From Clostridia bacterium (GTDB lineage Bacteria; Bacillota; Clostridia; Oscillospirales; CAG-272), in the NCBI GenBank assembly GCA_017399305.1, contig JAFQDK010000009.1:124001-188000 (forward strand): a DNA stretch of 64,000 nucleotides. Reading direction: 5' to 3'. The notes beneath the pieces were generated by a model. It worked only from the letters and a program-made list of their open reading frames with translations. It had not been told where the DNA came from and ran no database searches. Below are positions 1-64,000 of this stretch, one piece after another. Position numbers and translations under genes: made by a program. Position 1 is the stretch's first letter, and the number at the start of each line of letters is the position of its first letter.

Positions 1-856
1 CGCTGTCGCCAATGGCAGGGGTGGGGGCAAGTGACAAGTCAACAATACCGTATGGGACGCCAAGACGCTTTGACGCTTCAAAGGCCACAAGCTGACCTAC
101 TCTGGTAATTTTGAATGCGGTCTTTTTGATGACATCTGCAAGGGCAGAGAAGTCACAGTCGCCCACACGGCGGATAGCCTTTTCAACTACGCCGGGGCCG
201 CTTACGCCGACATTGATAACGCAGTCACCCTCTCCGGCACCGTGAAAAGCGCCTGCCATGAAGGGATTGTCGTCGACAGCGTTTGCCAAGACAACAAGCT
301 TTGCACATCCGATAGCATCGCGGTCAGCGGTGAGTGCTGCTGCTTCTTTTACAACTCTACCCATGCGTGCAACTGCATCCATGTTAATACCTGCACGAGT
401 AGAGCCGACATTGACTGATGAGCATACCATCTGTGTTTCGGCAAGTGCCTGCGGTATAGATGTGATAAGCGCATCTGCGCCGTTGGTCATACCTTTTTGA
501 ACAAGGGCAGAAAAGCCACCGATAAAGTTGATGCCAAGATCATGCGCCGCGCGGTCGAGAGTCTTTGCAATCTTGACATAATCATCGGGAGTTGCCTTGC
601 CGCCGATATATGAAATGGGAGTTACGGATACACGCTTGTTTACAATCGGTATACCGTAGAGTTTTTCAATGTCCTCTGCAGTGGATACAAGATTTTTTGC
701 GCTTTTCATCAGCTTGTCATATATGTTTGCACAAAGCTTGTCCACATCGTCGGAAACGCAGTCGTAGAGCGAGATGCCCATTGTAACTGTACGTACGTCG
801 AGGTTTTCCTCGCGTATCATATTTATTGTTTCAAGAATATCTTGGGTGTTGATCAT
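1..856 (-). CDS. PFL family protein (UPF0210/DUF711), 3' end outside window
   Basis: Reading from ATG at 856 gives [20 protein letters not shown] followed by an uninterrupted frame of 285 codons that leaves the window at base 1, so the C-terminus is missing. The N-terminal [11 protein letters not shown] stretch, the [10 protein letters not shown] segment and the glycine-rich [19 protein letters not shown] segment are typical of the PFL/UPF0210 family, which resembles pyruvate formate-lyase-type enzymes but has no firmly assigned reaction. The ribosome binding site AGAGGAA lies 8-9 bases upstream of the start. The gene follows the ACT-domain gene at 978-1247 on the same strand; this ACT-PFL pairing is common in Firmicutes and suggests that the ACT protein senses a small ligand for it. 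A structured repeat separates the two genes. Confidence 0.9.
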
Positions 857-889
857 TTTTATGGTTCCTCTAAGTTATTGGTGTTGGAA

Positions 890-950
890 GGTATTTGTCG
901 GTTTCGGCTTCGCCGAAATTTGCGGTGTTCAGCCGCGAAAGGCAAATACC
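890..950. repeat. Structured intercistronic element, three-way-junction type (copy A)
   Basis: An outer stem GGTATTTG (890-897) pairs with CAAATACC (943-950). Inside are two hairpins: TTTCGGC-ttc-GCCGAAA (902-918), and GCGG-(7 nt)-CCGC (922-936) extended by flanking T/A pairs. The outer-stem sequence and the two-hairpin layout recur at 8426-8476 and 8552-8602 with different inner-stem sequences. It lies between the ACT gene and the PFL gene. Function unknown. Confidence 0.6.
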
Positions 951-952
951 AT

Positions 953-985
953 AGATATAAAAATTTCATAGAAATTTTTATATCT
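953..985. other. Perfect 15-bp hairpin over the ACT gene stop codon
   Basis: AGATATAAAAATTTC (953-967) and its exact reverse complement (971-985) are separated by ATA. The right arm overlaps the last codons and stop of the ACT gene (978-985). On the minus transcript it would form an AU-rich stem between the ACT and PFL cistrons. It could be a processing or stability element; its low GC makes it a poor intrinsic terminator. Confidence 0.5.
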
Positions 986-1247
986 TGTGCATAGTGTTGA
1001 ATATATCTTCATGCATACAGCGGATATCAAGACCACAGTCGTTGCCGAGTGCGGCAAGCGCATCTGTGAATTTTGCAAAATCGCTTTCAAGCGCTGAGAT
1101 ATCTGCAATCATAATCATGGCAAAATACTTGTCAAGAACGCTCTGCGTAATTTCGGTGATGTTTGCGCCGTATTCTGCACACATTGCGCTGACTTTAGCA
1201 ATGATACCAACCTGGTCTTTTCCGATAACTGTAATAACTGCTTTCAT
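978..1247 (-). CDS. ACT domain-containing protein (UPF0237 family)
   Basis: An 89-residue protein that is a single ACT fold. MKAVITVIGKDQVGIIAKVS gives the first strand and the ligand-binding loop, and the ANITEITQSVL and FAMIMIADI segments give the following strands. The length is normal for stand-alone ACT proteins of the UPF0237 family. ACT domains bind small metabolites, often amino acids, and regulate a partner. The partner here is probably the PFL-family protein directly downstream on the same strand. The start ATG at 1247 has an upstream GGAGAACAG site. No DNA-binding or catalytic part is present. Confidence 0.9.
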   Translation of the reverse strand: MKAVITVIGKDQVGIIAKVSAMCAEYGANITEITQSVLDKYFAMIMIADISALESDFAKFTDALAALGNDCGLDIRCMHEDIFNTMHKI

Positions 1248-1331
1248 GTCTGTTCTCCATTTGGATATAATTTGAGATAATAATATAATACTATAAATTT
1301 AATTAATATTCAATAAGAATGTACAAAATTG

Positions 1332-1360
1332 TTGAAATTGTCGAGTGGATGTGATATACT
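1332..1360 (+). promoter_or_regulatory. Sigma-A type promoter
   Basis: TTGAAA (1332-1337), a 17-bp spacer and TATACT (1355-1360), about 40 bases ahead of the first plus-strand gene at 1400. It probably drives the run that starts there. Confidence 0.7.
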
Positions 1361-1399
1361 AAGCTGATAAATAATGCAAAATAGGGGGACTATGCCATA

Positions 1400-1933
1400 A
1401 TGTTTGAAAGCGATTTTTGCGAACATTCGGTTACAAAGAAAAAAGAAGGTAGCTATCTTTTTAAGATAGGAGCCATAGTTGTGCTCTCGCTTGTTTTTGT
1501 GCTTGCATTCTTTTTTGTTGTCCTGCCAATGGTGGGGTTCACCGTAGGTATTCTTGTTTTTGCAGGTGTTTGCGCGCTCCTCTGGTATCTTTCCAGATAT
1601 ACGCAGATTGAGTATGAATACAGCATCTCAGGCGGATATATGGATTTTGCATCTGTATATGTGAATCAGTACCGCAAGGAGAAGGTTTCTGTTGATCTCA
1701 AAAAGGATGCACGCAAAATAGCTCCGTTTAACGGCAACTTTGATGGACTTAGTGTAAATCATGTGCTTGATATGCGTTCAAGTGCATCTACTCGTGCTTC
1801 GTATTACATTGTTTATGAGGATGACAAGGTGCAGAAAGCCGTGCTTTTTGAAGCAACGAAAAAATCTGTAAACACATTGTTTCATCAGGTTCCCTCAATA
1901 GTTACGCGAAGCAACGAGCTCCCCGAGGAATAA
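1400..1933 (+). CDS. Hypothetical membrane protein (DUF6106-like)
   Basis: A 177-residue protein with two hydrophobic segments (about residues 22-45 and 48-66), followed by a soluble C-terminal part of about 110 residues. The membrane hairpin leads into YTQIEYEYSISGGYMDF, then a basic, mixed region. This resembles small clostridial two-helix proteins of unknown role such as DUF6106; I recognise only the overall plan, so the family name is tentative. A GGGGGA site precedes the ATG by about 10 bases. It is the first gene after the promoter at 1332-1360 and lies 40 bases ahead of a lipoprotein gene. Confidence 0.8.
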   Translation: MFESDFCEHSVTKKKEGSYLFKIGAIVVLSLVFVLAFFFVVLPMVGFTVGILVFAGVCALLWYLSRYTQIEYEYSISGGYMDFASVYVNQYRKEKVSVDLKKDARKIAPFNGNFDGLSVNHVLDMRSSASTRASYYIVYEDDKVQKAVLFEATKKSVNTLFHQVPSIVTRSNELPEE

Positions 1934-1973
1934 GTGATAGCTTCCGCTTCATACTTTTGTATGAGGTGGTTTG

Positions 1974-2333
1974 ATGAAAAGAATAGTTGTTATTTTTCTT
2001 GCGCTTTGCCTTGTTTCTTGCGGCAAGGTGCAGAAAGACACACTGCCTGCCGAATTTGATGCGGCGGTCAATATCAGTGCCGTCGGCACTGAGTATGCGG
2101 CAATCTATGAAAAACGAGCCGAGTATGACAGGCTTGTGTTCTCAGCCCCCGAGCATTTAAAGGGGCTTGAGCTGATATTACATTCGGGAGTGACTACGGT
2201 TACTATGGGGAATACCTCGTTTGAAAGTGAATGCTTTAATATGGCTTTTGATTTTTTGCCTGTCACAGGCAACGAAGTTAAAAATATAGGAAACAGACAA
2301 TACGTAATAGAGATAGAAAGTGCTGAAAAATGA
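1974..2333 (+). CDS. Small putative lipoprotein
   Basis: About 119 residues starting MKRIVVIFLALCLVSCGKVQ. The hydrophobic signal ends in the lipobox LVSC, so it is probably exported and lipid-anchored. The rest is a small globular domain of unknown function with no motif I recognise. GAGGTGG at 1963-1969 serves as ribosome binding site; ATG at 1974 is preferred over the TTG at 1971. Its TGA overlaps the alr ATG (ATGA at 2330-2333), which implies translational coupling to alanine racemase. Confidence 0.8.
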   Translation: MKRIVVIFLALCLVSCGKVQKDTLPAEFDAAVNISAVGTEYAAIYEKRAEYDRLVFSAPEHLKGLELILHSGVTTVTMGNTSFESECFNMAFDFLPVTGNEVKNIGNRQYVIEIESAEK

Positions 2334-3496
2334 CAGAAAAGAATATTGCAGAGATTGATGTTTCTGCGCTTAAGCACAATTTTATAGTTTTGCGCGACAG
2401 AATCAAGAATGCATCTCCCGATACTGAGCCTATGTGCGTTGTAAAGGCGGATGCATACGGACATTCGGCCGAGATATGCGTTCCCGCACTTTATGAGGCA
2501 GGCGCGCGCCATTTTGCGGTGTCGAGTATTGAAGAGGCAGAGCAGATATTTGCCATCCTCGATGCAAAGAACTGGGTTGCAAAGAGCATACTTATTCTCG
2601 GCTATACTCCAGCCGAGAGCGATAATGTCAAGTTGCTTGCGCGTCACAAGATAACTCAGGCGGTATATTCGTTTGAATATGCCAAGGCACTTTCAGAAGG
2701 TGTGCGTGCGCTCAAAGAATGCTCAGTGCTTGATGAGGATGATTGCATACGCTGTCACATCAAGCTTGACAGTGGCATGAACCGTCTTGGATTTGACACG
2801 CATAAGTACGCACTTGATGAAACCGTTGCTGAGATACTTGACGTATCAAAGCTTCCGGATATTAGTGTGCGTGGAGTATTTTCGCATTTTGCCTGTGCTG
2901 ATGAGGAGGACGAAGGCTTCTCTATGCAGCAGTTTGAAAGATACAACAATATTGTCGCGCACTGTGAAGAGGCAGGTCTTGTGTTTAAATGTAAGCACAT
3001 CTGTAACAGTGCGGGCGCACTTCGCTTTCCGGAAATGTATCAGGATATGGTGCGTCTTGGTATTGTGCTTTACGGCTTGTCCCCATCAGACGTTGTCCGT
3101 GATGACGAGCTTATACCCGTTATGCGACTCAAGAGCCGCATAGCTCACATACATAAGCTTCATGCAGGCGACTGTGTAAGCTATGGCGCGGAGTTTACCG
3201 CGGACAGAGAGATGACTGTTGCGGCAATCCCGATTGGATATGCTGACGGATTTATCCGCGGATACAAAAACGGCGGTACTGTTATGGTTGGCGGTGTGCC
3301 GGCGCGTCTGCTTGGCAGAGTGTGTATGGATCAATGCATGGTAGATGTCACCGACCTTGATGTGTGCATTGGCGACTATGTATACATATTTGATGAAAGC
3401 GGCGAAAACATGAAGCGGCTTTGCAACGCTGCCGGAACTATTAATTATGAGGCAGTTTGCCTTGTCAGCAAGAGAGTAAAAAGAGTCGCTGTTTAA
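2330..3496 (+). CDS. alr: Alanine racemase
   Basis: A PLP enzyme that interconverts L- and D-alanine for peptidoglycan synthesis; cytosolic. The 388-residue length is standard. The N-terminal barrel carries the PLP-binding lysine in CVVKADAYGHS (Lys39). The second catalytic base, a tyrosine, is in CVSYGAEF (Tyr285), and the C-terminal RVCMDQCMVDVT segment is the usual fold-III signature. It overlaps the upstream lipoprotein gene by 4 bases and is followed after 9 bases by the anchored binding-protein-like gene. Confidence 0.97.
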   Translation: MTEKNIAEIDVSALKHNFIVLRDRIKNASPDTEPMCVVKADAYGHSAEICVPALYEAGARHFAVSSIEEAEQIFAILDAKNWVAKSILILGYTPAESDNVKLLARHKITQAVYSFEYAKALSEGVRALKECSVLDEDDCIRCHIKLDSGMNRLGFDTHKYALDETVAEILDVSKLPDISVRGVFSHFACADEEDEGFSMQQFERYNNIVAHCEEAGLVFKCKHICNSAGALRFPEMYQDMVRLGIVLYGLSPSDVVRDDELIPVMRLKSRIAHIHKLHAGDCVSYGAEFTADREMTVAAIPIGYADGFIRGYKNGGTVMVGGVPARLLGRVCMDQCMVDVTDLDVCIGDYVYIFDESGENMKRLCNAAGTINYEAVCLVSKRVKRVAV

Positions 3497-3505
3497 AGAA
3501 AAGGA

Positions 3506-4879
3506 GTGGTTTATATCGCAAAGCGTTATCTTTCCACATCAAAAATAATAGCCCTTGCATTTGTTGTTCTCATTATCTTTCTCGCGGCAGGCGGCGGACT
3601 TTATTTAATGTACATGAATAAGGCTGATGCCCGTGCCTCGTTAGCACTCGCCGATGCGAAAATTGAACGTGAGGCGATTGAAACTGTAGAGCTTACCCTT
3701 GCTCAAAAGACGGATTATGGCGATGCTGTGCTTAATGTTCTTTGTGATGCGGACGGTGCTGAAAAGCTTGGCGTATCCGATGCAGGCAGCAGCGAGGTGT
3801 CATCGCAGGCATCGCGCCGCAATGATCATTTTGAGCTTGAAACCGATACGGAGATAAACTTTGTTGTGGTTGAGGATTTTTCCAATACTGCACGCGAGGA
3901 CATGCTCTCAGGGGCGTACAAGTACAATTTATATGCGGCAGATGCGACAGACGCTATGTTGCCGCTTGTAAGCTCAGGTAGCTTGCGTGATGTTTCTGAC
4001 AGTGCCATCACCAATGTTGCAGGGTATAATCCCGAGATTACCGAAAAACTTGCATATTTCGGCAGAAAAATGTTTATTGCTTCATCTATTATAGATGTAC
4101 GCAGTGATGCGTTTGTCATTGGATATGTGAGAGATGCGGCAAAGGGACTTTCTGTAAATGGCAAGACGCTTGTTTCTCTTGTGCTTGACGGTGAGTTCAC
4201 ATATGAAAATTATCTCGCCGCGCTTAAATCCGGTGAGGTGCGCCATGCTTATGACGGCGGCGATGTATATCCGCTTTACTTTGGCGCAAGCGGCGGGTTT
4301 GCAAACTTTGACAGTGGCTCACTTGCCGTAACGCCATATGCTGAGTCGAAAAGTGCGATAACTGCGCTTGATTCTTTCCTTAGTGACGCCGCGGTTACGA
4401 CGGATGCTGAGGATACTTCAGCAGACTTTGCTGTAGTGCACCTTGGACAGCTTGACTCACTTCGCTCGCCGGATGCGGACATCGGCTTGTTGCCTATACC
4501 CAAGGCGAGTGCATCTGCAGAGCATTACAGCTATATAGATTTTGAGGGCGCTACAATGCTGGCAATGCCCGACGGACTAAGCAATACAGCGTCGCTTGAT
4601 ATATTGCTTTCGCGGTATATGGAGCTTTCGCAAATATATATGGACAAGCATTTTGACGACTGTATAACTGCCGGAAATGCTGATGATGCCGCAATGCTTG
4701 ATATCGTCACAGATAGTCTGGATTGCGACTACGCGGTGCTGTTCGGTTATGGCGATATCAGAGAAACGATATCAGAGTCGCTCGACAACACAGATTTGTT
4801 CGCGATAAACTATTACAATCGAAAAGAGCTAATTGAGAAAGCATTTTCGATTATAGAAAAAAGAATTACAGAAGAATAA
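3506..4879 (+). CDS. Membrane-anchored extracellular solute-binding-like protein
   Basis: About 455 residues. One N-terminal transmembrane anchor (IIALAFVVLIIFLAAGGGLYL) precedes a large extracytoplasmic part whose second half reads like type-1 ABC solute-binding proteins (YPLYFGASGGF, LGLLPIPK-like DIGLLPIPKASA, TMLAMPDGLSN, then helices at the C-terminus). No permease genes are adjacent, so a transport role is uncertain; it may be a sensor or an orphan binding protein. The GTG at 3506 lies inside the AAAGGAG ribosome binding site (3500-3506), which is implausible. The codon at ideal spacing is ATC at 3515, so initiation may be non-canonical. It sits between alr and aspS on the same strand. 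Confidence 0.75.
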   Translation: MVYIAKRYLSTSKIIALAFVVLIIFLAAGGGLYLMYMNKADARASLALADAKIEREAIETVELTLAQKTDYGDAVLNVLCDADGAEKLGVSDAGSSEVSSQASRRNDHFELETDTEINFVVVEDFSNTAREDMLSGAYKYNLYAADATDAMLPLVSSGSLRDVSDSAITNVAGYNPEITEKLAYFGRKMFIASSIIDVRSDAFVIGYVRDAAKGLSVNGKTLVSLVLDGEFTYENYLAALKSGEVRHAYDGGDVYPLYFGASGGFANFDSGSLAVTPYAESKSAITALDSFLSDAAVTTDAEDTSADFAVVHLGQLDSLRSPDADIGLLPIPKASASAEHYSYIDFEGATMLAMPDGLSNTASLDILLSRYMELSQIYMDKHFDDCITAGNADDAAMLDIVTDSLDCDYAVLFGYGDIRETISESLDNTDLFAINYYNRKELIEKAFSIIEKRITEE

Positions 4880-4900
4880 ACCAAAAGGAGTATATAAATC

Positions 4901-6697
4901 ATGGCACAACTTTTGAATCAGAATGACAATCGTACAGCCAGATGCGCCGAGTTTTCGGCAAAGGACATCGGCAGAGAGGTATGCGTTATGGGCTGGGCTC
5001 AGCGCCAGCGTGACCTCGGTTCTCTTATCTTTATTGACCTGCGCGACCGCACAGGTATTTTGCAACTCGCATTTGACGAGAATACTGACCGCGCTGTATT
5101 TGACACTGCTTTCACTGTAAGAAGTGAGTTTGTTCTTCTTGCAAAGGGCGTTATCCGCGCGCGTGGAGAGGGCGCTGTAAACAAGAACATACCTACAGGC
5201 GAAATCGAGGTTGCAGTAAGCGAACTTCGCATTCTTGCAAGTGCGCAGACTCCTCCTTTTGCAATTGAGGAGAACAGCGCAGTCCGTCCCGAACTTCGTC
5301 TTACTTACCGTTATCTCGACCTTCGCCGTCCCGACCTTCAGGGCAATATCATTGCACGTTCCAAGATTTCCAACATTGCACGTAATTATTACGCAGAGAA
5401 CGGCTTTATCGATATTGAAACTCCCGACCTTATCAAGCCTTCGCCCGAAGGCGCACGTGACTACCTTGTACCCAGCCGTGTTCATCCCGGCAAGTTCTAT
5501 GCACTTCCTCAGTCACCTCAGCTTTATAAGCAGCTTCTTATGGTTGCGGGATTTGACCGCTATTTCCAGATTGCACGTTGCTTCCGTGACGAGGACCTCC
5601 GCGCTGACCGTCAGCCTGAGTTTACCCAGATCGATGTTGAGATGTCCTTCGTTAAGCAGGACGATGTAATTGCAGTTACCGAGGGCTTCCTCAAAAAGCT
5701 CTGGAAAGAGATGCTTGACATCGATATTGAAACTCCCTTCCTCCGCATGGAGTATAAGGAAGCTATGGAGCGCTTCGGCTCAGACAAGCCCGACCTTCGT
5801 TTCGGCTTTGAGCTCAAGAATCTCTCTGACATCGTAGCAAACACCGAGTTCAAGGTGTTCGCAGGTGCAATCGCAAACGGCGGCAGCGTTCGCGCTATCA
5901 ACGTTAAGGGCGGCGCGGCATATTCCCGTAAGGAGATTGACGCGCTCGTGGAGTTTGCAAAGTCCTACCGTGCTAAAGGTCTTGCGTGGACTAAAATGGC
6001 AAACGGCGAGGTTTCCTCTTCCTTTGCTAAGTTCCTCACTCCCGAGGAGAACGCGGCAATCGCAGAGCGCATGGAACTCACAGACGGCGACCTTATCCTC
6101 GTTTGTGCTGATAAGGACCAGGTTGTATTTGACACCCTCGGCGCACTTCGTTGCCACTGTGCAAAGAAGCTTGGCTTGCTTGATCCCAAGGATTTCAAGT
6201 TTATGTGGGTAACCGACTTCCCGCTCTTTGAGTACTCCGAGGATGACGGAAGATATTATGCAAAGCATCACCCCTTCACTATGCCTAACCCCGATGATAT
6301 TGATAAGGTTGACACCGATCCCGGCGCATGCCGCGCTATCGCGTATGATATCGTACTCAACGGCACCGAGCTTGGCGGCGGTTCTATCCGTATCCATGAT
6401 GCAGAGATTCAGAGCCGTATGTTCAAGGCACTCGGCATTTCCGACGAGGACGCACAGGAGAAGTTCGGATACCTTGTTGAAGCATTCAAGTACGGCGTAC
6501 CTCCTCACGGTGGTATGGCATTCGGTCTTGACCGTCTTGTAACTCTTCTCCTCGGACTTGAAGATATCCGCGACGTTATCGCATTCCCGAAGGTACAGAA
6601 CGCATCCGAGCTTATGAGTAAGGCTCCCGGTCTTCCTGATGCAGGCGCACTTGAGGAACTCGGCCTTGCAGTGATTGCAAAGGAAGAAAATGAATAA
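4901..6697 (+). CDS. aspS: Aspartyl-tRNA synthetase
   Basis: A class II synthetase that charges tRNA(Asp); 598 residues, normal for the bacterial type. The N-terminal OB-fold anticodon-binding domain includes VMGWAQRQRDLGSLIFIDLR. The catalytic core shows QSPQLYKQLLM, RCFRDEDLRADRQPEFTQID (motif 2), the bacterial insertion domain, and motif 3 GMAFGLDRLVTLLLG. Codon use is markedly more regular (rich in C-ending codons) than in neighbouring genes, as expected for high expression. The AAAGGAG site at about 4884 precedes the ATG. The last 8 bases overlap the truB start, indicating coupling. Confidence 0.98.
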   Translation: MAQLLNQNDNRTARCAEFSAKDIGREVCVMGWAQRQRDLGSLIFIDLRDRTGILQLAFDENTDRAVFDTAFTVRSEFVLLAKGVIRARGEGAVNKNIPTGEIEVAVSELRILASAQTPPFAIEENSAVRPELRLTYRYLDLRRPDLQGNIIARSKISNIARNYYAENGFIDIETPDLIKPSPEGARDYLVPSRVHPGKFYALPQSPQLYKQLLMVAGFDRYFQIARCFRDEDLRADRQPEFTQIDVEMSFVKQDDVIAVTEGFLKKLWKEMLDIDIETPFLRMEYKEAMERFGSDKPDLRFGFELKNLSDIVANTEFKVFAGAIANGGSVRAINVKGGAAYSRKEIDALVEFAKSYRAKGLAWTKMANGEVSSSFAKFLTPEENAAIAERMELTDGDLILVCADKDQVVFDTLGALRCHCAKKLGLLDPKDFKFMWVTDFPLFEYSEDDGRYYAKHHPFTMPNPDDIDKVDTDPGACRAIAYDIVLNGTELGGGSIRIHDAEIQSRMFKALGISDEDAQEKFGYLVEAFKYGVPPHGGMAFGLDRLVTLLLGLEDIRDVIAFPKVQNASELMSKAPGLPDAGALEELGLAVIAKEENE

Positions 6698-7601
6698 GAC
6701 TCCCGCACCTTTCAGCGGAATTTTAGTTTTAGATAAGCCGCAGGGCTTTACCTCGCATGACGCGGTGGGAAAGCTCCGCAGGCTTATGAATACACGTCAG
6801 ATAGGGCATACAGGCACGCTTGACCCACTTGCGACAGGCGTGCTTCCCATGCTCTGCGGACGTGCTGTTAAAGCAAGCGAATATCTGAGCGCGCATGATA
6901 AAGCGTATGAGGCGACATTTATTCTCGGTAAAGTAAGCGAAACCGGCGATACTGACGGCGCGGTTACTGATACAGGTAAGGCTGTCCCTACCGAGGATGT
7001 TGTCCTTGCTGCCGTAAATGCTATGGTGGGCAAGCATATGCAGATACCGCCGATGACCTCGGCGATAAAAGTAAACGGTAAAAAGCTTGTAGATTATCAG
7101 CGCGCCGGCGAGACAGTTGAAGTTCCGCCGCGCCCTATTGAGATATATTCATGCACTGCAAAAAAAATCAGCGAGTGTGAGTATTCGCTTTTTCTTGAAG
7201 TGTCAAAGGGGACGTATGTGCGCACTGTCATTACCGATATAGGTGATGCGCTTGGTTGCGGTGCAGTAATGTCCTCGCTTCGCCGTACAAAGAGCGGCGC
7301 GTTTGACCTTTCAAATGCATATACTTTAGAACAGCTTGAGGCAATGAGCTATGAGGAGCGTGTGGCGCTTTTGCGCCCGCTTGAGGACGCTTTTGTGGAC
7401 ACACAAAAGGTGGTGCTTCCGCCCTTCTTTGCAAAACTTTGCCGAAGCGGTTGTGAAATATATCTAAAAAAAATCGGCAAGAGCTTTGATGTTGGATGCC
7501 GCGTTAAACTCTATGATGAGAGAGGCTTTTTCGCGCTCGGCGAAGTGCGGGATTATCCGGACGGCAAAGCCATAAAAATGATAAAATTATTTTCTCTTTA
7601 A
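6690..7601 (+). CDS. truB: tRNA pseudouridine(55) synthase
   Basis: Converts U55 of the tRNA T-loop to pseudouridine. About 303 residues from ATG 6690, which I chose because AAAGGAAG lies just upstream and the start overlaps the aspS end (ATGAATAA). The N-terminus GILVLDKPQGFTSHDAV and the catalytic motif GHTGTLDPLATGVL (Asp45) are diagnostic. KGTYVRTVITDIG and LRRTKSGAF follow, then a short PUA-like C-terminal segment. No ribF-type partner is adjacent; the next gene is pgeF after 15 bases. Confidence 0.96.
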   Translation: MNKTPAPFSGILVLDKPQGFTSHDAVGKLRRLMNTRQIGHTGTLDPLATGVLPMLCGRAVKASEYLSAHDKAYEATFILGKVSETGDTDGAVTDTGKAVPTEDVVLAAVNAMVGKHMQIPPMTSAIKVNGKKLVDYQRAGETVEVPPRPIEIYSCTAKKISECEYSLFLEVSKGTYVRTVITDIGDALGCGAVMSSLRRTKSGAFDLSNAYTLEQLEAMSYEERVALLRPLEDAFVDTQKVVLPPFFAKLCRSGCEIYLKKIGKSFDVGCRVKLYDERGFFALGEVRDYPDGKAIKMIKLFSL

Positions 7602-7616
7602 AGGAAAACTTTAACC

Positions 7617-8423
7617 ATGCAAAAACGCACTGACTATAACGGTGTAACCTATTTTTATTCGGAGGGGCTTTACCCCATCCGCCACGGCTTTTCTACAAGA
7701 GAGGGCGGACTTTCAAAACTTGATTACACAAAATCACTAAACCTCGGTTTTTACCGCGGCGATAAAGATATTATTGTAAAGAAGAATATTGAACGCTTCT
7801 GCGAAGCTGTAGCGATTGACGCAGAAGAGCTTATTATAATGCCTCAGATACATTCTACCAATGTAATTGAGGTTGGTAGAGATAAATGTGGGCACGGCAT
7901 CTATTCGCCTGCAACATTTGAGGGTGATGCACTTGTAAGCTGTTCACGCGGTACAGCCCTCGGTGTCAGAGTGGCAGACTGTGTGCCGATACTCCTTGCA
8001 GATAGCGGCGCCGGTGTTATCGCGGCTGTTCATGCAGGCTGGAGAGGCACGGTGGGCAACATCGTCGGCGCAACTATTGAAAAGATGTGCTATCTCGGTG
8101 CGTCTGCCGAGGATATCAAGGCGGCGATAGGTCCGCACATTTCAATGGCAAACTATGAGGTTGGCGACGAGGTGGCAAAGCAGGTGCTTGCCGCTGTTGG
8201 CAATGAAAATCTCACATTCGCGCATCTCCGTCCATCTGAAAACGAGGGCAAATTCCTCTGCGGTCTTGGCGAGGTCAACAAGACGTTGCTCATCAAGGCA
8301 GGCGTTAAAGAGGAGAACATTGATATGTGCACAGAGTGCACATACGATAATAAAGAACTCTTTTTCTCACATCGTCGTATGGGCGAAAAGCGCGGAACTA
8401 TGATGGGAGTTATCGCAATATAA
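7617..8423 (+). CDS. pgeF: Peptidoglycan editing factor PgeF / polyphenol oxidase (YfiH family)
   Basis: 268 residues of the laccase-domain (YfiH/PgeF) family. In E. coli the homologue hydrolyses mis-incorporated L-Ser from UDP-MurNAc-L-Ser; other members have been reported as purine nucleoside-active enzymes. Metal and active-site motifs visible are QIHSTNV, VADCVPILLAD, AAVHAGWRGTVGNI and the C-terminal CTYDNKELFFSHRR. The start ATG 7617 follows AAAGGAAA. The last 25 bases of the gene are part of a 92-bp unit that is duplicated downstream. Confidence 0.93.
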   Translation: MQKRTDYNGVTYFYSEGLYPIRHGFSTREGGLSKLDYTKSLNLGFYRGDKDIIVKKNIERFCEAVAIDAEELIIMPQIHSTNVIEVGRDKCGHGIYSPATFEGDALVSCSRGTALGVRVADCVPILLADSGAGVIAAVHAGWRGTVGNIVGATIEKMCYLGASAEDIKAAIGPHISMANYEVGDEVAKQVLAAVGNENLTFAHLRPSENEGKFLCGLGEVNKTLLIKAGVKEENIDMCTECTYDNKELFFSHRRMGEKRGTMMGVIAI

Positions 8424-8616
8424 AAGTATTTGCGTGTTTTATTAAAACCGCAGACGATAAGTCTGCGAGCAAATACAGACCGCGACCGAACCGGAAGTTG
8501 AATATTAGATGAATGTGGTCGCGGTATGATGGGAGTTATCGCAATATAAAAGTATTTGCGTGTTTTATTAAAACCGCAGACGATAAGTCTGCGAGCAAAT
8601 ACAGGCCGCGACCGAA
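8399..8616. repeat. Direct duplication of a 92-bp unit carrying two structured elements (copies B and C)
   Basis: Bases 8399-8490 are repeated at 8525-8616 (offset 126) with one mismatch (8479 A versus 8605 G); 34 unique bases lie between. The unit starts inside the pgeF 3' end, so copy two contains a dead copy of the gene's last codons. Each unit holds an outer stem GTATTTGC/GCAAATAC (8426-8433/8469-8476; 8552-8559/8595-8602) enclosing hairpins GTTTT-att-AAAAC and CGCAGAC-gataa-GTCTGCG. CCGCGACC after the first copy can also pair with GGTCGCGG (8517-8524). Confidence 0.85.
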
Positions 8617-8649
8617 ATTCAGTTGCGGTGAGATTTGTTTGAGGTGTTT

Positions 8650-9804
8650 ATGAAAACTTTGTTAAGCATACTCCTCCTTGCTGTGGCAGTTATGGTTTTT
8701 ATCAATGTTTGGTCATACGCTGATTCATCAAATATTGAGGATCGTAATCGCGAACAGTACGGCGGAGATAGCAGTGTGGTAGATATAACCACTCCTCCTG
8801 AAACTACAGAAGCGGAAATAACAACAGAAAAGGTAGTCACCGAAAAAGAGCCTACCGCATACGCAAGAGCAAAACTGTTTTTTGGCGGTGATATTAATCT
8901 TGACCCTGAATACAGCGCATCCGAGCGATATATTAATGGCGATGAGAATATCAAAAACTGTTTTTCGACAACTATCCTTGGTCTTGTAAGAGATGCGGAT
9001 ATGTTCATGGTGGGAAATGTTTTTGCCTTTACCGACAATGCAGATCCCATTGACAAGGTTTATACTTTCCGTACCGAAAAGAAGCATGCACAGTTTCTCG
9101 ATGATTTAGGTGTCGATGTTGTTTCTCTGGCGAATAATCACAGCTTTGATTATTCTGTTGCAGGATATGTTGATACTGTTGATGCACTTGATGATTTAGG
9201 TATCGTTTCTGTTGGTGCAGGCTTTAACGTTGCAGATGCGGCAAAGCCGTATTATGCAAACATCAACGGAATCACTGTTGCGTTTACTGCGGCAATGCGT
9301 TCTGAAAAGTATATTGATACTCCTGAGGCGTCTGCTACATCAGCCGGCGTTATGAAGATGTATGATATAGAAGCTTATGCCAACGTGATACGCGAGGCTA
9401 AGGCGAATGCAGACTTTGTCATTGCATATGTTCATTGGGGTACAGAGAATACAATCACGCTTGAAGATGAACAGATAGAGGGAGCAAAAGCCTTGATAGA
9501 TGCAGGTGCTGACGCTGTTATCGGCGCACATTCCCACACCGTTCAGCCTATTGAAATCTATAAGGGCAAGCCGATATTCTACAGCCTTGGTGATATGTTC
9601 AGCACCGAGGATAATAAGGAGAGCGGACTTGTCAGACTTATCATTGATTCAAACGGTAATTTAGAGGCTTCTTTTATACCATGTGAAAGCATTGGCGGAT
9701 ATGTTGACATTGCTTCTGAGGACACAAGCCGAGCTCTTTTCGGCAGACTCAATGAGTCGGATACTATCAGCCTTTCAAATAATGGCTCAATAGCAGAAAA
9801 ATAG
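8650..9804 (+). CDS. CapA family protein (poly-gamma-glutamate-type metallophosphoesterase)
   Basis: About 384 residues: a signal or anchor helix (residues 1-20), a Thr/Glu-rich linker (about 35-70) and a CapA/PgsA-like calcineurin-fold domain. Metal-site motifs are FFGGDINL, SLANNHSFDY, AYVHWGTE and GAHSHTVQPIE. CapA proteins take part in poly-gamma-glutamate capsule synthesis, but many single members like this one have unknown substrates, and no capB/capC genes are adjacent. It is predicted to be cell-surface. ATG 8650 with GAGGTG just before it is preferred over the upstream TTG at 8635. A strong terminator follows at 9811. Confidence 0.88.
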   Translation: MKTLLSILLLAVAVMVFINVWSYADSSNIEDRNREQYGGDSSVVDITTPPETTEAEITTEKVVTEKEPTAYARAKLFFGGDINLDPEYSASERYINGDENIKNCFSTTILGLVRDADMFMVGNVFAFTDNADPIDKVYTFRTEKKHAQFLDDLGVDVVSLANNHSFDYSVAGYVDTVDALDDLGIVSVGAGFNVADAAKPYYANINGITVAFTAAMRSEKYIDTPEASATSAGVMKMYDIEAYANVIREAKANADFVIAYVHWGTENTITLEDEQIEGAKALIDAGADAVIGAHSHTVQPIEIYKGKPIFYSLGDMFSTEDNKESGLVRLIIDSNGNLEASFIPCESIGGYVDIASEDTSRALFGRLNESDTISLSNNGSIAEK

Positions 9805-9810
9805 AATAGA

Positions 9811-9840
9811 CAAAAACGCCCTTTGGGGCGTTTTTGTTTT
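9811..9840 (+). terminator. Intrinsic terminator after the CapA gene
   Basis: CAAAAACGCC-ctttg-GGGCGTTTTTG stem followed by TTTT. It separates the CapA gene from the pst operon. Confidence 0.85.
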
Positions 9841-9850
9841 ATAGAATGAT

Positions 9851-9867
9851 TTTACTTGGATTTTACA
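9851..9867 (+). promoter_or_regulatory. Possible PhoP/PhoB box in front of pstS
   Basis: TTTACT (9851-9856) and TTTACA (9862-9867) are direct repeats with an 11-bp period, like the TT(A/T)ACA repeats bound by Bacillus PhoP. They lie 65 bases upstream of pstS. Only two repeats are visible and no good -35/-10 pair is obvious, so this is tentative. Confidence 0.35.
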
Positions 9868-9931
9868 ATAATACGATAATGAAACTTACTTTTTCTTGTT
9901 AATATGAAAACAGAGAAATGAAAGGAGAATA

Positions 9932-10801
9932 ATGAAAATGAAAAAAGGTTTATCGGTTATTTTGTTGGTAGTTATGGTGCTGCTGTGTGCGGCATGCGAA
10001 AAGGATGAAGCGTTTGACGCATCAAGAGAGATTGGCGTGATTTCACGCGAGGATGGTTCCGGAACAAGAGGGGCATTTATTGAACTGCTTGAAATTGAGC
10101 AAAAGAATGAAGCGGGAGAAAAGGTTGACCGCACTACGGTTGAAGCGGTTATCACCAATAAGACTTCGGTTATGTTGACATCGGTTGCCGGTGATAAATA
10201 TGCAATCGGATATGTTTCACTTGGCTCGCTTAACGATACCGTAAAGGCGCTTGATATTGACGGCGTATCGGCAAGTATGGAGAATATCAAAAACGGAACA
10301 TATAAGGTGTCAAGACCCTTTAACATTGTGACTAAAGCAGAAATAAGTGACACCGCAGAGGATTTTATCCGGTTTATTATGAGCGCGGATGGGCAGGCAG
10401 TTATAGAAAATGGCGGATATATCGCCGTTAGTGAATCCCCTGCATATACAGGCTCTGCTTCCGGCAAGGTTGTTGTATCAGGCTCAAGCTCGGTTACCCC
10501 CATAATGGAAAAACTTAAAGAGGCGTATATACAAAAGAATTCCGAAGCTATTATAGAGATTCAGGAGAGTGATTCTTCAACAGGAATTGCGGATACTATA
10601 GACGGTTCCTGTGATATAGGTATGGCATCGCGTGAGCTTAAGGATTCCGAAAAAGAGAAGGGTATCTCATCGACAGTGATAGCGCTTGACGGTATTGCTG
10701 TAATCGTAAATAAAGAAAACCCTGTAGACACTCTTGCAAGTGAACAGGTAAAGAGTATCTTTATCGGAGAAACTGCGGTTTGGAACGAAACCATAAAGTA
10801 A
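9932..10801 (+). CDS. pstS: Phosphate ABC transporter substrate-binding protein, lobes in permuted order
   Basis: A 289-residue lipoprotein (lipobox LCAAC, Cys23) that should capture phosphate outside the membrane for PstCA. The motif order is unusual. The segment that normally forms the second lobe comes first: VISREDGSGTRGAF, AIGYVSLGSL, KVSRPFNIVTK, then FIMSADGQAVIENGGYIAV. It is followed by what is normally the first lobe: VVVSGSSSVTPIMEKL, ESDSSTGIAD, DIGMASRELK, ALDGIAVIVN, ending at KSIFIGETAVWNE. In ordinary PstS the sequence after the last motif is the SREDGSGTR motif, so this looks like a circular permutation with the binding residues retained. AAAGGAG lies 6 bases before the ATG. 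Confidence 0.9.
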   Translation: MKMKKGLSVILLVVMVLLCAACEKDEAFDASREIGVISREDGSGTRGAFIELLEIEQKNEAGEKVDRTTVEAVITNKTSVMLTSVAGDKYAIGYVSLGSLNDTVKALDIDGVSASMENIKNGTYKVSRPFNIVTKAEISDTAEDFIRFIMSADGQAVIENGGYIAVSESPAYTGSASGKVVVSGSSSVTPIMEKLKEAYIQKNSEAIIEIQESDSSTGIADTIDGSCDIGMASRELKDSEKEKGISSTVIALDGIAVIVNKENPVDTLASEQVKSIFIGETAVWNETIK

Positions 10802-10811
10802 AGGAGCATTT

Positions 10812-11663
10812 ATGAGCAGATTCAGAGAAAAAACAATGCATATTGTTTTTCTTGCATGTGCTTGCTTTTCGATAGCGGCGGTAGTGCTTATTTGCGTGTT
10901 CCTGTTTTCAAATGGGTTTTCCGCTATGCTAAAAATAGGCGTTACCGACTTCATTTTCGGTACAGAGTGGAGACCTTCAAACAATATATTTGGTATATTC
11001 CCGATGATTATAGGTAGCCTTTATGTCACGGCAGGAGCCTTGCTGGTAGGTGTTCCTGTTGGCTTACTCTGTGCCGTGTTTATGGCGAGGTTTTGTCCTA
11101 AGCCCATATATAAATTACTTCGCCCTGCGGTAAACCTTATGGCAGGCATCCCGTCAGTTGTGTATGGATTCTTTGGGCTTGTGGTAATTGTACCGTTTGT
11201 TCGTGATAATATCGGTGGCAGAGGAATGAGTGTGCTTGCTGCGTCACTTTTACTTGGACTTATGATACTTCCAACGGTGATCAATGTTTCGGAAAGTGCT
11301 CTTCGCGCTGTGCCTAACAGCTATTATGAGGGTGGACTGGCACTTGGTGCTACACATGAACGCAGTGTATTTTTCACGGTGCTTCCTGCAGCTAAAAATG
11401 GTATCTTTGCCGCTGTTGTACTCGGTCTCGGACGTGCTATCGGCGAAACTATGGCTGTGATGATGGTTGCAGGTAATCAGCCGCTTATCCCAGACAGTGT
11501 GACCGACGGTGTGCGAACTCTTACAACGAATATAGTTATGGAAATGGGATATTCTACTGATTTGCATCGAGAGGCCTTGATAGCGACTGCGGTGGTACTG
11601 TTTGTGTTTATCATGATTATAAATGTGTCTTTCTCCTTGCTGAAAAGGAGTGATAGTAAATGA
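10812..11663 (+). CDS. pstC: Phosphate ABC transporter permease PstC
   Basis: 283 residues, about six transmembrane helices. It forms the phosphate channel with PstA. Family signatures are GIPSVVYGFFGL, the EAA-type loop around LGATHERSVFFTVLPAAKNG and GRAIGETMAVMMVAGN. AAAGGAG precedes the ATG; the gene starts 10 bases after pstS and its end overlaps the pstA start by 4 bases (ATGA). Confidence 0.96.
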   Translation: MSRFREKTMHIVFLACACFSIAAVVLICVFLFSNGFSAMLKIGVTDFIFGTEWRPSNNIFGIFPMIIGSLYVTAGALLVGVPVGLLCAVFMARFCPKPIYKLLRPAVNLMAGIPSVVYGFFGLVVIVPFVRDNIGGRGMSVLAASLLLGLMILPTVINVSESALRAVPNSYYEGGLALGATHERSVFFTVLPAAKNGIFAAVVLGLGRAIGETMAVMMVAGNQPLIPDSVTDGVRTLTTNIVMEMGYSTDLHREALIATAVVLFVFIMIINVSFSLLKRSDSK

Positions 11664-12487
11664 AAGCAAAAAAAGATATTGTGTCTGTGGCTTTGCGTTT
11701 TGCAGTGTGGCTTGCCGCTATTGTTATGGTGGCATCGCTTGTCGGAATAGTTGTGTATATTCTGGTGAAAGGTATACCGCACATAAGCCTATCGCTGTTT
11801 GAATGGAATTACACAACAGATAATGTTTCATTAATGCCTGCGCTTATCAATACACTGTCGATGACGGTGCTGGCATTGCTTTTTGCAGTGCCGCTCGGTA
11901 TCGGTGCTGCAATATATCTGACAGAATATGCTTCGAGGGGTAATATGCTTGTTAAGGTAGTGCGTGTCACGGCTGAAACATTATCAGGAATCCCGTCGAT
12001 AGTATACGGCTTGTTTGGATCGCTGTTTTTTGTAAAGGCACTTCATATGGGGCTATCGATGATTTCAGGTGCACTTACGCTTGTGATAATGATACTGCCA
12101 TTGATAATGCGAACGACCGAGGAAGCTCTTGTTGCCGTGCCGGACAGCTACCGCGAGGGGAGCTTTGGACTTGGCGCCGGTAGATTGCGTACAGTGATGC
12201 GCGTCGTGCTGCCAAGTGCTGTGCCCGGAATACTTTCGGGTGTGATTCTCGGTATTGGACGTATCGTTGGTGAATCGGCTGCACTTATCTTTACTGCAGG
12301 AACAGTGGCAGAGGTTGCTGACAGTATATTTGATTCTTCACGCACACTTGCGGTTCATATGTATGCGATATCCGGTGAGGGACTTTATATTGATAAAACG
12401 TATGCAACGGCAGTTGTACTGCTTGTGCTGGTAATTGTGATAAATGCATTGTCATCTTTCGCCGCAAAGAAGCTTGAGAGAAGGTAA
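11660..12487 (+). CDS. pstA: Phosphate ABC transporter permease PstA
   Basis: 275 residues with about six membrane helices. Signatures are TLSGIPSIVYGLFGSLFF, the ATPase-contact loop SFGLGAGRLRTVMRVVLPSA and GRIVGESAALIFTAG. It is the second permease of the phosphate importer. It overlaps pstC by 4 bases, so the two are probably translated together. A 165-bp gap with palindromic repeats separates it from pstB, which is unusual inside this operon. Confidence 0.96.
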   Translation: MKAKKDIVSVALRFAVWLAAIVMVASLVGIVVYILVKGIPHISLSLFEWNYTTDNVSLMPALINTLSMTVLALLFAVPLGIGAAIYLTEYASRGNMLVKVVRVTAETLSGIPSIVYGLFGSLFFVKALHMGLSMISGALTLVIMILPLIMRTTEEALVAVPDSYREGSFGLGAGRLRTVMRVVLPSAVPGILSGVILGIGRIVGESAALIFTAGTVAEVADSIFDSSRTLAVHMYAISGEGLYIDKTYATAVVLLVLVIVINALSSFAAKKLERR

Positions 12488-12524
12488 ATTAATGATTATG
12501 GGAGTAAATTGGAATAAACAAACC

Positions 12525-12624
12525 GTAGGGCAGGGGCTTGCTCCTGCCGCCTGTACAACATCTGCTGGCGGCTTGCGGCGGGAGATAAACCCCCGCCCTA
12601 CTGTTTACGCGTGAACGCGTAAAC
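12525..12624. repeat. Palindromic intergenic repeat plus perfect hairpin inside the pst operon
   Basis: From GTAGGGC (12525) to GCCCTAC (12595-12601) is a GC-rich, MITE-like inverted repeat with internal stems (CAGGGGC / CTCCTGCCGCC / GGCGGC / GCGGCGGGAG / CCCCCGCC). It is followed by a perfect hairpin: GTTTACGCGT (12603-12612), GA, ACGCGTAAAC (12615-12624). GC content is far above the surroundings. It resembles the GTAGGGGCGG-type palindromic repeats common in clostridial intergenic DNA. In the transcript it would separate the pstSCA message from pstB-phoU. Confidence 0.7.
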
Positions 12625-12652
12625 TCTAATTTATTTCTATAAAGGAGGATTT

Positions 12653-13402
12653 ATGTACAAGATTGAAGTAGAGAATCTTGACCTGTATTATGGTGATTTT
12701 AAGGCGCTGAAAAATATAAATATCGGAATAAATGCAAATGAAATAACGGCATTTATCGGGCCGTCCGGGTGCGGTAAATCCACGCTTCTCAAATCTTTGA
12801 ACCGTATGAACGATCTTATAGAAGGCTGCCGCATCACCGGCAGTGTTTGCCTTGACGGCGAAAACATCTACGGCGGAATGGATGTTAGTATACTTCGTCG
12901 CCGCATAGGTATGGTCTTTCAAAAGCCAAATCCATTTCCGATGAGTGTGTATGATAATATTGCGTTTGGTCCTCGGACACACGGTGTGCGGTCAAAGGCA
13001 AAGCTTGATGACATTGTTGAGCAGTCGCTTAGTAATGCAGCAATCTGGGATGAGGTTAAAGATCGGCTTGATAAAAGCGCTCTCGGACTTTCGGGAGGTC
13101 AACAACAGCGTCTCTGCATCGCTCGCGCTCTTGCGGTAGAGCCTGAGGTTCTGCTTATGGATGAGCCGACAAGCGCGCTTGATCCGATATCAACATCTAA
13201 AATTGAAGACCTTGCAATTGAATTGAAAAAGAAGTATACTATTATTATAGTGACACATAATATGCAGCAGGCAGTTCGTATATCTGACAAAACCGCATTT
13301 TTTCTCCTTGGTGAGGTAGTTGAATTTGATAAGACTGACAAACTATTTTCGGTGCCGCGCGATAAGCGCACCGAAGATTACATTACAGGGAGGTTTGGAT
13401 AA
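12653..13402 (+). CDS. pstB: Phosphate ABC transporter ATP-binding protein PstB
   Basis: 249 residues, the ATPase that powers PstCA. Walker [10 protein letters not shown] (about residues 39-47), the PstB-specific [14 protein letters not shown]-loop [17 protein letters not shown], signature LSGGQQQR, Walker [14 protein letters not shown] and the H-loop VTHNMQQA are all intact. AAAGGAGG precedes the ATG. phoU starts at the base after its stop codon. Confidence 0.97.
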
Positions 13403-14053
13403 ATGCGCTCAAAGTTTGATGAACAGCTTGAAAATCTGAATAAAGAGCTTGTACTAATGGGTGCGCTTTGCGAAAAGGCAATTGCAACTTCGGCAAGGGC
13501 GTTGCTTACGGGGAATGTTTCTCTCGCAGGAGAGGTGCCTTCTGTCTCTGAGGAGATAGATAAAAAGGAGCGCGATATTGAGAGTATGTGTCTGAAGCTT
13601 TTGCTTCGTCAGCAGCCTGTTGCGCGAGATTTGCGCACGGTGTCGGCGGCGCTTAAGATGATAACTGATATGGAGCGCATCGGTGTACAATCGGCAGATA
13701 TCGCTGAGATAATCACAGTTACCGGTATAGCGGCACGTGAGGATATGCTTGCTATTCATGATATGGCAGAGGCAACAATAAAAATGGTCACTGAAAGCAT
13801 TGATGCTTTTGTGGGAAAAGATGTTTCGATGGCAGAGGATGTCATAAAATATGACGATGTTGTTGATAACTATTTTGATAAAGTAAAAACTATTTTGATC
13901 GAGCTGTTTTCAAAGCCTGAAACAGACGGGGAATATGCCCTTGATTTGCTTATGATAGCTAAATATTTTGAACGTATAGGTGATCATGCGGTAAATATTG
14001 CCGAGTGGGTACTATTTTCACTTACCGGCAGCAGAAAGGTTGAAGGAAAATGA
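13403..14053 (+). CDS. phoU: Phosphate signalling protein PhoU
   Basis: 216 residues made of two PhoU three-helix bundles. The first has RSKFDEQLENLNKELVLMG and LLLRQQPVARDLRTVSAALK, the second IKYDDVVDNYFDKVK and AKYFERIGDHAVNIAEWV. It links Pst transport state to the PhoR kinase and limits phosphate uptake. It starts immediately after pstB and overlaps phoB by 4 bases. Confidence 0.96.
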   Translation: MRSKFDEQLENLNKELVLMGALCEKAIATSARALLTGNVSLAGEVPSVSEEIDKKERDIESMCLKLLLRQQPVARDLRTVSAALKMITDMERIGVQSADIAEIITVTGIAAREDMLAIHDMAEATIKMVTESIDAFVGKDVSMAEDVIKYDDVVDNYFDKVKTILIELFSKPETDGEYALDLLMIAKYFERIGDHAVNIAEWVLFSLTGSRKVEGK

Positions 14054-14724
14054 TTTTTTGTGTAGAGGACGATGAGGGCATCCGCAATATGATGGTGTAT
14101 ACTCTCAGTGCATCCGGTTTTGAGGCCGTCGGTCTTTCTGACGGTGTTGCTCTCCGTGCGGCACTTGAGGATAGAATTCCCTCCCTCATAATGCTTGATA
14201 TCATGCTTCCGGGCGATGACGGCATTACATTGCTGAAAGAGTTGAAAGCACATTCCGCAACAGAGAATATCCCTGTAATCATGGCAACGGCAAAAGGCAG
14301 TGAATATGACAAGGTTATCGGACTTGATCTTGGTGCTGACGACTATCTTGCCAAGCCTTTTGGCATGATGGAGATGGTTGCACGTGTTAAGGCGGTGCTT
14401 CGCCGTACACGTCCTGCCTCTGAGAGCGAATCTGTACGAGTGGGCAAACTCATGCTGAATAAGAGCGAGCATACCGCACTTGTCGGTGACGAGCGCGTCA
14501 AGCTTACGCTCAAGGAGTATGAGCTGCTTTGCCTGTTCATGGAGAATATAGGAAAAGTGTTTACGCGTGACAGACTTCTTCAGGTAGTCTGGGGTGAGGA
14601 CTTCCTCGGCGAAACGCGTACCGTGGATGTACATATCGGCACTCTGCGCGCAAAGCTTGGTGAATGCGGTGACTATATTGAGACCGTGCGCGGAGTTGGT
14701 TACCGTATGGAGGGCGACAAATGA
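14050..14724 (+). CDS. phoB: Phosphate-type response regulator (PhoB/PhoP-like, OmpR family)
   Basis: 224 residues: a receiver domain with acidic pocket EDD (6-8), phosphoacceptor in LIMLDIMLP (Asp50), Thr/Lys switch residues in VIMATAKGS and LAKPFG, then a winged-helix effector (about 125-220) with LTLKEYELLCLFMEN and the recognition helix region TRTVDVHIGTLRAKLG. It should bind Pho-type direct repeats, possibly those at 9851-9867. It overlaps phoU and phoR by 4 bases each, which supports a role in phosphate control. Confidence 0.93.
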   Translation: MIFCVEDDEGIRNMMVYTLSASGFEAVGLSDGVALRAALEDRIPSLIMLDIMLPGDDGITLLKELKAHSATENIPVIMATAKGSEYDKVIGLDLGADDYLAKPFGMMEMVARVKAVLRRTRPASESESVRVGKLMLNKSEHTALVGDERVKLTLKEYELLCLFMENIGKVFTRDRLLQVVWGEDFLGETRTVDVHIGTLRAKLGECGDYIETVRGVGYRMEGDK

Positions 14725-16376
14725 CAGGCAGGATCTTTCGTTCCATCTGCCTTGTTGCAACAGGCGTTTTGCTCGCCGCCCTTGTGCTTATAATGGGTGT
14801 ACTGTATAGCTATTACACCAATATTCAGCGAGATCAGCTTGCCGACGAAACGCTTTTCGCCGCGCAAGGATATGAGCAAAGCGGACTTTCATTTTTTGAC
14901 GGACTTAATATTGATGTGCGCGTGACGCTTATCGCGGCTGACGGAAGAGTTATTTACGACAGCGAAAGCGATGTTTCTGCAATGGAAAACCATGCAGAGC
15001 GTGAAGAGGTTGCCGAGGCTTTTGAAAGTGGAGAGGGCGAGGCGACACGTACATCGTCAACCATTACAACAGCGCAGATGTATTTTGCCAAAAGGCTTTC
15101 CGACGGTAATGTCATTCGCCTTTCCACAACGCAGTATACCTTTGTTACGCTTACGATGAGTATGCTTCATCCGCTGATAATAATAATGCTCGGCGCTATA
15201 ATATGTGCGTTGGTACTTGCGTCGGGACTTTCTAAAAAGATAGTAGAGCCGCTCAATACGGTCAATCTGGATGAGCCACTCAAGAATGAAGGATACGATG
15301 AGCTTGCACCGCTACTGCGCAAGATCGATGCACAGCAAAAGAAAATACGCACGCAAAAGCTGGAGCTTTTACAGCGTAAAAAAGAGTTTGCCGCGGTGAC
15401 AGATAAGATGAGCGAGGGGCTTATTTTACTTGGTACAAGCGGTCATATTATCAGCATCAACCGTGCGGCATCGTTTTTGCTTGGGACTTCGGCTGACTGT
15501 GAGGGAAGCGAGCTTGTATTTATATGCAGAAAACCTAAACTTAATATGCTTGTCGACGAGGCCAAAAGTGGCCGCCGCGCCGAGCAGATAGCCGAGCTTA
15601 ACGGCAGAGAATACAAGTTTACGGCAAACCCTGTATTTTCAGACGACGAAGTTTCGGGAATTGTTTTACTTATTCTTGATGTTACCGAAAATGTAGATGC
15701 TGAGAGAATGCGCCGTGAGTTTACTGCAAATGTTTCTCACGAGCTTAAAACTCCATTGCAGACTATTTCAGGCTGTGCCGAATTACTTGCTAACGGCATA
15801 GTTAAAACCGATGATATTCCTCAGTTTTCGCGCCAGATATATGGCGAAGCGCAACGCATGATATCACTTGTGCAGGACATTATCAGTCTTTCTCATCTTG
15901 ATGAGGGGGCTGAGGATATGCAACGCGCCGAGTTTGATTTGTATGCAATATGCACTGATGTTGTTCGTGAATTGCGCGCACAGGCAGATGCGGCCTCTGT
16001 ATCGCTGACACTTTCCGGCGAAAGCATCAGGTTTATGGGAATCCCACAGCTTGCAAGTGTTCTTGTACGCAATCTCTGCGATAATGCTATAAAGTATAAT
16101 CGTGAGGGCGGAAGCGTCAAGATATCTCTTGTGAATGAAAACGGCGAAGCGGTGCTTCGCGTTGCGGATACCGGCATTGGTATACCGAAAGACGACCGCG
16201 AACGTATATTTGAACGGTTTTACAGAGTTGATAAGAGCCGTTCAAAAAAGGTGGGCGGCACAGGCCTTGGACTTTCGATCGTAAAGCACGCGGCGAAGCT
16301 GCATAATGCTCGTATCTCACTTGAAAGCGAAACCGATATAGGAACCACAGTTACGGTTCATTTCCCCATAAAATAA
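14721..16376 (+). CDS. phoR: Phosphate sensor histidine kinase (PhoR-like)
   Basis: 551 residues. A transmembrane helix (about 10-30), an extracellular sensor domain (about 35-140), a second helix (about 145-170), then a linker, a PAS domain (about 220-325) and the kinase. The phosphorylated histidine is in VSHELKTPLQ (His340). The ATP-binding domain has LVRNLCDNAIKYN (N box), VADTGIGIP, ERFYRVDKSRSKK and GGTGLGLSIVK. It is translationally coupled to phoB. A bidirectional terminator follows. Confidence 0.94.
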   Translation: MTGRIFRSICLVATGVLLAALVLIMGVLYSYYTNIQRDQLADETLFAAQGYEQSGLSFFDGLNIDVRVTLIAADGRVIYDSESDVSAMENHAEREEVAEAFESGEGEATRTSSTITTAQMYFAKRLSDGNVIRLSTTQYTFVTLTMSMLHPLIIIMLGAIICALVLASGLSKKIVEPLNTVNLDEPLKNEGYDELAPLLRKIDAQQKKIRTQKLELLQRKKEFAAVTDKMSEGLILLGTSGHIISINRAASFLLGTSADCEGSELVFICRKPKLNMLVDEAKSGRRAEQIAELNGREYKFTANPVFSDDEVSGIVLLILDVTENVDAERMRREFTANVSHELKTPLQTISGCAELLANGIVKTDDIPQFSRQIYGEAQRMISLVQDIISLSHLDEGAEDMQRAEFDLYAICTDVVRELRAQADAASVSLTLSGESIRFMGIPQLASVLVRNLCDNAIKYNREGGSVKISLVNENGEAVLRVADTGIGIPKDDRERIFERFYRVDKSRSKKVGGTGLGLSIVKHAAKLHNARISLESETDIGTTVTVHFPIK

Positions 16377-16404
16377 AAAACAGGAACGAAAGTTCCTGTT
16401 TTTT
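16375..16404. terminator. Bidirectional terminator between phoR and the ATPase gene
   Basis: AAAAAACAGGAAC-gaaa-GTTCCTGTTTTTT. T-runs occur on both strands, and it serves the two converging genes. Confidence 0.9.
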
Positions 16405-16407
16405 ATT

Positions 16408-19044
16408 TTATTTTGCGAGTTTTCTTTGGATGAACTTAACAATTTCAACAATCGGGATGGTAAGGAATGCCAGGCCGATTGCAATAGCGTATTCTACAAG
16501 TGAAATTGTGGTAAAGCCGAATGCGTTTGCAAGGAAAGGAATCTCGCATACGAGGGTAGTAGCGATAAGGCTGCCTATTGCTGCGATGCCGAGAACCATA
16601 TTGAAGCTGCCAAGCTTGAAGATAGAGCCGCGCTGTGAACGCATGTTAAAGCTGTGGAAGATCTCAGCCATTGACATAGTGAGGAACGCCATTGTCATAC
16701 CGTCGGCACTGTCTGTCATAGCCCAGTTGCCGCTTTCGAGGAAGTGACCTACAAAGTAGGAGATAATGGTGAGGGCGGAAACCATGATACCCTGATATGC
16801 AACGTCAACACCCATGCCGCCGGCAAATACGCCTTCGTTAGCCTTTCTGGGCTTGCGCTTCATGATACCGGGTTCAGCCTTTTCCATACCGAGCGCAAGC
16901 GCAGGGAAACAGTCGGTAACAAGGTTGATCCAAAGCAGATGAACGGGCTTGAGGATGGTGAAGCCCATGAGAGTTGTAACAAAGATACTGATAACCTCGC
17001 TCATGTTTGAACCGAGGAGGAACTGAATTGCTTTACGGATGTTGTCATAGATACGGCGGCCTTCTTCAACTGCACCAACGATGGTGGCAAAGTTGTCGTC
17101 TGCAAGAACCATGTCTGCAACATTCTTTGTAACGTCGGTACCAGTGATACCCATGCCGACACCGATGTCAGCGGACTTGATAGAGGGAGCATCGTTTACG
17201 CCGTCACCGGTCATCGCTGTTACATAGCCGGCATTTCTCCAAGCGTTAACGATTCTTGTCTTGTGCTCAGGCTGAACGCGCGCGTATACGCCGATTTCCT
17301 GGAATACTTTCGCAAACTCTTCATCGCTCATGTCAGAAAGCTCGCTACCGGTGATAGCGCGTCTGTCTTCGGTGAGAATGCCGAGTTCTTTTGCGATAGC
17401 AACTGCGGTGTCAATGTGGTCACCGGTAATCATAATAGCGCGGATACCTGCGCTGTTACATTCCTTGATAGCGTCCTTAACCTCGGGACGTACGGGGTCA
17501 ATCATACCTGTAAGACCTACAAAGCAGAGCTTTTCTTCAAGGTCAGCGGGTTCAAGGGAAGCAGGCATTGCGTCATAGGTACGCATTGAAGCCGCAAGCA
17601 CGCGGAGCGCACGGTCTGCCATTGCCTTGTTGGCTGCCATGATTTCCTGCATTTTTGCATCGGTCATGGGCTTGACTTCGCCATTTTCAAGGTAGGTTTC
17701 ACAGCGGCGGAGAATTTCATCGGGTGCACCCTTGGTGTACTGAATAAACTTGCCGTCAGCATTGTGGATCGTGGACATCATCTTTCTGCCGGAGTCGAAA
17801 GGAGCTTCGCCTACACGGGGAGATGTAGCCTTGAGTGCGTTTTTCTTCAGCTCAAGCTCTTTTGCATATGCAACGAGAGCTGCCTCGGTGGGTTCACCGG
17901 TGATGTTGCCGTCTTCATCAAGCTCTGCGTCGGAGCAGAGAGCCATTGCGGTGGCAAGCAGTTTTTCGTCATCGCCAAAGTGGTCAACAACGGTCATCTT
18001 GTTCTGGGTGAGAGTACCTGTCTTGTCGGAGCAGATAATCTGCGCACAACCGAGAGTTTCAACAGCGGTAAGGCGGCGGATAATTGCGCGGCGCTTTGAC
18101 ATATTGGTAACACCGATAGAAAGAACAACGGTAACTACCATTGCAAGGCCCTCGGGGATAGCCGCAACTGCAAGAGAAACTGCAACCATGAAGGATTCAA
18201 GAATCTTCTTGAAAAGCTCAAGCTCGGAGGGGCGGATAAGCTGAACAGCAAAGATAATAACGCTGATTCCGAGAACGAGGTATGTGAGAATCTTGGAGAG
18301 CTGTGCAAGCTTTATCTGGAGAGGTGTCTGACCTTCAGCAGCGTTTGCAAGCGCATCCGCGATCTTACCCATTTCGGTTTCCATGCCGGTTGCGGTTACG
18401 ACAAACGCGCCGCGACCGTATACAACGGTAGAGCCCATGTAAACCATGTTCTTGCGGTCACCGAGGGGAACGTCTTTGGACTCGTCAGCAAGATTGATGA
18501 TTTCAATAAACTTGTTTACAGGAACGCTTTCGCCTGTGAGGGCAGCTTCCTCAATCTTCATGCTTGCGTTTTCGATGATACGTCCGTCCGCGGGAACTGC
18601 GTCACCTGCTTCAAGCAGAACAACGTCGCCGACAACGAGGTCTTCGCTCTTGACAATAGTAACTTTGCCGTCACGCAGTACCTTTGAGGTAGCTGCACTC
18701 ATTTCCTGCAGGGCTTCGATAGCTTTTTCAGCCTTCGATTCCTGATAAACGCCGAGTACGGCGTTCATGATAACAACAAAGAGGATGATGAACACGTCAA
18801 TGGGGCTTTCGTGTTCGATAGCGGCGGTAACACCGCTGATTGCTGCTGCAACAAGCAGAATGATGATCATCGGGTCAGCGAGCTGCTTCATAAAGCGCTT
18901 GAACAGCGACTCTTTCTTTGCCTCTTTAAGCTTGTTCTTGCCGTTTTCGGCAAGTCGCTTTTCGGCTTCTGCGCTCGAAAGACCCTGTTCGGTGGAGCCA
19001 ACTTTTTCAAGTACGGCTTCTTTGCTTTCGGTGTAGAATTTCAT
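16408..19044 (-). CDS. P-type cation-transporting ATPase (P2A, Ca2+/Mn2+ export type)
   Basis: 878 residues with the full P2A architecture. An N-terminal cation ATPase domain is followed by the actuator TGES motif (AALTGESVPVNK), M4 AAIPEGLAMVV, phosphorylation site ICSDKTGTLTQNKMTV (Asp340), the nucleotide-binding domain with KGAPDEILRRCE, hinge TGDGVNDAPS, and M6 LLWINLVTDCFPALALGME. The last is close to the SERCA-like LLWVNLVTDGxPA, so Ca2+ or Mn2+ is the likely substrate. Expression is probably controlled by the yybP-ykoY riboswitch directly upstream, which favours a Mn2+ detoxification role. AAGGAAGG precedes the ATG. Confidence 0.95.
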   Translation of the reverse strand: MKFYTESKEAVLEKVGSTEQGLSSAEAEKRLAENGKNKLKEAKKESLFKRFMKQLADPMIIILLVAAAISGVTAAIEHESPIDVFIILFVVIMNAVLGVYQESKAEKAIEALQEMSAATSKVLRDGKVTIVKSEDLVVGDVVLLEAGDAVPADGRIIENASMKIEEAALTGESVPVNKFIEIINLADESKDVPLGDRKNMVYMGSTVVYGRGAFVVTATGMETEMGKIADALANAAEGQTPLQIKLAQLSKILTYLVLGISVIIFAVQLIRPSELELFKKILESFMVAVSLAVAAIPEGLAMVVTVVLSIGVTNMSKRRAIIRRLTAVETLGCAQIICSDKTGTLTQNKMTVVDHFGDDEKLLATAMALCSDAELDEDGNITGEPTEAALVAYAKELELKKNALKATSPRVGEAPFDSGRKMMSTIHNADGKFIQYTKGAPDEILRRCETYLENGEVKPMTDAKMQEIMAANKAMADRALRVLAASMRTYDAMPASLEPADLEEKLCFVGLTGMIDPVRPEVKDAIKECNSAGIRAIMITGDHIDTAVAIAKELGILTEDRRAITGSELSDMSDEEFAKVFQEIGVYARVQPEHKTRIVNAWRNAGYVTAMTGDGVNDAPSIKSADIGVGMGITGTDVTKNVADMVLADDNFATIVGAVEEGRRIYDNIRKAIQFLLGSNMSEVISIFVTTLMGFTILKPVHLLWINLVTDCFPALALGMEKAEPGIMKRKPRKANEGVFAGGMGVDVAYQGIMVSALTIISYFVGHFLESGNWAMTDSADGMTMAFLTMSMAEIFHSFNMRSQRGSIFKLGSFNMVLGIAAIGSLIATTLVCEIPFLANAFGFTTISLVEYAIAIGLAFLTIPIVEIVKFIQRKLAK

Positions 19045-19105
19045 TTTGGTTTCCTTCCTTTAAAATAAATAAATTTATATAATTTATTTTTAACAAAAAT
19101 TGAAC

Positions 19106-19231
19106 AAAAAAGACTCACGGATAGGGATAGCCTATCCATGAGTCTTGTCATTTCATTCAAGCCAGGTGAAAAAATCACCGGATGTTGAACTTGAAACGGC
19201 CATGTAACCGAGACTACTCCCTCACGGAAAT
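19106..19231 (-). ncRNA. yybP-ykoY (manganese) riboswitch with intrinsic terminator
   Basis: On the minus strand the leader begins CCGTGAGGGAGTAG (about 19231-19216), the conserved L1 GGGAGTAG of this class. It continues with the TTCAACATCC (about 19191-19182) and CACCTGGCTTGAA segments that form the second long helix. P1 closes by CCGTGAG pairing with CTCATGG. The same CTCATGG strand can instead pair in a terminator: AGACTCATGGATAGG (19145-19131) against CCTATCCGTGAGTCT, followed by TTTTTT (to 19106). The exclusive pairings give a ligand-dependent antitermination switch. Known members respond to Mn2+ and often control P-type ATPases. Confidence 0.85.
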
Positions 19232-19245
19232 GTATTTATGCATAT

Positions 19246-19274
19246 ATTGTATCATGCCAGAATTTTCTTGTCAA
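19246..19274 (-). promoter_or_regulatory. Consensus promoter for the riboswitch-ATPase transcript
   Basis: On the minus strand TTGACA (19274-19269), 17 bp, TACAAT (19251-19246). Transcription would begin about ten bases before the riboswitch aptamer. Confidence 0.85.
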
Positions 19275-19303
19275 GAGAATTTTGAGTGAGTGGAGAGTGA
19301 ATA

Positions 19304-21283
19304 TTATCTTTTGATCTTGCCCTCTATTTCGGTAAGTCCCTCGTTGAATACAGACCAGTCGGTGTGCCAACGGAAGGATTCAAGACGGAATGCGCATGGC
19401 CATGCGGGGAGCCACTGTGAAGGTCCGAAAGGAGCAACGCCATGGCGGCCCCAACGTGTATGGAAGATAGCTTCATCCTGCGCACCTGCAGGGCGGATTC
19501 TGCCGTTTACATACATTGTACCGTCGGAAATGCACTGGCAGGCATTGCACCAGAATGCAATTGCGCGCTCTCTCCACTGCTTGTAGCCTGTTATTTCATA
19601 AAGCTCAAGGAAGGAAAGCACGTCACGGAGAGCATACTGGTCGAGCGCCTGGTGAGGAGTAGAAACACTGGTCGAGCCGAAGGTGTCGTAGCCCATCTTG
19701 GAGATAAGGCAGTCCTCCGGGTATTCAACGGTGTAGTACATCATCCATGTGCAGAGATACCATGCGATCTTTTCAGCGCAAGCAACGTATTTCTTGTCGC
19801 CTGTGATATTGTAGAGCGCGAGAGCATCGCGGAGAAGGGGAGAGGATGATTCTTTGTCGATGGAGTAGGTGTCAAGCGCACCTGCGGTGGTAAAGCCGTC
19901 TTGTTCAAGCCCCTGATAGTAGAAGTCAAACGCCTTTATTGCAGCGTCAAGATACTTCTTATCGCCGCTTTTTTTGTATGCGGTGAGAATTGGGAGAATG
20001 AGGAAACAACCGATAGTACCCTTCTTTGCAAGCACCTTGCCGTCATCATCCCATGATTTTGCAAATGAGCCCTCTTCGTCCTGATTGTTAAGCGCAAAGT
20101 CGCAGATGTCGTATGCTGCTTTAAGGTATTCGGGCTTGTCAATTCCGGCTTCCTTTAAAAGGTCGTATGCTTCGAAATAGCCGTCAGCACCTGTACCTAT
20201 GTTGCAGGCATCGTTCTGAAGAAGAATCTTGCCGTCAGGCGCACGGCGGACTTTCTTGCCGACAAAGCCGAGGTGGCTTTCATAAGCACATTCGCCGAGC
20301 TTCCAGCGGTCGGGTTTGTAGTCGGGGGCAAAGTCCATGTATCTCCATGGATCAAAGTCGATGCGAGCGTCAATGTGACCTGCCTCGTGTTTACCGAACT
20401 TTAACCAGGAGTCGTGAACGTCAAGCGCGATGTCGAGCTTTTCCTTGTCGCCTGTCTTGAGATAGTCCCAGATATATGCGTTAGCCATTGATGCACTCTG
20501 GCCAACCCAGCCGACCTCATAGCGATGCTCGGTCTTTTTGTAGGATGTCGTGTTGAGGTGCCACTGTGAGCCCATGGTAAAGCCCGCAAAACCGTTTTGC
20601 TCCTTTTGATAAATAAAGCGGCAGTATGCAATAGAAAGGCGATAAAGCTCCTCGGCAGTTCTCGGCGCTGCGATTGCGTGACCGTAGAAACGCCATGCAA
20701 AGTCAAGAAGACTCTTGTAGCGGTGACGTGTTCCGTCTGACGGAACAGCAAGAATTATAGCCTCAAAGTCGCATCTTGGCTCCATTGTGCCCTGAAAAGG
20801 CTCGCCCCAGAAATGGCGTTGAAGTGTTCTCGGCTTTTCCTCTTCCGGAAAAATGATAACATGTAATTCTCCATCATCTACCTTGTAAAGAGAGCAAGCG
20901 TTATTGTCGTTCTCTTTTGCCATGAGTGCGATTGAGATATCGTTGTTTTCGCTGTATGTACAAGAGGGAATAGTTCCTCTGTGAGATGCCCATGACCAGG
21001 GAGTGCCGTCGGTGTCACGGTCGCCGACATACTCAGCAAGAGTACCCCAGCCGTTGCCATTGTAGCTGATAGCGGGAACCATAGTAAAGGTAGGCTCGCC
21101 GATAAGCATCATTTCCATGCGCATATGGTCGGTGGGCTTGTCCGTCTTGCGGAGCCACTTCCATGCGCCGCCCTCAATAGGCTCAAATGTGTCGGTTGCG
21201 CCGTCCATGCCGATTATCTTGGCATAGGGCTTACCGTCAATAGCAATGGCATAACCGTTTTCATATTTGATGATTTCTGTCAT
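19304..21283 (-). CDS. Six-hairpin glycosidase-like protein of unknown specificity
   Basis: 659 residues without signal peptide or membrane segment, so cytosolic. The N-terminal ~200 residues look beta-rich; the remainder (about 210-640) has the repeating helical pattern of an (alpha/alpha)6 barrel, with aromatic- and acid-rich loops such as YRLSIAYCRFIYQKEQNG, IDARIDFDPWRYMDF, GADGYFEAYDLLKEAG and STPHQALDQYAL. These features fit glycoside hydrolases or lyases acting on oligosaccharides, but I cannot name a CAZy family. The intergenic region contains an inverted repeat ATATAAA-tg-TTTATAT (21363-21378) that could be an operator. ATG 21283 has GGAGG nearby. Confidence 0.7.
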   Translation of the reverse strand: MTEIIKYENGYAIAIDGKPYAKIIGMDGATDTFEPIEGGAWKWLRKTDKPTDHMRMEMMLIGEPTFTMVPAISYNGNGWGTLAEYVGDRDTDGTPWSWASHRGTIPSCTYSENNDISIALMAKENDNNACSLYKVDDGELHVIIFPEEEKPRTLQRHFWGEPFQGTMEPRCDFEAIILAVPSDGTRHRYKSLLDFAWRFYGHAIAAPRTAEELYRLSIAYCRFIYQKEQNGFAGFTMGSQWHLNTTSYKKTEHRYEVGWVGQSASMANAYIWDYLKTGDKEKLDIALDVHDSWLKFGKHEAGHIDARIDFDPWRYMDFAPDYKPDRWKLGECAYESHLGFVGKKVRRAPDGKILLQNDACNIGTGADGYFEAYDLLKEAGIDKPEYLKAAYDICDFALNNQDEEGSFAKSWDDDGKVLAKKGTIGCFLILPILTAYKKSGDKKYLDAAIKAFDFYYQGLEQDGFTTAGALDTYSIDKESSSPLLRDALALYNITGDKKYVACAEKIAWYLCTWMMYYTVEYPEDCLISKMGYDTFGSTSVSTPHQALDQYALRDVLSFLELYEITGYKQWRERAIAFWCNACQCISDGTMYVNGRIRPAGAQDEAIFHTRWGRHGVAPFGPSQWLPAWPCAFRLESFRWHTDWSVFNEGLTEIEGKIKR

Positions 21284-21451
21284 GATTAACCTCCGTGTGA
21301 TATTAATACTTACAAAAATAATGATACTTCAATTCAAACATAAAATCAATCAAAACTTTACCATATAAATGTTTATATTTTGGTACGAGGTGTAGAAATC
21401 ACTAATATTTAGCAAAACATGACGATTTTTTTAGAAAAATTTTGTTAGGTC

Positions 21452-21480
21452 TTTACAATTCGGTAATTTTATTATATAAT
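21452..21480 (+). promoter_or_regulatory. Promoter for rsmE
   Basis: TTTACA (21452-21457), 17-bp spacer, TATAAT (21475-21480), 38 bases ahead of the rsmE start. Confidence 0.75.
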
Positions 21481-21518
21481 AGATTGGAATGTCTTAAGAT
21501 TCGGAAAGCGAGGTCGCC

Positions 21519-22253
21519 ATGCCGAGATTTTTTGTACCAATCGAAAATTTCGACGCGGAGCACGTGAGTATCACGGGTGACGACGCGTGGCATATCGCGC
21601 GCTCATTGCGAATGGCGGTGGGCGAGGGTATAACCGTTTGTGATATGCAGGGGAGTGTGCATGAGTGTACTCTTTTAAGTATCACTGACGAAATGGTTAT
21701 TGCACGTATTGATGAAAGCTGTGCGGCGCAGAGCGAAAGCCCGGTTCGCGTGACGCTTTATCAGGCGCTTCCGAAAGGCGATAAGATGGATGTCATCGTT
21801 CAAAAAGCGGTTGAATCCGGTGTTTATGCCATAGTTCCTTTTATTTCTGAGAGGTGTGTGTCGCGGCCCGATGCAAAATCTCTTGAGAAAAAATGTGTGC
21901 GTTGGCAAAGGATTGCGCTTGAGGCTGCAAAACAGTGCGGGCGCGGCATTATTCCGCAGATAAAAGAACCGTTGACCTATGAACAAATGCTTGATGCGGC
22001 TGAAGGGGCAGACCTTTCGTGCTTTTGTTATGAGGGCGACGGTACAAAACCAATAAAAGAAGTATTGCGACAGGCGAATAATGTGAACAGTGTTTCGCTG
22101 TGTATTGGCAGCGAGGGAGGTTTCTCTGAGAAAGAGTTCCTTTTGTCAAAGGAAAAGGGACTTTCTCCTACCGGCCTTGGCAAGCGCATTCTGCGCTGTG
22201 AGAGTGCACCTGCTTTTGCACTGGCATGTATTTGCTATGAATATGAACTTTAA
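21519..22253 (+). CDS. rsmE: 16S rRNA (uracil(1498)-N(3))-methyltransferase
   Basis: 244 residues. An N-terminal PUA-like domain (HIARSLRMAVGEGITVCD) is followed by a SPOUT methyltransferase domain with the RsmE signatures ALPKGDKMDVIVQKAVESGV, CIGSEGGFSEKEF (SAM-binding knot) and GLGKRILRCESAPAFALAC. It methylates U1498 of 16S rRNA. A GCGAGG site precedes the ATG. A membrane protein gene follows after 15 bases. Confidence 0.95.
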   Translation: MPRFFVPIENFDAEHVSITGDDAWHIARSLRMAVGEGITVCDMQGSVHECTLLSITDEMVIARIDESCAAQSESPVRVTLYQALPKGDKMDVIVQKAVESGVYAIVPFISERCVSRPDAKSLEKKCVRWQRIALEAAKQCGRGIIPQIKEPLTYEQMLDAAEGADLSCFCYEGDGTKPIKEVLRQANNVNSVSLCIGSEGGFSEKEFLLSKEKGLSPTGLGKRILRCESAPAFALACICYEYEL

Positions 22254-22268
22254 ATCGGAGTGATAAAA

Positions 22269-23027
22269 ATGGGAAAAAATCTGACTAAAGAAGAACGCAT
22301 CAGGGAAAAAGAGAAGCTTTCCAACGCGATCACAAATAAAATGGCTATAGCCTTTGTTGCACTTGTCGTAGGTATAATATTGCTTGTGAGATTCGGTGAG
22401 TATACCGTTCCATCTATGGCGATGCTTGTGTGCTCGCAGATAGTTTTCGGTCTGCTTACAGCAGCGGCACTCGCTTGGTGTGTTGTTGATTTTAAACGCG
22501 GTACGGATTCACGTTTGAAGATAGTATCTTCTCCGTTTGTGCTTGGCGTAATGGCTTCTGCATTTTTTGCGGTGATGTTTTATCCTACTATCGGCGCGTT
22601 CCGCGTTATCCTCGCGCTTATCGCTTTTGCGCTTTTGTTCTTTGTTTATGAAATCTATGCGGCAGACTTCTTCCTTTGCAGCGTTGCTATGATAGTTTCG
22701 TGCATTGCGGCGATGGTTGTCAATAATGCCGGCTTCGCAGGCTACAACATCCTTGCAAATTGCATCGCTGTTGTTGTGGCACTTGCTGTTTCTGCTGTAT
22801 GTGCTGTGGCTATTTATATTATGAACCGTGACGGCAAGCTCAAGGTTTGGGGCAAGGTTATCAGAAAGCCTCAGGGCGGCTCACATATTCTCGTTTATGT
22901 GGGAATCGCAGTTGCGTTTGTTGCGGTGATTGCGACACTTATCCTCGGTTACCTTCTTTATTGCATGGCGGCTGCTTGTGCAGTATACGCTGTTATTGCG
23001 ATAATTTATACAGTAAAACTGATGTAA
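22269..23027 (+). CDS. Hypothetical multi-spanning membrane protein
   Basis: About 252 residues. A short charged N-terminus (KNLTKEERIREKEKL) is followed by six or seven hydrophobic helices between about residues 22 and 250. No catalytic motif is visible and I do not recognise the family. ATG 22269 fits the CGGAG site eight bases upstream better than the GTG at 22260. It is probably cotranscribed with rsmE. Confidence 0.75.
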   Translation: MGKNLTKEERIREKEKLSNAITNKMAIAFVALVVGIILLVRFGEYTVPSMAMLVCSQIVFGLLTAAALAWCVVDFKRGTDSRLKIVSSPFVLGVMASAFFAVMFYPTIGAFRVILALIAFALLFFVYEIYAADFFLCSVAMIVSCIAAMVVNNAGFAGYNILANCIAVVVALAVSAVCAVAIYIMNRDGKLKVWGKVIRKPQGGSHILVYVGIAVAFVAVIATLILGYLLYCMAAACAVYAVIAIIYTVKLM

Positions 23028-23029
23028 TT

Positions 23030-23082
23030 TTGTAGAAAATATCAAAAAACATATTGAATTTCTACAATTAATAAGTTAAAAT
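23030..23082 (+). promoter_or_regulatory. Promoter with overlapping inverted repeat upstream of the PucR/CdaR-type gene
   Basis: TTGAAT (23054-23059), 17 bp, TAAAAT (23077-23082). A 9-bp inverted repeat, TTGTAGAAA (23030-23038) and TTTCTACAA (23059-23067), overlaps the last base of the -35 and the spacer, a position where a bound protein would block polymerase. Confidence 0.55.
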
Positions 23083-23132
23083 ATAGTCATAAACTTACAA
23101 AACAAACTATCTTGCAGAGAGGGATATAAAAG

Positions 23133-24218
23133 ATGTCAAACAGATTATTTCAAGGTGTTATTCATCAGATGCGCGATGCTACTGACCGCGTAATCGGTGT
23201 TATTGATGACAGCGGAGTAGTTATTGCTTGCAGTGAACTTGGAAAAATCGGCGAGACTCGCATCGGCGTTCGCGAAGAGCTCTCCTATACCGGTGATGCT
23301 GTGGTTGTAGATGGTTACACCTACCGTTCTATAGGTCAGGGAACAAAGCTTGAGAACGTTGTATTTGTTGAGGGCGAGGACAAGAGTGCAGAAAGCACTG
23401 CGGCTATTCTTGCAGTCTCACTTTCTAATATTAAAAACCTTTATGACGAAAAATATGATAAATGTTCGTTTATAAAGAATATAATACTCGATAACATACT
23501 TCCCAGCGATATCTATATCAAGGGTAAGGAGTTGCGTTTCAACGTTGAGGAAAATCGCGTTGTCTTCCTTATTAGGTTCTATGGCAAGTCGGATATGCTG
23601 CCTTATGAAATGGTGCAGAACATGTTCCCCGACAAGAACCGCGATTATGTTATCAGCGTAGGCGAGAACGATATCGTTCTTGTTAAAGAAGTAAAGAGCG
23701 GCGCCGAGAATAAGGAAATGGAAAAAGTGGCAAGCGGTATCGCACAGACTCTTTCTTCTGAGTTCTATGCAAAGGTTGCTATCGGTATCAGTACCGTTGT
23801 AGACAATATCAAGGATCTTGCGCGCGCTTATAAAGAGGCGCAGGTCGCAATTGAAGTAGGCAAGGTTTTTGACACCGAAAAGAATATTATCAGCTATGAG
23901 AATCTCGGCATCGGAAGACTGATTTATCAGCTCCCGACAACTCTTTGCGAAATGTTCTTGCAGGAAGTTTTCAAGAAAGGTTCTATTGAATCACTTGACC
24001 GTGAGACACTTATGACCGTTCAGTGTTTCTTTGAAAATAACCTTAACGTTTCTGAGACATCCAGAAAACTGTTTGTACATAGAAACACACTCGTATACCG
24101 TCTTGAGAAGATCCGCAAGATAACAGGTCTTGATTTGCGTGAATTTGAGCATGCTATCACATTTAAGGTAGCTCTTATGGTTAAGAGATATCTCACCTCC
24201 AAGCCTGTCAAGTTTTAA
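23133..24218 (+). CDS. PucR/CdaR-family helix-turn-helix regulator
   Basis: 361 residues. The N-terminal part (IGVIDDSGVVIACSELGKIG) matches the sugar-diacid-recognition type sensor of CdaR-like proteins. The middle (about 120-250) has a GGDEF-like relic (FYAKVAIGISTVVDNIKDLARAYKEA), and the C-terminus is the PucR helix-turn-helix (VQCFFENNLNVSETSRKLFV, then HRNTLVYRLEKIRKITGLDL). It may autoregulate through the inverted repeat at its promoter. No metabolic target genes are adjacent: the next operon is ftsEX, so its regulon cannot be inferred. A 7-bp stem (24235-24253) follows the gene. Confidence 0.88.
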   Translation: MSNRLFQGVIHQMRDATDRVIGVIDDSGVVIACSELGKIGETRIGVREELSYTGDAVVVDGYTYRSIGQGTKLENVVFVEGEDKSAESTAAILAVSLSNIKNLYDEKYDKCSFIKNIILDNILPSDIYIKGKELRFNVEENRVVFLIRFYGKSDMLPYEMVQNMFPDKNRDYVISVGENDIVLVKEVKSGAENKEMEKVASGIAQTLSSEFYAKVAIGISTVVDNIKDLARAYKEAQVAIEVGKVFDTEKNIISYENLGIGRLIYQLPTTLCEMFLQEVFKKGSIESLDRETLMTVQCFFENNLNVSETSRKLFVHRNTLVYRLEKIRKITGLDLREFEHAITFKVALMVKRYLTSKPVKF

Positions 24219-24334
24219 GTTTTTTTGAACTGTGGGAGTACATTTTGTGCTCCTGCATTTCTTGCGTTAATGGGGTTTTTGTCAAAGTATGTAAAATCCT
24301 GCATAGTCTTAGGTTTTAACTACGGAGAAAAAAT

Positions 24335-25018
24335 ATGATTGAATTTAAAAATGTCACTAAACGTTATCCTGAGGGAAAGATTGCGCTTGATAATCTTAAC
24401 CTTAAGATAGAGGACGGCGAGTTCGTCTTCATCATGGGGGACAGCGGCGCTGGTAAAACCACGATGACAAAGCTGTTGCTCAGAGAGGAAAAAATTACAA
24501 GCGGTGAGCTGTGGGTTGGCGATGTGAATCTTGCCAAGATGCCTGCATCCCGCGTTCCTAAATACCGTCGCCGTATCGGCGTTGTATTCCAGGATTTCCG
24601 CCTTTTCAAAAAGAAGACTGTTTTTGAAAATGTTGCCTTTGCGCTCCGCGTTGTCGGCGGCGTAAGCACTTCTGAGGTCAAAAACCGCGTTATGACCATG
24701 CTTAAGGTTGTTGGTCTTGAGGACAAGGCGCAGAATTTTCCTGCACAGCTTTCCGGCGGTGAGCAGCAGAGAGTTGCTCTTGCGCGCGCAATCATCAACA
24801 ATCCGCATACCATCATCGCGGATGAGCCTACCGGTAACCTTGACCCTAAGCTCTCGATGGAGATTATGAGCCTTCTCGTTCAGATGAAGGAATACGGCAA
24901 GACAGTTGTTGTAGTTACGCATGAAGAGGAGCTTGCAAAGATGTTCCATCAGCGTATCGTACGTCTCAGAGACGGTCGCCTCGTAGGGGATGAAGTTTAT
25001 GGAGGTGACGTACAGTGA
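24335..25018 (+). CDS. ftsE: Cell division ATP-binding protein FtsE
   Basis: 227 residues. ABC ATPase of the FtsEX complex, which activates peptidoglycan hydrolases at the septum. Walker A GDSGAGKTTM, signature LSGGEQQRVALARAI, Walker B TIIADEPTGNLDP and H-loop VVTHEEEL are intact. It overlaps ftsX by 4 bases and is followed by a murein hydrolase and a C-terminal protease, the usual Firmicutes set. Confidence 0.97.
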   Translation: MIEFKNVTKRYPEGKIALDNLNLKIEDGEFVFIMGDSGAGKTTMTKLLLREEKITSGELWVGDVNLAKMPASRVPKYRRRIGVVFQDFRLFKKKTVFENVAFALRVVGGVSTSEVKNRVMTMLKVVGLEDKAQNFPAQLSGGEQQRVALARAIINNPHTIIADEPTGNLDPKLSMEIMSLLVQMKEYGKTVVVVTHEEELAKMFHQRIVRLRDGRLVGDEVYGGDVQ

Positions 25019-25899
25019 GACGCATAGCAGATTCTTTTGTTCAGGCATTCAAGGGTATGTTCCGTAACGGAATAGTCACCTTTGTCAGCATTTTTGTCCT
25101 GATAAGCTGTCTTGTATTTGTCGGCAGCTTTGCTCTTATCTCTGTAAATATTGATTATAATTTGTCCGAAATCACTGAGCTCAACGAGATTGAGGTCTTT
25201 CTTGACTACGACCTTGATGACGCGGCAGCTCTTGATATACAAAAACAGATCGAGGCACTTGACAACGTGACCAGAACTGAATTTACCTCAAAAGAGGAAG
25301 GTCTTGAAGAGGTAAGGGATAAGTTTACGGGCTGGGAAGAAGTTCTTGACAATATCAGTGAAGAAGAAAACCCCATTCCGTATAGAATCCGTGTGTTCTA
25401 TGCAGATAATGCTGAGGTCACTTCGCTTGACTATGATCTGAAAGCTATTGAAGGGGTACGTTCTGTAAACAGCCGCTTTGACATCGCGGCTTCTATTGAG
25501 TCGTTGCAGAACGGAATTTCAATGGTGTTTGTGTGGTTCACCGTTCTTTGCACAGTGGTTTGTATGTTTGTTATCGTCAACACCATCAAGCTTTCTGTAT
25601 ACTCAAGACGTGAAGAAATCACTATCATGCGCTATATCGGCGCAAGCCGTTCTTACATAGCGGCACCGTTTGTGCTTGAAGGGGCATTCATCGGCATTAT
25701 TGGTGCCGTATGTGCATTCTTTATTGAAAAACTCATCTATTCTGCGCTCATGGGCTTTGTTGCTGAAGAGATGGGAATGGTAAAACTTTATGCATTTGCT
25801 GAGAAGTCGCCCATGTTGCTTGCGATTTTCCTTGGAATCGCGCTTTTCACAGGCGTTGTGGGCAGCCTTGTGTCTCTCGGCAAGTATGTTGAGGTTTAA
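25015..25899 (+). CDS. ftsX: Cell division protein FtsX
   Basis: 294 residues with four membrane helices (about 22-45, 170-192, 217-240, 264-288) and an extracellular domain between the first two (about 50-165). The FtsX/MacB-type C-terminal region shows VNTIKLSVYSRREEITIMRY. The probable start is the GTG at 25015 within GTGA, preceded by GGAGGTGACGTACA. It passes the FtsE ATPase signal to the extracellular coiled-coil hydrolase encoded next. Confidence 0.96.
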   Translation: MRRIADSFVQAFKGMFRNGIVTFVSIFVLISCLVFVGSFALISVNIDYNLSEITELNEIEVFLDYDLDDAAALDIQKQIEALDNVTRTEFTSKEEGLEEVRDKFTGWEEVLDNISEEENPIPYRIRVFYADNAEVTSLDYDLKAIEGVRSVNSRFDIAASIESLQNGISMVFVWFTVLCTVVCMFVIVNTIKLSVYSRREEITIMRYIGASRSYIAAPFVLEGAFIGIIGAVCAFFIEKLIYSALMGFVAEEMGMVKLYAFAEKSPMLLAIFLGIALFTGVVGSLVSLGKYVEV

Positions 25900-25951
25900 A
25901 CTTTTATTTGTTCGTCTTTTTTCGGCTTTTTAATTGAAATGAGGTGCTAAA

Positions 25952-27316
25952 ATGAAAAAGGTACTTAGAAACCTTTTGTGTCTGTGGCTTTCTACACTTA
26001 TGCTTGCAGGCGCAGCAATGACAGCCGTATTCGCAGCAAAATCCGACTATTCAAACAATTCACAGGTTAAAACTTACAAAAACAAGATTGCCAATCTTGA
26101 AAAAGAACAGGCCGAGCTTAAGAGCAGACTTGAAAGTGTTCAGGATGAGCTTTATACTGCACAGCAGCAGTCTGCCGATATCGGTAAGCTTATAGACAAC
26201 ACTAATGAGCAGATTGACGTAACTAACGCTTTGCTTGAAGATCTTAGAAAGAGCATCGATGAAAAGCAAGCGCAGATTGATGATACTGTAGAAAAGATTG
26301 GTGAGACCGAAGTTGAAATTGAAGATACCAAGGATAAGTTCTTTGATCTTGTTCGCGCACAGTACGAGAACGGTCAGCCCTCTATCCTTGAGGTAATTTA
26401 TGACTCTGACGGAATTTCGGATATGCTTTCAAGCATTCAGTATACCGGCAGTATCATGGATTATAATCAGAAGCTTCTTGATAAATTCAACGGCCAGAAA
26501 GAGGAGCTGACAACTCAGCAGACCGCACTTGAAGCGGCGAAGGCAGAACTCGAAGAGGATGAGGCTGCTCAGGTTGAGTATGAGGAAGAACTTGTTGCAA
26601 AGCAGGCAGAGCTTGAGTATCAGAAGGGCGTTCAGGATAAACTTATTACTGCCCTTGAAATGACTGAGGATGAGATTCAGGCTGAGTATGATGCGGCAAG
26701 AGCTGCAGAAGCTGCTGAAAACGATCGTCTTGAGGAGTTCCTTGCACAACTTGCGGCAGAAGAGGCTGCAAGAGAAGCGGCTGCAAAAGCAGCAGCTGAA
26801 AAAGCTGCACGTGAAGAAGCAGCTAAGAATAATAAAGACAATACTCCTACGAACAATACCGGTGATAAGGAAACAGGAAGAAATACCAACACCAACACCG
26901 GCGGTAAGCTTGGCTGGCCGGTAAATAAGAGCATTAAATACATCAGCAGTTATTATGGCTGGAGATCCTATTACTACAGAGGCAGAAAGGTTACCGATTT
27001 CCACATGGGAATTGATATTCCTGCAGCGGTAGGCACAGATATATATGCGGCTGAGGGTGGAACGGTAGTTCTCTCCCAGTGGCATTACAGCTACGGTAAT
27101 TACATGATAGTAGACCACGGCGGCGGAGTTTCTACATTGTATGCACATTGCAGCAAGCTTTTAAAGAAAGTTGGCGCTAAGGTTTCTAAGGGAGATCACA
27201 TCGCAGAGATGGGATCTACAGGTAGCTCCACAGGATCGCATCTGCATTTTGAGGTGCGCGTAAACGGTAAGCACACAAATCCGCTTTCCGGAGGCTGGAT
27301 CGTTCAGCCTAAGTAA
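25952..27316 (+). CDS. Murein hydrolase activator / M23 peptidase with long coiled coil (EnvC/PcsB-like)
   Basis: 454 residues: a signal peptide (about 1-29), a long coiled coil (about 40-290) rich in Glu, Lys, Ala and Gln, a Thr/Asn-rich linker, and a C-terminal LytM/M23 domain. The metallopeptidase motifs are DFHMGIDIPAAVG (Zn ligands H and D) and GSTGSHLHFEVRVNG. In Firmicutes such proteins are recruited by FtsX through the coiled coil and cleave septal peptidoglycan; the position directly after ftsX supports that partnership. Confidence 0.93.
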   Translation: MKKVLRNLLCLWLSTLMLAGAAMTAVFAAKSDYSNNSQVKTYKNKIANLEKEQAELKSRLESVQDELYTAQQQSADIGKLIDNTNEQIDVTNALLEDLRKSIDEKQAQIDDTVEKIGETEVEIEDTKDKFFDLVRAQYENGQPSILEVIYDSDGISDMLSSIQYTGSIMDYNQKLLDKFNGQKEELTTQQTALEAAKAELEEDEAAQVEYEEELVAKQAELEYQKGVQDKLITALEMTEDEIQAEYDAARAAEAAENDRLEEFLAQLAAEEAAREAAAKAAAEKAAREEAAKNNKDNTPTNNTGDKETGRNTNTNTGGKLGWPVNKSIKYISSYYGWRSYYYRGRKVTDFHMGIDIPAAVGTDIYAAEGGTVVLSQWHYSYGNYMIVDHGGGVSTLYAHCSKLLKKVGAKVSKGDHIAEMGSTGSSTGSHLHFEVRVNGKHTNPLSGGWIVQPK

Positions 27317-27326
27317 TTTCCCACCG

Positions 27327-27353
27327 CTGTTTTGTTGCATGGCGACAAAACAG
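27327..27353 (+). other. Intercistronic hairpin before the S41 protease gene
   Basis: CTGTTTTGT (27327-27335) and ACAAAACAG (27345-27353) form a perfect 9-bp stem just before the AAAGGA ribosome binding site. There is no T-run, so it is more likely a processing or stability element than a terminator. Confidence 0.4.
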
Positions 27354-27371
27354 AGAAAGGATATATTTTAA

Positions 27372-28712
27372 ATGACAAAGAGAATATCGGTATGGCTGAC
27401 GGTGGTATTGATAATACTCACTTCGGTCATCACCTTTCAGCTTACGGTCATCTTCGGCAGTGCGTTTGTACGGGATAATTCTCTCGGCAGCCTGTCCCCA
27501 AATGATCGCTTCGGCAACACTACTACTTCTGATACGGTTCCGACCGATACAAATGTTCCCGAAGAAACTACAGCTCCTGATGATACCCCAGCAGAGCCAA
27601 AACCTGTTACCGCAAAGGATATAACCGCGGCAGTCAGTGCAAAGATCTCAACTCTTGCGACATATTACGAGCGTTATTATGTAGGCGAACTTGATATTGA
27701 TGCGCTTGTTGAAGGTGCGGCAGAGGGATTTGTTGCATATGTCGGCGATAAGTACGGTCAGTATCACACTGCGGAGGAGTATAAAGAGCTCACAAGCAGT
27801 TACTCCGGCGAATTTGCAGGCATCGGCGTCAGCGTAGTATATAATTCCGATTACGGCGCAATTGAAATACTCAATGTTATGCCTGACAGCCCTGCACTCG
27901 AGGGCGGACTTCTTCCCGATGACCTTATTATCAGTGTCAACGGCGAGAGTGTTATGGCTATCGGCTATAACGAGGCGGTGAACCGTATCCGCGGTGAGAT
28001 TGGAACAAGCGTTCTTCTTACTATCGCACGCGGTGAGAATTATGAGGAACATTTTGATGTAACACTTACTCGCCGCAAGGTTGAGGAGCAGAGTGTTACC
28101 TATGAAGAAATCCCGATAAAAGGGCTTAAACAGCCTGTTGCTTATATCCGCATTACAGATTTTAATGCCAAGACTCCTGAGCAGTTCTCTTCGGCTCTCG
28201 GCGAGGGCAAGACAAACAATGTACACGGATTTATATTTGACCTCCGTAACAACGGTGGCGGAACTCTTGATTCGGTAGTTACCATGCTTGATATGGTGCT
28301 TCCCGAAGGACCCATTGTTCGTATTCAGTACAAGAATGGCGAAGAAAAGGTTTATGAGTCACGTGCAAGCTGCCTTGATGAGCCAATTGTTGTGCTTGTA
28401 AATGGCAATACTGCTTCTGCGGCTGAGCTGTTTGTATCAGCACTTCGCGATTATGGCAAGGCAACTCCTATTATAGGTGAAACCACATACGGCAAGGGTA
28501 CAGTGCAGACTATCGTGCCTCTCATTGACGGTAGCGCGCTTCGTCTTTCCACTTCTATGTATGCTCCTCCTTATTCGGATAACTTCGAGGGTATCGGCGT
28601 TGTTCCGGATATGGAAGTTCCGCTTGCGGATGAGTACAAAAATGTAAATCTTTTCAAACTCGATTTAGAAAATGACGCGCAGCTGCAGGCGGCGGTCCGC
28701 GTCTTCCAATAA
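27372..28712 (+). CDS. S41 family carboxy-terminal processing protease
   Basis: 446 residues: an N-terminal membrane anchor (about 8-28), a Thr/Pro-rich linker, a PDZ domain (about 150-240; GIGVSVVYNSDYGAIEI, SPALEGGLLPDDLIISVNG) and the S41 core. The catalytic serine is in VNGNTASAAELFVSAL and the lysine in GETTYGKGTVQT; FDLRNNGGG is also typical. In B. subtilis a ctp gene likewise follows ftsEX. It probably trims cell-envelope proteins outside the membrane. Confidence 0.95.
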   Translation: MTKRISVWLTVVLIILTSVITFQLTVIFGSAFVRDNSLGSLSPNDRFGNTTTSDTVPTDTNVPEETTAPDDTPAEPKPVTAKDITAAVSAKISTLATYYERYYVGELDIDALVEGAAEGFVAYVGDKYGQYHTAEEYKELTSSYSGEFAGIGVSVVYNSDYGAIEILNVMPDSPALEGGLLPDDLIISVNGESVMAIGYNEAVNRIRGEIGTSVLLTIARGENYEEHFDVTLTRRKVEEQSVTYEEIPIKGLKQPVAYIRITDFNAKTPEQFSSALGEGKTNNVHGFIFDLRNNGGGTLDSVVTMLDMVLPEGPIVRIQYKNGEEKVYESRASCLDEPIVVLVNGNTASAAELFVSALRDYGKATPIIGETTYGKGTVQTIVPLIDGSALRLSTSMYAPPYSDNFEGIGVVPDMEVPLADEYKNVNLFKLDLENDAQLQAAVRVFQ

Positions 28713-28738
28713 TTTTATTAGTAAAGAGGTATACAGCT

Positions 28739-29212
28739 ATGGCAAAGCATATGCATTATACAAAAGAAGGTTATCAGGCTCTCGTTGACGAACTTGAATA
28801 TTTAAAAACTATACGCCGTGCCGAGGTTAAAGAAGCACTTGCAACTGCACGTTCCTACGGCGACCTTTCTGAGAACTCTGAGTACGATGAAGCAAGAAAC
28901 GAGCAGGCGAAGGTTGAGTCCAGAATCACCGAGCTTGAGTCGCTCATTATCCATGCTATCGTTGTTGACGAGTCCGAGATTGACCACTCCAAGGTAAGTG
29001 TAGGCTCTACCGTAAAGGTAAAGTTTAAAGGCTCTAAGGAAGAAAAGGAATACACTCTCGTTAGTACAAACGAGGTTGACTTCTGGAGCGGTAAGATTTC
29101 CGATCAGTCACCAATCGGTGCAGCACTTATCGGCGCACGTGAAGGCGATACAGTTACAGTTGCATCTCCTAACGGCGAGTTCCAGCTTAAGATAGTATCT
29201 GTTACAAGATAA
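28739..29212 (+). CDS. greA: Transcription elongation factor GreA
   Basis: 157 residues, full length. An N-terminal coiled coil contains YQALVDELEYLKTIRRAEV and the acidic tip LSENSEYDEARNEQ, which reaches the RNA polymerase active site to stimulate cleavage of backtracked RNA. The C-terminal domain has VGSTVKVKFKG and SPIGAALIGAREGDTV. Codon use is optimised. lysS follows after 28 bases, a common pairing in Firmicutes. Confidence 0.97.
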   Translation: MAKHMHYTKEGYQALVDELEYLKTIRRAEVKEALATARSYGDLSENSEYDEARNEQAKVESRITELESLIIHAIVVDESEIDHSKVSVGSTVKVKFKGSKEEKEYTLVSTNEVDFWSGKISDQSPIGAALIGAREGDTVTVASPNGEFQLKIVSVTR

Positions 29213-29240
29213 GGCTGAACATTAAAAGAGGACATTTAAA

Positions 29241-30734
29241 ATGGCAGAGAATAATCAGAACAATACAGTTAACAGTACAAGTGAAATTGCGGTTCGCCGT
29301 GAAAAGCTTGCTACTCTTATGGCTGAGGGACGCAATCCCTTTGTCATCACTTCCTTCCCCCAGGATTCATACAGCGAGGATATCAAGGCCTCCTACACCG
29401 AGGGCGAGGAGAAAAATGTAAAAATCGCAGGTCGTATTGTTGCAAAGCGCGTTATGGGAAAGGCTTCCTTTATCCAGGTTATGGATACTAAGGGAAAGAT
29501 CCAGTGCTATGTTACACGCGATGACCTCGGTGAAGAGCAGTATGCATACTTCAAAAAGTATGATGTAGGCGACATCGTTGGTATTGCAGGCTTTGTGTTT
29601 ACCACAAAGACAGGCGAGATAAGCGTTCATGTAAAGGAGATGACACTCCTTTCAAAGTCGCTTCTTCCTCTCCCTGAAAAGTATCACGGTCTTCAGGATA
29701 CCGACCTTCGTTACCGCCAGAGATATGTTGACCTTATCGTAAACCCAGAGGTTAAGCGCAACTTTGTTATCCGTTCGCAGTTTATCAAGCATATGCGTAA
29801 CTATCTTGACAATATGGGCTATATCGAGGTTGAAACCCCTGTACTTAACACTATTGCAGGCGGTGCTTCTGCACGTCCTTTTGTAACTCATCATAATACA
29901 CTTGATATTGATATGTATATGCGTATCGCTACCGAGCTTCCGCTTAAGCGCCTTATCATCGGCGGCATGGACAGAGTGTATGAGATTGGCCGCATCTTCC
30001 GTAACGAGGGTATGGACCCAAGACACAATCCCGAGTTCACTTCTGTTGAGCTTTATCAGGCATATGCTGATTTCCATGATATGATGGATATTGCAGAAGG
30101 TATTTACTCTTCTTTTGCAAAAGAGTATTTCGGCACATACGAGCTTGAGTGGATGGGCGAGAAGATCAATCTTGCTCCCGGTTGGCCCCGTATGACTATG
30201 GTTGAGGCTGTTAAGAAGTATGTCGGCATTGACTTTGGCGCGATTACCGATGATGCAGAGGCAGTTGCTGCTGCGAAGGCTAAGGGCGTTGAGCTTGCCG
30301 AGGCTGCTGAAAAGACATGGGGTAATGCACTCTATGCTTGCTTTGACCAGAGAGTTGAAGAGCATCTTGTTCAGCCTACATTTATTACAATGTATCCTGT
30401 TGAAGTATCTCCTCTTACCAAGAAGTCTCCTGAGGATCCCCGTCTTACAGAGAGGTTTGAGTTCTTCATTTGCCACAGCGAAATGGGTAATGCTTATTCC
30501 GAGCTTAACGATCCGCTTGACCAGAGAGAGCGTTTCATGAAGCAGGTTGAACAGCGCGAGCGCGGTGATGACGAAACAGAAATGCTCGATGAGGATTTTC
30601 TCACCGCTATGGAGTACGGTATGCCTCCTACGGGCGGCATGGGCATGGGCATTGACCGTGCAGTAATGCTCTTTACAAACTCCGATACTATCAGAGAAGT
30701 CATCCTTTTCCCAACGATGAAACCCGAAAACTAA
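29241..30734 (+). CDS. lysS: Lysyl-tRNA synthetase, class II
   Basis: 497 residues. An N-terminal OB-fold anticodon domain (KIAGRIVAKRVMGKASFIQV) precedes the class II core with motif 1 around FVIRSQFIKHMRNYLDNMGY, motif 2 RIFRNEGMDPRHNPEFTSVE and motif 3 GGMGMGIDRAVMLFTN. It charges tRNA(Lys). A GAGG-type site precedes the ATG. The high-expression codon pattern resembles aspS and greA. Confidence 0.98.
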   Translation: MAENNQNNTVNSTSEIAVRREKLATLMAEGRNPFVITSFPQDSYSEDIKASYTEGEEKNVKIAGRIVAKRVMGKASFIQVMDTKGKIQCYVTRDDLGEEQYAYFKKYDVGDIVGIAGFVFTTKTGEISVHVKEMTLLSKSLLPLPEKYHGLQDTDLRYRQRYVDLIVNPEVKRNFVIRSQFIKHMRNYLDNMGYIEVETPVLNTIAGGASARPFVTHHNTLDIDMYMRIATELPLKRLIIGGMDRVYEIGRIFRNEGMDPRHNPEFTSVELYQAYADFHDMMDIAEGIYSSFAKEYFGTYELEWMGEKINLAPGWPRMTMVEAVKKYVGIDFGAITDDAEAVAAAKAKGVELAEAAEKTWGNALYACFDQRVEEHLVQPTFITMYPVEVSPLTKKSPEDPRLTERFEFFICHSEMGNAYSELNDPLDQRERFMKQVEQRERGDDETEMLDEDFLTAMEYGMPPTGGMGMGIDRAVMLFTNSDTIREVILFPTMKPEN

Positions 30735-30750
30735 AAAAATGTAATTAATT

Positions 30751-30780
30751 AATTCCCTGTGGCATTTGCCACAGGGAATT
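30751..30780. other. Stem-loop after lysS, possible weak terminator
   Basis: AATTCCCTGTGGC-attt-GCCACAGGGAATT is a perfect 13-bp stem 17 bases after the lysS stop. The plus strand has no T-run behind it, so termination would be inefficient. Confidence 0.55.
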
Positions 30781-30834
30781 GTTGAATAATAGCGGTCATA
30801 TGATTTTTAACGGTATTTGTTTGGTGGTGATTTG

Positions 30835-31356
30835 ATGAAAAAGGTCTTAAGCATTCTTGGAGTAATCATAGTTATACCAATAGTTTTTGTTGTGTGCATC
30901 GTATATTTGCTTTTTGTTCCGTTTGATATAATCCGTTATCACAGAATGCCGTATTACAAAGATTTTAAGAACAAGTACCGTTTTTTTATTACATCAAGTG
31001 ATGTTGTGAAAATTTATAATCGCATTGCAAAAGAACAGTTGCCTATTGAATATGTCAAAAACAATGATTTTGAATATTTTATAAAAAATGGACAAGTGCT
31101 CTTGTGCGGTTGGGGATATGAAGGATTTGAACAAGTTGACGGCGAATGGTTTTTTGTCTTGGACGGTGAATGTAATACCCAAATGACAATGAAAGAAACC
31201 CTTGAAAATGAAGCAGGTTTGTTAAAGCCTGAACATAGATGCCTACCTGCGAAGTTTCTGGTTTTTTATAATGATATCACCGATGCGGAGATATTTGAGC
31301 AGGCAAAAGAGTGCCCGTATTTTCATTGTGTTTTTTCTGTGGATGAAATTGCATAA
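30835..31356 (+). CDS. Hypothetical membrane-anchored protein
   Basis: About 173 residues. A single N-terminal hydrophobic segment (about 3-28) is followed by a soluble domain rich in aromatic residues (FKNKYRFFITSSD, VLLCGWGYEGFEQVDGEWF). No family is recognised. ATG 30835 is favoured over the TTG at 30817 because GGTGGTGA lies just before it. Codon use is more AT-rich than lysS. It may be cotranscribed with the lipoprotein gene 24 bases downstream. Confidence 0.65.
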   Translation: MKKVLSILGVIIVIPIVFVVCIVYLLFVPFDIIRYHRMPYYKDFKNKYRFFITSSDVVKIYNRIAKEQLPIEYVKNNDFEYFIKNGQVLLCGWGYEGFEQVDGEWFFVLDGECNTQMTMKETLENEAGLLKPEHRCLPAKFLVFYNDITDAEIFEQAKECPYFHCVFSVDEIA

Positions 31357-31380
31357 TAAAACTATAAAAGGAGAAATAAA

Positions 31381-32187
31381 ATGAGAAGTTTAAAGAGTGT
31401 AAGTTTGTTTTTAGCGCTTATTATGGTTTCGATGATATTTGTAGGATGCGGAGAAACTGTAGTAGAACTGCCTGAGCAGATTGTGGAAACGACAACCTAT
31501 AATATAACAGCGGCGGAAACTACTGTGGTTGTCGCACCTGAACAGGTTGCGGTACTTGACACAATTGGAATTGAGTGGATCAGTGATGATACACTTGTTG
31601 TTGGTGAGGATGTCCTTACTGACGAGTTTGACAGAATCATAAGCATTAAAAGCAGATATGAAACTGACGACTGCGAGTATAACGATGACGGATATCTCAC
31701 AAGAGTGAATATTACCAATGATGACGGAAGTGTTGGCTTTGAAGAGTGGACATATGAAAACATGATTCCTGTCAGCGTAAAATATGATCCTAACGACGGT
31801 TTTCATTCTATGAAGGATATTAAAATCGACACAAAGCTTGACAATGACAGAATTGTTGAGTTGATTGAGAATATAACATATACAGATTCTGAGGACGGCA
31901 GTGTCGATAACGGTGTAAACAAATATGAGTACGAGTATGGTGAAGACGACAGAATTGTTTCTGTAAAGTATTATTCTGACGGCGAACTTGATCATGTGAC
32001 AAAGCTTACTTATGATGAAGACGGCAATCTTACGGAATACACAAATGTAGATCCCGAGAATAACAGAGCATATCTCAGCATTAGTTTTACATATAAATTA
32101 GTTGACAAAACCGAGGTTGATCTTGTTGAAAAAGGCTCTTTTGTATACTTCTACAACTTTGAAAACCTTTTGAACTATATACTTTAA
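31381..32187 (+). CDS. Putative lipoprotein with YD/RHS-like repeats
   Basis: 268 residues. A signal peptide ends in the lipobox FVGC (Cys23). After a Thr/Val-rich linker come repeating strand units such as ISIKSRYETDDCEYNDDGYL, YEYGEDDRIVSVKYYSDGEL and LTYDEDGNLTEYTN, which resemble YD/RHS or similar beta-repeat modules of surface proteins. The protein is strongly acidic. Its role is unknown. AAAGGAG precedes the ATG, and a good terminator follows at 32192. Confidence 0.75.
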   Translation: MRSLKSVSLFLALIMVSMIFVGCGETVVELPEQIVETTTYNITAAETTVVVAPEQVAVLDTIGIEWISDDTLVVGEDVLTDEFDRIISIKSRYETDDCEYNDDGYLTRVNITNDDGSVGFEEWTYENMIPVSVKYDPNDGFHSMKDIKIDTKLDNDRIVELIENITYTDSEDGSVDNGVNKYEYEYGEDDRIVSVKYYSDGELDHVTKLTYDEDGNLTEYTNVDPENNRAYLSISFTYKLVDKTEVDLVEKGSFVYFYNFENLLNYIL

Positions 32188-32191
32188 TTAT

Positions 32192-32233
32192 AAAAACTCC
32201 TATGTCAGAAAGAAACAGGCATAGGAGTTTTTT
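32192..32233 (+). terminator. Intrinsic terminator after the lipoprotein gene
   Basis: AAAAACTCCTATG (32192-32204) pairs with CATAGGAGTTTTTT (32220-32233) around a 15-nt loop. Confidence 0.85.
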
Positions 32234-32339
32234 ATCATTTGTATGCTGTTTTATATGGTATTGTTTCATATAATGGAGCAAAAAGGGAGAAAAACCTATT
32301 TATTCTTTTGAAAGTATTTGTTATAATTAAAATAGATTT

Positions 32340-32769
32340 TTGCGCAATGAAATGGAGACTGATTTCCGAAAAAATGCAACAGGGCAGAGCAAAGGCTGTG
32401 TTGAAGGGATCCGTCTTGCGGCAGAGAGAATTACCGACAAGCCCGTGCTTGCCGGTATGATAGGCCCGTATTCTCTTGCAGGCAGACTTATGGATGTAAC
32501 TGAGATCATGTATCTTTGTTATGATGAGCCAGAAACGGTACATAAGGTGCTCAGTAAGGCAACAGCATATCTTATAGAGTATGCAAAAGCATTCAAGGCG
32601 GCTGGCGCATCGGGCATTATGATGGCGGAGCCACTTGTAGGTATTATGAGCCCGACGATGGCAGATGAAATATTCTCTCAAGGCCGCTGCAGCATATCAC
32701 TTCGGCAATGCAGTTGAAATGGAAAAAATGAGTTTTTCAGACTTGCAAAAAACTCGCTTAAATACATAA
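32340..32769 (+). pseudogene. Decayed UroD/MtaA-family (corrinoid-linked methyltransferase) gene
   Basis: One frame encodes the middle of a uroporphyrinogen-decarboxylase-family methyltransferase: GCVEGIRLAAERITDKPVLA, GPYSLAGRLM, then AGASGIMMAEPLVGIMSPTM. At about 32679 the reading frame is lost. In another frame AAAYHFGNAVEMEKM, a segment that belongs about 25 residues further on in the family, follows directly before the sequence degenerates to a stop at 32769. The first ~100 and the last ~80 family residues are absent. MtaA/MtbA-type enzymes move methyl groups to or from corrinoid proteins, which fits the intact corrinoid activator next door. Confidence 0.8.
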
Positions 32770-32828
32770 ACGGTCATAATTTCGTGACATACTTCCGTAT
32801 GGTTTTATTTAATGATTAGGAGTCAGTT

Positions 32829-34247
32829 ATGTCGATATTGACAGTGGCACAAAATGGAATAACAAGGACAATTGTATTCGAAGGCGAAAAGCTTCTCGGC
32901 GATTTGCTCGGCAGTTCGGGTGTGCATATCGATAAGCCTTGCGGCGGACGCGGTGCATGTAAAAAGTGCACGGTGATAGTAGACGGTAAAGAGGAGCTTG
33001 CTTGTCAGTATGTTGTAAGAACAGATGCTGAGGTAATTGTTCCTGATAACAAGGATATCATATCTGTTACAGGTGCTGACGAAAGCGGAGTTGTCACCGA
33101 CAATCTTTGCCTTTGCCTTGACATTGGTACAACAACACTCGCGCTTGCTCTTGTATCGCTTGATGAAAAAAGTATTATTAAAACAAAAACTGCACCTAAC
33201 CCCGAGAGAGAAGTTGGCGCAGATGTAATTTCAAGAATAGAGTACTGTGCTAAAAATGGTGCCGAAGAGCTTCAAAGAATGCTTCTTACCAAGCTTTCGC
33301 AAATGGCTGACGAATTGCTTGTGGAATACAAGGTTACATCAGTAGAGCGCATGTATGTGGCAGGGAACACAACCATGCTTCATCTTTTCTTCGGGATTGA
33401 CGCATCCACGCTTGGTGTAAGTCCGTACACTCCAAAGTTTTTGGAAGAAAAAAGAGTAAAAGGCACAGACCTTGGCTTTGAAAATGTCGGCGAGATTATA
33501 TCTCTTCCGGGTATTTCCGCATTTGTCGGTGCTGACATCGTTTCTGGTCTTGGCTTTGTGGATAAGCCAAGCGGGGATAAGTATTCGTTGCTTATCGACC
33601 TTGGCACAAATGCTGAAATAGTTTTGTTCAATAAAGATAAATATCTGTGTGCTACTGCGGCGGCAGGACCTTGCTTTGAAGGAGCAAATATCTCTTGCGG
33701 CATGAGCGCATCAATCGGTGCGGTCAGCCGCTATAAAGCGGACGGTAGCTATTCAGTGATTGGCGACACAGAACCTGTAGGAATATGCGCAACCGGTCTT
33801 GTAGATATAATCGCAGAACTTGTGCGAAACGGAACAGTTGAAGAAAGCGGATATATGGAGGATGATTTTGCTTTGTCTGAAAATGTCAAAGTGACTCCTG
33901 GGGATATCCGTGAGTTTCAGCTTGCAAAATCTGCAGTAATGTCGGCGATAGAATGTCTTTTAAAGCATGGCGGAGTGCGGTTTGACGATGTTGAAAGAAT
34001 GTATGTCGCAGGCGGTTTTTCTGCACAGTTGAATGTCGGAAATGCGGCATATCTCGGACTTGTGCCGAGAGAGCTGACTGACAGGTTTGTGCCTATAAAC
34101 AATTCAAGCTTGCTCGGAGCGGTCAAATTTGCTTGTGAGCAGAATCAACTTACTGAAATTACAGAGAAAGCAGAATTTATCGATCTTGGTGCTGATAATA
34201 TGTTTTCAGAGTTGTTTTTTGCAAACATGTCGTTTGAACAGGATTAG
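32829..34247 (+). CDS. RACo-like corrinoid reductive activator (2Fe-2S ferredoxin + ASKHA ATPase domain)
   Basis: 472 residues. An N-terminal 2Fe-2S ferredoxin domain has the ligands CGGRGACKKC and a later Cys (ELACQY). The DUF4445/ASKHA part carries LCLDIGTTTLALAL (phosphate 1), YVAGNTTMLHLFFGID, LLIDLGTNAEIVLF (phosphate 2) and MYVAGGFSAQLNVGNAAYLG. Such proteins use ATP to drive reduction of inactive cob(II)amide corrinoid proteins. It is somewhat shorter than typical RACo (~600 residues), lacking the usual linker. The AGGAG site precedes the ATG. The neighbouring methyltransferase is a pseudogene and no corrinoid protein is adjacent, so its partner must lie elsewhere. Confidence 0.88.
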   Translation: MSILTVAQNGITRTIVFEGEKLLGDLLGSSGVHIDKPCGGRGACKKCTVIVDGKEELACQYVVRTDAEVIVPDNKDIISVTGADESGVVTDNLCLCLDIGTTTLALALVSLDEKSIIKTKTAPNPEREVGADVISRIEYCAKNGAEELQRMLLTKLSQMADELLVEYKVTSVERMYVAGNTTMLHLFFGIDASTLGVSPYTPKFLEEKRVKGTDLGFENVGEIISLPGISAFVGADIVSGLGFVDKPSGDKYSLLIDLGTNAEIVLFNKDKYLCATAAAGPCFEGANISCGMSASIGAVSRYKADGSYSVIGDTEPVGICATGLVDIIAELVRNGTVEESGYMEDDFALSENVKVTPGDIREFQLAKSAVMSAIECLLKHGGVRFDDVERMYVAGGFSAQLNVGNAAYLGLVPRELTDRFVPINNSSLLGAVKFACEQNQLTEITEKAEFIDLGADNMFSELFFANMSFEQD

Positions 34248-34263
34248 TTGACACATTAAATAC

Positions 34264-34299
34264 AAACAGCACCTGTGCAAAATGCACAGGTGCTGTTTT
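34264..34299. terminator. Bidirectional terminator between the RACo-like gene and the ABC exporter
   Basis: AAACAGCACCTGTGC-aaaat-GCACAGGTGCTGTTT, a 15-bp stem followed by T. Confidence 0.85.
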
Positions 34300-34308
34300 G
34301 TTACTATT

Positions 34309-36222
34309 TTATTCAAGTTCAAATGCGCCGGTATAAAGCTGATAGTATGTGCCTTTTTCTGCGATGAGCGCATCGTGGTTACCACGCTCGATGATAACAC
34401 CGTGGTCAAGCACCATAATAACGTCAGAGTTTTTGACTGTGGAAAGGCGGTGAGCGATAACAAATACCGTTCTGCCCTCCATCAGCTTGTCCATGCCGCG
34501 TTGAACAATCGCCTCGGTACGGGTATCGATTGAAGAAGTTGCCTCGTCAAGAATCATAACAGGCGGATCTGCAACGGCGGCTCGTGCGATAGCGATAAGC
34601 TGACGCTGACCTTGCGAGAGATTTGCACCGTTGTTATGCAGCATAGTGTCATATCCGCTTGGAAGACGGGTGATAAAGTCATCTGCACCGGCGAGACGTG
34701 CCGCAGAAATGCATTCTTCATCGGTCGCGTCAAGTCTGCCGTAGCGGATGTTGTCCATTACTGTGCCCGTAAACAGGTTGGTTTCCTGAAGTACGATGCC
34801 TAAAGAGCGGCGAAGATCGCTTTTCTTTATCTTGTTGATGTTGATGCCGTCATAGCGTATTTTGCCGTCGGCGATATCGTAGAAGCGGTTGATAAGGTTG
34901 GTTATCGTGGTTTTGCCTGCGCCTGTCGCGCCTACAAAGGCGACTTTCTGACCGGGGTATGCGTATACCGAAACATTTTTCAGCACGGGCTTGCCTTCCT
35001 CGTACTCAAAGTCGACATCATTAAGACGTACATCGCCCATCAGAGGAGTATACGTCAGCGTGCCGTCATGGTGGGGATGCTTCCAAGCCCACATACCGGT
35101 GCGCTTTTCGGTTTCGGTCATGTTGCCTTCTTCGTCGACCTCAATATTGACAAGGGTAACATATCCGTCGTCTGCTTCCGGCTGCTGATCCATGAGGTCA
35201 AAGATACGCTGTGCACCTGCCATTGCCATTACAATAGAGTTTATCTGCTGTGAAAGCTGGTTTACGTTGCCTGTAAACTGCTTTGTCATGTTGAGAAATG
35301 GAACAACGATGCTTATTGTAAATGCCGCGCCTGAAATAGACAGGTTGGGCGCGTCTGTGAGCAGAAAAATACCGCCGACTGTAGCGCAGATAACATAGAG
35401 GATGTTGCCGATATTCATGATGATCGGACCAAGCATATTTGCGTATGCATGAGCTCTGTAGCTATCCTCGTAGAGCTGGTCGTTTATCTTGTCAAAGCCC
35501 TCGCGGCTCTTATCCTCGTGGCAGAATACCTTGACGACCTTCTGTCCGTTCATCATTTCCTGAATGTAGCCTTCAGCCGCGCCGATAGCCTTTTGCTGGC
35601 GCATGAAGAATTTAGCCGAGCCGCCGCCAATCTTTTTAGAAACAAGCACCATTACACAAACACCTGCAAGCACAACAAGCGTCATCCACACGCTGTAATA
35701 GAGCATGATAGAAAGCACTGTTATAACGATGATAAATGAGTTAAGAAGACTTGGCAGTGACTGCGAAACAAGCTGACGGAGGGTGTCAATGTCGTTTGTA
35801 TAATAGCTCATTATATCTCCGTGCTTGTGAGTGTCAAAGTATTTGATAGGAAGATTCTGCATGCCCTCAAACATCTTGCAGCGAAGCTTTGAGAGAAAGC
35901 CCTGCGTGATATACGCCATTAGCTGTTGGTAGGTTGTAATAAGGATGAGTGAGGCAACATACATGCATGCAAGCAGTATGATTGCGGGGAATATCTTTTC
36001 TGCCGCCGCAGAATAATCTGTCATTCCGTTGCCGACAAATTCGGTGATAACGTCAAGCACAGTTTTTGTGAAGATAGACGGCACTGCCGAAACTGTAGCA
36101 GAAAGGATAATGCATATTGCGGTTATCGGTAGCAGTACAGGATAGCTTTTTAGCAGAAATTTGAATACACGGAGAAGAACTCCCATTTTCATTTTAGGCT
36201 TTTGCATCTGAGGCTTACTCAT
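34309..36222 (-). CDS. ABC exporter subunit with canonical ATPase site
   Basis: 637 residues from ATG 36222, chosen because GGAGGTGACGACA lies just before it and it overlaps the upstream stop (ATGAGTAA). Six membrane helices (about 30-330) precede an ATPase domain. Walker A GATGAGKTTI, signature LSQGQRQLIAIARA, Walker B VMILDEATSSID with the catalytic glutamate, and H-loop IAHRLSTV are complete. An extra insert of about 50 residues (EEGNMTETEKRTGMWAWKHP) lies between membrane and ATPase domains. It pairs with the gene upstream to form a heterodimeric exporter of lipid, peptide or drug type. Confidence 0.93.
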   Translation of the reverse strand: MSKPQMQKPKMKMGVLLRVFKFLLKSYPVLLPITAICIILSATVSAVPSIFTKTVLDVITEFVGNGMTDYSAAAEKIFPAIILLACMYVASLILITTYQQLMAYITQGFLSKLRCKMFEGMQNLPIKYFDTHKHGDIMSYYTNDIDTLRQLVSQSLPSLLNSFIIVITVLSIMLYYSVWMTLVVLAGVCVMVLVSKKIGGGSAKFFMRQQKAIGAAEGYIQEMMNGQKVVKVFCHEDKSREGFDKINDQLYEDSYRAHAYANMLGPIIMNIGNILYVICATVGGIFLLTDAPNLSISGAAFTISIVVPFLNMTKQFTGNVNQLSQQINSIVMAMAGAQRIFDLMDQQPEADDGYVTLVNIEVDEEGNMTETEKRTGMWAWKHPHHDGTLTYTPLMGDVRLNDVDFEYEEGKPVLKNVSVYAYPGQKVAFVGATGAGKTTITNLINRFYDIADGKIRYDGININKIKKSDLRRSLGIVLQETNLFTGTVMDNIRYGRLDATDEECISAARLAGADDFITRLPSGYDTMLHNNGANLSQGQRQLIAIARAAVADPPVMILDEATSSIDTRTEAIVQRGMDKLMEGRTVFVIAHRLSTVKNSDVIMVLDHGVIIERGNHDALIAEKGTYYQLYTGAFELE

Positions 36223-37957
36223 TGTCGTCACCTCCGTGTGTCTGCTGTTCATAGACTTCACGGTAGATTTCGCTCTTTTGCATGAGGTCTTCATGCTTAC
36301 CGACAGCGCTTATCTGTCCGTTGTCCATTACTATTATCATGTCAGCTTCCATTACCGATGCGATACGCTGAGCAATGATTATCTTTGTGGTTTCAGGGAT
36401 GTATTCTGCAAAGCCGCGGCGTATAAGAGCATCGGTCTTTGTGTCTACCGCGCTTGTGGAGTCGTCAAGAATAAGTATTTTTGGTTTCTTGAGAAGTGCG
36501 CGTGCAATGCAAAGGCGCTGTTTCTGACCGCCCGATACATTTGTACCGCCCTGCTCAATGTAGGTGTTGTATCCTTCGGGAAAGCTCTCAACAAAGTCGT
36601 GCGCCTGTGCGAGCTTGCATGCGTGGATAAGGTCTTCGTCGGTTGCGTTTTCGTTACCCCAGCGCAGATTCTCTGCAATAGTGCCGGAGAATAGCAGATT
36701 CTTTTGCAATACCATTGCCACTTCTCCGCGAAGCGTTTCTATGTCGTAATCACGCACATCAACTCCACCTACCTTGACAGTGCCTTCGGTAGCATCGTAA
36801 AGGCGGGGGATAAGCTGAACGAGGGTGGATTTGCTTGAGCCTGTACCACCGATGATGCCAACCGTCATACCGCTTTCGATTCTGAGGTCTATGTCAAAGA
36901 GCGCATTTTTCTTTGCCTCTTTGGAATATTTGAAACAAACATCAGAAAACTCGATAGAGCCATCTGCGACGGTCATCACAGGATTTTCGGGATTGTGAAG
37001 TGTAGGCTTTTCTTCAAGCACTTCAAAGATACGCTTCATTGATTCGCCCGACATGGTTATCATGACGTAGATCATGGAGAGCATCATAAGCTGCATAAGA
37101 ATAGCCACACCGTAGGTAAGCATTGCGGATATCTCACCTACATTGATGTATGTTCCGCCGCTCTCAATTGCGAGCTTTGAGCCTACTATCATCACAAAAA
37201 CCATGTTTAAGTAGATGCAGAACTGCATTATGGGTGAGTTGAGCGCAACGATACGCTCTGCTTTTGTAAAGTCGCCGCAGATATCTTCTGCCGCCGCGCC
37301 GAATTTCTGCTTTTCATATTCTTCGCGCGAGAAGCCCTTTACAACACGCATGCCGCGTACGTTTTCCTCGATTGACTCATTCAAACGGTCGTATTTGCGG
37401 AACACTCTGCGGAAAGCCGGCATAGCCTTGCGACTGACAAGGAAAAGTCCGCTCGCCAGTACAGGGATTATTACCACAAATGATGTCGCAAGTGCGCCGC
37501 CCATTACATATGCCGCAATTATAGAAAAGATAAGCATCAGGGGTGCGCGGATAGCTGTACGGATTATCATCATAAATGACATCTGTGTGTTGGTTACATC
37601 GGTTGTCATTCTCGTTACAAGCGAGGTAGCGGAGAATTTGTCGATGTTCTCAAATGAGAAGTCCTGCACCTGCGAGTATATGTCGCGGCGGAGATTTTTT
37701 GCAAAACCTGTCGATGCTTTTGCACAGGTGACGGCAGCGATACCGCCGCAACACAGAGAGAGCAGTGCCATAACGATAAGCAGTCCGCCGGTTTTGAATA
37801 CGGTGGATAGCTCTGCGCCTGCTTCAATCTGGTTTACCAGATTTGCGGTGATAAACGGAATAAAGGTTTCGATTATCGCTTCGCACACAATAAAAATAAG
37901 CGTCAACAGCGAAGGCGTTTTGTATTCTCTTACGCACGCTGCAAGCCTTTTAAACAT
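36215..37957 (-). CDS. ABC exporter subunit with degenerate ATPase site
   Basis: 580 residues: six membrane helices (about 18-300) and an ATPase domain with Walker A GGTGSSKSTLV, signature VSGGQKQR and H-loop IAQRIASV. Walker B reads ILILDDSTSAVD, so aspartate replaces the catalytic glutamate, and Gln replaces the H-loop histidine. This is the usual sign of the non-hydrolysing partner in heterodimeric exporters such as BmrCD or TM287/288. It is translated first and overlaps its partner by 8 bases. The promoter is at 37996-38024. Confidence 0.93.
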   Translation of the reverse strand: MFKRLAACVREYKTPSLLTLIFIVCEAIIETFIPFITANLVNQIEAGAELSTVFKTGGLLIVMALLSLCCGGIAAVTCAKASTGFAKNLRRDIYSQVQDFSFENIDKFSATSLVTRMTTDVTNTQMSFMMIIRTAIRAPLMLIFSIIAAYVMGGALATSFVVIIPVLASGLFLVSRKAMPAFRRVFRKYDRLNESIEENVRGMRVVKGFSREEYEKQKFGAAAEDICGDFTKAERIVALNSPIMQFCIYLNMVFVMIVGSKLAIESGGTYINVGEISAMLTYGVAILMQLMMLSMIYVMITMSGESMKRIFEVLEEKPTLHNPENPVMTVADGSIEFSDVCFKYSKEAKKNALFDIDLRIESGMTVGIIGGTGSSKSTLVQLIPRLYDATEGTVKVGGVDVRDYDIETLRGEVAMVLQKNLLFSGTIAENLRWGNENATDEDLIHACKLAQAHDFVESFPEGYNTYIEQGGTNVSGGQKQRLCIARALLKKPKILILDDSTSAVDTKTDALIRRGFAEYIPETTKIIIAQRIASVMEADMIIVMDNGQISAVGKHEDLMQKSEIYREVYEQQTHGGDDNE

Positions 37958-37995
37958 AGTAGTTTTTACCTCCGATAGATTTTTGCGTAATATTT

Positions 37996-38024
37996 AGTAT
38001 ACTACATTTTGCATTTTAAATCAA
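37996..38024 (-). promoter_or_regulatory. Promoter for the ABC exporter pair
   Basis: Minus strand TTGATT (38024-38019), 17 bp, TATACT (38001-37996), about 40 bases before the ATG at 37957. Confidence 0.75.
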
Positions 38025-38050
38025 CAAATGTCACTCAAAAAACACAAATA

Positions 38051-38078
38051 AAAATCCGCTTGGATTCAAGCGGATTTT
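38051..38078 (-). terminator. Terminator after murC
   Basis: AAAATCCGCTTG-gatt-CAAGCGGATTTT. On the minus strand it is followed by T-rich sequence just downstream of the murC stop. Confidence 0.85.
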
Positions 38079-38086
38079 AGCAATAA

Positions 38087-39478
38087 TTACAGTCCGAGGC
38101 TTTTTGAAAGATGTGTGATGTTTCCGGCGCCCATGGTGAGAATTATGTCGCCGTCTTTTGCAACAGATTTAAGATACTCAGCAATCTTTTCAAAGCTGTC
38201 AAAGTAAAGGGCGTTCTCGCCGATATCTTCGGCAAGTCCTTCACTTGATACGCCAAGGGTATCTGTTTCACGCGCTGCGTATATATCTGCCATTACAGGG
38301 ATATCGGCAAGGCGCAGTGATTCTACAAATGCATCGTAAAGCCCTTTTGTACGCGAGTATGTGTGTGGCTGGTAAACGCAGATTACGCGCTCGAATCCCA
38401 TCTGACGAACGGTTTTAAGGGTAGCTGCAATTTCCGTGGGATGATGTGCGTAGTCGTCATAAACCTTGGCACCGTTGAGTTCGCCCTTAAACTCAAGGCG
38501 GCGTGATGCGCCATGGAAATTGCCAAGGCCTTTAACAATGAGGTCTGACTTGAGTCCGCAGAGAATACCGCAGGCAGCTGCTGCAAGTGCGTTGTAAACA
38601 TTGTGCTCACCGGAAACTGAGAGCTTTACATGCTTTTTCATGCTGCCGTGGCAGAGATCAAACGATGCGACACCGCCTTCGAATGAAATGTTCTTTGCCA
38701 TGATATCCGCTTCATTTTTCACACCGAATGTAAAGATACTGCCGTTAAAATCTTTTGCCATATCCATTACATCCTCATCATCGGCGTTGAGCACTGCACA
38801 ACCGCATCCGCGTGTCTTTTCGATATATGAACGGAAAGAGCGCTTTACATGGTCGAGGTCGCTGAAATAGTCAACGTGGTCAAGCTCAATGTTGAGTACA
38901 ACGGCAATAGTGGGATAGAAGTCGAGAAATGAATCCATGTATTCACAGGATTCAAAAACAAAGTTTTCTTTTCCGCCGAGGCGATAAGCACCGGCAATAG
39001 AGGAAAGCTCAGCGCCCGAAATTACAGTGGGGTCGGCATTTGCGGCAAGAAATACTTCAGTTGTCATTGAAGTTGCGGTGGATTTTCCGTGCATACCGGA
39101 AAGTCCGACGCGGTTGGTGTAGCTGCGCATAAGGTAGCCGAGGTAGTCGGAACGGGAGATGACGGGAATACCTCTTTCCTTGGCGCGTACAAGCTCAGGC
39201 GTATCTTCACTTACTGCAACGGTGTAAACAAGTGCATCGTATCCGTCAAGTTGTTCTGCCTTGTGTCCCTCGAAAATCTCGATTCCCTCGTTTGCAAGAC
39301 GTGCGGTGATGGGAGAAAGTGTACGGTCTGATCCGCCTACTTTAAAGCCGTGTAAATGTGTAACGTGCGCGAGTGACGACATGGTGATGCCGCCGATGCC
39401 GAGAAAATATACGGCGCTCTTGTTTTCAAGCTTACGTGCGATTTCCTCTGCACCGAAATGTGTATTGTTAACAGCCAT
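38087..39478 (-). CDS. murC: UDP-N-acetylmuramate--L-alanine ligase
   Basis: 463 residues; adds L-Ala to UDP-MurNAc in the cytosol. The N-terminal VYFLGIGGITMSSLAH is the nucleotide-binding loop of MurC, the ATP loop is GLSGMHGKSTATSM (P-loop variant, GKST), and LNIELDHVDYF, SGEHNVYNALAA and YDDYAHHPTEI are diagnostic Mur ligase motifs. GAGG lies upstream of the ATG. It is monocistronic, between its own terminator and the divergent spoVG. Confidence 0.97.
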   Translation of the reverse strand: MAVNNTHFGAEEIARKLENKSAVYFLGIGGITMSSLAHVTHLHGFKVGGSDRTLSPITARLANEGIEIFEGHKAEQLDGYDALVYTVAVSEDTPELVRAKERGIPVISRSDYLGYLMRSYTNRVGLSGMHGKSTATSMTTEVFLAANADPTVISGAELSSIAGAYRLGGKENFVFESCEYMDSFLDFYPTIAVVLNIELDHVDYFSDLDHVKRSFRSYIEKTRGCGCAVLNADDEDVMDMAKDFNGSIFTFGVKNEADIMAKNISFEGGVASFDLCHGSMKKHVKLSVSGEHNVYNALAAAACGILCGLKSDLIVKGLGNFHGASRRLEFKGELNGAKVYDDYAHHPTEIAATLKTVRQMGFERVICVYQPHTYSRTKGLYDAFVESLRLADIPVMADIYAARETDTLGVSSEGLAEDIGENALYFDSFEKIAEYLKSVAKDGDIILTMGAGNITHLSKSLGL

Positions 39479-39581
39479 TTTAAAAAATAACCTCGTTCTT
39501 TTTCAGTCTTATTAATAATATGAATAAAAATGGTTCGGATTTCACATAATTTTACCATAACATTCTGAAAGGAAGATCACT

Positions 39582-39845
39582 ATGGAAATTACAGATGTAA
39601 AAATCAGAAGAACCTTTGAGTCAGCTCCGCTTAAAGCAGTTGCCTCGGTAACATTTGACGGTCAGTTTGCCGTGCATGATATCAAAGTCATCAGCACAGA
39701 AAGCAAGCTTTTTATTGTGATGCCAAGCCGCAAGAATGCAGATGGCTCATATCGCGATATTGCGCATCCGATAAACTCGCCTTTTCGCGGCGAACTTGAA
39801 GAAGCGGTGCTGCGTGCATATGCGGCGGCAGATCCTACTCTATAA
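39582..39845 (+). CDS. spoVG: SpoVG family RNA/DNA-binding regulator
   Basis: 87 residues covering the complete SpoVG core: MEITDVKIRRTFESAPLKAV, ASVTFDGQFAVHDIKVI, then FIVMPSRKNADGSYRDIAHP and INSPFRGELEEAVLRAY. SpoVG proteins bind nucleic acid and affect septation, sporulation and virulence genes; they also occur in non-sporulating species, so the gene alone does not prove sporulation. GAAAGGAAG precedes the ATG. Its last 11 bases overlap the converging XRE gene. Confidence 0.95.
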   Translation: MEITDVKIRRTFESAPLKAVASVTFDGQFAVHDIKVISTESKLFIVMPSRKNADGSYRDIAHPINSPFRGELEEAVLRAYAAADPTL

Positions 39846-40131
39846 GGCTCTGTAAGTATTTGCGGAATTCTGCCTTTTCTTCTTTGGAAAGCTTTTTGTA
39901 AATATCAAGCAGCGAGGATATCTCGTCATCTTCGAGCAGAGCCGATATACCGACGCCAAAGTATTGCGCTATGCGTGAAAGCTTGTCCACCGAGGGAGAA
40001 TTACCCTTGTCAAGGTCGTATAAAAAGTTGCGATTGATACTGCAATCGTCAAGAGTTTGCTTGACAGTGACACCGTGTTTCTGAGCGAGTGCACGGATTC
40101 TGTCCGCTATCTCTTTGCTGGTTTGCGGCAT
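39835..40131 (-). CDS. XRE-family repressor-like protein
   Basis: About 98 residues from ATG 40131, which has GGAGG eight bases upstream; the reading frame is also open further 5'. A helix-turn-helix (EIADRIRALAQKHGVTVKQT, CSINRNFLYDLDKGNSPSVD) is followed by a short helical tail (LLDIYKKLSKEEKAEFRKYL) seen in phage-type Cro/CI proteins. Three near-identical palindromic sites lie in the region upstream of it, one inside a divergent promoter, so it is probably the repressor of the small genes at 40333-40838. Confidence 0.85.
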   Translation of the reverse strand: MPQTSKEIADRIRALAQKHGVTVKQTLDDCSINRNFLYDLDKGNSPSVDKLSRIAQYFGVGISALLEDDEISSLLDIYKKLSKEEKAEFRKYLQSLIE

Positions 40132-40157
40132 AATTTGCCTCCGAAATAAAAAAGTAG

Positions 40158-40254
40158 TTGACATACAGAAATATCTGTGTTATCATATGAATGTAATGCA
40201 GATATTTCTGTTTTTGCTTATATAACCTTATCAAGTATATCACAGATATTTCGG
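40158..40254 (+). promoter_or_regulatory. Divergent control region: promoter and three operator copies
   Basis: Plus-strand promoter TTGACA (40158-40163), 17 bp, TATCAT (40181-40186). The spacer holds ACAGAAATATCTGT (40165-40178). Its reverse-complement form CAGATATTTCTGT occurs at 40199-40211, and ACAGATATTTCGGT at 40242-40254. Sites 1 and 2 are exact inverted copies over 13 bp. A protein bound to site 1 would exclude polymerase; the obvious candidate is the XRE protein encoded divergently. Confidence 0.75.
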
Positions 40255-40332
40255 TATTACAAGAGAAAAAATCAAAAGAAGGGACACTTTATGCACTTTT
40301 TTACCGACACCTCATTTAACGGAGGCACCAGA

Positions 40333-40494
40333 ATGAGCAAAAGACAACTTAAAAGTCGAATTGAAGATCTTTACGGTCGATTGGATGACGAAAATGAAAG
40401 GCGCGAGGAACTGCTTTTCAAGCTGTCACAAACCGAGCGCGCAATAGAGCGGTGGCAATCGTTGCTTGCTGATATGGAGGCACTTTTAAAGTGA
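40333..40494 (+). CDS. Small coiled-coil hypothetical protein
   Basis: About 53 residues (MSKRQLKSRIEDLYGRLDDE, continuing as one charged helix). ATG 40333 is chosen because GGAGG lies 7 bases upstream; an in-frame ATG at 40291 with a weaker AAGGG site would add 14 residues. The heptad-like Leu/Ile spacing suggests a dimeric coiled coil. It overlaps the next gene's start and is under the operator-controlled promoter at 40158. Confidence 0.65.
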   Translation: MSKRQLKSRIEDLYGRLDDENERREELLFKLSQTERAIERWQSLLADMEALLK

Positions 40495-40838
40495 TGACAA
40501 AAGAAAAGCTTTCGTCTTTACGAACACTCAGACGGGAGATAACGCGGACCAAGCAAAGAATAGCAAATCTCAAGCGGCAGTATGGTGAGCGCTCACTTGC
40601 TGTTGTAAAGACGTGCGAGGCGCTTGAAAATTACCTCGCGATTGCACATGCTGAGGAGGCAGAGATTATCGGATACATAAGCAGTATAGAAGATGCACAG
40701 ACAAGAGAGCTTTTCATGCTGCGTTATTATGACTGTGTGTCATCATGGCAACGCATTGCATTTATGGCGGGTGAACATGACGAATCGTATGTGCGTCGTA
40801 AGCATGATGCATATTTAAAGAAAAACGGCGGTCTGTGA
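40494..40838 (+). CDS. Phage-like small regulator (sigma region 4-like C-terminus)
   Basis: About 114 residues (ATG 40494, or GTG 40491). The N-terminal half is a basic coiled coil (LRREITRTKQRIANLKRQYG). The C-terminal part, YISSIEDAQTRELFMLRYYD then SWQRIAFMAGEHDESYVRRK, resembles the helix-turn-helix of sigma region 4-like phage regulators (ArpU, RinA, DUF1492 types). With the neighbouring XRE gene and operators this looks like the remnant of a phage or conjugative-element control module. Its stop lies inside the terminator at 40821. Confidence 0.7.
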   Translation: MTKEKLSSLRTLRREITRTKQRIANLKRQYGERSLAVVKTCEALENYLAIAHAEEAEIIGYISSIEDAQTRELFMLRYYDCVSSWQRIAFMAGEHDESYVRRKHDAYLKKNGGL

Positions 40839-40850
40839 CCGCCGTTTTTT
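40821..40850. terminator. Bidirectional terminator
   Basis: AAAACGGCGGTC-tgt-GACCGCCGTTTTTT. It overlaps the last codons of the plus-strand gene and the end of the converging gene at 40849. Confidence 0.85.
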
Positions 40851-41439
40851 AGATTTTGTCGTTGTACCAACCGTTTGTATAAGCCGCGTCAAAGCCAATC
40901 TGGCCGTTGCGCCTTGCCCAGTCATCAGCATCGGTTGCGCCATGCTGACGCGCCACATAGTCTGCACGCTCACGAGTCCACGTTTTGTTGGCATCGGTAG
41001 CCGGCTGTGAGGACTGATCGTAATCAGGTGTGGTGAGAGGATGCTTGACCATTTCTTCTGCTGTGCCTGCAATGATTAACATGCAGACGTATCCGATGGC
41101 ACCAAGGGTTCCGAATATTCCGTGAAAAATGCCGAGCAGTGCACATACAATAATTGCAGGAGCGTCATGCTGATTTGAGGAAAAGATATTATATGCTATG
41201 CTCACTGCGGTTGAGATACAGATAGTGATAATCATGATCTGTGCATATTCGCTTGCTGATCCGCCGGTAGAAAGATTATAAATCAAAGCTACGACAAGTG
41301 CAATTACTGTGATAACGGTAATTGCAAGTCTTGTACCTTCGAAAAAGCTTATCGCAAATTTTTCACAACAGAATTTGTTTCCTATATCAAAAATCCAGTA
41401 AGCGATAAAAAGAGTGATTCCGATATATATGAGCGGCAT
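40849..41439 (-). CDS. Hypothetical membrane protein
   Basis: 196 residues with four or five hydrophobic helices in the first ~135 residues (IYIGITLFIAYWIF, LAITVITVIALVVALIY, IMIITICISTAVSIAYNIF, IVCALLGIFHGIFGTLGAIG) and a polar C-terminal tail of about 60 residues with WTRERADYVARQHGA. I do not recognise the family. Its ATG overlaps the last base of the upstream gene's stop (TAATG), with GGAGG before it, so the two genes are coupled. Confidence 0.75.
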   Translation of the reverse strand: MPLIYIGITLFIAYWIFDIGNKFCCEKFAISFFEGTRLAITVITVIALVVALIYNLSTGGSASEYAQIMIITICISTAVSIAYNIFSSNQHDAPAIIVCALLGIFHGIFGTLGAIGYVCMLIIAGTAEEMVKHPLTTPDYDQSSQPATDANKTWTRERADYVARQHGATDADDWARRNGQIGFDAAYTNGWYNDKI

Positions 41440-42206
41440 TATAAGTTACCTCCGTTTTGATTGTTTTCCATTATAAACATACCTACAGCGTTTATAAATG
41501 CTTCGATTTCACAGGCGTGGTCCAATGTGACCTTTACTTCGCTGCCGTCAATCATAGTGAAGACGATCTTTGGACACTCTTCACTCGGGTCATTCGGGAA
41601 GAAGATATCTGTAAATTCATTCAGCGGCAGCACGTGTGTGCCTTCATCGTCGATAAAAAGTATGTTCTTTGCAAACACAACTGTTCTCGGCACGCGCGCT
41701 TCATATACAGCTTTGAATGAAGAAAAACGAACGGGATTGTCTTCTGTAAGGGGGAACCCGGCATAGTTGGCGAGTCTTTCTGCGCGGCGCAACATGCCAA
41801 CGTATCGTGCTTCTTTGGGGGAGAAGTAATTTCCGCACACAGCTTCGTCATACCAAAAGAGATCTTTGGGTGATAGATCAAACAGGGCGAAGCCGGTTAC
41901 TTCCAAAATGCTGGTTTTGCCGTTGTTGTGCTCATAGAATTCACCGCAATTGCCAAGGTCGATATTTTTCAACGGTATTATTTGGTAGTACTCCTCGTTC
42001 TTTTCGTTTGAAGTGTAAATGATAAGCTTGTCATCTACTATAACTACCGGATACTCATCTGAGCAAAATAGTATTTTGCTCTTAGGACCAAAAGGTACGC
42101 CTGCATTTTTACAGATGATTGATGTTTTTTCCTCAATTGACATCACTTTTGTCGGGGGCGGTGCACCCTTCTTCTTTTTTGTTTTGAAAATATCGAAAAG
42201 ACTCAT
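41439..42206 (-). CDS. Hypothetical protein with possible PH-like repeats
   Basis: About 255 residues from ATG 42206, chosen for the GGAGGAAAAGTC site before it. A basic N-terminus (FKTKKKKGAPPP) is followed by two stretches with alternating strands and a terminal helix, for example VVIVDDKLIIYTSNEKNEEY and RTVVFAKNILFIDDEGTHVL, then a helix ACEIEAFINAVGMFI. The pattern resembles bacterial PH-like domains, but this is a fold guess. No catalytic motif is visible. It is coupled to the membrane protein downstream. Confidence 0.7.
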   Translation of the reverse strand: MSLFDIFKTKKKKGAPPPTKVMSIEEKTSIICKNAGVPFGPKSKILFCSDEYPVVIVDDKLIIYTSNEKNEEYYQIIPLKNIDLGNCGEFYEHNNGKTSILEVTGFALFDLSPKDLFWYDEAVCGNYFSPKEARYVGMLRRAERLANYAGFPLTEDNPVRFSSFKAVYEARVPRTVVFAKNILFIDDEGTHVLPLNEFTDIFFPNDPSEECPKIVFTMIDGSEVKVTLDHACEIEAFINAVGMFIMENNQNGGNL

Positions 42207-42311
42207 GACTTTTCCTCCTGATTTGTTGTTTATGTGATATAAAACGTGGAGAAAAATACTTTTTCGCATAACAATTTACAAATTTTACATGGTAGCAATT
42301 GTTCAAATATG

Positions 42312-42340
42312 TTGCTTTTGGTTATTTTGTATGTTATAAT
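42312..42340 (+). promoter_or_regulatory. Promoter for the YifB-type gene
   Basis: TTGCTT (42312-42317), 17 bp, TATAAT (42335-42340), 35 bases before the ATG at 42376. GGGAGGGG is the ribosome binding site. Confidence 0.75.
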
Positions 42341-42375
42341 ATATTGATATATTATGCAATTCGGGAGGGGAAGCT

Positions 42376-43920
42376 ATGCTGTCCAGAGTTTATACTGCGG
42401 CGCTTCATGGTATTGATGGCTTTGAAGTTACGGTTGAATGCAGTGCTGTGAAAAAGCTTCCTGCCCTTGAGATTATCGGGCTTGCGGACACTGCTGTCAA
42501 AGAGGCTCGCGAGCGTATACGCGCCGCGACTGCAAACAGCGGCATCAGGTTTCCGAGCCTTGAGATGATTGTTAATCTTGCACCTGCCAATCGCAAAAAG
42601 GAAGGTTCATCATTTGACCTTGCCATGGTGATAAGCGTGCTTGCGTGCGGCGGCACTGTTCCGATTGATAACCTTGAAGATAAATCATTTATAGGAGAAC
42701 TTTCGCTTTCGGGCGAGGTTCGCGCGGTTGACGGTGTGCTTTGCATGTGTCTTGCCGCAAAGGCGCATGGAAGAAAAGAAGTGTTTGTTCCGGCAGGCAA
42801 TGCTGCTGAGGCGAGCGCGGTGCCGGATATTAAGGTATATCCCGTTGCAAGTCTTATTGAGATAGTACATCATTTGCGCGGTGAGACAGAAATTGCACCG
42901 GTAGCATTTGATTATAGTATATTTGAGCGCGGCAAGGAACATTTTGATGTTGATTTTGCCGAGGTAAAGGGACAAGCTCACGCAAAACGTGCACTTGAGA
43001 TAGCGGCGGCAGGCGGCCACAATGTTCTGCTTATCGGCCCTCCGGGCACGGGCAAGTCAATGCTTGCAAAAAGATTTCCCACGATTCTGCCTGAGCTTTC
43101 TTTTGAAGAGTCTATTGAAACGACCAAGATACATTCGATTGCAGGTATGCTCCGTGAGGATACCCCGCTTATTGTCAATCGTCCTTTCCGCTCGCCACAC
43201 CATACTATGTCGGCGGTAAGTCTTGTCGGTGGCGGATCCAATCCGCGTCCGGGAGAGATATCTCTTGCACACAACGGTGTTTTGTTTCTCGATGAACTGC
43301 CTGAGTATATGAAAAGCGCAATGGAAACTTTGCGCCAGCCGCTTGAAGATGGCAAGATCACCATTACCCGTGCATCGGCAAAGGTCACATACCCCTCAAA
43401 CTTTACTCTTGTTGCGGCGATGAATCCATGCCGATGCGGTTATTTCTCGCACCCCACAAAGCAGTGTACCTGTAAAAAAGGGGATATCAGAAAGTATGTT
43501 TCCAAGATAAGCGGTCCATTGCTTGACAGAATAGATATTCAGATTGAGGTCGGTCCTGTTGACTTTGATGCATTGCAGACTTTTTCGGACAAAGCCGAAA
43601 CATCGGCGACTATACGTGGCAGAGTTAAGGCGGCGCGCGATTTTTCTGCCGAGCGTTGCAGAAAAAACGGTACCCCGGTGCATCAGAATTCCGATATGAC
43701 CACACGCGATATTGAAAAATACTGTGTGCTTACAGATGATGCAAGTGCACTTTTAAAGGTTGCTTTTGACAGCCTTGGTATGTCGGCGCGCGGATATGAT
43801 AAGATACTCCGCTTAGCACGCACGATAGCTGATCTTGATGCTTCAGAAATGATAAATGCGCGCCATATTTCAGAGGCAATCAAGCTTCGTTCACTCGATA
43901 AAAAATACTTTAACGAGTAA
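42376..43920 (+). CDS. YifB/ComM family Mg-chelatase-like AAA+ ATPase
   Basis: 514 residues. The N-terminal Lon-like/chelatase fold (IIGLADTAVKEARERIRAA) leads to the AAA+ core: Walker A LLIGPPGTGKSML, Walker B VLFLDELPEY, and a Cys cluster CRCGYFSHPTKQCTCKKGDI characteristic of this family. The C-terminal helical domain ends with DASEMINARHISEAIKLRSL. ComM promotes branch migration in natural transformation in Gram-negatives; the role in Clostridia is less clear. Confidence 0.94.
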   Translation: MLSRVYTAALHGIDGFEVTVECSAVKKLPALEIIGLADTAVKEARERIRAATANSGIRFPSLEMIVNLAPANRKKEGSSFDLAMVISVLACGGTVPIDNLEDKSFIGELSLSGEVRAVDGVLCMCLAAKAHGRKEVFVPAGNAAEASAVPDIKVYPVASLIEIVHHLRGETEIAPVAFDYSIFERGKEHFDVDFAEVKGQAHAKRALEIAAAGGHNVLLIGPPGTGKSMLAKRFPTILPELSFEESIETTKIHSIAGMLREDTPLIVNRPFRSPHHTMSAVSLVGGGSNPRPGEISLAHNGVLFLDELPEYMKSAMETLRQPLEDGKITITRASAKVTYPSNFTLVAAMNPCRCGYFSHPTKQCTCKKGDIRKYVSKISGPLLDRIDIQIEVGPVDFDALQTFSDKAETSATIRGRVKAARDFSAERCRKNGTPVHQNSDMTTRDIEKYCVLTDDASALLKVAFDSLGMSARGYDKILRLARTIADLDASEMINARHISEAIKLRSLDKKYFNE

Positions 43921-43944
43921 TTTTGTGAGGTTTGAACAAATAGG

Positions 43945-44086
43945 AGTTTTCCACATTTTTCACTTTGTTTGGCGTGGAAAATGTGGAAAACTATGAATAT
44001 TTCCCGAATGAAATGAATATTTCCCATGAAATCAAGGGGTTGGGATATTCAATTATTCACATTTTCCCACTTTTTGATGTGGAAAA
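43945..44086. repeat. Cluster of TTTTCCACA sites forming long hairpins
   Basis: Exact TTTTCCACA occurs at 43947-43955 (plus), 43982-43990 (minus) and 44078-44086 (minus), with one variant TTTTCCACG at 43973-43981 (minus). 43945-43963 and 43974-43992 form a 19-bp inverted repeat with one mismatch. ATGAATATTTCCC occurs twice (43994-44006 and 44014-44026) as a direct repeat. The sites differ by one base from the DnaA box TTATCCACA. The region is the 264-bp gap between the YifB gene and dxs; no gene is visible in it. Confidence 0.6.
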
Positions 44087-44184
44087 CTTTTGTCAAGAGA
44101 TTATTACAATTTTTTAGATTTTCTACGTTTTGAGCAAAGCGTAAAATTTGTTAGCTGTAATTTGTGCATTATGTAAGGTGAAAG

Positions 44185-46092
44185 ATGATGGAAGCAGAAA
44201 AATACCCTATTTTGAATAAAATAAACGGCAATAAAGACGTCCGTGAGCTTGCTGCATCAGATATACCGCAGCTGTGCACAGATATTCGCGAGTTTCTTGT
44301 TGAAAATGTGACTAAAACAGGCGGCCACCTTGCCTCAAATCTTGGTGTTGTCGAGCTTACCGTTGCCATACACCGTGTGTTTGACCTGCCGCATGATCGC
44401 GTAATTTTTGATGTTGGGCATCAAAGCTACGTGCACAAGATCATCAGTGACCGAAAGGACAGGTTTCATACTCTCCGTCAGGGCGGTGGTATTTCCGGCT
44501 TTGAAAAGCTCGGTGAAAGCGAGTTTGACTCATTTGGTACAGGCCACGCCTCCACTTCGGTTTCTGCGGCACTTGGTTATGCTGAGGCAGACCGTATTTA
44601 CGGGCGCGATAATTATACTATTGCTGTGCTTGGTGACGGCGCATTTACGGGCGGCATGATACATGAGGCACTCAATAATTGTGACAAGGATCTGCGCCTT
44701 ATCGTTATTTTAAATGAAAATGAAATGTCGATATCGCGCAATACAGGCGCTCTTGCAAAGCAGATAGCAAAAACCCGTTCATCTAAAAGATATTTTAAAT
44801 TCAAACGCGGCACATCAAGTGTGCTCTCCAAGATACCGCTTATCGGTAAGCCGTTGCTTTCCGGTATGCGTCGCATAAAGACTTTTGCCAAGCATGCCCT
44901 TTACGGCGCAAGCTATTTTGAGGGGCTTGGACTTAAATATCTCGGTCCCATTGATGGCAACAATTATACGGCAGTTGAGCATTTGCTTGAGGAGGCAAAG
45001 CGGCAGGGTACAAGCGTTATACTGCATCTTCGTACCAAAAAGGGAAAAGGATATGCTCCTGCCGAGGAGAACCCCAGCCTTTATCACAGCGTAGGTACAC
45101 CATATGACGGCAATTTTTCTGAGCACTTTGGCAAAAAGCTTACAGAGATGGCAAAGGCTGATGATAAGGTTTGCGCTATAACTGCTGCAATGGAGGACGG
45201 TGTTGGTCTTTCCGAGTTTGCAAAGGCGCATCCTGACAGATTCTTTGACGTTGGTATCGCTGAGGAACATGCTATTACCTTTGCTGCAGGACTTGCCGCC
45301 GCAGGCATGAAGCCGTATGCCGCGATATATTCAACATTTCTGCAGCGCAGTTATGACAGCATTATTCACGATGTTGCGCTTCAGAATCTACCTGTTAGAA
45401 TGATAGTTGACCGTGCTTCGCTCGCTTCGGGCGACGGTCCTACGCATCATGGTATATTTGATGTAGCATTTCTTTCGAGCATACCTAACCTGTGCCTGTT
45501 TGCGCCTGCAACGCTTGCTTCTCTTGACAGATTTCTTGATGCAAGTCTGCACACAAACATGCCCATTGCGATAAGATATCCCAACATGGGAGACGATGAA
45601 CGCATAATTGATACATTTTTCAAAGACGACGATACAGATACCGTTGCACATACAGATTTTGGCGATCCCGAAAAGAATAAAGCCGTTATCATCACCTATG
45701 GCAGAATAGTTACCGAGGCGATGGCGGCGGCAGATAAGTTGCGCTCACAGGGGATACAGACGGGCGTTATTTTGCTTGAAACTTTGAAGCCATACTCTGT
45801 ATCGGCTGAAAGAATAGCCAAGCTTTTGCCAAGCGGACCTTGCGCTGTACTGTTCCTTGAAGAGGGAATGAGATACGGCGGTGCAGGAATGCTTACATTT
45901 GACAAGCTTTCTTCAAAATACGAAAAGCTTATGAAGAATAAGCGTACAGATATAGTCGCAATTGACGACAACTTTGTTGTCCGAACTCAGGAGGAGTCGG
46001 TTTTCCGAACTGCGAAAATAAGCGCAAACGATGTTTTGCGTACAATGGTACATTTGATAGCAACCCTTCCTATAGATAAAAATAATCTTTAA
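44185..46092 (+). CDS. dxs: 1-deoxy-D-xylulose-5-phosphate synthase
   Basis: 635 residues; the thiamine-diphosphate enzyme that starts the MEP isoprenoid pathway from pyruvate and glyceraldehyde 3-phosphate. The N-terminal half has GGHLASNLGVVELTVAIH, the ThDP/Mg motif GDGAFTGGMIHEALNN and KGKGYAPAEENPS; the transketolase-like middle has the catalytic Glu in VGIAEEHAITFAAGLA, then YSTFLQRSYDSIIHDVALQN. The C-terminal domain is complete. ATG 44185 or 44188; AAGGTG is the site. Confidence 0.96.
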   Translation: MMEAEKYPILNKINGNKDVRELAASDIPQLCTDIREFLVENVTKTGGHLASNLGVVELTVAIHRVFDLPHDRVIFDVGHQSYVHKIISDRKDRFHTLRQGGGISGFEKLGESEFDSFGTGHASTSVSAALGYAEADRIYGRDNYTIAVLGDGAFTGGMIHEALNNCDKDLRLIVILNENEMSISRNTGALAKQIAKTRSSKRYFKFKRGTSSVLSKIPLIGKPLLSGMRRIKTFAKHALYGASYFEGLGLKYLGPIDGNNYTAVEHLLEEAKRQGTSVILHLRTKKGKGYAPAEENPSLYHSVGTPYDGNFSEHFGKKLTEMAKADDKVCAITAAMEDGVGLSEFAKAHPDRFFDVGIAEEHAITFAAGLAAAGMKPYAAIYSTFLQRSYDSIIHDVALQNLPVRMIVDRASLASGDGPTHHGIFDVAFLSSIPNLCLFAPATLASLDRFLDASLHTNMPIAIRYPNMGDDERIIDTFFKDDDTDTVAHTDFGDPEKNKAVIITYGRIVTEAMAAADKLRSQGIQTGVILLETLKPYSVSAERIAKLLPSGPCAVLFLEEGMRYGGAGMLTFDKLSSKYEKLMKNKRTDIVAIDDNFVVRTQEESVFRTAKISANDVLRTMVHLIATLPIDKNNL

Positions 46093-46105
46093 GGAGAATG
46101 CTTTT

Positions 46106-48025
46106 ATGCATAAACTTAGAAATCGTTCCCATGCGCTGATATTGATAGACGCCCTTGCATTTTTTGCTGTATATATCGTATCAGCTATAGTAGCGCAGCA
46201 GTCGTCTACAAGTCTAGACCGCTCTTTTATCAACTATTTCATAAATGCAAGTATGTTGATTGTCTGCGTTCTGATTGCGAGATTGGCGTTTAGCGTTTAC
46301 CGCAATGTCTGGAGATATGCCAATTCCAGAGCATACCTTCTCATGGTGATCTCTGACGCGATTGGCGGCGGTGTTGGTATAGTATGCTGTTATTTGCTTC
46401 AGTTTACACCGCTTAAGCCATATCTTGGTATCTGGCAGTCAATCTCATGTGTTGCTTGCTTTACGCTTGCGGCACTTTCGATGAGATTTGTATATCAGCA
46501 GAGATACCGTCATCTGAATATGAGTCTTGATACGATTCATAAAGCCGGTATTGCGATTGTCGGTGCCGGAAATACCGGTGCAACTCTTGCTGAGGATCTG
46601 CTATATACATCCAAATCGCGCTATAAGCCCATCTGTTTTATTGATGTCAGCAAAGAGAAGATAGGCAGCAAGGTTTGCGGCGTGCCCGTTTTGTCCGAGG
46701 AGGACAGGATAGTAGACAAGCTTAAGTCTATGCCTGTTCAGGAGATTATTATTGCGTTGCCTGAGCTTGACAATGAGTCTACGAAGCGTCTCCTTGACAT
46801 ATACCGTGAGACCGGACTGCCGATAAAGATTTACGATTTTCCGTTTAAAGAGAATAGCTCGACCGAACAGGATACAAGCGGCAAGCGTCAGCTTCGCGAG
46901 ATACGTATCGAGGATCTTCTGTTCCGCGATTCTTTAAAGTTTGTTTCGTCAGAAGCCGATGATTATTATCGCGATAAGGTTATTCTTGTAACCGGTGGCG
47001 GCGGTTCTATCGGCAGTGAGCTTTGCCGTCAGATTGCAAAGCGAGGACCAAAAAAACTTATTGTTTTTGATATTTACGAAAACAATGCATATGATCTTGA
47101 GCAGGAGCTTCGCCGTAAGTATGGCGACAAGCTTGATCTCAATGTCGAAATCGGTTCGGTTCGCGATACAAAGCGACTTGACGCGCTGTTTGCGTATTAC
47201 CGCCCACAGATAGTTTTCCATGCGGCAGCGCATAAGCACGTTCCGCTTATGGAGCACAGCGGACTTGAAGCGATAAAGAACAATGTTCTCGGTACATATA
47301 AGACAGCAAATGCGGCCGAGAAGTACGGTGTTGAGAAATTTATCCTCATTTCCACCGATAAGGCGGTAAACCCGACCAATATCATGGGCGCGACAAAGCG
47401 TATGTGTGAAATGGTTATTCAGTGCCGCGCTAATTCCAAAACTTCTTTTGCCGCAGTAAGATTCGGCAATGTACTCGGTTCAAACGGCTCGGTTATTCCG
47501 CTTTTCAAGCGTCAGATTGAGGCTGGCGGACCTATCACGGTTACCGATAAACGTATTATAAGATACTTTATGACTATTCCCGAGGCAAGCCAGCTTGTTA
47601 TGCAGGCAGGTGCCATGGCAAAGAGCGGTGAGCTGTTTGTCCTTGATATGGGTAAGCCTGTAAAGATTCTGGAGCTTGCTGAGAATATGATTCGCCTTTC
47701 GGGACTTGTTCCATATGAGGATATTGATATTATCGAAGTAGGTCTTCGTCCCGGTGAGAAGCTTTATGAGGAGCTGCTTATCAAGACAGAGGAGCTTAGC
47801 AAGACTGACAATAATCTTATTTTCATAGAGCACGATGCGCCCCACTCGCGTGACGAGATGGAGCAGAATATTGCAAAGCTCAGAGAGCTTTGTGAAGTAA
47901 ATCGCGAGATCGGCTCAAAGGCGGTGAAGGATATTCTTCATGAGATGGTTCCTACATATCATTCACCTGAAGAAGTAAATTCTTCTGCCGAAAATGCACA
48001 GGAAATGAAGGCTGTAATGAGATAA
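46106..48025 (+). CDS. Membrane-bound nucleoside-diphosphate sugar epimerase/dehydratase (CapD/FlaA1-like)
   Basis: 639 residues. Four N-terminal membrane helices (about 10-120) are followed by a CoA-binding-like domain (about 145-260, IVGAGNTGATLAEDLL) and an SDR domain (about 290-560) with VTGGGGSIGSELCRQIA, ISTDKAVNPTNIMGATKR and RFGNVLGSNGSVIPLF. The family makes 4-keto-6-deoxy sugars from UDP-GlcNAc for polysaccharides or glycoprotein glycans. No glycosyltransferases are adjacent. It follows dxs by 13 bases with AAGGAG. Confidence 0.94.
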   Translation: MHKLRNRSHALILIDALAFFAVYIVSAIVAQQSSTSLDRSFINYFINASMLIVCVLIARLAFSVYRNVWRYANSRAYLLMVISDAIGGGVGIVCCYLLQFTPLKPYLGIWQSISCVACFTLAALSMRFVYQQRYRHLNMSLDTIHKAGIAIVGAGNTGATLAEDLLYTSKSRYKPICFIDVSKEKIGSKVCGVPVLSEEDRIVDKLKSMPVQEIIIALPELDNESTKRLLDIYRETGLPIKIYDFPFKENSSTEQDTSGKRQLREIRIEDLLFRDSLKFVSSEADDYYRDKVILVTGGGGSIGSELCRQIAKRGPKKLIVFDIYENNAYDLEQELRRKYGDKLDLNVEIGSVRDTKRLDALFAYYRPQIVFHAAAHKHVPLMEHSGLEAIKNNVLGTYKTANAAEKYGVEKFILISTDKAVNPTNIMGATKRMCEMVIQCRANSKTSFAAVRFGNVLGSNGSVIPLFKRQIEAGGPITVTDKRIIRYFMTIPEASQLVMQAGAMAKSGELFVLDMGKPVKILELAENMIRLSGLVPYEDIDIIEVGLRPGEKLYEELLIKTEELSKTDNNLIFIEHDAPHSRDEMEQNIAKLRELCEVNREIGSKAVKDILHEMVPTYHSPEEVNSSAENAQEMKAVMR

Positions 48026-48059
48026 GAAAAAGGACTGCAACGCAGTCCTTTTTTCTTAT
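48022..48059. terminator. Bidirectional terminator between the CapD-like gene and rubrerythrin
   Basis: AAAAAGGACTGC-aac-GCAGTCCTTTTTT, extended by ATAAG/CTTAT. Confidence 0.9.
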
Positions 48060-48652
48060 TATTCGGTGTACGGTGCAAGAGCAAGTCTGATGAAAAAGCC
48101 TTGGTCAGCATTGCATACAGGGCATTTTTCGGGAGCGCCCTTAGTTTCGATAACATTTCCGCAGTTGAGGCACATCCAGCCGCATTCGGCATCGGCAACA
48201 AAGAGTTTGCCGCTGTCTAAAAGTTCAGCGAGTTTGGCAAATCGGTCGCCGTGCATCTTTTCTATTTTGGCGATGTTTTTGAAATCCACTGCGATTTTTG
48301 CAAAGCCCTCATCCTCAGCAACCTGTGCGAATGCTTTGTATACATCGTCATGCTCTTTATACTCATTTCCTGCGGCATATTTCAGCAGCTCTACTACCGA
48401 TTCCGTAACATTTACAGGGAAGCTCGCATCAATGGTCATCTCTTCGCCGTCAAGTTCTTTTAAGTGCTCATAAAACACTTCTGCGTGTGCACGTTCTTGC
48501 TCTGCTGTAAAACGGAACACCGCTTCGACTACTGCAAGTTTTTGATCCTTTGCTTTGTCCGCTGCAATGGTGTAGCGGTTTCGCGCCTGACTCTCGCCTG
48601 CAAATGCGCGCATAAGATTTTTTGCAGTTTCACTGCTTTTAAGTTCAACCAA
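48059..48652 (-). CDS. rbr: Rubrerythrin
   Basis: 197 residues. An N-terminal four-helix diiron domain has AFAGESQARNRYT, FTAEQERAHAEVFYEHL and IAKIEKMHGDRFAKL ligand motifs; a C-terminal rubredoxin domain has CLNCGNV and CPVCNAD. It reduces hydrogen peroxide in anaerobes with electrons from rubredoxin. The only plausible full-length start is TTG at 48652 (VELKSSETAKNLMRAFAGES after the initiator). The only Shine-Dalgarno-like sequence (AGGGA) lies inside a perfect hairpin that ends at the first base of the start codon. Confidence 0.95.
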   Translation of the reverse strand: MVELKSSETAKNLMRAFAGESQARNRYTIAADKAKDQKLAVVEAVFRFTAEQERAHAEVFYEHLKELDGEEMTIDASFPVNVTESVVELLKYAAGNEYKEHDDVYKAFAQVAEDEGFAKIAVDFKNIAKIEKMHGDRFAKLAELLDSGKLFVADAECGWMCLNCGNVIETKGAPEKCPVCNADQGFFIRLALAPYTE

Positions 48653-48691
48653 AAAATATCCCTACCTTTCATATGTGGTAGGGATATTTTT
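48652..48691 (-). promoter_or_regulatory. Perfect 15-bp hairpin hiding the rubrerythrin ribosome binding site
   Basis: On the minus strand AAAAATATCCCTACC (48691-48677), a 10-nt loop and GGTAGGGATATTTTT (48666-48652). The AGGGA in the 3' arm is the only candidate ribosome binding site for the TTG start, and the 3' arm ends in a T-run. It could act as a terminator for the upstream phosphatase gene, as an attenuator, or as a translational switch for rubrerythrin. Confidence 0.65.
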
Positions 48692-48728
48692 GACAAAAAT
48701 GCCATAACTGATACATAACTAATTAATA

Positions 48729-49517
48729 TTACTCTTCATATGGAATATGCGGAACGTGTTTTTTGACTTTTTCTATCAGGTAATCAAAGTTTTCTTTCGT
48801 GTTAGCGGCGATGATAGGCTGAGGACGTGTGTAAATTGGTTCGTCAAAGTCAATTGTGCCGATATAACCGCCGGCTTCTGTCAGGATAAGCTGTGCCGCG
48901 GCGAAATCCCATGGAAAAAGGCGTATCTCAAAATAGAGCTCTCCGCGTCCTGCTGCCATGTAGGACAGCTCAAGCGCACAAACGCCAAGGCGGCGGATGT
49001 CGCAGGTGTCATAATATACTTCCTCTGAAATCTCAAAGCAAGCGCGTGCAAGATCTTTGCGGTATGTACTCCACGCCGTGAAAAAGCAGGCAGAGCGAAG
49101 TTCTCTGTCGGAAACATGAATTTGTTTGTCGTTTAAGAATGCGCCCTTGCCACGTTCGGCGGTGAACATTTCATTTGTAAAGGGATTGTATACAACGCCG
49201 ACAAGCGGTTTGCCATGCTTTAATATTGCAACCGAGATGACACTGAGATTCATATCACGCGTAAAGTTCATTGTACCGTCTATGGGGTCAACAACGGCAG
49301 TGAACTCCTTTTCAAGTGCATCATTTGCAAAGTCTTCTTCTTCTCCGACAAATCCGATTCCGGGGAAAGCTTTTGTAATTTCTTCATTCAGATAATGTTC
49401 AACGGCAACATCTTTGTCTGTGACGAAATTGGCATCACCTTTTTCAGTGACGGTATATTCGCCGCCGGTCATTATCTTGGCGGCTTCTTTTACAATTGAA
49501 ACGACAGTGTTAAGCAT
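48729..49517 (-). CDS. Inositol monophosphatase family protein
   Basis: About 262 residues from ATG 49517 (GAGGATC upstream). The metal-binding motifs of the family are present: FVGEEED, VDPIDGTMNFTRDMNLSVIS (WVDPIDGT-type) and the C-terminal FPWDFAAAQLILTEAGG. It dephosphorylates inositol phosphates or related small phosphates such as PAP or fructose bisphosphate; the substrate cannot be read from sequence. It is transcribed divergently from the metallo-hydrolase gene, from the same palindromic promoter. Confidence 0.92.
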   Translation of the reverse strand: MLNTVVSIVKEAAKIMTGGEYTVTEKGDANFVTDKDVAVEHYLNEEITKAFPGIGFVGEEEDFANDALEKEFTAVVDPIDGTMNFTRDMNLSVISVAILKHGKPLVGVVYNPFTNEMFTAERGKGAFLNDKQIHVSDRELRSACFFTAWSTYRKDLARACFEISEEVYYDTCDIRRLGVCALELSYMAAGRGELYFEIRLFPWDFAAAQLILTEAGGYIGTIDFDEPIYTRPQPIIAANTKENFDYLIEKVKKHVPHIPYEE

Positions 49518-49540
49518 GATGATCCTCGCATAATGTGTTT

Positions 49541-49587
49541 TTTTTATTATATCATGTTTTTTTCGAAAAAACATGATATAATAAAAA
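49541..49587. promoter_or_regulatory. Perfect palindromic bidirectional promoter
   Basis: 49541-49562 is the exact reverse complement of 49566-49587 (22-bp arms, TCG between). Each arm carries an extended -10, TGATATAAT (plus, 49574-49582; minus, 49554-49546). The predicted plus start lies a few bases before AAAGGAGG, giving a very short leader; the minus leader is also short. No good -35 is visible on either side, consistent with TGn-dependent recognition. Confidence 0.7.
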
Positions 49588-49604
49588 ATAAAGGAGGCGT
49601 GTTA

Positions 49605-51197
49605 ATGAAACTTACGTTTTTAGGTGCGGCGCATGAGGTTACAGGTTCATGTGCGCTGCTTGAAGTTTGCGGCAAGCATTTGCTCATAGATTGCGGAATG
49701 GAGCAGGGGGCGGATATTTATGAAAACTGTGATCTGCCGATATTGCCTGCAGACATTGATGCTATTTTTCTCACACATGCTCATATAGACCATTCTGGCA
49801 AGATTCCTGCTATGGTCGCCGCAGGGTATGATGGAGTTATTTATTCTACCGAAGCAACACACAGCCTTTGTAATATCATGCTTCGCGATTCTGCACATAT
49901 TCAGGAGTTTGAAGCTGAATGGCGCAACCGCAAGGCAAAGCGTTCTGGAGCGCCGGAATATGTTCCTCCGTATACAATGGCGGATGCAGTCAAAGCGATT
50001 GAGTCGTTTGAGCCGTATCCGTATGATAAGGAGTTCACGCCGTTTGACGGTATAACTGTAAAGTTTGTCGATGCCGGTCATCTTCTCGGTTCGGCAAGTA
50101 TTTGCATTGATTTTAATGAAAACGGTGTGTCAAAGACAATAGTATTTTCGGGTGATATCGGCAACATCAACCGTCCGCTTATCCGCGATCCTCAGCCACC
50201 GACTAAGGCTGACTATGTTGTTGTGGAGTCTACCTATGGCGACCGTTTGCACGGTGAGCGTCCCGATTATATTTCACAACTTTCGGGTATTTTACAGCGC
50301 ACTTTTGACCGTGGTGGAAATGTTGTTATTCCTTCGTTTGCGGTTGGACGCACACAGGAATTGCTTTATCTTATAAGGACTATAAAGGATGCAGGGCTTA
50401 TCAAGGGACATGATGACTTCCCGGTATATGTTGACAGCCCACTTGCAGTTGAGGCTACTAACATTTATAAGGGTGACCTTGCAGGTTACTATGATAAAGA
50501 AACTCTTGCACTTTTAGGTGAAGGTATAAATCCGATTCATTTTCGTTCGCTCAAGCTTTCGGTAACTGCGGATGATTCTAAACTCATAAATGCGGATGAA
50601 GAACCAAAGGTTATTCTTTCCGCATCCGGAATGTGTGAGGCGGGACGTATCCGTCATCATCTAAAGCACAATCTTTGGAGAGCGGAGTCGACAGTTTTGT
50701 TTGTGGGCTATCAATCCGAGGGCACAATCGGTAGAAAATTGCTTGACGGCGCGCCTAATGTAAAAATCTTCAATGAAGAAATTGAGGTTCACGCTGAGAT
50801 ATGCAATCTCGACGGTATTAGCGGACATGCTGATAAGGACATGCTTCTCGGTTGGCTTAAAGGTCTTTCTCCTGCGAAGGTATTTGTCAACCATGGTGAG
50901 GATGCAACTTGTGATTCGTTTGCTAAAAGCATTACCGAAACATTGGGCTTTGATGCGATTGCACCTTACAGCGGTGATGTATATGATCTCGCAACGGGTG
51001 AGTGTATTGAAAAGGGCGCTATTGTCCGTATTCAGAAGAAGCAACCTACAAAGCGCGCAAATGCGGTTTACGAAAGATTGCTTTCGGCGGGCAGACGTCT
51101 TATGGCGCTTATCACGCGCTCAAAGGGCGGTGCAAACAAGGATCTTGCCAAGTTCGCAGATCAGATCAATCAGCTTTGCGATAAGTTTGAAAGATAA
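49605..51197 (+). CDS. Metallo-beta-lactamase/beta-CASP RNA-processing-type hydrolase
   Basis: About 530 residues from ATG 49605 (AAAGGAGG upstream). The MBL domain has LTHAHIDHSGKIPAM, VDAGHLLGSASI and VFSGDIGN; the beta-CASP domain (about 210-330) has VVESTYGDRLHG, PSFAVGRTQELLYLI and ILSASGMCEAGRIRHHLKHN; RNA-specificity motif VHAEICNLDGISGHAD follows. A C-terminal tail of about 60 basic residues (KKQPTKRANAVYERLLSAGR) is additional. It resembles YSH1/CPSF-type exonucleases widespread in bacteria and archaea; the RNA target is unknown. Confidence 0.93.
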   Translation: MKLTFLGAAHEVTGSCALLEVCGKHLLIDCGMEQGADIYENCDLPILPADIDAIFLTHAHIDHSGKIPAMVAAGYDGVIYSTEATHSLCNIMLRDSAHIQEFEAEWRNRKAKRSGAPEYVPPYTMADAVKAIESFEPYPYDKEFTPFDGITVKFVDAGHLLGSASICIDFNENGVSKTIVFSGDIGNINRPLIRDPQPPTKADYVVVESTYGDRLHGERPDYISQLSGILQRTFDRGGNVVIPSFAVGRTQELLYLIRTIKDAGLIKGHDDFPVYVDSPLAVEATNIYKGDLAGYYDKETLALLGEGINPIHFRSLKLSVTADDSKLINADEEPKVILSASGMCEAGRIRHHLKHNLWRAESTVLFVGYQSEGTIGRKLLDGAPNVKIFNEEIEVHAEICNLDGISGHADKDMLLGWLKGLSPAKVFVNHGEDATCDSFAKSITETLGFDAIAPYSGDVYDLATGECIEKGAIVRIQKKQPTKRANAVYERLLSAGRRLMALITRSKGGANKDLAKFADQINQLCDKFER

Positions 51198-51199
51198 CC

Positions 51200-51226
51200 A
51201 AAAAGCAGCCGAAAGGCTGCTTTTTT
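51200..51226. terminator. Bidirectional terminator
   Basis: AAAAAGCAGCC-gaaa-GGCTGCTTTTTT between the converging metallo-hydrolase and helicase genes. Confidence 0.88.
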
Positions 51227-53615
51227 AATCGTTCCAGAATCTTTCTATAACATTTTCAAGTGCGCGTGTGTCACCCACAAATTTTGCCGTATGGAACTGA
51301 CTTGGCAAAAGGGATTTATACATTGGTTCGCCGTATCTCTCGTCAATAAATACTACAACACCGCGGTCGGTTTCTGTGCGGATAACTCTGCCTGCCGCTT
51401 GAAGTACACGGTTGAAGCCGGGATAGATATATGCATATTCCTTTCCAGCTTCATACTTATTGTCATAATATTCTCGTACTACTTCGCTTTCGTCTGTCGG
51501 GCGAGTAAGTCCAACGCCGATGATTATCGAACCGATCAGTCTGTCGCCTACAAGGTCGATACCCTCCGAATATATGCCACCAAGTACGCAGAATCCGACA
51601 AGCACCTGGCGGTTGCCGATTCGGAAAGCATCGAGAAATCCTTTGCGTGCTTCTTCAGACATGGATCTTGCCTGAACAACGGTTTTGATGTGTGGATACT
51701 TGTACTTAAAAAGCGTCTGAACTTCGCTCATATAATCGTATGATGGGAAGTATACCATATAGTTTCCGTCACGGCGACCGCATACGCTCATTATCGCATC
51801 GGCAACTGCGCCGGCATTTTGTGAGCGAAGCTGATATTTTACGCTGAGGCGATCCATTATGCAAACGCATAGGTTTGAGCGGTCGTATGGGCAATCAAGC
51901 TTTAGTTTGACGGCTTCGTGTGCACCGTAAAGAGTTGAGTAGTATTCAAGCGGAGTAAGTGTTGCCGAGAAAAATACAGTAGCAACGCCTTTTTTTGTTT
52001 TTGCTGCAATTCGTTTTGAAGGGTCAAGGCAGACTATCTTTGTAATTACCTCATTTCCTGCAACAGTGATTGTGTTAACAAAGCATTCATCAAACATTTC
52101 AAGCGAAGAAATGTATTTTTTAGCCTCACTTTGCAGATCAAAAAGGCTGTCGGGCAGACTGCCGCAGTATTGTGAATGAATGTATTTGTCAGTTGCACGG
52201 GTAAAGCTTACAAGCAGATCGTAGAACTGTTTGTCAAAAGCGTGTGACGTAGTAAAACCTCGTTTTACACCGTCATCGCCCATTTCGGTTTCATCTGCGC
52301 ACAGCTCTCTCATACTGTTGATGTAAAATTCAAGGCTTGCAAGGCTTTCAATTACTGCATTCTGCGGCACCGAACGCACCTCGTCTAAGAATTTGCGGAA
52401 TTTGCTAAGGCGAAGCTCTGCACCGAATGACGCCTTGGCACGTTCAAGCAGATTGTGCGCCTCATCGAAGAGGAACAGATAGCGCATTTTGTTTTCCTCG
52501 CAATCGGAGAAGTAGCGGCGGAAATGAGCGGTTTCATCAATGAGGTAGTTGTAGTCGCAGATTACAATATCGCAATGCTCGGTGAGGTCAAGTGAGAACT
52601 CATATGGGCATATGCTGTATTTGTTTGCAAATTCGCCTATGGTTTGCATGTCAATGACTTTGTGCGCGGTTACGACATCTGCTATCGCATCTGCCGTTCG
52701 TTTATAGTGGCAGTTGGCACGCGGACATTTTTCCGGTGTGCACTTGAACGGGTCGCGCATCTTAATCGGACAGCAACGGTCTTTGGCACTGACGTGTACG
52801 GCGCGTATGCCCGATTCCTCAGACAGCTTCTTTGCAGCTTCGATAGCGGCAATAGCGGTTGTGGTTTTGGACGTGAAGTAGAATATTTTGTCCACATATC
52901 CTGTGCCGAGGGCTTTAAGTGCAGGGTAAAGTGATGCCATGGTTTTTCCTGTGCCGGTAGGGGCTTCGATAACAGCTTTTCCACCGTTTTTAACAGCACG
53001 AAGAACCTCAATCATAAAGTCATGCTGCTGAGGCCGCATTTCCCGGTATGGAAAGCTTTGCGATTTTGCCCCCGGAAGACGCACGCATATGCGCTCTGCT
53101 TCGAGTGCGGCAAACGGGCGATATAAGTCTAAAAGGCGCATGAATGCGGCTTCCATTTCGCCGTGCGTATATGTTTTTTCAATGCGTTTTATGTCATTTT
53201 GATTATGGTAGAAGTTTACTGCAAAGGTTATATCTGAAAGCATTTCGCTTTCGGCTACTATGTATGCATATGCTACGGCGTTTCCGATTGCTTCGGCGGC
53301 GATATCGGAGTCGATTTTTGATGTGAATCCGTTATAGCAGCGGTTGACGCAAACGGTGACTTTACCGCTTCGTTTAATTATGCCGTCGCAAACGCCGTCA
53401 ATGCAGTAGAAAAGTCCGCCGCGACTGACCGTGCGGTAGAGAGAGACATCAGACGAATAGGCATAACCGTGCTCCTTTTCCAAAATCTCCTGCATCTTGC
53501 CGTTGTCGGGATAGACATGTGCGCCGCGCACGTCAATGCTTGCGTGATTTACCACGGTATGACAGAGCTCACCGACAGAAATATGCACTTTTTTCGTCGC
53601 AGCTTCAAAATACAT
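51225..53615 (-). CDS. DinG/Rad3-type ATP-dependent DNA helicase with Fe-S cluster
   Basis: 796 residues. An N-terminal domain of about 190 residues resembles the PD-(D/E)XK-like module sometimes fused to this family. The SF2 helicase core follows: Walker A IEAPTGTGKTMASLYPALKA, Fe-S cysteines in RCCPIKMRDPFKCTPEKCP and nearby, DEAH box LFDEAHNLLERA, motif III FFSATLTPLEY and motif VI GRVIRTETDRGVVVFIDERY. It unwinds damaged or structured DNA. GGAG lies before the ATG at 53615, and the promoter is at 53645-53673. Confidence 0.93.
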   Translation of the reverse strand: MYFEAATKKVHISVGELCHTVVNHASIDVRGAHVYPDNGKMQEILEKEHGYAYSSDVSLYRTVSRGGLFYCIDGVCDGIIKRSGKVTVCVNRCYNGFTSKIDSDIAAEAIGNAVAYAYIVAESEMLSDITFAVNFYHNQNDIKRIEKTYTHGEMEAAFMRLLDLYRPFAALEAERICVRLPGAKSQSFPYREMRPQQHDFMIEVLRAVKNGGKAVIEAPTGTGKTMASLYPALKALGTGYVDKIFYFTSKTTTAIAAIEAAKKLSEESGIRAVHVSAKDRCCPIKMRDPFKCTPEKCPRANCHYKRTADAIADVVTAHKVIDMQTIGEFANKYSICPYEFSLDLTEHCDIVICDYNYLIDETAHFRRYFSDCEENKMRYLFLFDEAHNLLERAKASFGAELRLSKFRKFLDEVRSVPQNAVIESLASLEFYINSMRELCADETEMGDDGVKRGFTTSHAFDKQFYDLLVSFTRATDKYIHSQYCGSLPDSLFDLQSEAKKYISSLEMFDECFVNTITVAGNEVITKIVCLDPSKRIAAKTKKGVATVFFSATLTPLEYYSTLYGAHEAVKLKLDCPYDRSNLCVCIMDRLSVKYQLRSQNAGAVADAIMSVCGRRDGNYMVYFPSYDYMSEVQTLFKYKYPHIKTVVQARSMSEEARKGFLDAFRIGNRQVLVGFCVLGGIYSEGIDLVGDRLIGSIIIGVGLTRPTDESEVVREYYDNKYEAGKEYAYIYPGFNRVLQAAGRVIRTETDRGVVVFIDERYGEPMYKSLLPSQFHTAKFVGDTRALENVIERFWND

Positions 53616-53644
53616 GTCACTTCTCCTTTACAGTTGGTTAATTT

Positions 53645-53673
53645 ATTATACAATATAACACTGTCAATTGCAA
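53645..53673 (-). promoter_or_regulatory. Promoter for the helicase gene
   Basis: Minus strand TTGCAA (53673-53668), 17 bp, TATAAT (53650-53645). It is back to back with the promoter for the MutS-like gene; the two -35 boxes are the arms of the inverted repeat ATTGCAA/TTGCAAT. Confidence 0.7.
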
Positions 53674-53680
53674 ATTTTTA

Positions 53681-53709
53681 TTGCAATAGTGCGAAAAAAT
53701 TGTTATACT
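53681..53709 (+). promoter_or_regulatory. Promoter for the MutS-like gene
   Basis: TTGCAA (53681-53686), 17 bp, TATACT (53704-53709), 36 bases before the ATG at 53745 (GAAAGGAG site). Confidence 0.7.
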
Positions 53710-53744
53710 AATTATGTATATATAAATTATGAAAGGAGAGTTAA

Positions 53745-55367
53745 ATGGAAGAATTCAGTTTTAGTTTGCTTTATCCCTCGCGAGAAGCACGCGAAAGACA
53801 TATCTCAAGTGACAACCGCCCAAAGGTTTCTCCTGAGACTGTCGAAAGTCTCGGACTTGCAGACCTTATAAAGCTTAAAAACAGCTCTCTTTGTGAATAC
53901 TTTACTTCTGACCCGTCGGTCATTGAATATCGCGCCGAAATTTTTGCCGATATGCTCAGAGTTAAAGAGGTCGGTGAAACTTTTGTAAAGGTGCTTCCGA
54001 TTCTCTCGGATATCAGCGAGCTTCGCCGTATGTCTGCATCGAGTGAGCGTACGACTGATGAGTATCTTCTTTCGCTTTCCGAGATAGAGCTTTATATTTC
54101 CTCTGTTGAAACTCTGCGTGACGGGCTTGTCCCTGTGCGTGAAAAGCTTTCAGGCAGATCGCTTATCGCACTTTGCGATTACATAAAGGAGATCTCCGAG
54201 AGCGAGTATTATAAGGAGCTTAATCAAAAGCTTTCAGAACTTACTGACCGCGTGCGTGATATCAAGAGTATTACTATCGGTGTAAATCTTGATTCTACGC
54301 TTTCTGCCGACAAGTGCGGCGTGCTTTCAATAAATCCCAAGCCGTTTAAGTCCGGCGATACTATAGACAAGATACTTCGCATGAACTTTGCAAATGATGA
54401 GTACACTCTCATTGCGCCGCTTTCACCTCTTTCCAAGGGGCAAAACGACAATCAAAAGACTGCGATGAGTCTGGCGCTCAATTCTGCAATTTCAAGCGTG
54501 TTCAAATCCTCTGTCCGCTCGTGGAAAAAGATAGTGCAATCGTATGTGCTTGACAATACAAACTTCCTGATAGAGGTTATGCCTGAGATAGAATTTGTCA
54601 TCTGTGCAACACGTCTTATGGAAACTTTGCTGGAGCGTGGATTGCCGCTTTCAAAGCCTACGCTTTGCGATGCTGAGGCAAGAGCCTTTGTGGCAAAAGG
54701 AATTTATAACCCTGCAGTGGCACTTGCCATTGATGAGCAGAGTGTTGAAAATGATTTTGCCTTTGATGAAAATGGCATGATATATACGCTGACAGGACCA
54801 AATCGCGGAGGCAAGAGCGTTATCACATGTGCGGTTGGACTTGCGGCGGCATTCTGCCAGCTCGGTATGCTTGTACCTGCACGTGAGTTTAAATTCAGCC
54901 CTGCAAGCGGTATTTTCACTCATTTCCCAACCGAGAGCGGCGATACTGTTGACAAGGGGCGTCTTGGTGAAGAATGTGCACGCCTTAATGAGATTTTTGA
55001 GGAATGTGACAGCCGAGCGATTATCCTGCTTGACGAATCGCTTTCGTCAACCGGTGCATACGAGGCATCTTACATAGCATCTGAGGTGTTGCTTGGTTTT
55101 GCTAAGGTTGGTTGCCGTACTCTGTTTGCTACTCATCTGCATACGCTTGCCGCAAGGGTAGAGGAGCTTAATGCCGAATCCGCTGTGTTTGGCGGCACTA
55201 AAATAGACACACTTGTCGCCAAGATAACTGATGACGGTACACGCTCGTTTAAGATACTTCGTCAGAAACCTGACGGCAAATCCTATGCTAAGGATATTGC
55301 AGAAAAGTATGGCCTTTCACTTGAAAAAATTACTGATACAATAGATAGGAGTAAGAATAATGGATAG
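53745..55367 (+). CDS. Atypical MutS-family ATPase lacking the mismatch-recognition domain
   Basis: 540 residues. About 320 residues of helical lever/core come first, followed by a MutS ATPase domain: Walker A GPNRGGKS (about 351-358), Walker B AIILLDESLSSTGAYEA and the ATHLHTL histidine switch. The N-terminal mismatch-binding domain with its Phe-x-Glu and connector domain are absent, and there is no C-terminal Smr nuclease, so it is neither MutS1 nor MutS2. Its stop overlaps an Lrp-type regulator gene by 8 bases, in turn coupled to an aminotransferase. A role outside mismatch repair seems likely but is unknown. Confidence 0.88.
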   Translation: MEEFSFSLLYPSREARERHISSDNRPKVSPETVESLGLADLIKLKNSSLCEYFTSDPSVIEYRAEIFADMLRVKEVGETFVKVLPILSDISELRRMSASSERTTDEYLLSLSEIELYISSVETLRDGLVPVREKLSGRSLIALCDYIKEISESEYYKELNQKLSELTDRVRDIKSITIGVNLDSTLSADKCGVLSINPKPFKSGDTIDKILRMNFANDEYTLIAPLSPLSKGQNDNQKTAMSLALNSAISSVFKSSVRSWKKIVQSYVLDNTNFLIEVMPEIEFVICATRLMETLLERGLPLSKPTLCDAEARAFVAKGIYNPAVALAIDEQSVENDFAFDENGMIYTLTGPNRGGKSVITCAVGLAAAFCQLGMLVPAREFKFSPASGIFTHFPTESGDTVDKGRLGEECARLNEIFEECDSRAIILLDESLSSTGAYEASYIASEVLLGFAKVGCRTLFATHLHTLAARVEELNAESAVFGGTKIDTLVAKITDDGTRSFKILRQKPDGKSYAKDIAEKYGLSLEKITDTIDRSKNNG

Positions 55368-55839
55368 AAAACTTCTTGAAATACTCGAGGGCGACGGACG
55401 CCTTTCGACAAAGCAGATTGCAATGATGCTCTCTAAAGAAGAGGGAGATATAAAGAAGATCATTGATGAATATGAAAAGAACGGTGTTATCCTCGGTTAC
55501 AAGGCGATTGTTGACTGGGATAAGACCGACCGTGAATATGCTACTGCGCTCATCGAGCTTAAGGTCACACCTCAGTATAACCGCGGCTTTGACGCGATTG
55601 CAGAGCGCATTTACAATTATCCCGAGGTGCAGAGTGTATATCTTATGTCGGGTTCATATGACCTCTGCGTAATTCTTGAGGGCAAGACTATCCGCGAGGT
55701 GGCACTCTTTGTCGCACAGCGACTTGCTCCCCTTGAGGCGGTTCAGTCTACCGCGACACACTTTGTTCTTCGTAAGTATAAGGACAAGGGCGTTATCTAC
55801 GGTCCTGCAAACTTTGACGAGAGAGGCAACTGCAACTGA
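55360..55839 (+). CDS. Lrp/AsnC family transcriptional regulator
   Basis: 159 residues. An N-terminal helix-turn-helix (LLEILEGDGRLSTKQIAMML) and the RAM ligand-binding domain (YATALIELKVTP, PEVQSVYLMSGSYDLCVILE) are intact. It probably senses an amino acid. The start overlaps the MutS-like gene by 8 bases and the end overlaps the aminotransferase ATG by one base, so all three are likely translated from one message and the regulator may control the aminotransferase. Confidence 0.93.
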   Translation: MDRKLLEILEGDGRLSTKQIAMMLSKEEGDIKKIIDEYEKNGVILGYKAIVDWDKTDREYATALIELKVTPQYNRGFDAIAERIYNYPEVQSVYLMSGSYDLCVILEGKTIREVALFVAQRLAPLEAVQSTATHFVLRKYKDKGVIYGPANFDERGNCN

Positions 55840-57008
55840 TGGATTATAATAAATTCTTATCCGATAAGGTGCGCACGATAAAACCGTCGGGCATTCGAAA
55901 ATTCTTCGATATGCTGAGCACCATGAAGGATGTTATTTCACTTACTGTCGGACAACCCGACTTTCCGACACCGTATCATATTTCAAATGCCGCAGTTGAG
56001 TCGATAACCAAAAACAAGACGTATTATACCTCCAACAGCGGTCTTATTGAACTGCGCGAGGGCATCTCCGATTATCTTAGCCGCCGTTTTGATCTGCACT
56101 ATGCGGCAAACGGTGAGATAGTAGTCACAGTCGGCGGCAGTGAGGCTATTGATATGGCTTTTCGCGCCATACTTAATCCTGGTGACGAGGTTATCGTGCC
56201 CGAACCATGCTTTGTATGCTATTCCCCCCTTATTGAGGTTATGGGTGGCGTATCTGTTCCGCTTTATACATCGGTGGAGGATAAGTTCAAGGTTACACCT
56301 GAAAAACTTCTTCCGCTTATCACTGATAAGACAAAGGCAATCGTGCTTTCTTATCCCAGCAATCCCACCGGCGCGATAATGACTAAAGAGGACCTTGAGG
56401 CAATTGCTCCCATTCTTATTGAGAAGGATATTCTTGTACTTTCGGATGAGATATACGGTGAGCTTACTTACGGTAGAGATCATGTTTCTATTGCATCGCT
56501 TGACGGTATGCGTGACCGCACTGTTATGGTCAGCGGATTCTCCAAGGCATACGCAATGACAGGTTGGCGACTTGGCTATGTTTGTGCGCCGAAAGAAATC
56601 ATGGATCAGATACTCAAGCTTCATCAGTACGGTATCATGTGCGCATCCACCGCATCGCAGTTTGCAGGTGTAGAGGCTATTACAAACGGTGACGAGGATG
56701 TAAAATACATGAAGGAAAAGTATGACCGTCGCCGTCAGTACGTTGTAACGCGACTGAATGAGATGGGGCTTGAATGCTTTGAGCCGGAGGGCGCATTCTA
56801 CGTGTTCCCGCGTATCGACAGCTTTGGCATTTCCAGTGAGGAATTCTGTCAGAAGCTGCTTGATGAAAAGCGAGTTGCTATTGTTCCCGGAGATGCTTTC
56901 GGTACGGGCAGTGAGGGCTTTGCGCGTATTTCATATGCTTATTCAATTGAGCATCTTACAATTGCGCTTGATAGAATGGAAGAATTTGTTAAGGATTTGA
57001 AAAAATAA
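55839..57008 (+). CDS. PLP-dependent class I/II aminotransferase
   Basis: 389 residues, aspartate-aminotransferase fold type I. Motifs: YTSNSGLIELREGISDYLSR, SYPSNPTGAIMTKEDLEAIA, DEIYGELTYG, the PLP lysine in VSGFSKAYAMTGWRLGYVCA and the C-terminal GFARISYAYSIE (substrate-carboxylate Arg). It resembles PatA/aromatic or N-acetyl-LL-diaminopimelate aminotransferases; exact substrates cannot be fixed. It is coupled to the Lrp-type gene upstream, and the UPF0291 gene starts on the last base of its stop. Confidence 0.94.
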   Translation: MDYNKFLSDKVRTIKPSGIRKFFDMLSTMKDVISLTVGQPDFPTPYHISNAAVESITKNKTYYTSNSGLIELREGISDYLSRRFDLHYAANGEIVVTVGGSEAIDMAFRAILNPGDEVIVPEPCFVCYSPLIEVMGGVSVPLYTSVEDKFKVTPEKLLPLITDKTKAIVLSYPSNPTGAIMTKEDLEAIAPILIEKDILVLSDEIYGELTYGRDHVSIASLDGMRDRTVMVSGFSKAYAMTGWRLGYVCAPKEIMDQILKLHQYGIMCASTASQFAGVEAITNGDEDVKYMKEKYDRRRQYVVTRLNEMGLECFEPEGAFYVFPRIDSFGISSEEFCQKLLDEKRVAIVPGDAFGTGSEGFARISYAYSIEHLTIALDRMEEFVKDLKK

Positions 57009-57223
57009 TGGAAAAGGAAAAGTTAGACCGCATAAATGCCCTTGCACGCAAGGCAAAGGAAACAGAGCTTACAGCGGCAGAAAAAGAAGAGCAGGCGGCA
57101 CTTCGCGCAGAATATCTTGCCGAGTTTCGCGCTTCTTTTGGCGGTATACTTAATAATACCGTTATACAACGTCCAGATGGCTCTAAGCAAGCGCTTAAGA
57201 AGAAAGATAAGTACACACATTAG
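57008..57223 (+). CDS. UPF0291 (DUF896) small protein
   Basis: 71 residues: KLDRINALARKAKETELTAA, then EKEEQAALRAEYLAEFRASF and the short basic tail. This is the complete two-helix UPF0291 protein (YnzC-like), which in Bacillus relatives is an abundant small protein of poorly defined role. Its ATG overlaps the aminotransferase stop (TAATGG). birA follows after 21 bases. Confidence 0.9.
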   Translation: MEKEKLDRINALARKAKETELTAAEKEEQAALRAEYLAEFRASFGGILNNTVIQRPDGSKQALKKKDKYTH

Positions 57224-57244
57224 AAATGTGAGTTATTTCGATTT

Positions 57245-57985
57245 ATGATATCTGTTACATCGAATGGTATGATTAAACATTTTGGTTCTGTATCATCGAC
57301 AAATGACATTATAAAAGAAATGGCGAATGGCGGCGCCCCTGAGGGAAGCGTTGTTATCGCCGATGAGCAGACAAATGGTCGTGGGCGTCTTGGCAGAAGT
57401 TTTATGTCCCCCGGTGGTACAGGGCTTTATATGAGCATCCTGCTTCGCCCTGAGCTATCGGCATCGGATGCTTTGCTCATCACTACCGCGGCGGCAACCG
57501 CAGTGGCAAAAGCTATTGAGAAGCATACCGGAAAAGCTACTTGCATCAAATGGGTAAATGATGTTTTTTTGAACGGCAAAAAGGTTTGCGGAATTCTCAC
57601 TGAGGGCAAGGTATCGCCTGACGGTACTCTTGAGTATGCTGTGCTTGGTATAGGAGTAAACCTCAAAGAGCCGAAAGACGGATTCGGTGAGCTTTCAAAT
57701 ATCGCCGGTGCGATATTTGAAGATGAAAAAGTTGACAGGGATACAGTTGCCAACGATATTCTGGAGAACTTTTTTGGATATTATCAAAGCATTGAAACAA
57801 AGCCGCATTACAGTGATTATATTGCACGCGATATGATTGGCGGCAAAAATGTCACAGTTTATCGCGCAGGCGAACCGCTTTATGACGCAAAGGTTTTAGG
57901 CATATCCGAGGATTTTTCGCTTGTGATAGATCACGACGGCAAAAAAGAAAACCTCGCAAGCGGCGAGGTTTCTGTAAGAATATAA
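57245..57985 (+). CDS. birA: Biotin--[acetyl-CoA-carboxylase] ligase
   Basis: 246 residues without the N-terminal repressor helix-turn-helix, i.e. a group I ligase. The catalytic domain has VIADEQTNGRGRLGRSFMSP (biotinyl-AMP loop), GTGLYMSILLRP, KWVNDVFLNGKKVCGILTEG and AVLGIGVNLKEP; an SH3-like C-terminal domain ends the protein. It attaches biotin to carboxylase carrier proteins. A terminator overlaps its stop. Confidence 0.95.
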   Translation: MISVTSNGMIKHFGSVSSTNDIIKEMANGGAPEGSVVIADEQTNGRGRLGRSFMSPGGTGLYMSILLRPELSASDALLITTAAATAVAKAIEKHTGKATCIKWVNDVFLNGKKVCGILTEGKVSPDGTLEYAVLGIGVNLKEPKDGFGELSNIAGAIFEDEKVDRDTVANDILENFFGYYQSIETKPHYSDYIARDMIGGKNVTVYRAGEPLYDAKVLGISEDFSLVIDHDGKKENLASGEVSVRI

Positions 57986-58012
57986 AAAGGAACTCATACG
58001 AGTTCCTTTTTT
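57984..58012. terminator. Bidirectional terminator at the left edge of the accessory island
   Basis: AAAAAGGAACTC-atac-GAGTTCCTTTTTT. Stem, and partly flank, are nearly identical to those at 63294-63324 and 63867-63896. Confidence 0.9.
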
Positions 58013-58044
58013 AGTTTTTTGTATGATATATGATATTTTTTGGC

Positions 58045-58479
58045 TTACAGACAAAGTAAACTTATTTGAAGCAAGTATGGGGAGTGATAAAGACTCCACT
58101 CAGGATGCTTACGAGCAATCTCTTTATATACATCTTTAACAAATTTATGCCAAGGCCCCTTTATTCCTCCGTTTTCATTATTAACTGTTATGCTAATATC
58201 TCCATCGGTGATGTCATCTCTTGTTATTGTCGGAGAAATACCTAAAGTATCTGTAATCCAATCGTCGGAGCATTCACAATACACACCAAATATTTTTATT
58301 GAATAACCTGTTCCAAATTCTGAAGGATCATTGAATTCTCGCATGGAGATGTAAGAAAGCGTAAAAAGGTCGTGCTCCTTTATTTCTAAAGCCCATTTGT
58401 ACGCTATTTCGATAAATTTCACCGCAAAATCTATTTGTACTTTATTAATCTCTGTCCAGTTATTAAAAAATATTCCCAT
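58045..58479 (-). CDS. Hypothetical protein, last gene of the accessory operon
   Basis: 144 residues, no family recognised. An N-terminal helix (VQIDFAVKFIEIAYKWALEI) is followed by a strand-rich middle (GTGYSIKIFGVYCECSDDWI, GDISITVNNENGGIKGPW) and a short helical end. No signal peptide. AAGGAT lies before the ATG; it is 24 bases after the Sel1/CFI-box gene. Codon use is AT-rich like the rest of the island. Confidence 0.7.
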   Translation of the reverse strand: MGIFFNNWTEINKVQIDFAVKFIEIAYKWALEIKEHDLFTLSYISMREFNDPSEFGTGYSIKIFGVYCECSDDWITDTLGISPTITRDDITDGDISITVNNENGGIKGPWHKFVKDVYKEIARKHPEWSLYHSPYLLQISLLCL

Positions 58480-58503
58480 ATTTTTATCCTTAGTAAATAT
58501 AAT

Positions 58504-59517
58504 TCAATGTTTATCGTTGTAGGGTTCTTCTGAAAAACCTTTAGTCTTCAGTTCGGCAATCTTTTTGTCAAGCCAAGGTTTCCATAGCTTTTTAAACCAA
58601 CTGCATTTTCCGAACAATCTGACAAGAGTGGGGCTTGTTGCATAATATATACGTATAAACAATCTTCCAAAAACATTTTTATCAAGGACATTGTCACGAT
58701 ACCTACGCAGAACCCAAACCTCCGGGCAATCGTATGAACCGTAAACCGAGGTAGCAATATAGCAGCCCCCGCTGGAAGTGGCACTTCTTTTTGGGGGAGT
58801 GGTTATTGAATTTATCAACTCCGGAATACGATCAATATTGTTAAGTTCTTTGACAGCACGGTAATCACCACTGGAAGCTGCTTTTCTAACCAAAGATAGG
58901 TATTCTGGGTTTTCATCCGACCATCCGTAGCGTTCTTGCCGTATGTGCGCTAAAAGAAGAATACATCTGGGAGCATATATATCTGAAGCCTTGCTTCCCA
59001 TAACGGCGTAATACTCTGCTAAGTGAAGATCCTTTTCTGTAACAAGATTAGATGAATAGTATTCGCCGTAATTAGAGAAATCGAATGCAAGGGCGTAGCA
59101 CGCTAATGAAGAACCGGCTTCTGCAGCTGCTTTCATTAAACTTAATTTATCGCTTTCTGCCAGAAAAGCAAGCGCATACATTGCATCGGGGATGCTTTTT
59201 TGTGCCCCTGCTGATATCTGCTTTTTATATGTGTCATGGATGGCAGCGATATCTGAAATTGAAATGCCTGGGAAAATCATGGAGCATGTTGGGGTATCGG
59301 AGGCGAAGATAATGTGCGCCATAGCTAAATAATTACCATTATTTGCACTTTCAGCAAGCTTTTTTCCCCAGAACTTGCCTTCTTCGATATTTACCGGTGG
59401 GTCAGTCGGGTCGGTTTGCCCATATGCATGATGTATAACAATCATTCTTTGCGATGATGGGTCGCCTAGCTTAGCTTCGTATAAAAAAGATTCATATAAA
59501 CTTTGATCTAATGACAT
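58504..59517 (-). CDS. Sel1-like repeat protein with CFI-box C-terminal domain
   Basis: 337 residues. Residues about 40-225 are helical pairs of Sel1/TPR type, for example EGKFWGKKLAESANNGNYLA, KLSLMKAAAEAGSSLACYAL and LSLVRKAASSGDYRAVKEL. From about 250 comes a CFI-box module: GGCYIATSVYGSYDCPEVWV, LRRYRDNVLDKN, FGRLFIRIYYATSPTLVRLF. This module is a recurrent C-terminal tail in bacterial proteins of unknown role and may associate with membranes. Its start overlaps the JAMM gene by 10 bases, implying coupled production and a functional link with the protease. Confidence 0.8.
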   Translation of the reverse strand: MSLDQSLYESFLYEAKLGDPSSQRMIVIHHAYGQTDPTDPPVNIEEGKFWGKKLAESANNGNYLAMAHIIFASDTPTCSMIFPGISISDIAAIHDTYKKQISAGAQKSIPDAMYALAFLAESDKLSLMKAAAEAGSSLACYALAFDFSNYGEYYSSNLVTEKDLHLAEYYAVMGSKASDIYAPRCILLLAHIRQERYGWSDENPEYLSLVRKAASSGDYRAVKELNNIDRIPELINSITTPPKRSATSSGGCYIATSVYGSYDCPEVWVLRRYRDNVLDKNVFGRLFIRIYYATSPTLVRLFGKCSWFKKLWKPWLDKKIAELKTKGFSEEPYNDKH

Positions 59518-59933
59518 GTTAATACCTCGATTTTGTAGGGGTAAATTCTATACAGTTTTAATATATTTTTTGTTATATCAAATATTCCGCAGATCAGAGA
59601 AGGTGATTGTATAGCAGATAATACCTTTCTCACATATGCAATATCTTCATCCGAAAGATTTGAATTGTTAGGGTGCGAATGTACAAATCCTGCAAAAAAC
59701 AGCTTGCCGTCACTCACAGTATTATTAATTATTTCACTGAGCTTTTTCGTATCTGGCGTATAACTTGTTTCGGTACAGTTGCATGAATACAAATCGGGGG
59801 TAAACTTTACTATGGTGTTGTCGCCATTTGTAAAGATTACCCCGCCTTTTTCTATAATAGAATCTGATAAAAAACTATGTATCTCTGCTGAAATTTTTGA
59901 TAAAACTCTTATCTTTCTTCCCAGTGCGAGCAT
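59508..59933 (-). CDS. JAB/MPN (JAMM) domain metalloprotease-like protein
   Basis: 141 residues. The zinc-protease signature is visible in order: EKGGVIF (acid residue), then FVHSHPNNSNLSDEDI giving HSHP and the SxxD aspartate. This is the Prok-JAB arrangement used by peptidases that cut after ubiquitin-like modifiers or process small proteins. No ubiquitin, E1 or E2 homologue is recognisable nearby, so its substrate may be one of the mini-proteins of the operon. There is no good ribosome binding site before ATG 59933, which lies inside the preceding gene, so translation is probably coupled. Confidence 0.78.
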   Translation of the reverse strand: MLALGRKIRVLSKISAEIHSFLSDSIIEKGGVIFTNGDNTIVKFTPDLYSCNCTETSYTPDTKKLSEIINNTVSDGKLFFAGFVHSHPNNSNLSDEDIAYVRKVLSAIQSPSLICGIFDITKNILKLYRIYPYKIEVLTCH

Positions 59934-60103
59934 GAGGTGTTAGTATGAGGATCTTTGTATGAACCTATACGTTTACAATAATAATAGGGAGGCATGGATT
60001 TGGTATAGTCGGTCAAATCTAACCAGCGACAATCGCCGCAATAAGTCGCCGAGCAGAATGTTCCCTCAGGCAGATTTATGCAGTTGCTACATTTGTTGTT
60101 CAT
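59909..60103 (-). CDS. Cys-rich mini-protein, 64 residues
   Basis: MNNKCSNCINLPEGTFCSAT begins a 64-residue protein with seven cysteines (CSNC, FC, YCGDC, YC, SC), spaced like a zinc-binding knuckle pair. ATG 60103 has AAAGGAG seven bases upstream; the longer open frame 5' of it is the overlapping end of the previous gene read in another frame. It overlaps the JAMM gene start by 25 bases. No known family. Confidence 0.7.
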   Translation of the reverse strand: MNNKCSNCINLPEGTFCSATYCGDCRWLDLTDYTKSMPPYYYCKRIGSYKDPHTNTSCSHWEER

Positions 60104-60119
60104 TTGATATCTCCTTTGC

Positions 60120-60281
60120 TTAGCGCCTTTTTTCTTTCTCGAAATACTGAAATATAGGACACTTTTTGGTTTCATCACATTTGCAATACTCTTTATATGT
60201 ATCTGTTGATATTTCAGTGTCTTTTAAAATGCAGAAGTATTTGTTACTTTTTTCAATAAAGTAATCACAGTATTTTGCCAT
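60120..60281 (-). CDS. Cys-containing mini-protein, 53 residues
   Basis: Translation from ATG 60281 gives MAKYCDYFIEKSNKYFCILK, then DTEISTDTYKEYCKCDETKK and CPIFQYFEKEKRR. Five cysteines (5, 17, 33, 35, 41) suggest a metal or Fe-S site. GAAAGGAG lies before the ATG. It is followed after 16 bases by the 64-residue Cys-rich gene with its own AAAGGAG. The sequence ends precisely at a stop inside this spacing, supporting a real gene. Confidence 0.7.
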   Translation of the reverse strand: MAKYCDYFIEKSNKYFCILKDTEISTDTYKEYCKCDETKKCPIFQYFEKEKRR

Positions 60282-60296
60282 TTCGGGCTCCTTTCA

Positions 60297-60473
60297 TTAA
60301 AGGTTTGCATGGCTGTAGGGAGTTTCACCTTTGCCATAGCACTCTCCGCATTCTTTGCGACCATCGCCGTTGCAGTAGCCGCAAGTTTTATCTTCATAAC
60401 GGGGATCCTTTTTAGAACCTTTACAAACGGGGCAAATCAGGTATCCACTACCTTTACATTCTCTACAGGTCAT
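60297..60473 (-). CDS. Stand-alone DnaJ-type zinc-finger mini-protein, 58 residues
   Basis: ATG 60473 opens MTCRECKGSGYLICPVCKGS, then a loop KKDPRYEDKT and CGYCNGDGRKECGECYGKG, ending TPYSHANL. Four CxxCxG(x)G repeats in a row are exactly the arrangement of the central zinc-binding domain of DnaJ/Hsp40, here without J domain or substrate-binding domain. In DnaJ this region binds two Zn2+ and helps client recognition. GGGAG lies 10 bases upstream, within the end of the 47-residue gene. It could be a chaperone adaptor or metal-binding partner for the operon's other products. Confidence 0.8.
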   Translation of the reverse strand: MTCRECKGSGYLICPVCKGSKKDPRYEDKTCGYCNGDGRKECGECYGKGETPYSHANL

Positions 60474-60478
60474 TGTGA

Positions 60479-60622
60479 TTAAACTCCCATCTTCTTTACG
60501 ATTTCCTGAACATCAGGATTGTTTTCGCCAAGGTCAGCCTTCATTTCTTTAAGAATTGCAATGATCTCCGACTTTGAAGATGCGTTTGCGATTTTCTCCT
60601 TATAATATGCTGTTGATGCCAT
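60479..60622 (-). CDS. Small helical mini-protein, 47 residues
   Basis: MASTAYYKEKIANASSKSEI, then IAILKEMKADLGENNPDVQE and IVKKMGV. Probably two helices; no cysteine or signal peptide. AGGAGG seven or eight bases before ATG 60622 is one of the strongest ribosome binding sites of the island, so it may be the most abundant product. No family recognised. Confidence 0.72.
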   Translation of the reverse strand: MASTAYYKEKIANASSKSEIIAILKEMKADLGENNPDVQEIVKKMGV

Positions 60623-60648
60623 GATATATAACCTCCTAAAAATATAAT

Positions 60649-62373
60649 TTAACTGATTACTCTTTTTATAATATCAAGAAGAATAGTGTAGTACATGTTT
60701 TCTTCCTCTTGCTTTGCTTTGCTTCCGCCAAAGCCTTGGATAGCGCCGATAGCGCCGCCAATCAAGCCGTTTACAAGAGTAGAACTGTTGTTTTTCGGCT
60801 CCCAATATTGTTTCCAGCCGCCTGATACTTGAGATTTTGCGTTTTCTTTGTGGGCAAGTTTTTTGCTGTTTTTGCTTATTCCAAAGTCGTTTGCGTATAC
60901 AATAGTTGCGTTACCCTGGCGGCGTAAACTTATTGCTAAATTATAGTAGTCTTTTTTGTGGTCAGGATGGAAAACAATAAGACAATCTAACAGTTCTTTT
61001 AATAAAGCACCGCCGTTATTTATTCTTCCATATTCAAAAGCAACTGGAATGCAGATTTCTTCTGCTTCTGCGGCGATAGCCTTTGCTATGATTTCTAGTG
61101 TTATTTCATTACCGTTTTTGTACATGCAAGGCTTTTGTAACTCACGCATATCCTTGGCTTTGATTACCTTCTTTGAAGTGGGAATATAAAAAGTGTCCTG
61201 TACAGGCTCAACATATTCAGATGAATCAACATTTTCTAAAGGTTCATCGTATTCCATAGGCATTGCTTCTTCCGGTACTTCTTCAATTATCTCAGAAGCT
61301 TCTGTGGTAGCGTTGTGTGAATTAGCTGCTTCGGTTGAGTTTGCTTTATAGATTGATATTGCCGGAGCAACTTTTTCCACTAATTCGGCAATGAGAGTAG
61401 AATAAGTATCTTCCTCGCTTAAGCCATTTTTATGACACTGGTTCCAAGTAATTGAAACGTCCAATTTAATACAGTTTGTTAAAGTTGGATTTTCTATTAC
61501 CTTATGGCAAAAAGAAATAACATCATTTTCAGTATCAGTAAGGTTTTCATATGTGGAATAAAATGTAATTAAAGTTTGAGCCTGTTCTACATATATTTGT
61601 TGCACTTTTTCGTTATGTGCAATTTCAAGTAATGGGTAGGCACTGCTTAAGATATCGTTATATGTCTTTTTTAATTGCTCGAGTTTTGAAAGCCCGGTTT
61701 CTTTTTGTTGGGGTTCTGGATTTATAGTAACTCTTTTCTCGGTTGTAGGTTCGGTAATGATTTCCGGCTCATGAGTAGCTTTCGGTTCAGTAACAACCTT
61801 GACTTCAGAAATAGTTTCCGGAGTGGATGCAACTTGAGGTTTAATAATAACCTTTGGCTCTTTTTTTATAATAGGTTGGGATTTGTTAGGTGCTACTCGG
61901 CGAAATGAGCTAACTCCATTGGTCGGTCGTTCAGCGTCGCTTGCTTTTTCAGGTATAGTAACATCAGGCGCTTTTTTTACTATAATTGTATGATGATAGA
62001 AATTTAGATCGATCCAAGGAATATCTAAAAGCTTTTCGACAATTATGTATTGCATTCCAAGCAATGTTTCGTCAATCATTTTTATGCCATGATCCTCAAA
62101 AGAGAAAAGAGGCTTTTTACGTTCTTCGGGGTAGAGTTTTTGCAACCCTTCACCGCTAAGCATTTCAAATATTATTGCTTTCTTTTTAAAATGTATGAAA
62201 TAACTTCCTCCACATCTGAGGAGTGTGACGGGTAAGCCATCGGGGTCTAAAATATGTTCGCAGATATCCGTTGTTATGTTTTGTAATTGGGGATTTGTGC
62301 GCAATACGAGCTCTTTTTTTGGTTTAAGTGTGTTGTTTAAAAAGTTTTTAAGTTTTTCTGAGATGTTGTACAT
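60649..62373 (-). CDS. Large accessory-operon protein with disordered linker and glycine zipper
   Basis: 574 residues, no recognised family. An N-terminal globular region (about 1-140; LLRCGGSYFIHFKKKAIIFE) is followed by a Pro/Glu/Thr/Lys-rich linker (about 140-235), a helical region (about 235-345; KLEQLKKTYNDILSSAYPLL), a second acidic linker (about 350-400) and a C-terminal domain (about 410-530) with PVAFEYGRINNGGALLKELL, then FHPDHKKDYYNLAISLRRQG. Near the end, LVNGLIGGAIGAIQGFGG is a glycine zipper able to insert in or associate with membrane. It may be the scaffold of the system. Confidence 0.75.
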   Translation of the reverse strand: MYNISEKLKNFLNNTLKPKKELVLRTNPQLQNITTDICEHILDPDGLPVTLLRCGGSYFIHFKKKAIIFEMLSGEGLQKLYPEERKKPLFSFEDHGIKMIDETLLGMQYIIVEKLLDIPWIDLNFYHHTIIVKKAPDVTIPEKASDAERPTNGVSSFRRVAPNKSQPIIKKEPKVIIKPQVASTPETISEVKVVTEPKATHEPEIITEPTTEKRVTINPEPQQKETGLSKLEQLKKTYNDILSSAYPLLEIAHNEKVQQIYVEQAQTLITFYSTYENLTDTENDVISFCHKVIENPTLTNCIKLDVSITWNQCHKNGLSEEDTYSTLIAELVEKVAPAISIYKANSTEAANSHNATTEASEIIEEVPEEAMPMEYDEPLENVDSSEYVEPVQDTFYIPTSKKVIKAKDMRELQKPCMYKNGNEITLEIIAKAIAAEAEEICIPVAFEYGRINNGGALLKELLDCLIVFHPDHKKDYYNLAISLRRQGNATIVYANDFGISKNSKKLAHKENAKSQVSGGWKQYWEPKNNSSTLVNGLIGGAIGAIQGFGGSKAKQEEENMYYTILLDIIKRVIS

Positions 62374-62407
62374 ATCTAAAATTAGACTCCGTTAGTATTT
62401 ATGTCAA

Positions 62408-62854
62408 TTACCATTTTTGCAACTTTGGCGGATAGATTTTAATCTGATCATTGTCGTATACAATTTCATAGCCTGATTCTTTGATTTCTTCTACTATGAT
62501 TTTTGTTAATTCATCGCTCATTGCATTGCTTTTCAATCGTTGCCAACCAAGTTGTTCAAATTTGATTATCCAAATAGTTTGAAGGTGAAATTCTGCTTGC
62601 TTAAACCAAGCGTTAAACCATACGCCATCTTTTGATACTATAAGCCAAATGTAGTTATAATATAATTGCTTATTGTAGAAATATTCATCAAATTCTCGAT
62701 TTTTAAAGGTTTGAATTATTGTGTCTACAAGTGCTTGCGTTTTTGCGCTGTTGCGAATGGTTTCTCTGTCTGTTTGTTCTTGCGCTTTTTTTATTTGGCG
62801 TTGTTGCTCGCGTTCTTCTTTGCTTCCAAACAAAAGTGAAAAGAATCCGGCCAT
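62408..62854 (-). CDS. Hypothetical protein, first gene of the accessory operon
   Basis: About 148 residues from ATG 62854 (GGGGTGG site). It starts MAGFFSLLFGSKEEREQQRQ with a short hydrophobic N-terminus, a charged helical stretch and then a compact domain: FDEYFYNKQLYYNYIWLIVS, WFNAWFKQAEFHLQTIWIIK, and YEIVYDNDQIKIYP. No family recognised. It is the first gene behind the consensus promoter and lies 34 bases before the 574-residue protein. Confidence 0.72.
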   Translation of the reverse strand: MAGFFSLLFGSKEEREQQRQIKKAQEQTDRETIRNSAKTQALVDTIIQTFKNREFDEYFYNKQLYYNYIWLIVSKDGVWFNAWFKQAEFHLQTIWIIKFEQLGWQRLKSNAMSDELTKIIVEEIKESGYEIVYDNDQIKIYPPKLQKW

Positions 62855-62876
62855 TTTTACCACCCCTTCTATTGAC

Positions 62877-62905
62877 ATTATACGTTTCTATTCGTGGATT
62901 GTCAA
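62877..62905 (-). promoter_or_regulatory. Consensus promoter of the accessory operon with repeats for a regulator
   Basis: Minus strand TTGACA (62905-62900), 17 bp, TATAAT (62882-62877), a perfect match. TTCGTGGAT occurs at 62891-62899 inside the spacer and again at 62911-62919, upstream of the -35, as a 20-bp-spaced direct repeat. This is a likely operator for the divergent XRE protein. Confidence 0.85.
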
Positions 62906-62971
62906 CACATTTCGTGGATAGAAGAGGAATGAACCTCTAATTTTTGTATAATAATGATAAGGGGTGATGCT

Positions 62972-63295
62972 ATGACTTTCGGGAATATATTGCGAGAACT
63001 TTTAGAGGATAATAATATTACTCAAAAACAATTAGCAGAAGAACTAAACATTGCTGCTACTACCGTTGGCAATTATATTCGCGGAATAAGGGAACCGGAC
63101 TTTGAGATCTTAAAGCTTGTAGCATCATATTTTAATGTGACGACTGACTATCTTTTAGACTATAGATTAGATATAACAAAAACTCATAAAGAGGACGAGC
63201 TTATAAATATATATCGTTGTTTGTCTGATGAAAAGAAAGAGCTTTTGCTTGAACAAGGAAAATTGTTGGTCAATTTTGAAAGGAATAAGCAATAA
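62972..63295 (+). CDS. XRE-family repressor, divergent to the accessory operon
   Basis: About 107 residues from ATG 62972 (GGGGTG upstream). A helix-turn-helix ITQKQLAEELNIAATTVGNY, then IRGIREPDFEILKLVASYFN and VTTDYLLDYRLD, as in SOS-type or plasmid/phage repressors, with a helical tail LINIYRCLSDEKKELLLEQG. Its position suggests control of the accessory operon and of itself through the TTCGTGGAT repeats. A -10-like TATAAT lies at 62947-62952 without a clear -35. Confidence 0.88.
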   Translation: MTFGNILRELLEDNNITQKQLAEELNIAATTVGNYIRGIREPDFEILKLVASYFNVTTDYLLDYRLDITKTHKEDELINIYRCLSDEKKELLLEQGKLLVNFERNKQ

Positions 63296-63324
63296 AAAAA
63301 GGAACTCATATGAGTTCCTTTTTA
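63294..63324. terminator. Bidirectional terminator between the two XRE genes
   Basis: AAAAAGGAACTC-atat-GAGTTCCTTTTT, almost identical to 57984-58012 including the following TAGTTTTT. Confidence 0.9.
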
Positions 63325-63543
63325 GTTTTTAGATTTTGGGTATGGTGATTTTTCATCAGTCAATCCTGCAAGATAGTCCATGCTTGTTCCAAGTGCTAAT
63401 GCTATTCTCTTGCATTGCTCAAATGTATAGTAACGCAATCCACGTTCGATTTTTGAATAGTCGCTTTGGTCAATTCCTGTTAACATTTGCATTTTCAATT
63501 GTGTATATCCGCGTTCTTTTCTCAAGTTTTTAAGTCTGTCCAT
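63322..63543 (-). CDS. Small XRE-family regulator
   Basis: 73 residues. LKNLRKERGYTQLKMQMLTG, IDQSDYSKIERGLRYY, then TFEQCKRIALALGTSMDYLA: a complete single-domain Cro-like helix-turn-helix. GAGGTG lies before the ATG. Divergent from a small acidic protein gene; repeats AAATTGACCTAT between them (63570-63581 and 63595-63606) are candidate operators. Confidence 0.88.
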   Translation of the reverse strand: MDRLKNLRKERGYTQLKMQMLTGIDQSDYSKIERGLRYYTFEQCKRIALALGTSMDYLAGLTDEKSPYPKSKN

Positions 63544-63579
63544 GTCAACACCTCACCATTATTATGGCAAATTGACCTA

Positions 63580-63608
63580 TTGACAATAGGGTTAAATTGA
63601 CCTATAAT
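63580..63608 (+). promoter_or_regulatory. Consensus promoter with operator-like direct repeats
   Basis: TTGACA (63580-63585), 17 bp, TATAAT (63603-63608). AAATTGACCTAT occurs twice with a 25-bp period, one copy upstream and one across the spacer and -10; CTATTGACAATAG (63578-63590) is an odd palindrome on the -35. Confidence 0.85.
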
Positions 63609-63628
63609 TGAAAAAGGGAGGTATTAAT

Positions 63629-63865
63629 ATGAATATAAAACTAGAATTATTGAAAGAAGAGATATCATATTATGTTACATCGCACTTGGACGAACTTAAT
63701 ATAGATGTGGATGAGATAGTTGATAGTGCAGCAGTTCTTATTTTGGCACAAATAAAGGAAATCTTACAAAACGATGAGTATACTGATTTCGATATTGTAG
63801 AGAAGATTGTAGAATTGTTTGAGCAAAATGGTATAGATTGTGGCGGATGTCATGATTTTGGATAA
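63629..63865 (+). CDS. Small acidic hypothetical protein
   Basis: 78 residues from ATG 63629 (GGGAGG upstream): MNIKLELLKEEISYYVTSHL, then a very acidic helical body (DELNIDVDEIVDSAAVLIL, NDEYTDFDIVEKIVELFEQN) and an end GIDCGGCHDFG with a CGGC pair. No family recognised. With the divergent XRE gene it forms a two-gene regulated unit; a toxin-antitoxin or antirepressor role is possible but unproved. Confidence 0.7.
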   Translation: MNIKLELLKEEISYYVTSHLDELNIDVDEIVDSAAVLILAQIKEILQNDEYTDFDIVEKIVELFEQNGIDCGGCHDFG

Positions 63866-63866
63866 C

Positions 63867-63896
63867 AAAAAAGGAACTCTTTTGAGTTCCTTTTTT
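63867..63896. terminator. Bidirectional terminator at the right edge of the island
   Basis: AAAAAAGGAACTC-tttt-GAGTTCCTTTTTT, third copy of the same stem. Serves rplA on the minus strand. Confidence 0.9.
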
Positions 63897-63906
63897 AATT
63901 GACATA

Positions 63907-64000
63907 TTAGCCAAGCTTTGCAGCGTTAACCTTGATGCCAGGGCCCATGGTTGTTGCTACTACGCAGGACTTGATGTACTGACCCTTTGCAGCAGCGGGC
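63907..64000 (-). CDS. rplA: 50S ribosomal protein L1, C-terminal end only
   Basis: The minus frame reads [20 protein letters not shown], then [10 protein letters not shown] and stop at 63907. KGQYIKS followed by TTMGPGIKV is the conserved C-terminus of ribosomal protein L1, which binds 23S rRNA at the L1 stalk. The rest of the gene lies beyond the window. Core ribosomal DNA therefore resumes immediately after the accessory island. Confidence 0.9.

Follow-up and report, generated by a model that had tools for sequence, protein, structure and literature searches.

ImmR/ImmA and DdrO/IrrE are XRE repressor-metalloprotease pairs, in which the ImmA/IrrE-type repressor protease is a HEXXH zincin peptidase. 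JAMM1 (PDB 5lda/5ld9) is an archaeal peptidase, and Bil is a defence relative of the prokaryotic JAB-containing E1/Ubl operons. In the bacterial operons with JAB peptidases described in PMC1779556, E1 or ubiquitin-like genes are found alongside. The Tox-JAB clades have been proposed as nucleases (PMC3482391).

The locus described here lies in a stretch of 64,000 nucleotides from a Clostridia bacterium, referred to as the window. It contains an operon of nine genes, only two of which, the JAMM peptidase gene (g7) and one mini-protein gene (g6), form a system. The features are as follows (aa, amino acids).

62954..63295, plus strand: divergent XRE-type regulator, 113 aa (HTH_3, E 1.6e-15)
62877..62919, minus strand: promoter TTGACA-17-TATAAT with the direct repeat ATCCACGAA on either side of the -35 box (sequence reading)
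62408..62854, minus strand: g1, first gene of the operon, 148 aa, without a convincing family match
60649..62373, minus strand: g2, 574 aa, N-terminal part like that of the gene opening the L053 cassette (BLASTP E 5e-4), C-terminal glycine-rich stretch
60479..60622, minus strand: g3, mini-protein of 47 aa; ribosome-binding site AGGAGG (sequence)
60297..60473, minus strand: g4, predicted free-standing DnaJ-type zinc-finger mini-protein, 58 aa (motifs and DnaJ_CXXCXGXG)
60120..60281, minus strand: g5, mini-protein of 53 aa, Cys-rich by reading
59909..60103, minus strand: g6, Cys4 mini-protein of 64 aa, core gene, overlapping the JAMM gene by 25 nt (alignment and profile)
59508..59933, minus strand: g7, JAMM/JAB-family metallopeptidase of 141 aa, core gene (motif and profile matches)
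58504..59517, minus strand: g8, Sel1-like protein with a C-terminal CFI box, 337 aa, variable add-on (CFI_box_CTERM)
58045..58479, minus strand: g9, 144 aa, with a relative following the JAMM gene in L087 (shuffle test)

The preliminary description had read nine minus-strand genes from one perfect promoter, with several starts overlapping or abutting, and both observations hold. All nine ORFs (148, 574, 47, 58, 53, 64, 141, 337, and 144 aa) were confirmed between 62854 and 58045, the spacings from g1 to g9 are 34, 26, 5, 15, 16, -25, -10, and 24 nt, and the TTGACA-17-TATAAT promoter occupies 62905-62877. The 9-nt repeat ATCCACGAA occurs in two copies that lie 20 nt apart and bracket the -35 box; its reading as an operator is no more than suggestive because 72 of 2000 single-base shuffles of the region also produced a direct repeat that long. 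The XRE gene starts 99 nt from the operon in divergent orientation, in agreement with the accessory cassette that had been proposed, and the AT-richness was borne out as well (GC of 0.33-0.42 in 500-bp bins of the cassette vs 0.43-0.48 in four bins of the left flank). In the three genus genomes read at this site, birA and rplA do not adjoin each other, so an insertion could not be shown by means of an empty site.

In g7, all elements of the JAMM signature (E, HSH, S, D) are preserved, and E28, H85, H87, S94, and D97 are invariant in all 15 aligned family members. On its own, g7 reaches 19 bits with Prok-JAB, below the Pfam gathering score of 25, while 12 of the 15 members match this profile at E <= 0.1 (best 5.7e-8). 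Motif and Prok-JAB profile thus both place the family in the JAMM/JAB metallopeptidase superfamily, as originally assigned, and among solved structures the family profile matches JAMM1 (5lda) best, with an E-value of 1.1e-5. The family is diverse (18-31% identity to g7) and was found at 18 loci: 16 in genomes of the phylum, one on an IMG/VR phage contig, and one on a GenBank contig. Strong matches are present in 8 of 394 genomes of the order, 6 of 391 of the class, and 2 of 383 of the phylum, the window genome being included each time; JAB matches with E > 1e-12 in these surveys, most of them read within short loci only, were taken as other JAB types and left uncounted. Two candidates were rejected: G637 (L129, E 3e-10), which reads as a CBASS-like nucleotidyltransferase locus and encodes a 590-aa protein similar to the L083 E1, and G474 (E 1.2e-11), where an intact JAMM ORF is absent. 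Examination of four further genomes of the genus (75-84% complete) did not reveal the family. Weak matches located in long frames occurred in four genomes of the genus, that of the window included, and were set aside; in the two that were read (L048 and L052), they fall within ABC transporters and are due to chance. A plasmid collection gave no match to g4 or to the JAMM proteins of the window, L053, and L088. The L053 and L126 proteins retrieved MT839708.1 as the sole match in the phage collection and the L085 protein retrieved none there; scans of viral contigs with single proteins of L127, L088, L053, and L125 were equally empty.

The partner, g6, belongs to a family of mini-proteins in which C22, C25, C43, and C58 are invariant (13 of 13 aligned) and which share an (I/V)x(L/I)PxGxF-like N-terminal segment before the first cysteine, with a nearly invariant proline. 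Their C-termini are short and variable, and none of the 13 ends in glycine. No solved structure resembles the Cys4 mini at E <= 10; it is presumably metal-binding because of its cysteines alone. The Cys4 arrangement of g6, the DnaJ-type motifs of g4, and the cysteine content of g5 are consistent with the zinc-type mini-proteins that had been predicted.

We found that the mini profile matches at 15 of the 18 JAMM loci, 13 of which are training loci of the profile. The three loci outside this count include L091, which is truncated by the contig end. Locus L054 has a small Cys-poor ORF instead of a recognised mini, and L055 has a borderline match (E 0.016) and a second small Cys gene between mini and JAMM; the ORF at 8146-8430 of L055, considered as the mini, is this second gene, and the family-like mini is a 72-aa ORF upstream. 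A mini profile that predated the class search recovered minis blindly at all five new family loci (E 1.4e-18, 2.6e-14, 1.4e-10, 5e-4, and 0.013) and at none of 34 loci of weaker JAB-profile matches (E <= 0.1), a control set from which L070, L071, and L078 were excluded. With later profiles, G1151 yielded five minis (E <= 2e-17) and MT839708.1 a single one (E 5e-19), so that a mini was recovered blindly at all seven newly found loci, two with weak scores. Conversely, no strong mini without a family JAMM gene occurs in the 394 genomes of the order (six of six are paired, all six being training loci). Gene order varies among 17 loci (mini-first in eight, JAMM-first in nine). In 15 of the 17, the gap does not exceed 48 nt, with L055 (48 nt) measured to its second Cys gene, and 11 of the 17 show an overlap or a gap of at most 10 nt; in G1151, the nearest mini is separated from the JAMM gene by 795 nt and one gene. 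Distances among the JAMM and among the mini proteins correlate in a mirror-tree comparison (r 0.72, 14 pairs; value reached in none of 10000 permutations), a result that can arise from co-inheritance of linked genes alone. The core is thus a two-gene unit, a JAMM gene whose active site is intact plus a Cys4 mini of about 60 aa, usually tightly spaced, co-inherited, and patchily distributed. No publication on this pair is among the matches listed in the literature searches.

Conservation in other genomes, which the preliminary description had proposed to check, therefore applies to the JAMM/mini pair (18 loci) and does not extend to the nine genes as one set. Relatives of DnaJ-type g4 and of the g2 N-terminus are present at a single other locus of the 18, L053, and a g9-like gene is likewise restricted to one, L087. 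The score of g9 against its L087 relative was reached by none of 1000 shuffles and that of the g2 N-terminus against L053 was equalled by one of 1000; the first gene of L089, also considered as a relative of g9, was discarded (191 of 1000 shuffles as good). No library of protein models searched gave a family match for g2, and its glycine zipper is read from the sequence only. By reading, g4 contains four CxxCxGxG-type motifs in 58 aa, the second ending in K, as in the central zinc finger of DnaJ; it matches Pfam DnaJ_CXXCXGXG at E 8.4e-5, below the cut-off, and L053 carries a gene 71% identical to it. There, the g2-like and g4-like genes are separated by a 37-aa Cys mini, whose similarity to g5 is not significant. 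The same holds for g1 against g2, g9, or L053 in a shuffle comparison, and g3 weakly matches a 54-aa ORF in L011 (E 0.0037). In addition to the core, the window cassette thus carries other small proteins, among them a predicted DnaJ-type zinc-finger mini.

The CFI box of g8 is recognised by NCBIfam NF041770 (CFI_box_CTERM; E 1e-20, 73 bits vs a cut-off of 40), and this half of the earlier Sel1-CFI-box assignment stands. Pfam does not recognise the Sel1 part, which is called from similarity to L035, where Sel1-type repeats were read by eye. Sel1-like genes occur at at least four of the 18 JAMM loci, three of them by Pfam matches below the gathering score. Thirty-three relatives of g8 were found elsewhere, and neither JAMM nor mini genes are present at these CFI-box loci (503 kb), so that the CFI box was rejected as a core part of the JAMM system.

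The surroundings of the 18 loci are varied. A divergent XRE gene lies near eight (the window and seven others, as a raw count), an adjacent one is not recognised at ten, and the smallest cassette version is XRE-JAMM-mini. On the phage contig, genes that by eye resemble portal and capsid flank the pair, which is encoded on the other strand. In G1151, the JAMM gene and five mini copies sit within a type III-D CRISPR-Cas locus. Zinc-ribbon/DUF6273 partners occur at L125 and L128, and many loci lie, by eye, among housekeeping genes. Few of the contexts indicate phage conflict.

We infer a module for conflict or stress under XRE control, with the Cys4 mini acting either as regulator of the JAMM peptidase or as a protein that this enzyme processes. 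The best explanation overall, to which we assign a probability of about 0.4, is a JAMM peptidase with a dedicated regulatory mini in an inducible accessory module acting in conflict or stress. The mini would act as an inhibitor or gate sensitive to metal or redox state, the XRE protein would repress the cassette, and variable repeat proteins (Sel1-like, Sel1-CFI, ankyrin-like, RCC1-like) or DUF6273 proteins may serve as sensors or target adaptors, the whole being induced against mobile elements or in stress. It is also possible, though doubtful, that the mini serves as a substrate or as a modifier of a new kind, which JAMM trims or strips from targets with no E1 or E2 in the operon. The five minis beside one JAMM gene in G1151, a number easier to reconcile with a substrate, modifier, or antitoxin than with a 1:1 subunit, favour this, as does the common N-terminal segment; the undetected E1 and the variable C-termini without an end glycine weigh against it.

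An operon for metal or redox stress (proteostasis) in place of a conflict system, in which an XRE protein controls zinc-finger minis, a DnaJ-type finger, and a peptidase, would suit g4, the Cys-rich g5 and g6, the zinc-ribbon/DUF6273 partners, and the housekeeping neighbourhoods, but we consider it unlikely given the rare, patchy distribution of the pair, the failure to find it in the four other, incomplete genus genomes, and its occurrence in a phage contig and a CRISPR locus. It is improbable that the pair is a toxin-antitoxin-like unit, in which the mini would counteract the toxicity of JAMM as a peptidase or nuclease, by analogy with the JABs of polymorphic toxins: an XRE gene adjoins the two-gene unit and nuclease activity has been proposed for Tox-JAB clades, yet the nearest solved relative by sequence is JAMM1, which we take to be a peptidase. 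Almost no weight remains for unrelated genes collected by chance in an AT-rich island; the CFI-box protein, g1, g3, and g5 have no recurrent link at the other 17 loci (L202 by ORF reading), but the blind recovery of minis at new JAMM loci contradicts chance for the core pair.

We tentatively suggest, at clearly less than even odds, a new class of conflict modules in bacteria and phages: a JAMM peptidase with a dedicated Cys4 mini as modifier or gate, without ubiquitin-like machinery, and with swappable repeat-protein sensors, which a type III-D CRISPR-Cas locus would have recruited. With only two genes, the core lends itself to direct purification and testing, and the phage and CRISPR contexts hint where a phenotype might be sought.

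JAMM1 (5lda/5ld9) is the nearest solved sequence match to the family, and we know of no Cys4 mini partner for it. The pairs ImmR/ImmA and DdrO/IrrE share with this locus an XRE regulator near a metallopeptidase gene, but the conserved motif is here of the JAMM kind instead of HEXXH, and most loci have no recognised adjacent XRE gene. No anti-phage system model in PADLOC-DB 2.0 covers the gene set, and the earlier statement that no named system has it agrees with the libraries searched: g7 matches JAB and JAB-bearing models only (best 1.3e-5; an E1-E2 model at 5.3e-5 over the JAB part), the regulator HTH models only (best 2e-8), and the remaining window genes nothing below 0.02. Compared with the Tox-JAB domains of polymorphic toxins (PMC3482391), the JAB domain likewise lies outside Ubl systems; here the gene is stand-alone, a toxin delivery domain was not noticed, and the partner corresponds to no known immunity family in the libraries searched. 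With the JAB-containing E1/Ubl operons (PMC1779556), CBASS Cap2/Cap3, and Bil, the locus has in common a Prok-JAB-kind peptidase, a patchy operon, and small proteins. It differs from the E1/Ubl operons in its partner, a Cys4 mini without the C-terminal glycine tail of a small modifier (three other small ORFs near the loci have GG close to the end, none of them partner-like). An E2 or ubiquitin-like protein was not noticed, and phmmer with two E1 queries, which found each other as a positive control, detected no E1-like (ThiF) protein among 1782 ORFs up to 6 kb from the JAMM gene at the 18 loci, as far as the available sequence extends, so that the classical ubiquitin-like modifier/deconjugase system that had been considered is not supported. 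A JAMM family with an intact active site, no E1/Ubl detected, and a recurrent Cys4 partner would thus point to a second way of working for JAMM enzymes.

The window operon consists of nine minus-strand open reading frames running from 62854 to 58045 (g1 first, g9 last), which overlap or are separated by short gaps, with a TTGACA-17-TATAAT promoter upstream; 99 nt from the operon begins an XRE gene read in the divergent direction. Both the promoter-led nine-gene operon and its divergent XRE regulator are present as claimed in the preliminary description. The cassette region is AT-rich compared to its left flank. Near-identical terminator-like palindromes (AAAAGGAACTC..GAGTTCCTTTT) at 57984-58016, 63296-63328 and 63868-63900 flank and divide the island, and the genome contains seven perfect copies of this palindrome. 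Two further genes lie between the cassette regulator and the end of rplA:
63322-63543, minus strand, second XRE-type gene
63608-63865, plus strand, 85-aa ORF

Family libraries gave a weak JAB match for g7 (the JAMM peptidase, 141 aa), a CFI box at the C-terminal end of g8 (337 aa) and a resemblance of g4 (58 aa) to a free-standing DnaJ zinc finger. There was no convincing library match for g1, g2, g3, g5, g6 or g9, with a few matches of E 0.0005-1 to unrelated families being disregarded for the window genes. No real homologue of g2 (574 aa) was found among 196 genomes of the bacterial family; the sole match (E 3.9e-4) falls within residues 146-249, the repetitive central part of the protein.

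JAMM genes in other genomes were found with g7, and the loci in G101, G088, G017 and G026 were read. In G101 (L053), a 360-aa protein with an N-terminus resembling that of g2 is followed by a 37-aa Cys mini-protein, a DnaJ-finger mini-protein (71% identity to g4), a homologue of g6 (the 64-aa Cys4 mini-protein) and the JAMM gene, showing that g6 and g7 travel together. Strong JAMM profile matches occur in 8/394 genomes of the order, 6/391 of the class and 2/383 of the phylum (the window’s own genome is counted in each set, from which genomes below 80% completeness were otherwise excluded), and a wide gap separates this strong set (E <1e-17) from the remainder (E >1e-12). IMG/VR contigs L084 and L085 encode the same JAMM and mini-proteins and count as one locus, and GenBank entry MT839708.1 (L202, labelled UNVERIFIED) is a further one. 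The family thus comprises 18 loci (window, L053-L056, L085, L087-L091, L124-L128, L178, and L202).

The later mini-protein profile (A7) matches a small gene at 15/18 loci, 13 of which were used to build it, so that the blind tests weigh more than this count. An earlier eight-member profile (A4), which predates the class search, was applied to 1307 ORFs from 47 JAB loci. It picked up all five family loci that were new at that point (E 1.4e-18, 2.6e-14, 1.4e-10, 5e-4, and 0.013) and none of the 34 loci of weaker JAB-profile matches at E <= 0.1. The remaining eight family loci, six of them training loci, include one miss (L054, where a small ORF with fewer cysteines lies beside the JAMM gene and goes unrecognised by the mini profile) and one borderline match (E 0.016) to a 72-aa ORF in L055, which has the family pattern on reading and a second small Cys gene downstream. 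The two small Cys-rich ORFs of L055 in G017 (8146-8430 and 8524-8742, minus strand), located before the JAMM gene, recall the g5-g6-g7 order of the window. A7 blindly recovered five mini copies in G1151 (E <= 2e-17) and one in MT839708.1 (E 5e-19), and a mini-protein was present at 7/7 loci found by JAMM alone after the first round. Within the 394 order genomes, 6/6 strong mini matches, all at training loci, lie beside a family JAMM. Three weaker matches there, with E from 3e-4 to 7e-4, are probably fortuitous: L139 and L140 were read, and the third has two internal stop codons.

Four cysteines, preceded by an (I/V)x(L/I)PxGxF-like segment, are invariant in 13 aligned mini-proteins, as are E28, H85, H87, S94, and D97 in 15 aligned JAMMs. 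Over 17 loci the mini gene comes first in eight and the JAMM gene in nine. The two genes overlap or are no more than 48 nt apart at 15 of these loci, whereas 168 nt separate them in L085, and 795 nt with one intervening gene in L178. At L091 the JAMM gene is truncated by the contig end. The JAMM and mini distance matrices correlate (r 0.72; 0/10000 permutations; 14 pairs), which shows co-inheritance and is no proof of contact.

A divergent XRE gene is found near 8/18 loci (window, L053, L054, L087, L090, L124, L126, and L202). In six cases its distance to the first gene is 59-136 nt, and in L090 it is 454 nt; L126, where the XRE gene runs into the neighbouring ORF if that is read at its full length, is omitted from the distances. 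The divergent 87-aa ORF of L056, ribbon-helix-helix-like by reading and without Pfam match, was left out of the count, and the L125 sequence ends too close to judge. MT839708.1 carries the minimal complete cassette, XRE-JAMM-mini.

The proposed co-occurrence of all nine genes holds for the JAMM/mini pair, which recurs at most of the 18 loci, but the other genes vary by locus. Based on part of the neighbours, these include Sel1-like proteins in the window (assigned by similarity), L088, L090, and L091 (Pfam E 0.0034, 3.2e-5, and 1.2e-5, all under gathering score), an RCC1-like protein (L054), an ankyrin-like protein (L126, by eye), zinc-ribbon/DUF6273 proteins (L125 and L128), and a relative of the 144-aa g9 (L087). 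The CFI box drops out of the set, as neither core gene occurs in the 33 CFI-box loci (503 kb) retrieved with g8. The longest-matching g8 relatives (L009 and L011, Lachnospiraceae) lie by eye among WXG/LXG-like secretion-substrate genes, L011 also having a g3-like 54-aa ORF. A Sel1 and CFI-box protein lies near an Hsp70-like gene in L035 (9104-15566, by eye), and IMG/VR contig L086 (8001-8117) encodes a g4 relative (41% over 41 residues, E 3e-4).

On phage contig L085 the pair lies on the opposite strand, flanked by portal and capsid genes (by eye). In G1151, the JAMM gene and five minis are located amid several short CRISPR arrays. On the upstream side, 5.7 kb from the JAMM gene, a CARF-HEPN gene ends (PADLOC 8.8e-84), and about 14 kb downstream there is a type III-D Cas10d/Cas5/Cas7 operon (Cas10d 3.9e-109). 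These arrays (L178, G1151:C1:2117500-2137000, 4833-13949) are interleaved with mini, JAMM, and lipoprotein-like genes and have a 26-nt repeat core, a mostly 64-69-nt period, and repeated leader-like DNA; such splitting by cargo genes looks unusual. G755 encodes two TIR-type genes within 3 kb (weak PADLOC matches). They lie on either side of the pair (L127, 6778-7545 and 12108-14525), one with MORN-like and the other with TPR-like repeats by eye. Many remaining loci are lone cassettes among housekeeping genes (by eye). The phage, CRISPR, and TIR contexts hint at a conflict role; a stress or metal role, or a toxin-antitoxin role, may also apply.

The family combines a peptidase with a conserved active site, a recurrent Cys4 mini-protein, co-inheritance of both, and frequent XRE neighbours. 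The mini-protein might gate the peptidase, the XRE protein would repress the cassette, and the variable repeat proteins could act as sensors or deliver targets. In the nearest alternative, the mini-protein would itself be processed or act as a modifier. The five minis per single JAMM in G1151 favour this reading, but no E1 was detected in 1782 ORFs and the minis have no glycine tail, which speaks against a classical modifier system.

No paper among the literature matches listed concerns the JAMM/Cys4 mini pair. A JAB-E1 fusion is encoded on IMG/VR contig L083 (640-1977, ThiF E 9.9e-19), which a stretch of G474 (L092) partly matches by eye. The JAMM family, with no detectable E1, differs from the bacterial JAB operons described in PMC1779556 (2006), which carry E1 and/or Ubl genes. 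For the JABs of toxins, which stand apart from Ubl systems, PMC3482391 (2012) suggests a possible nuclease activity.
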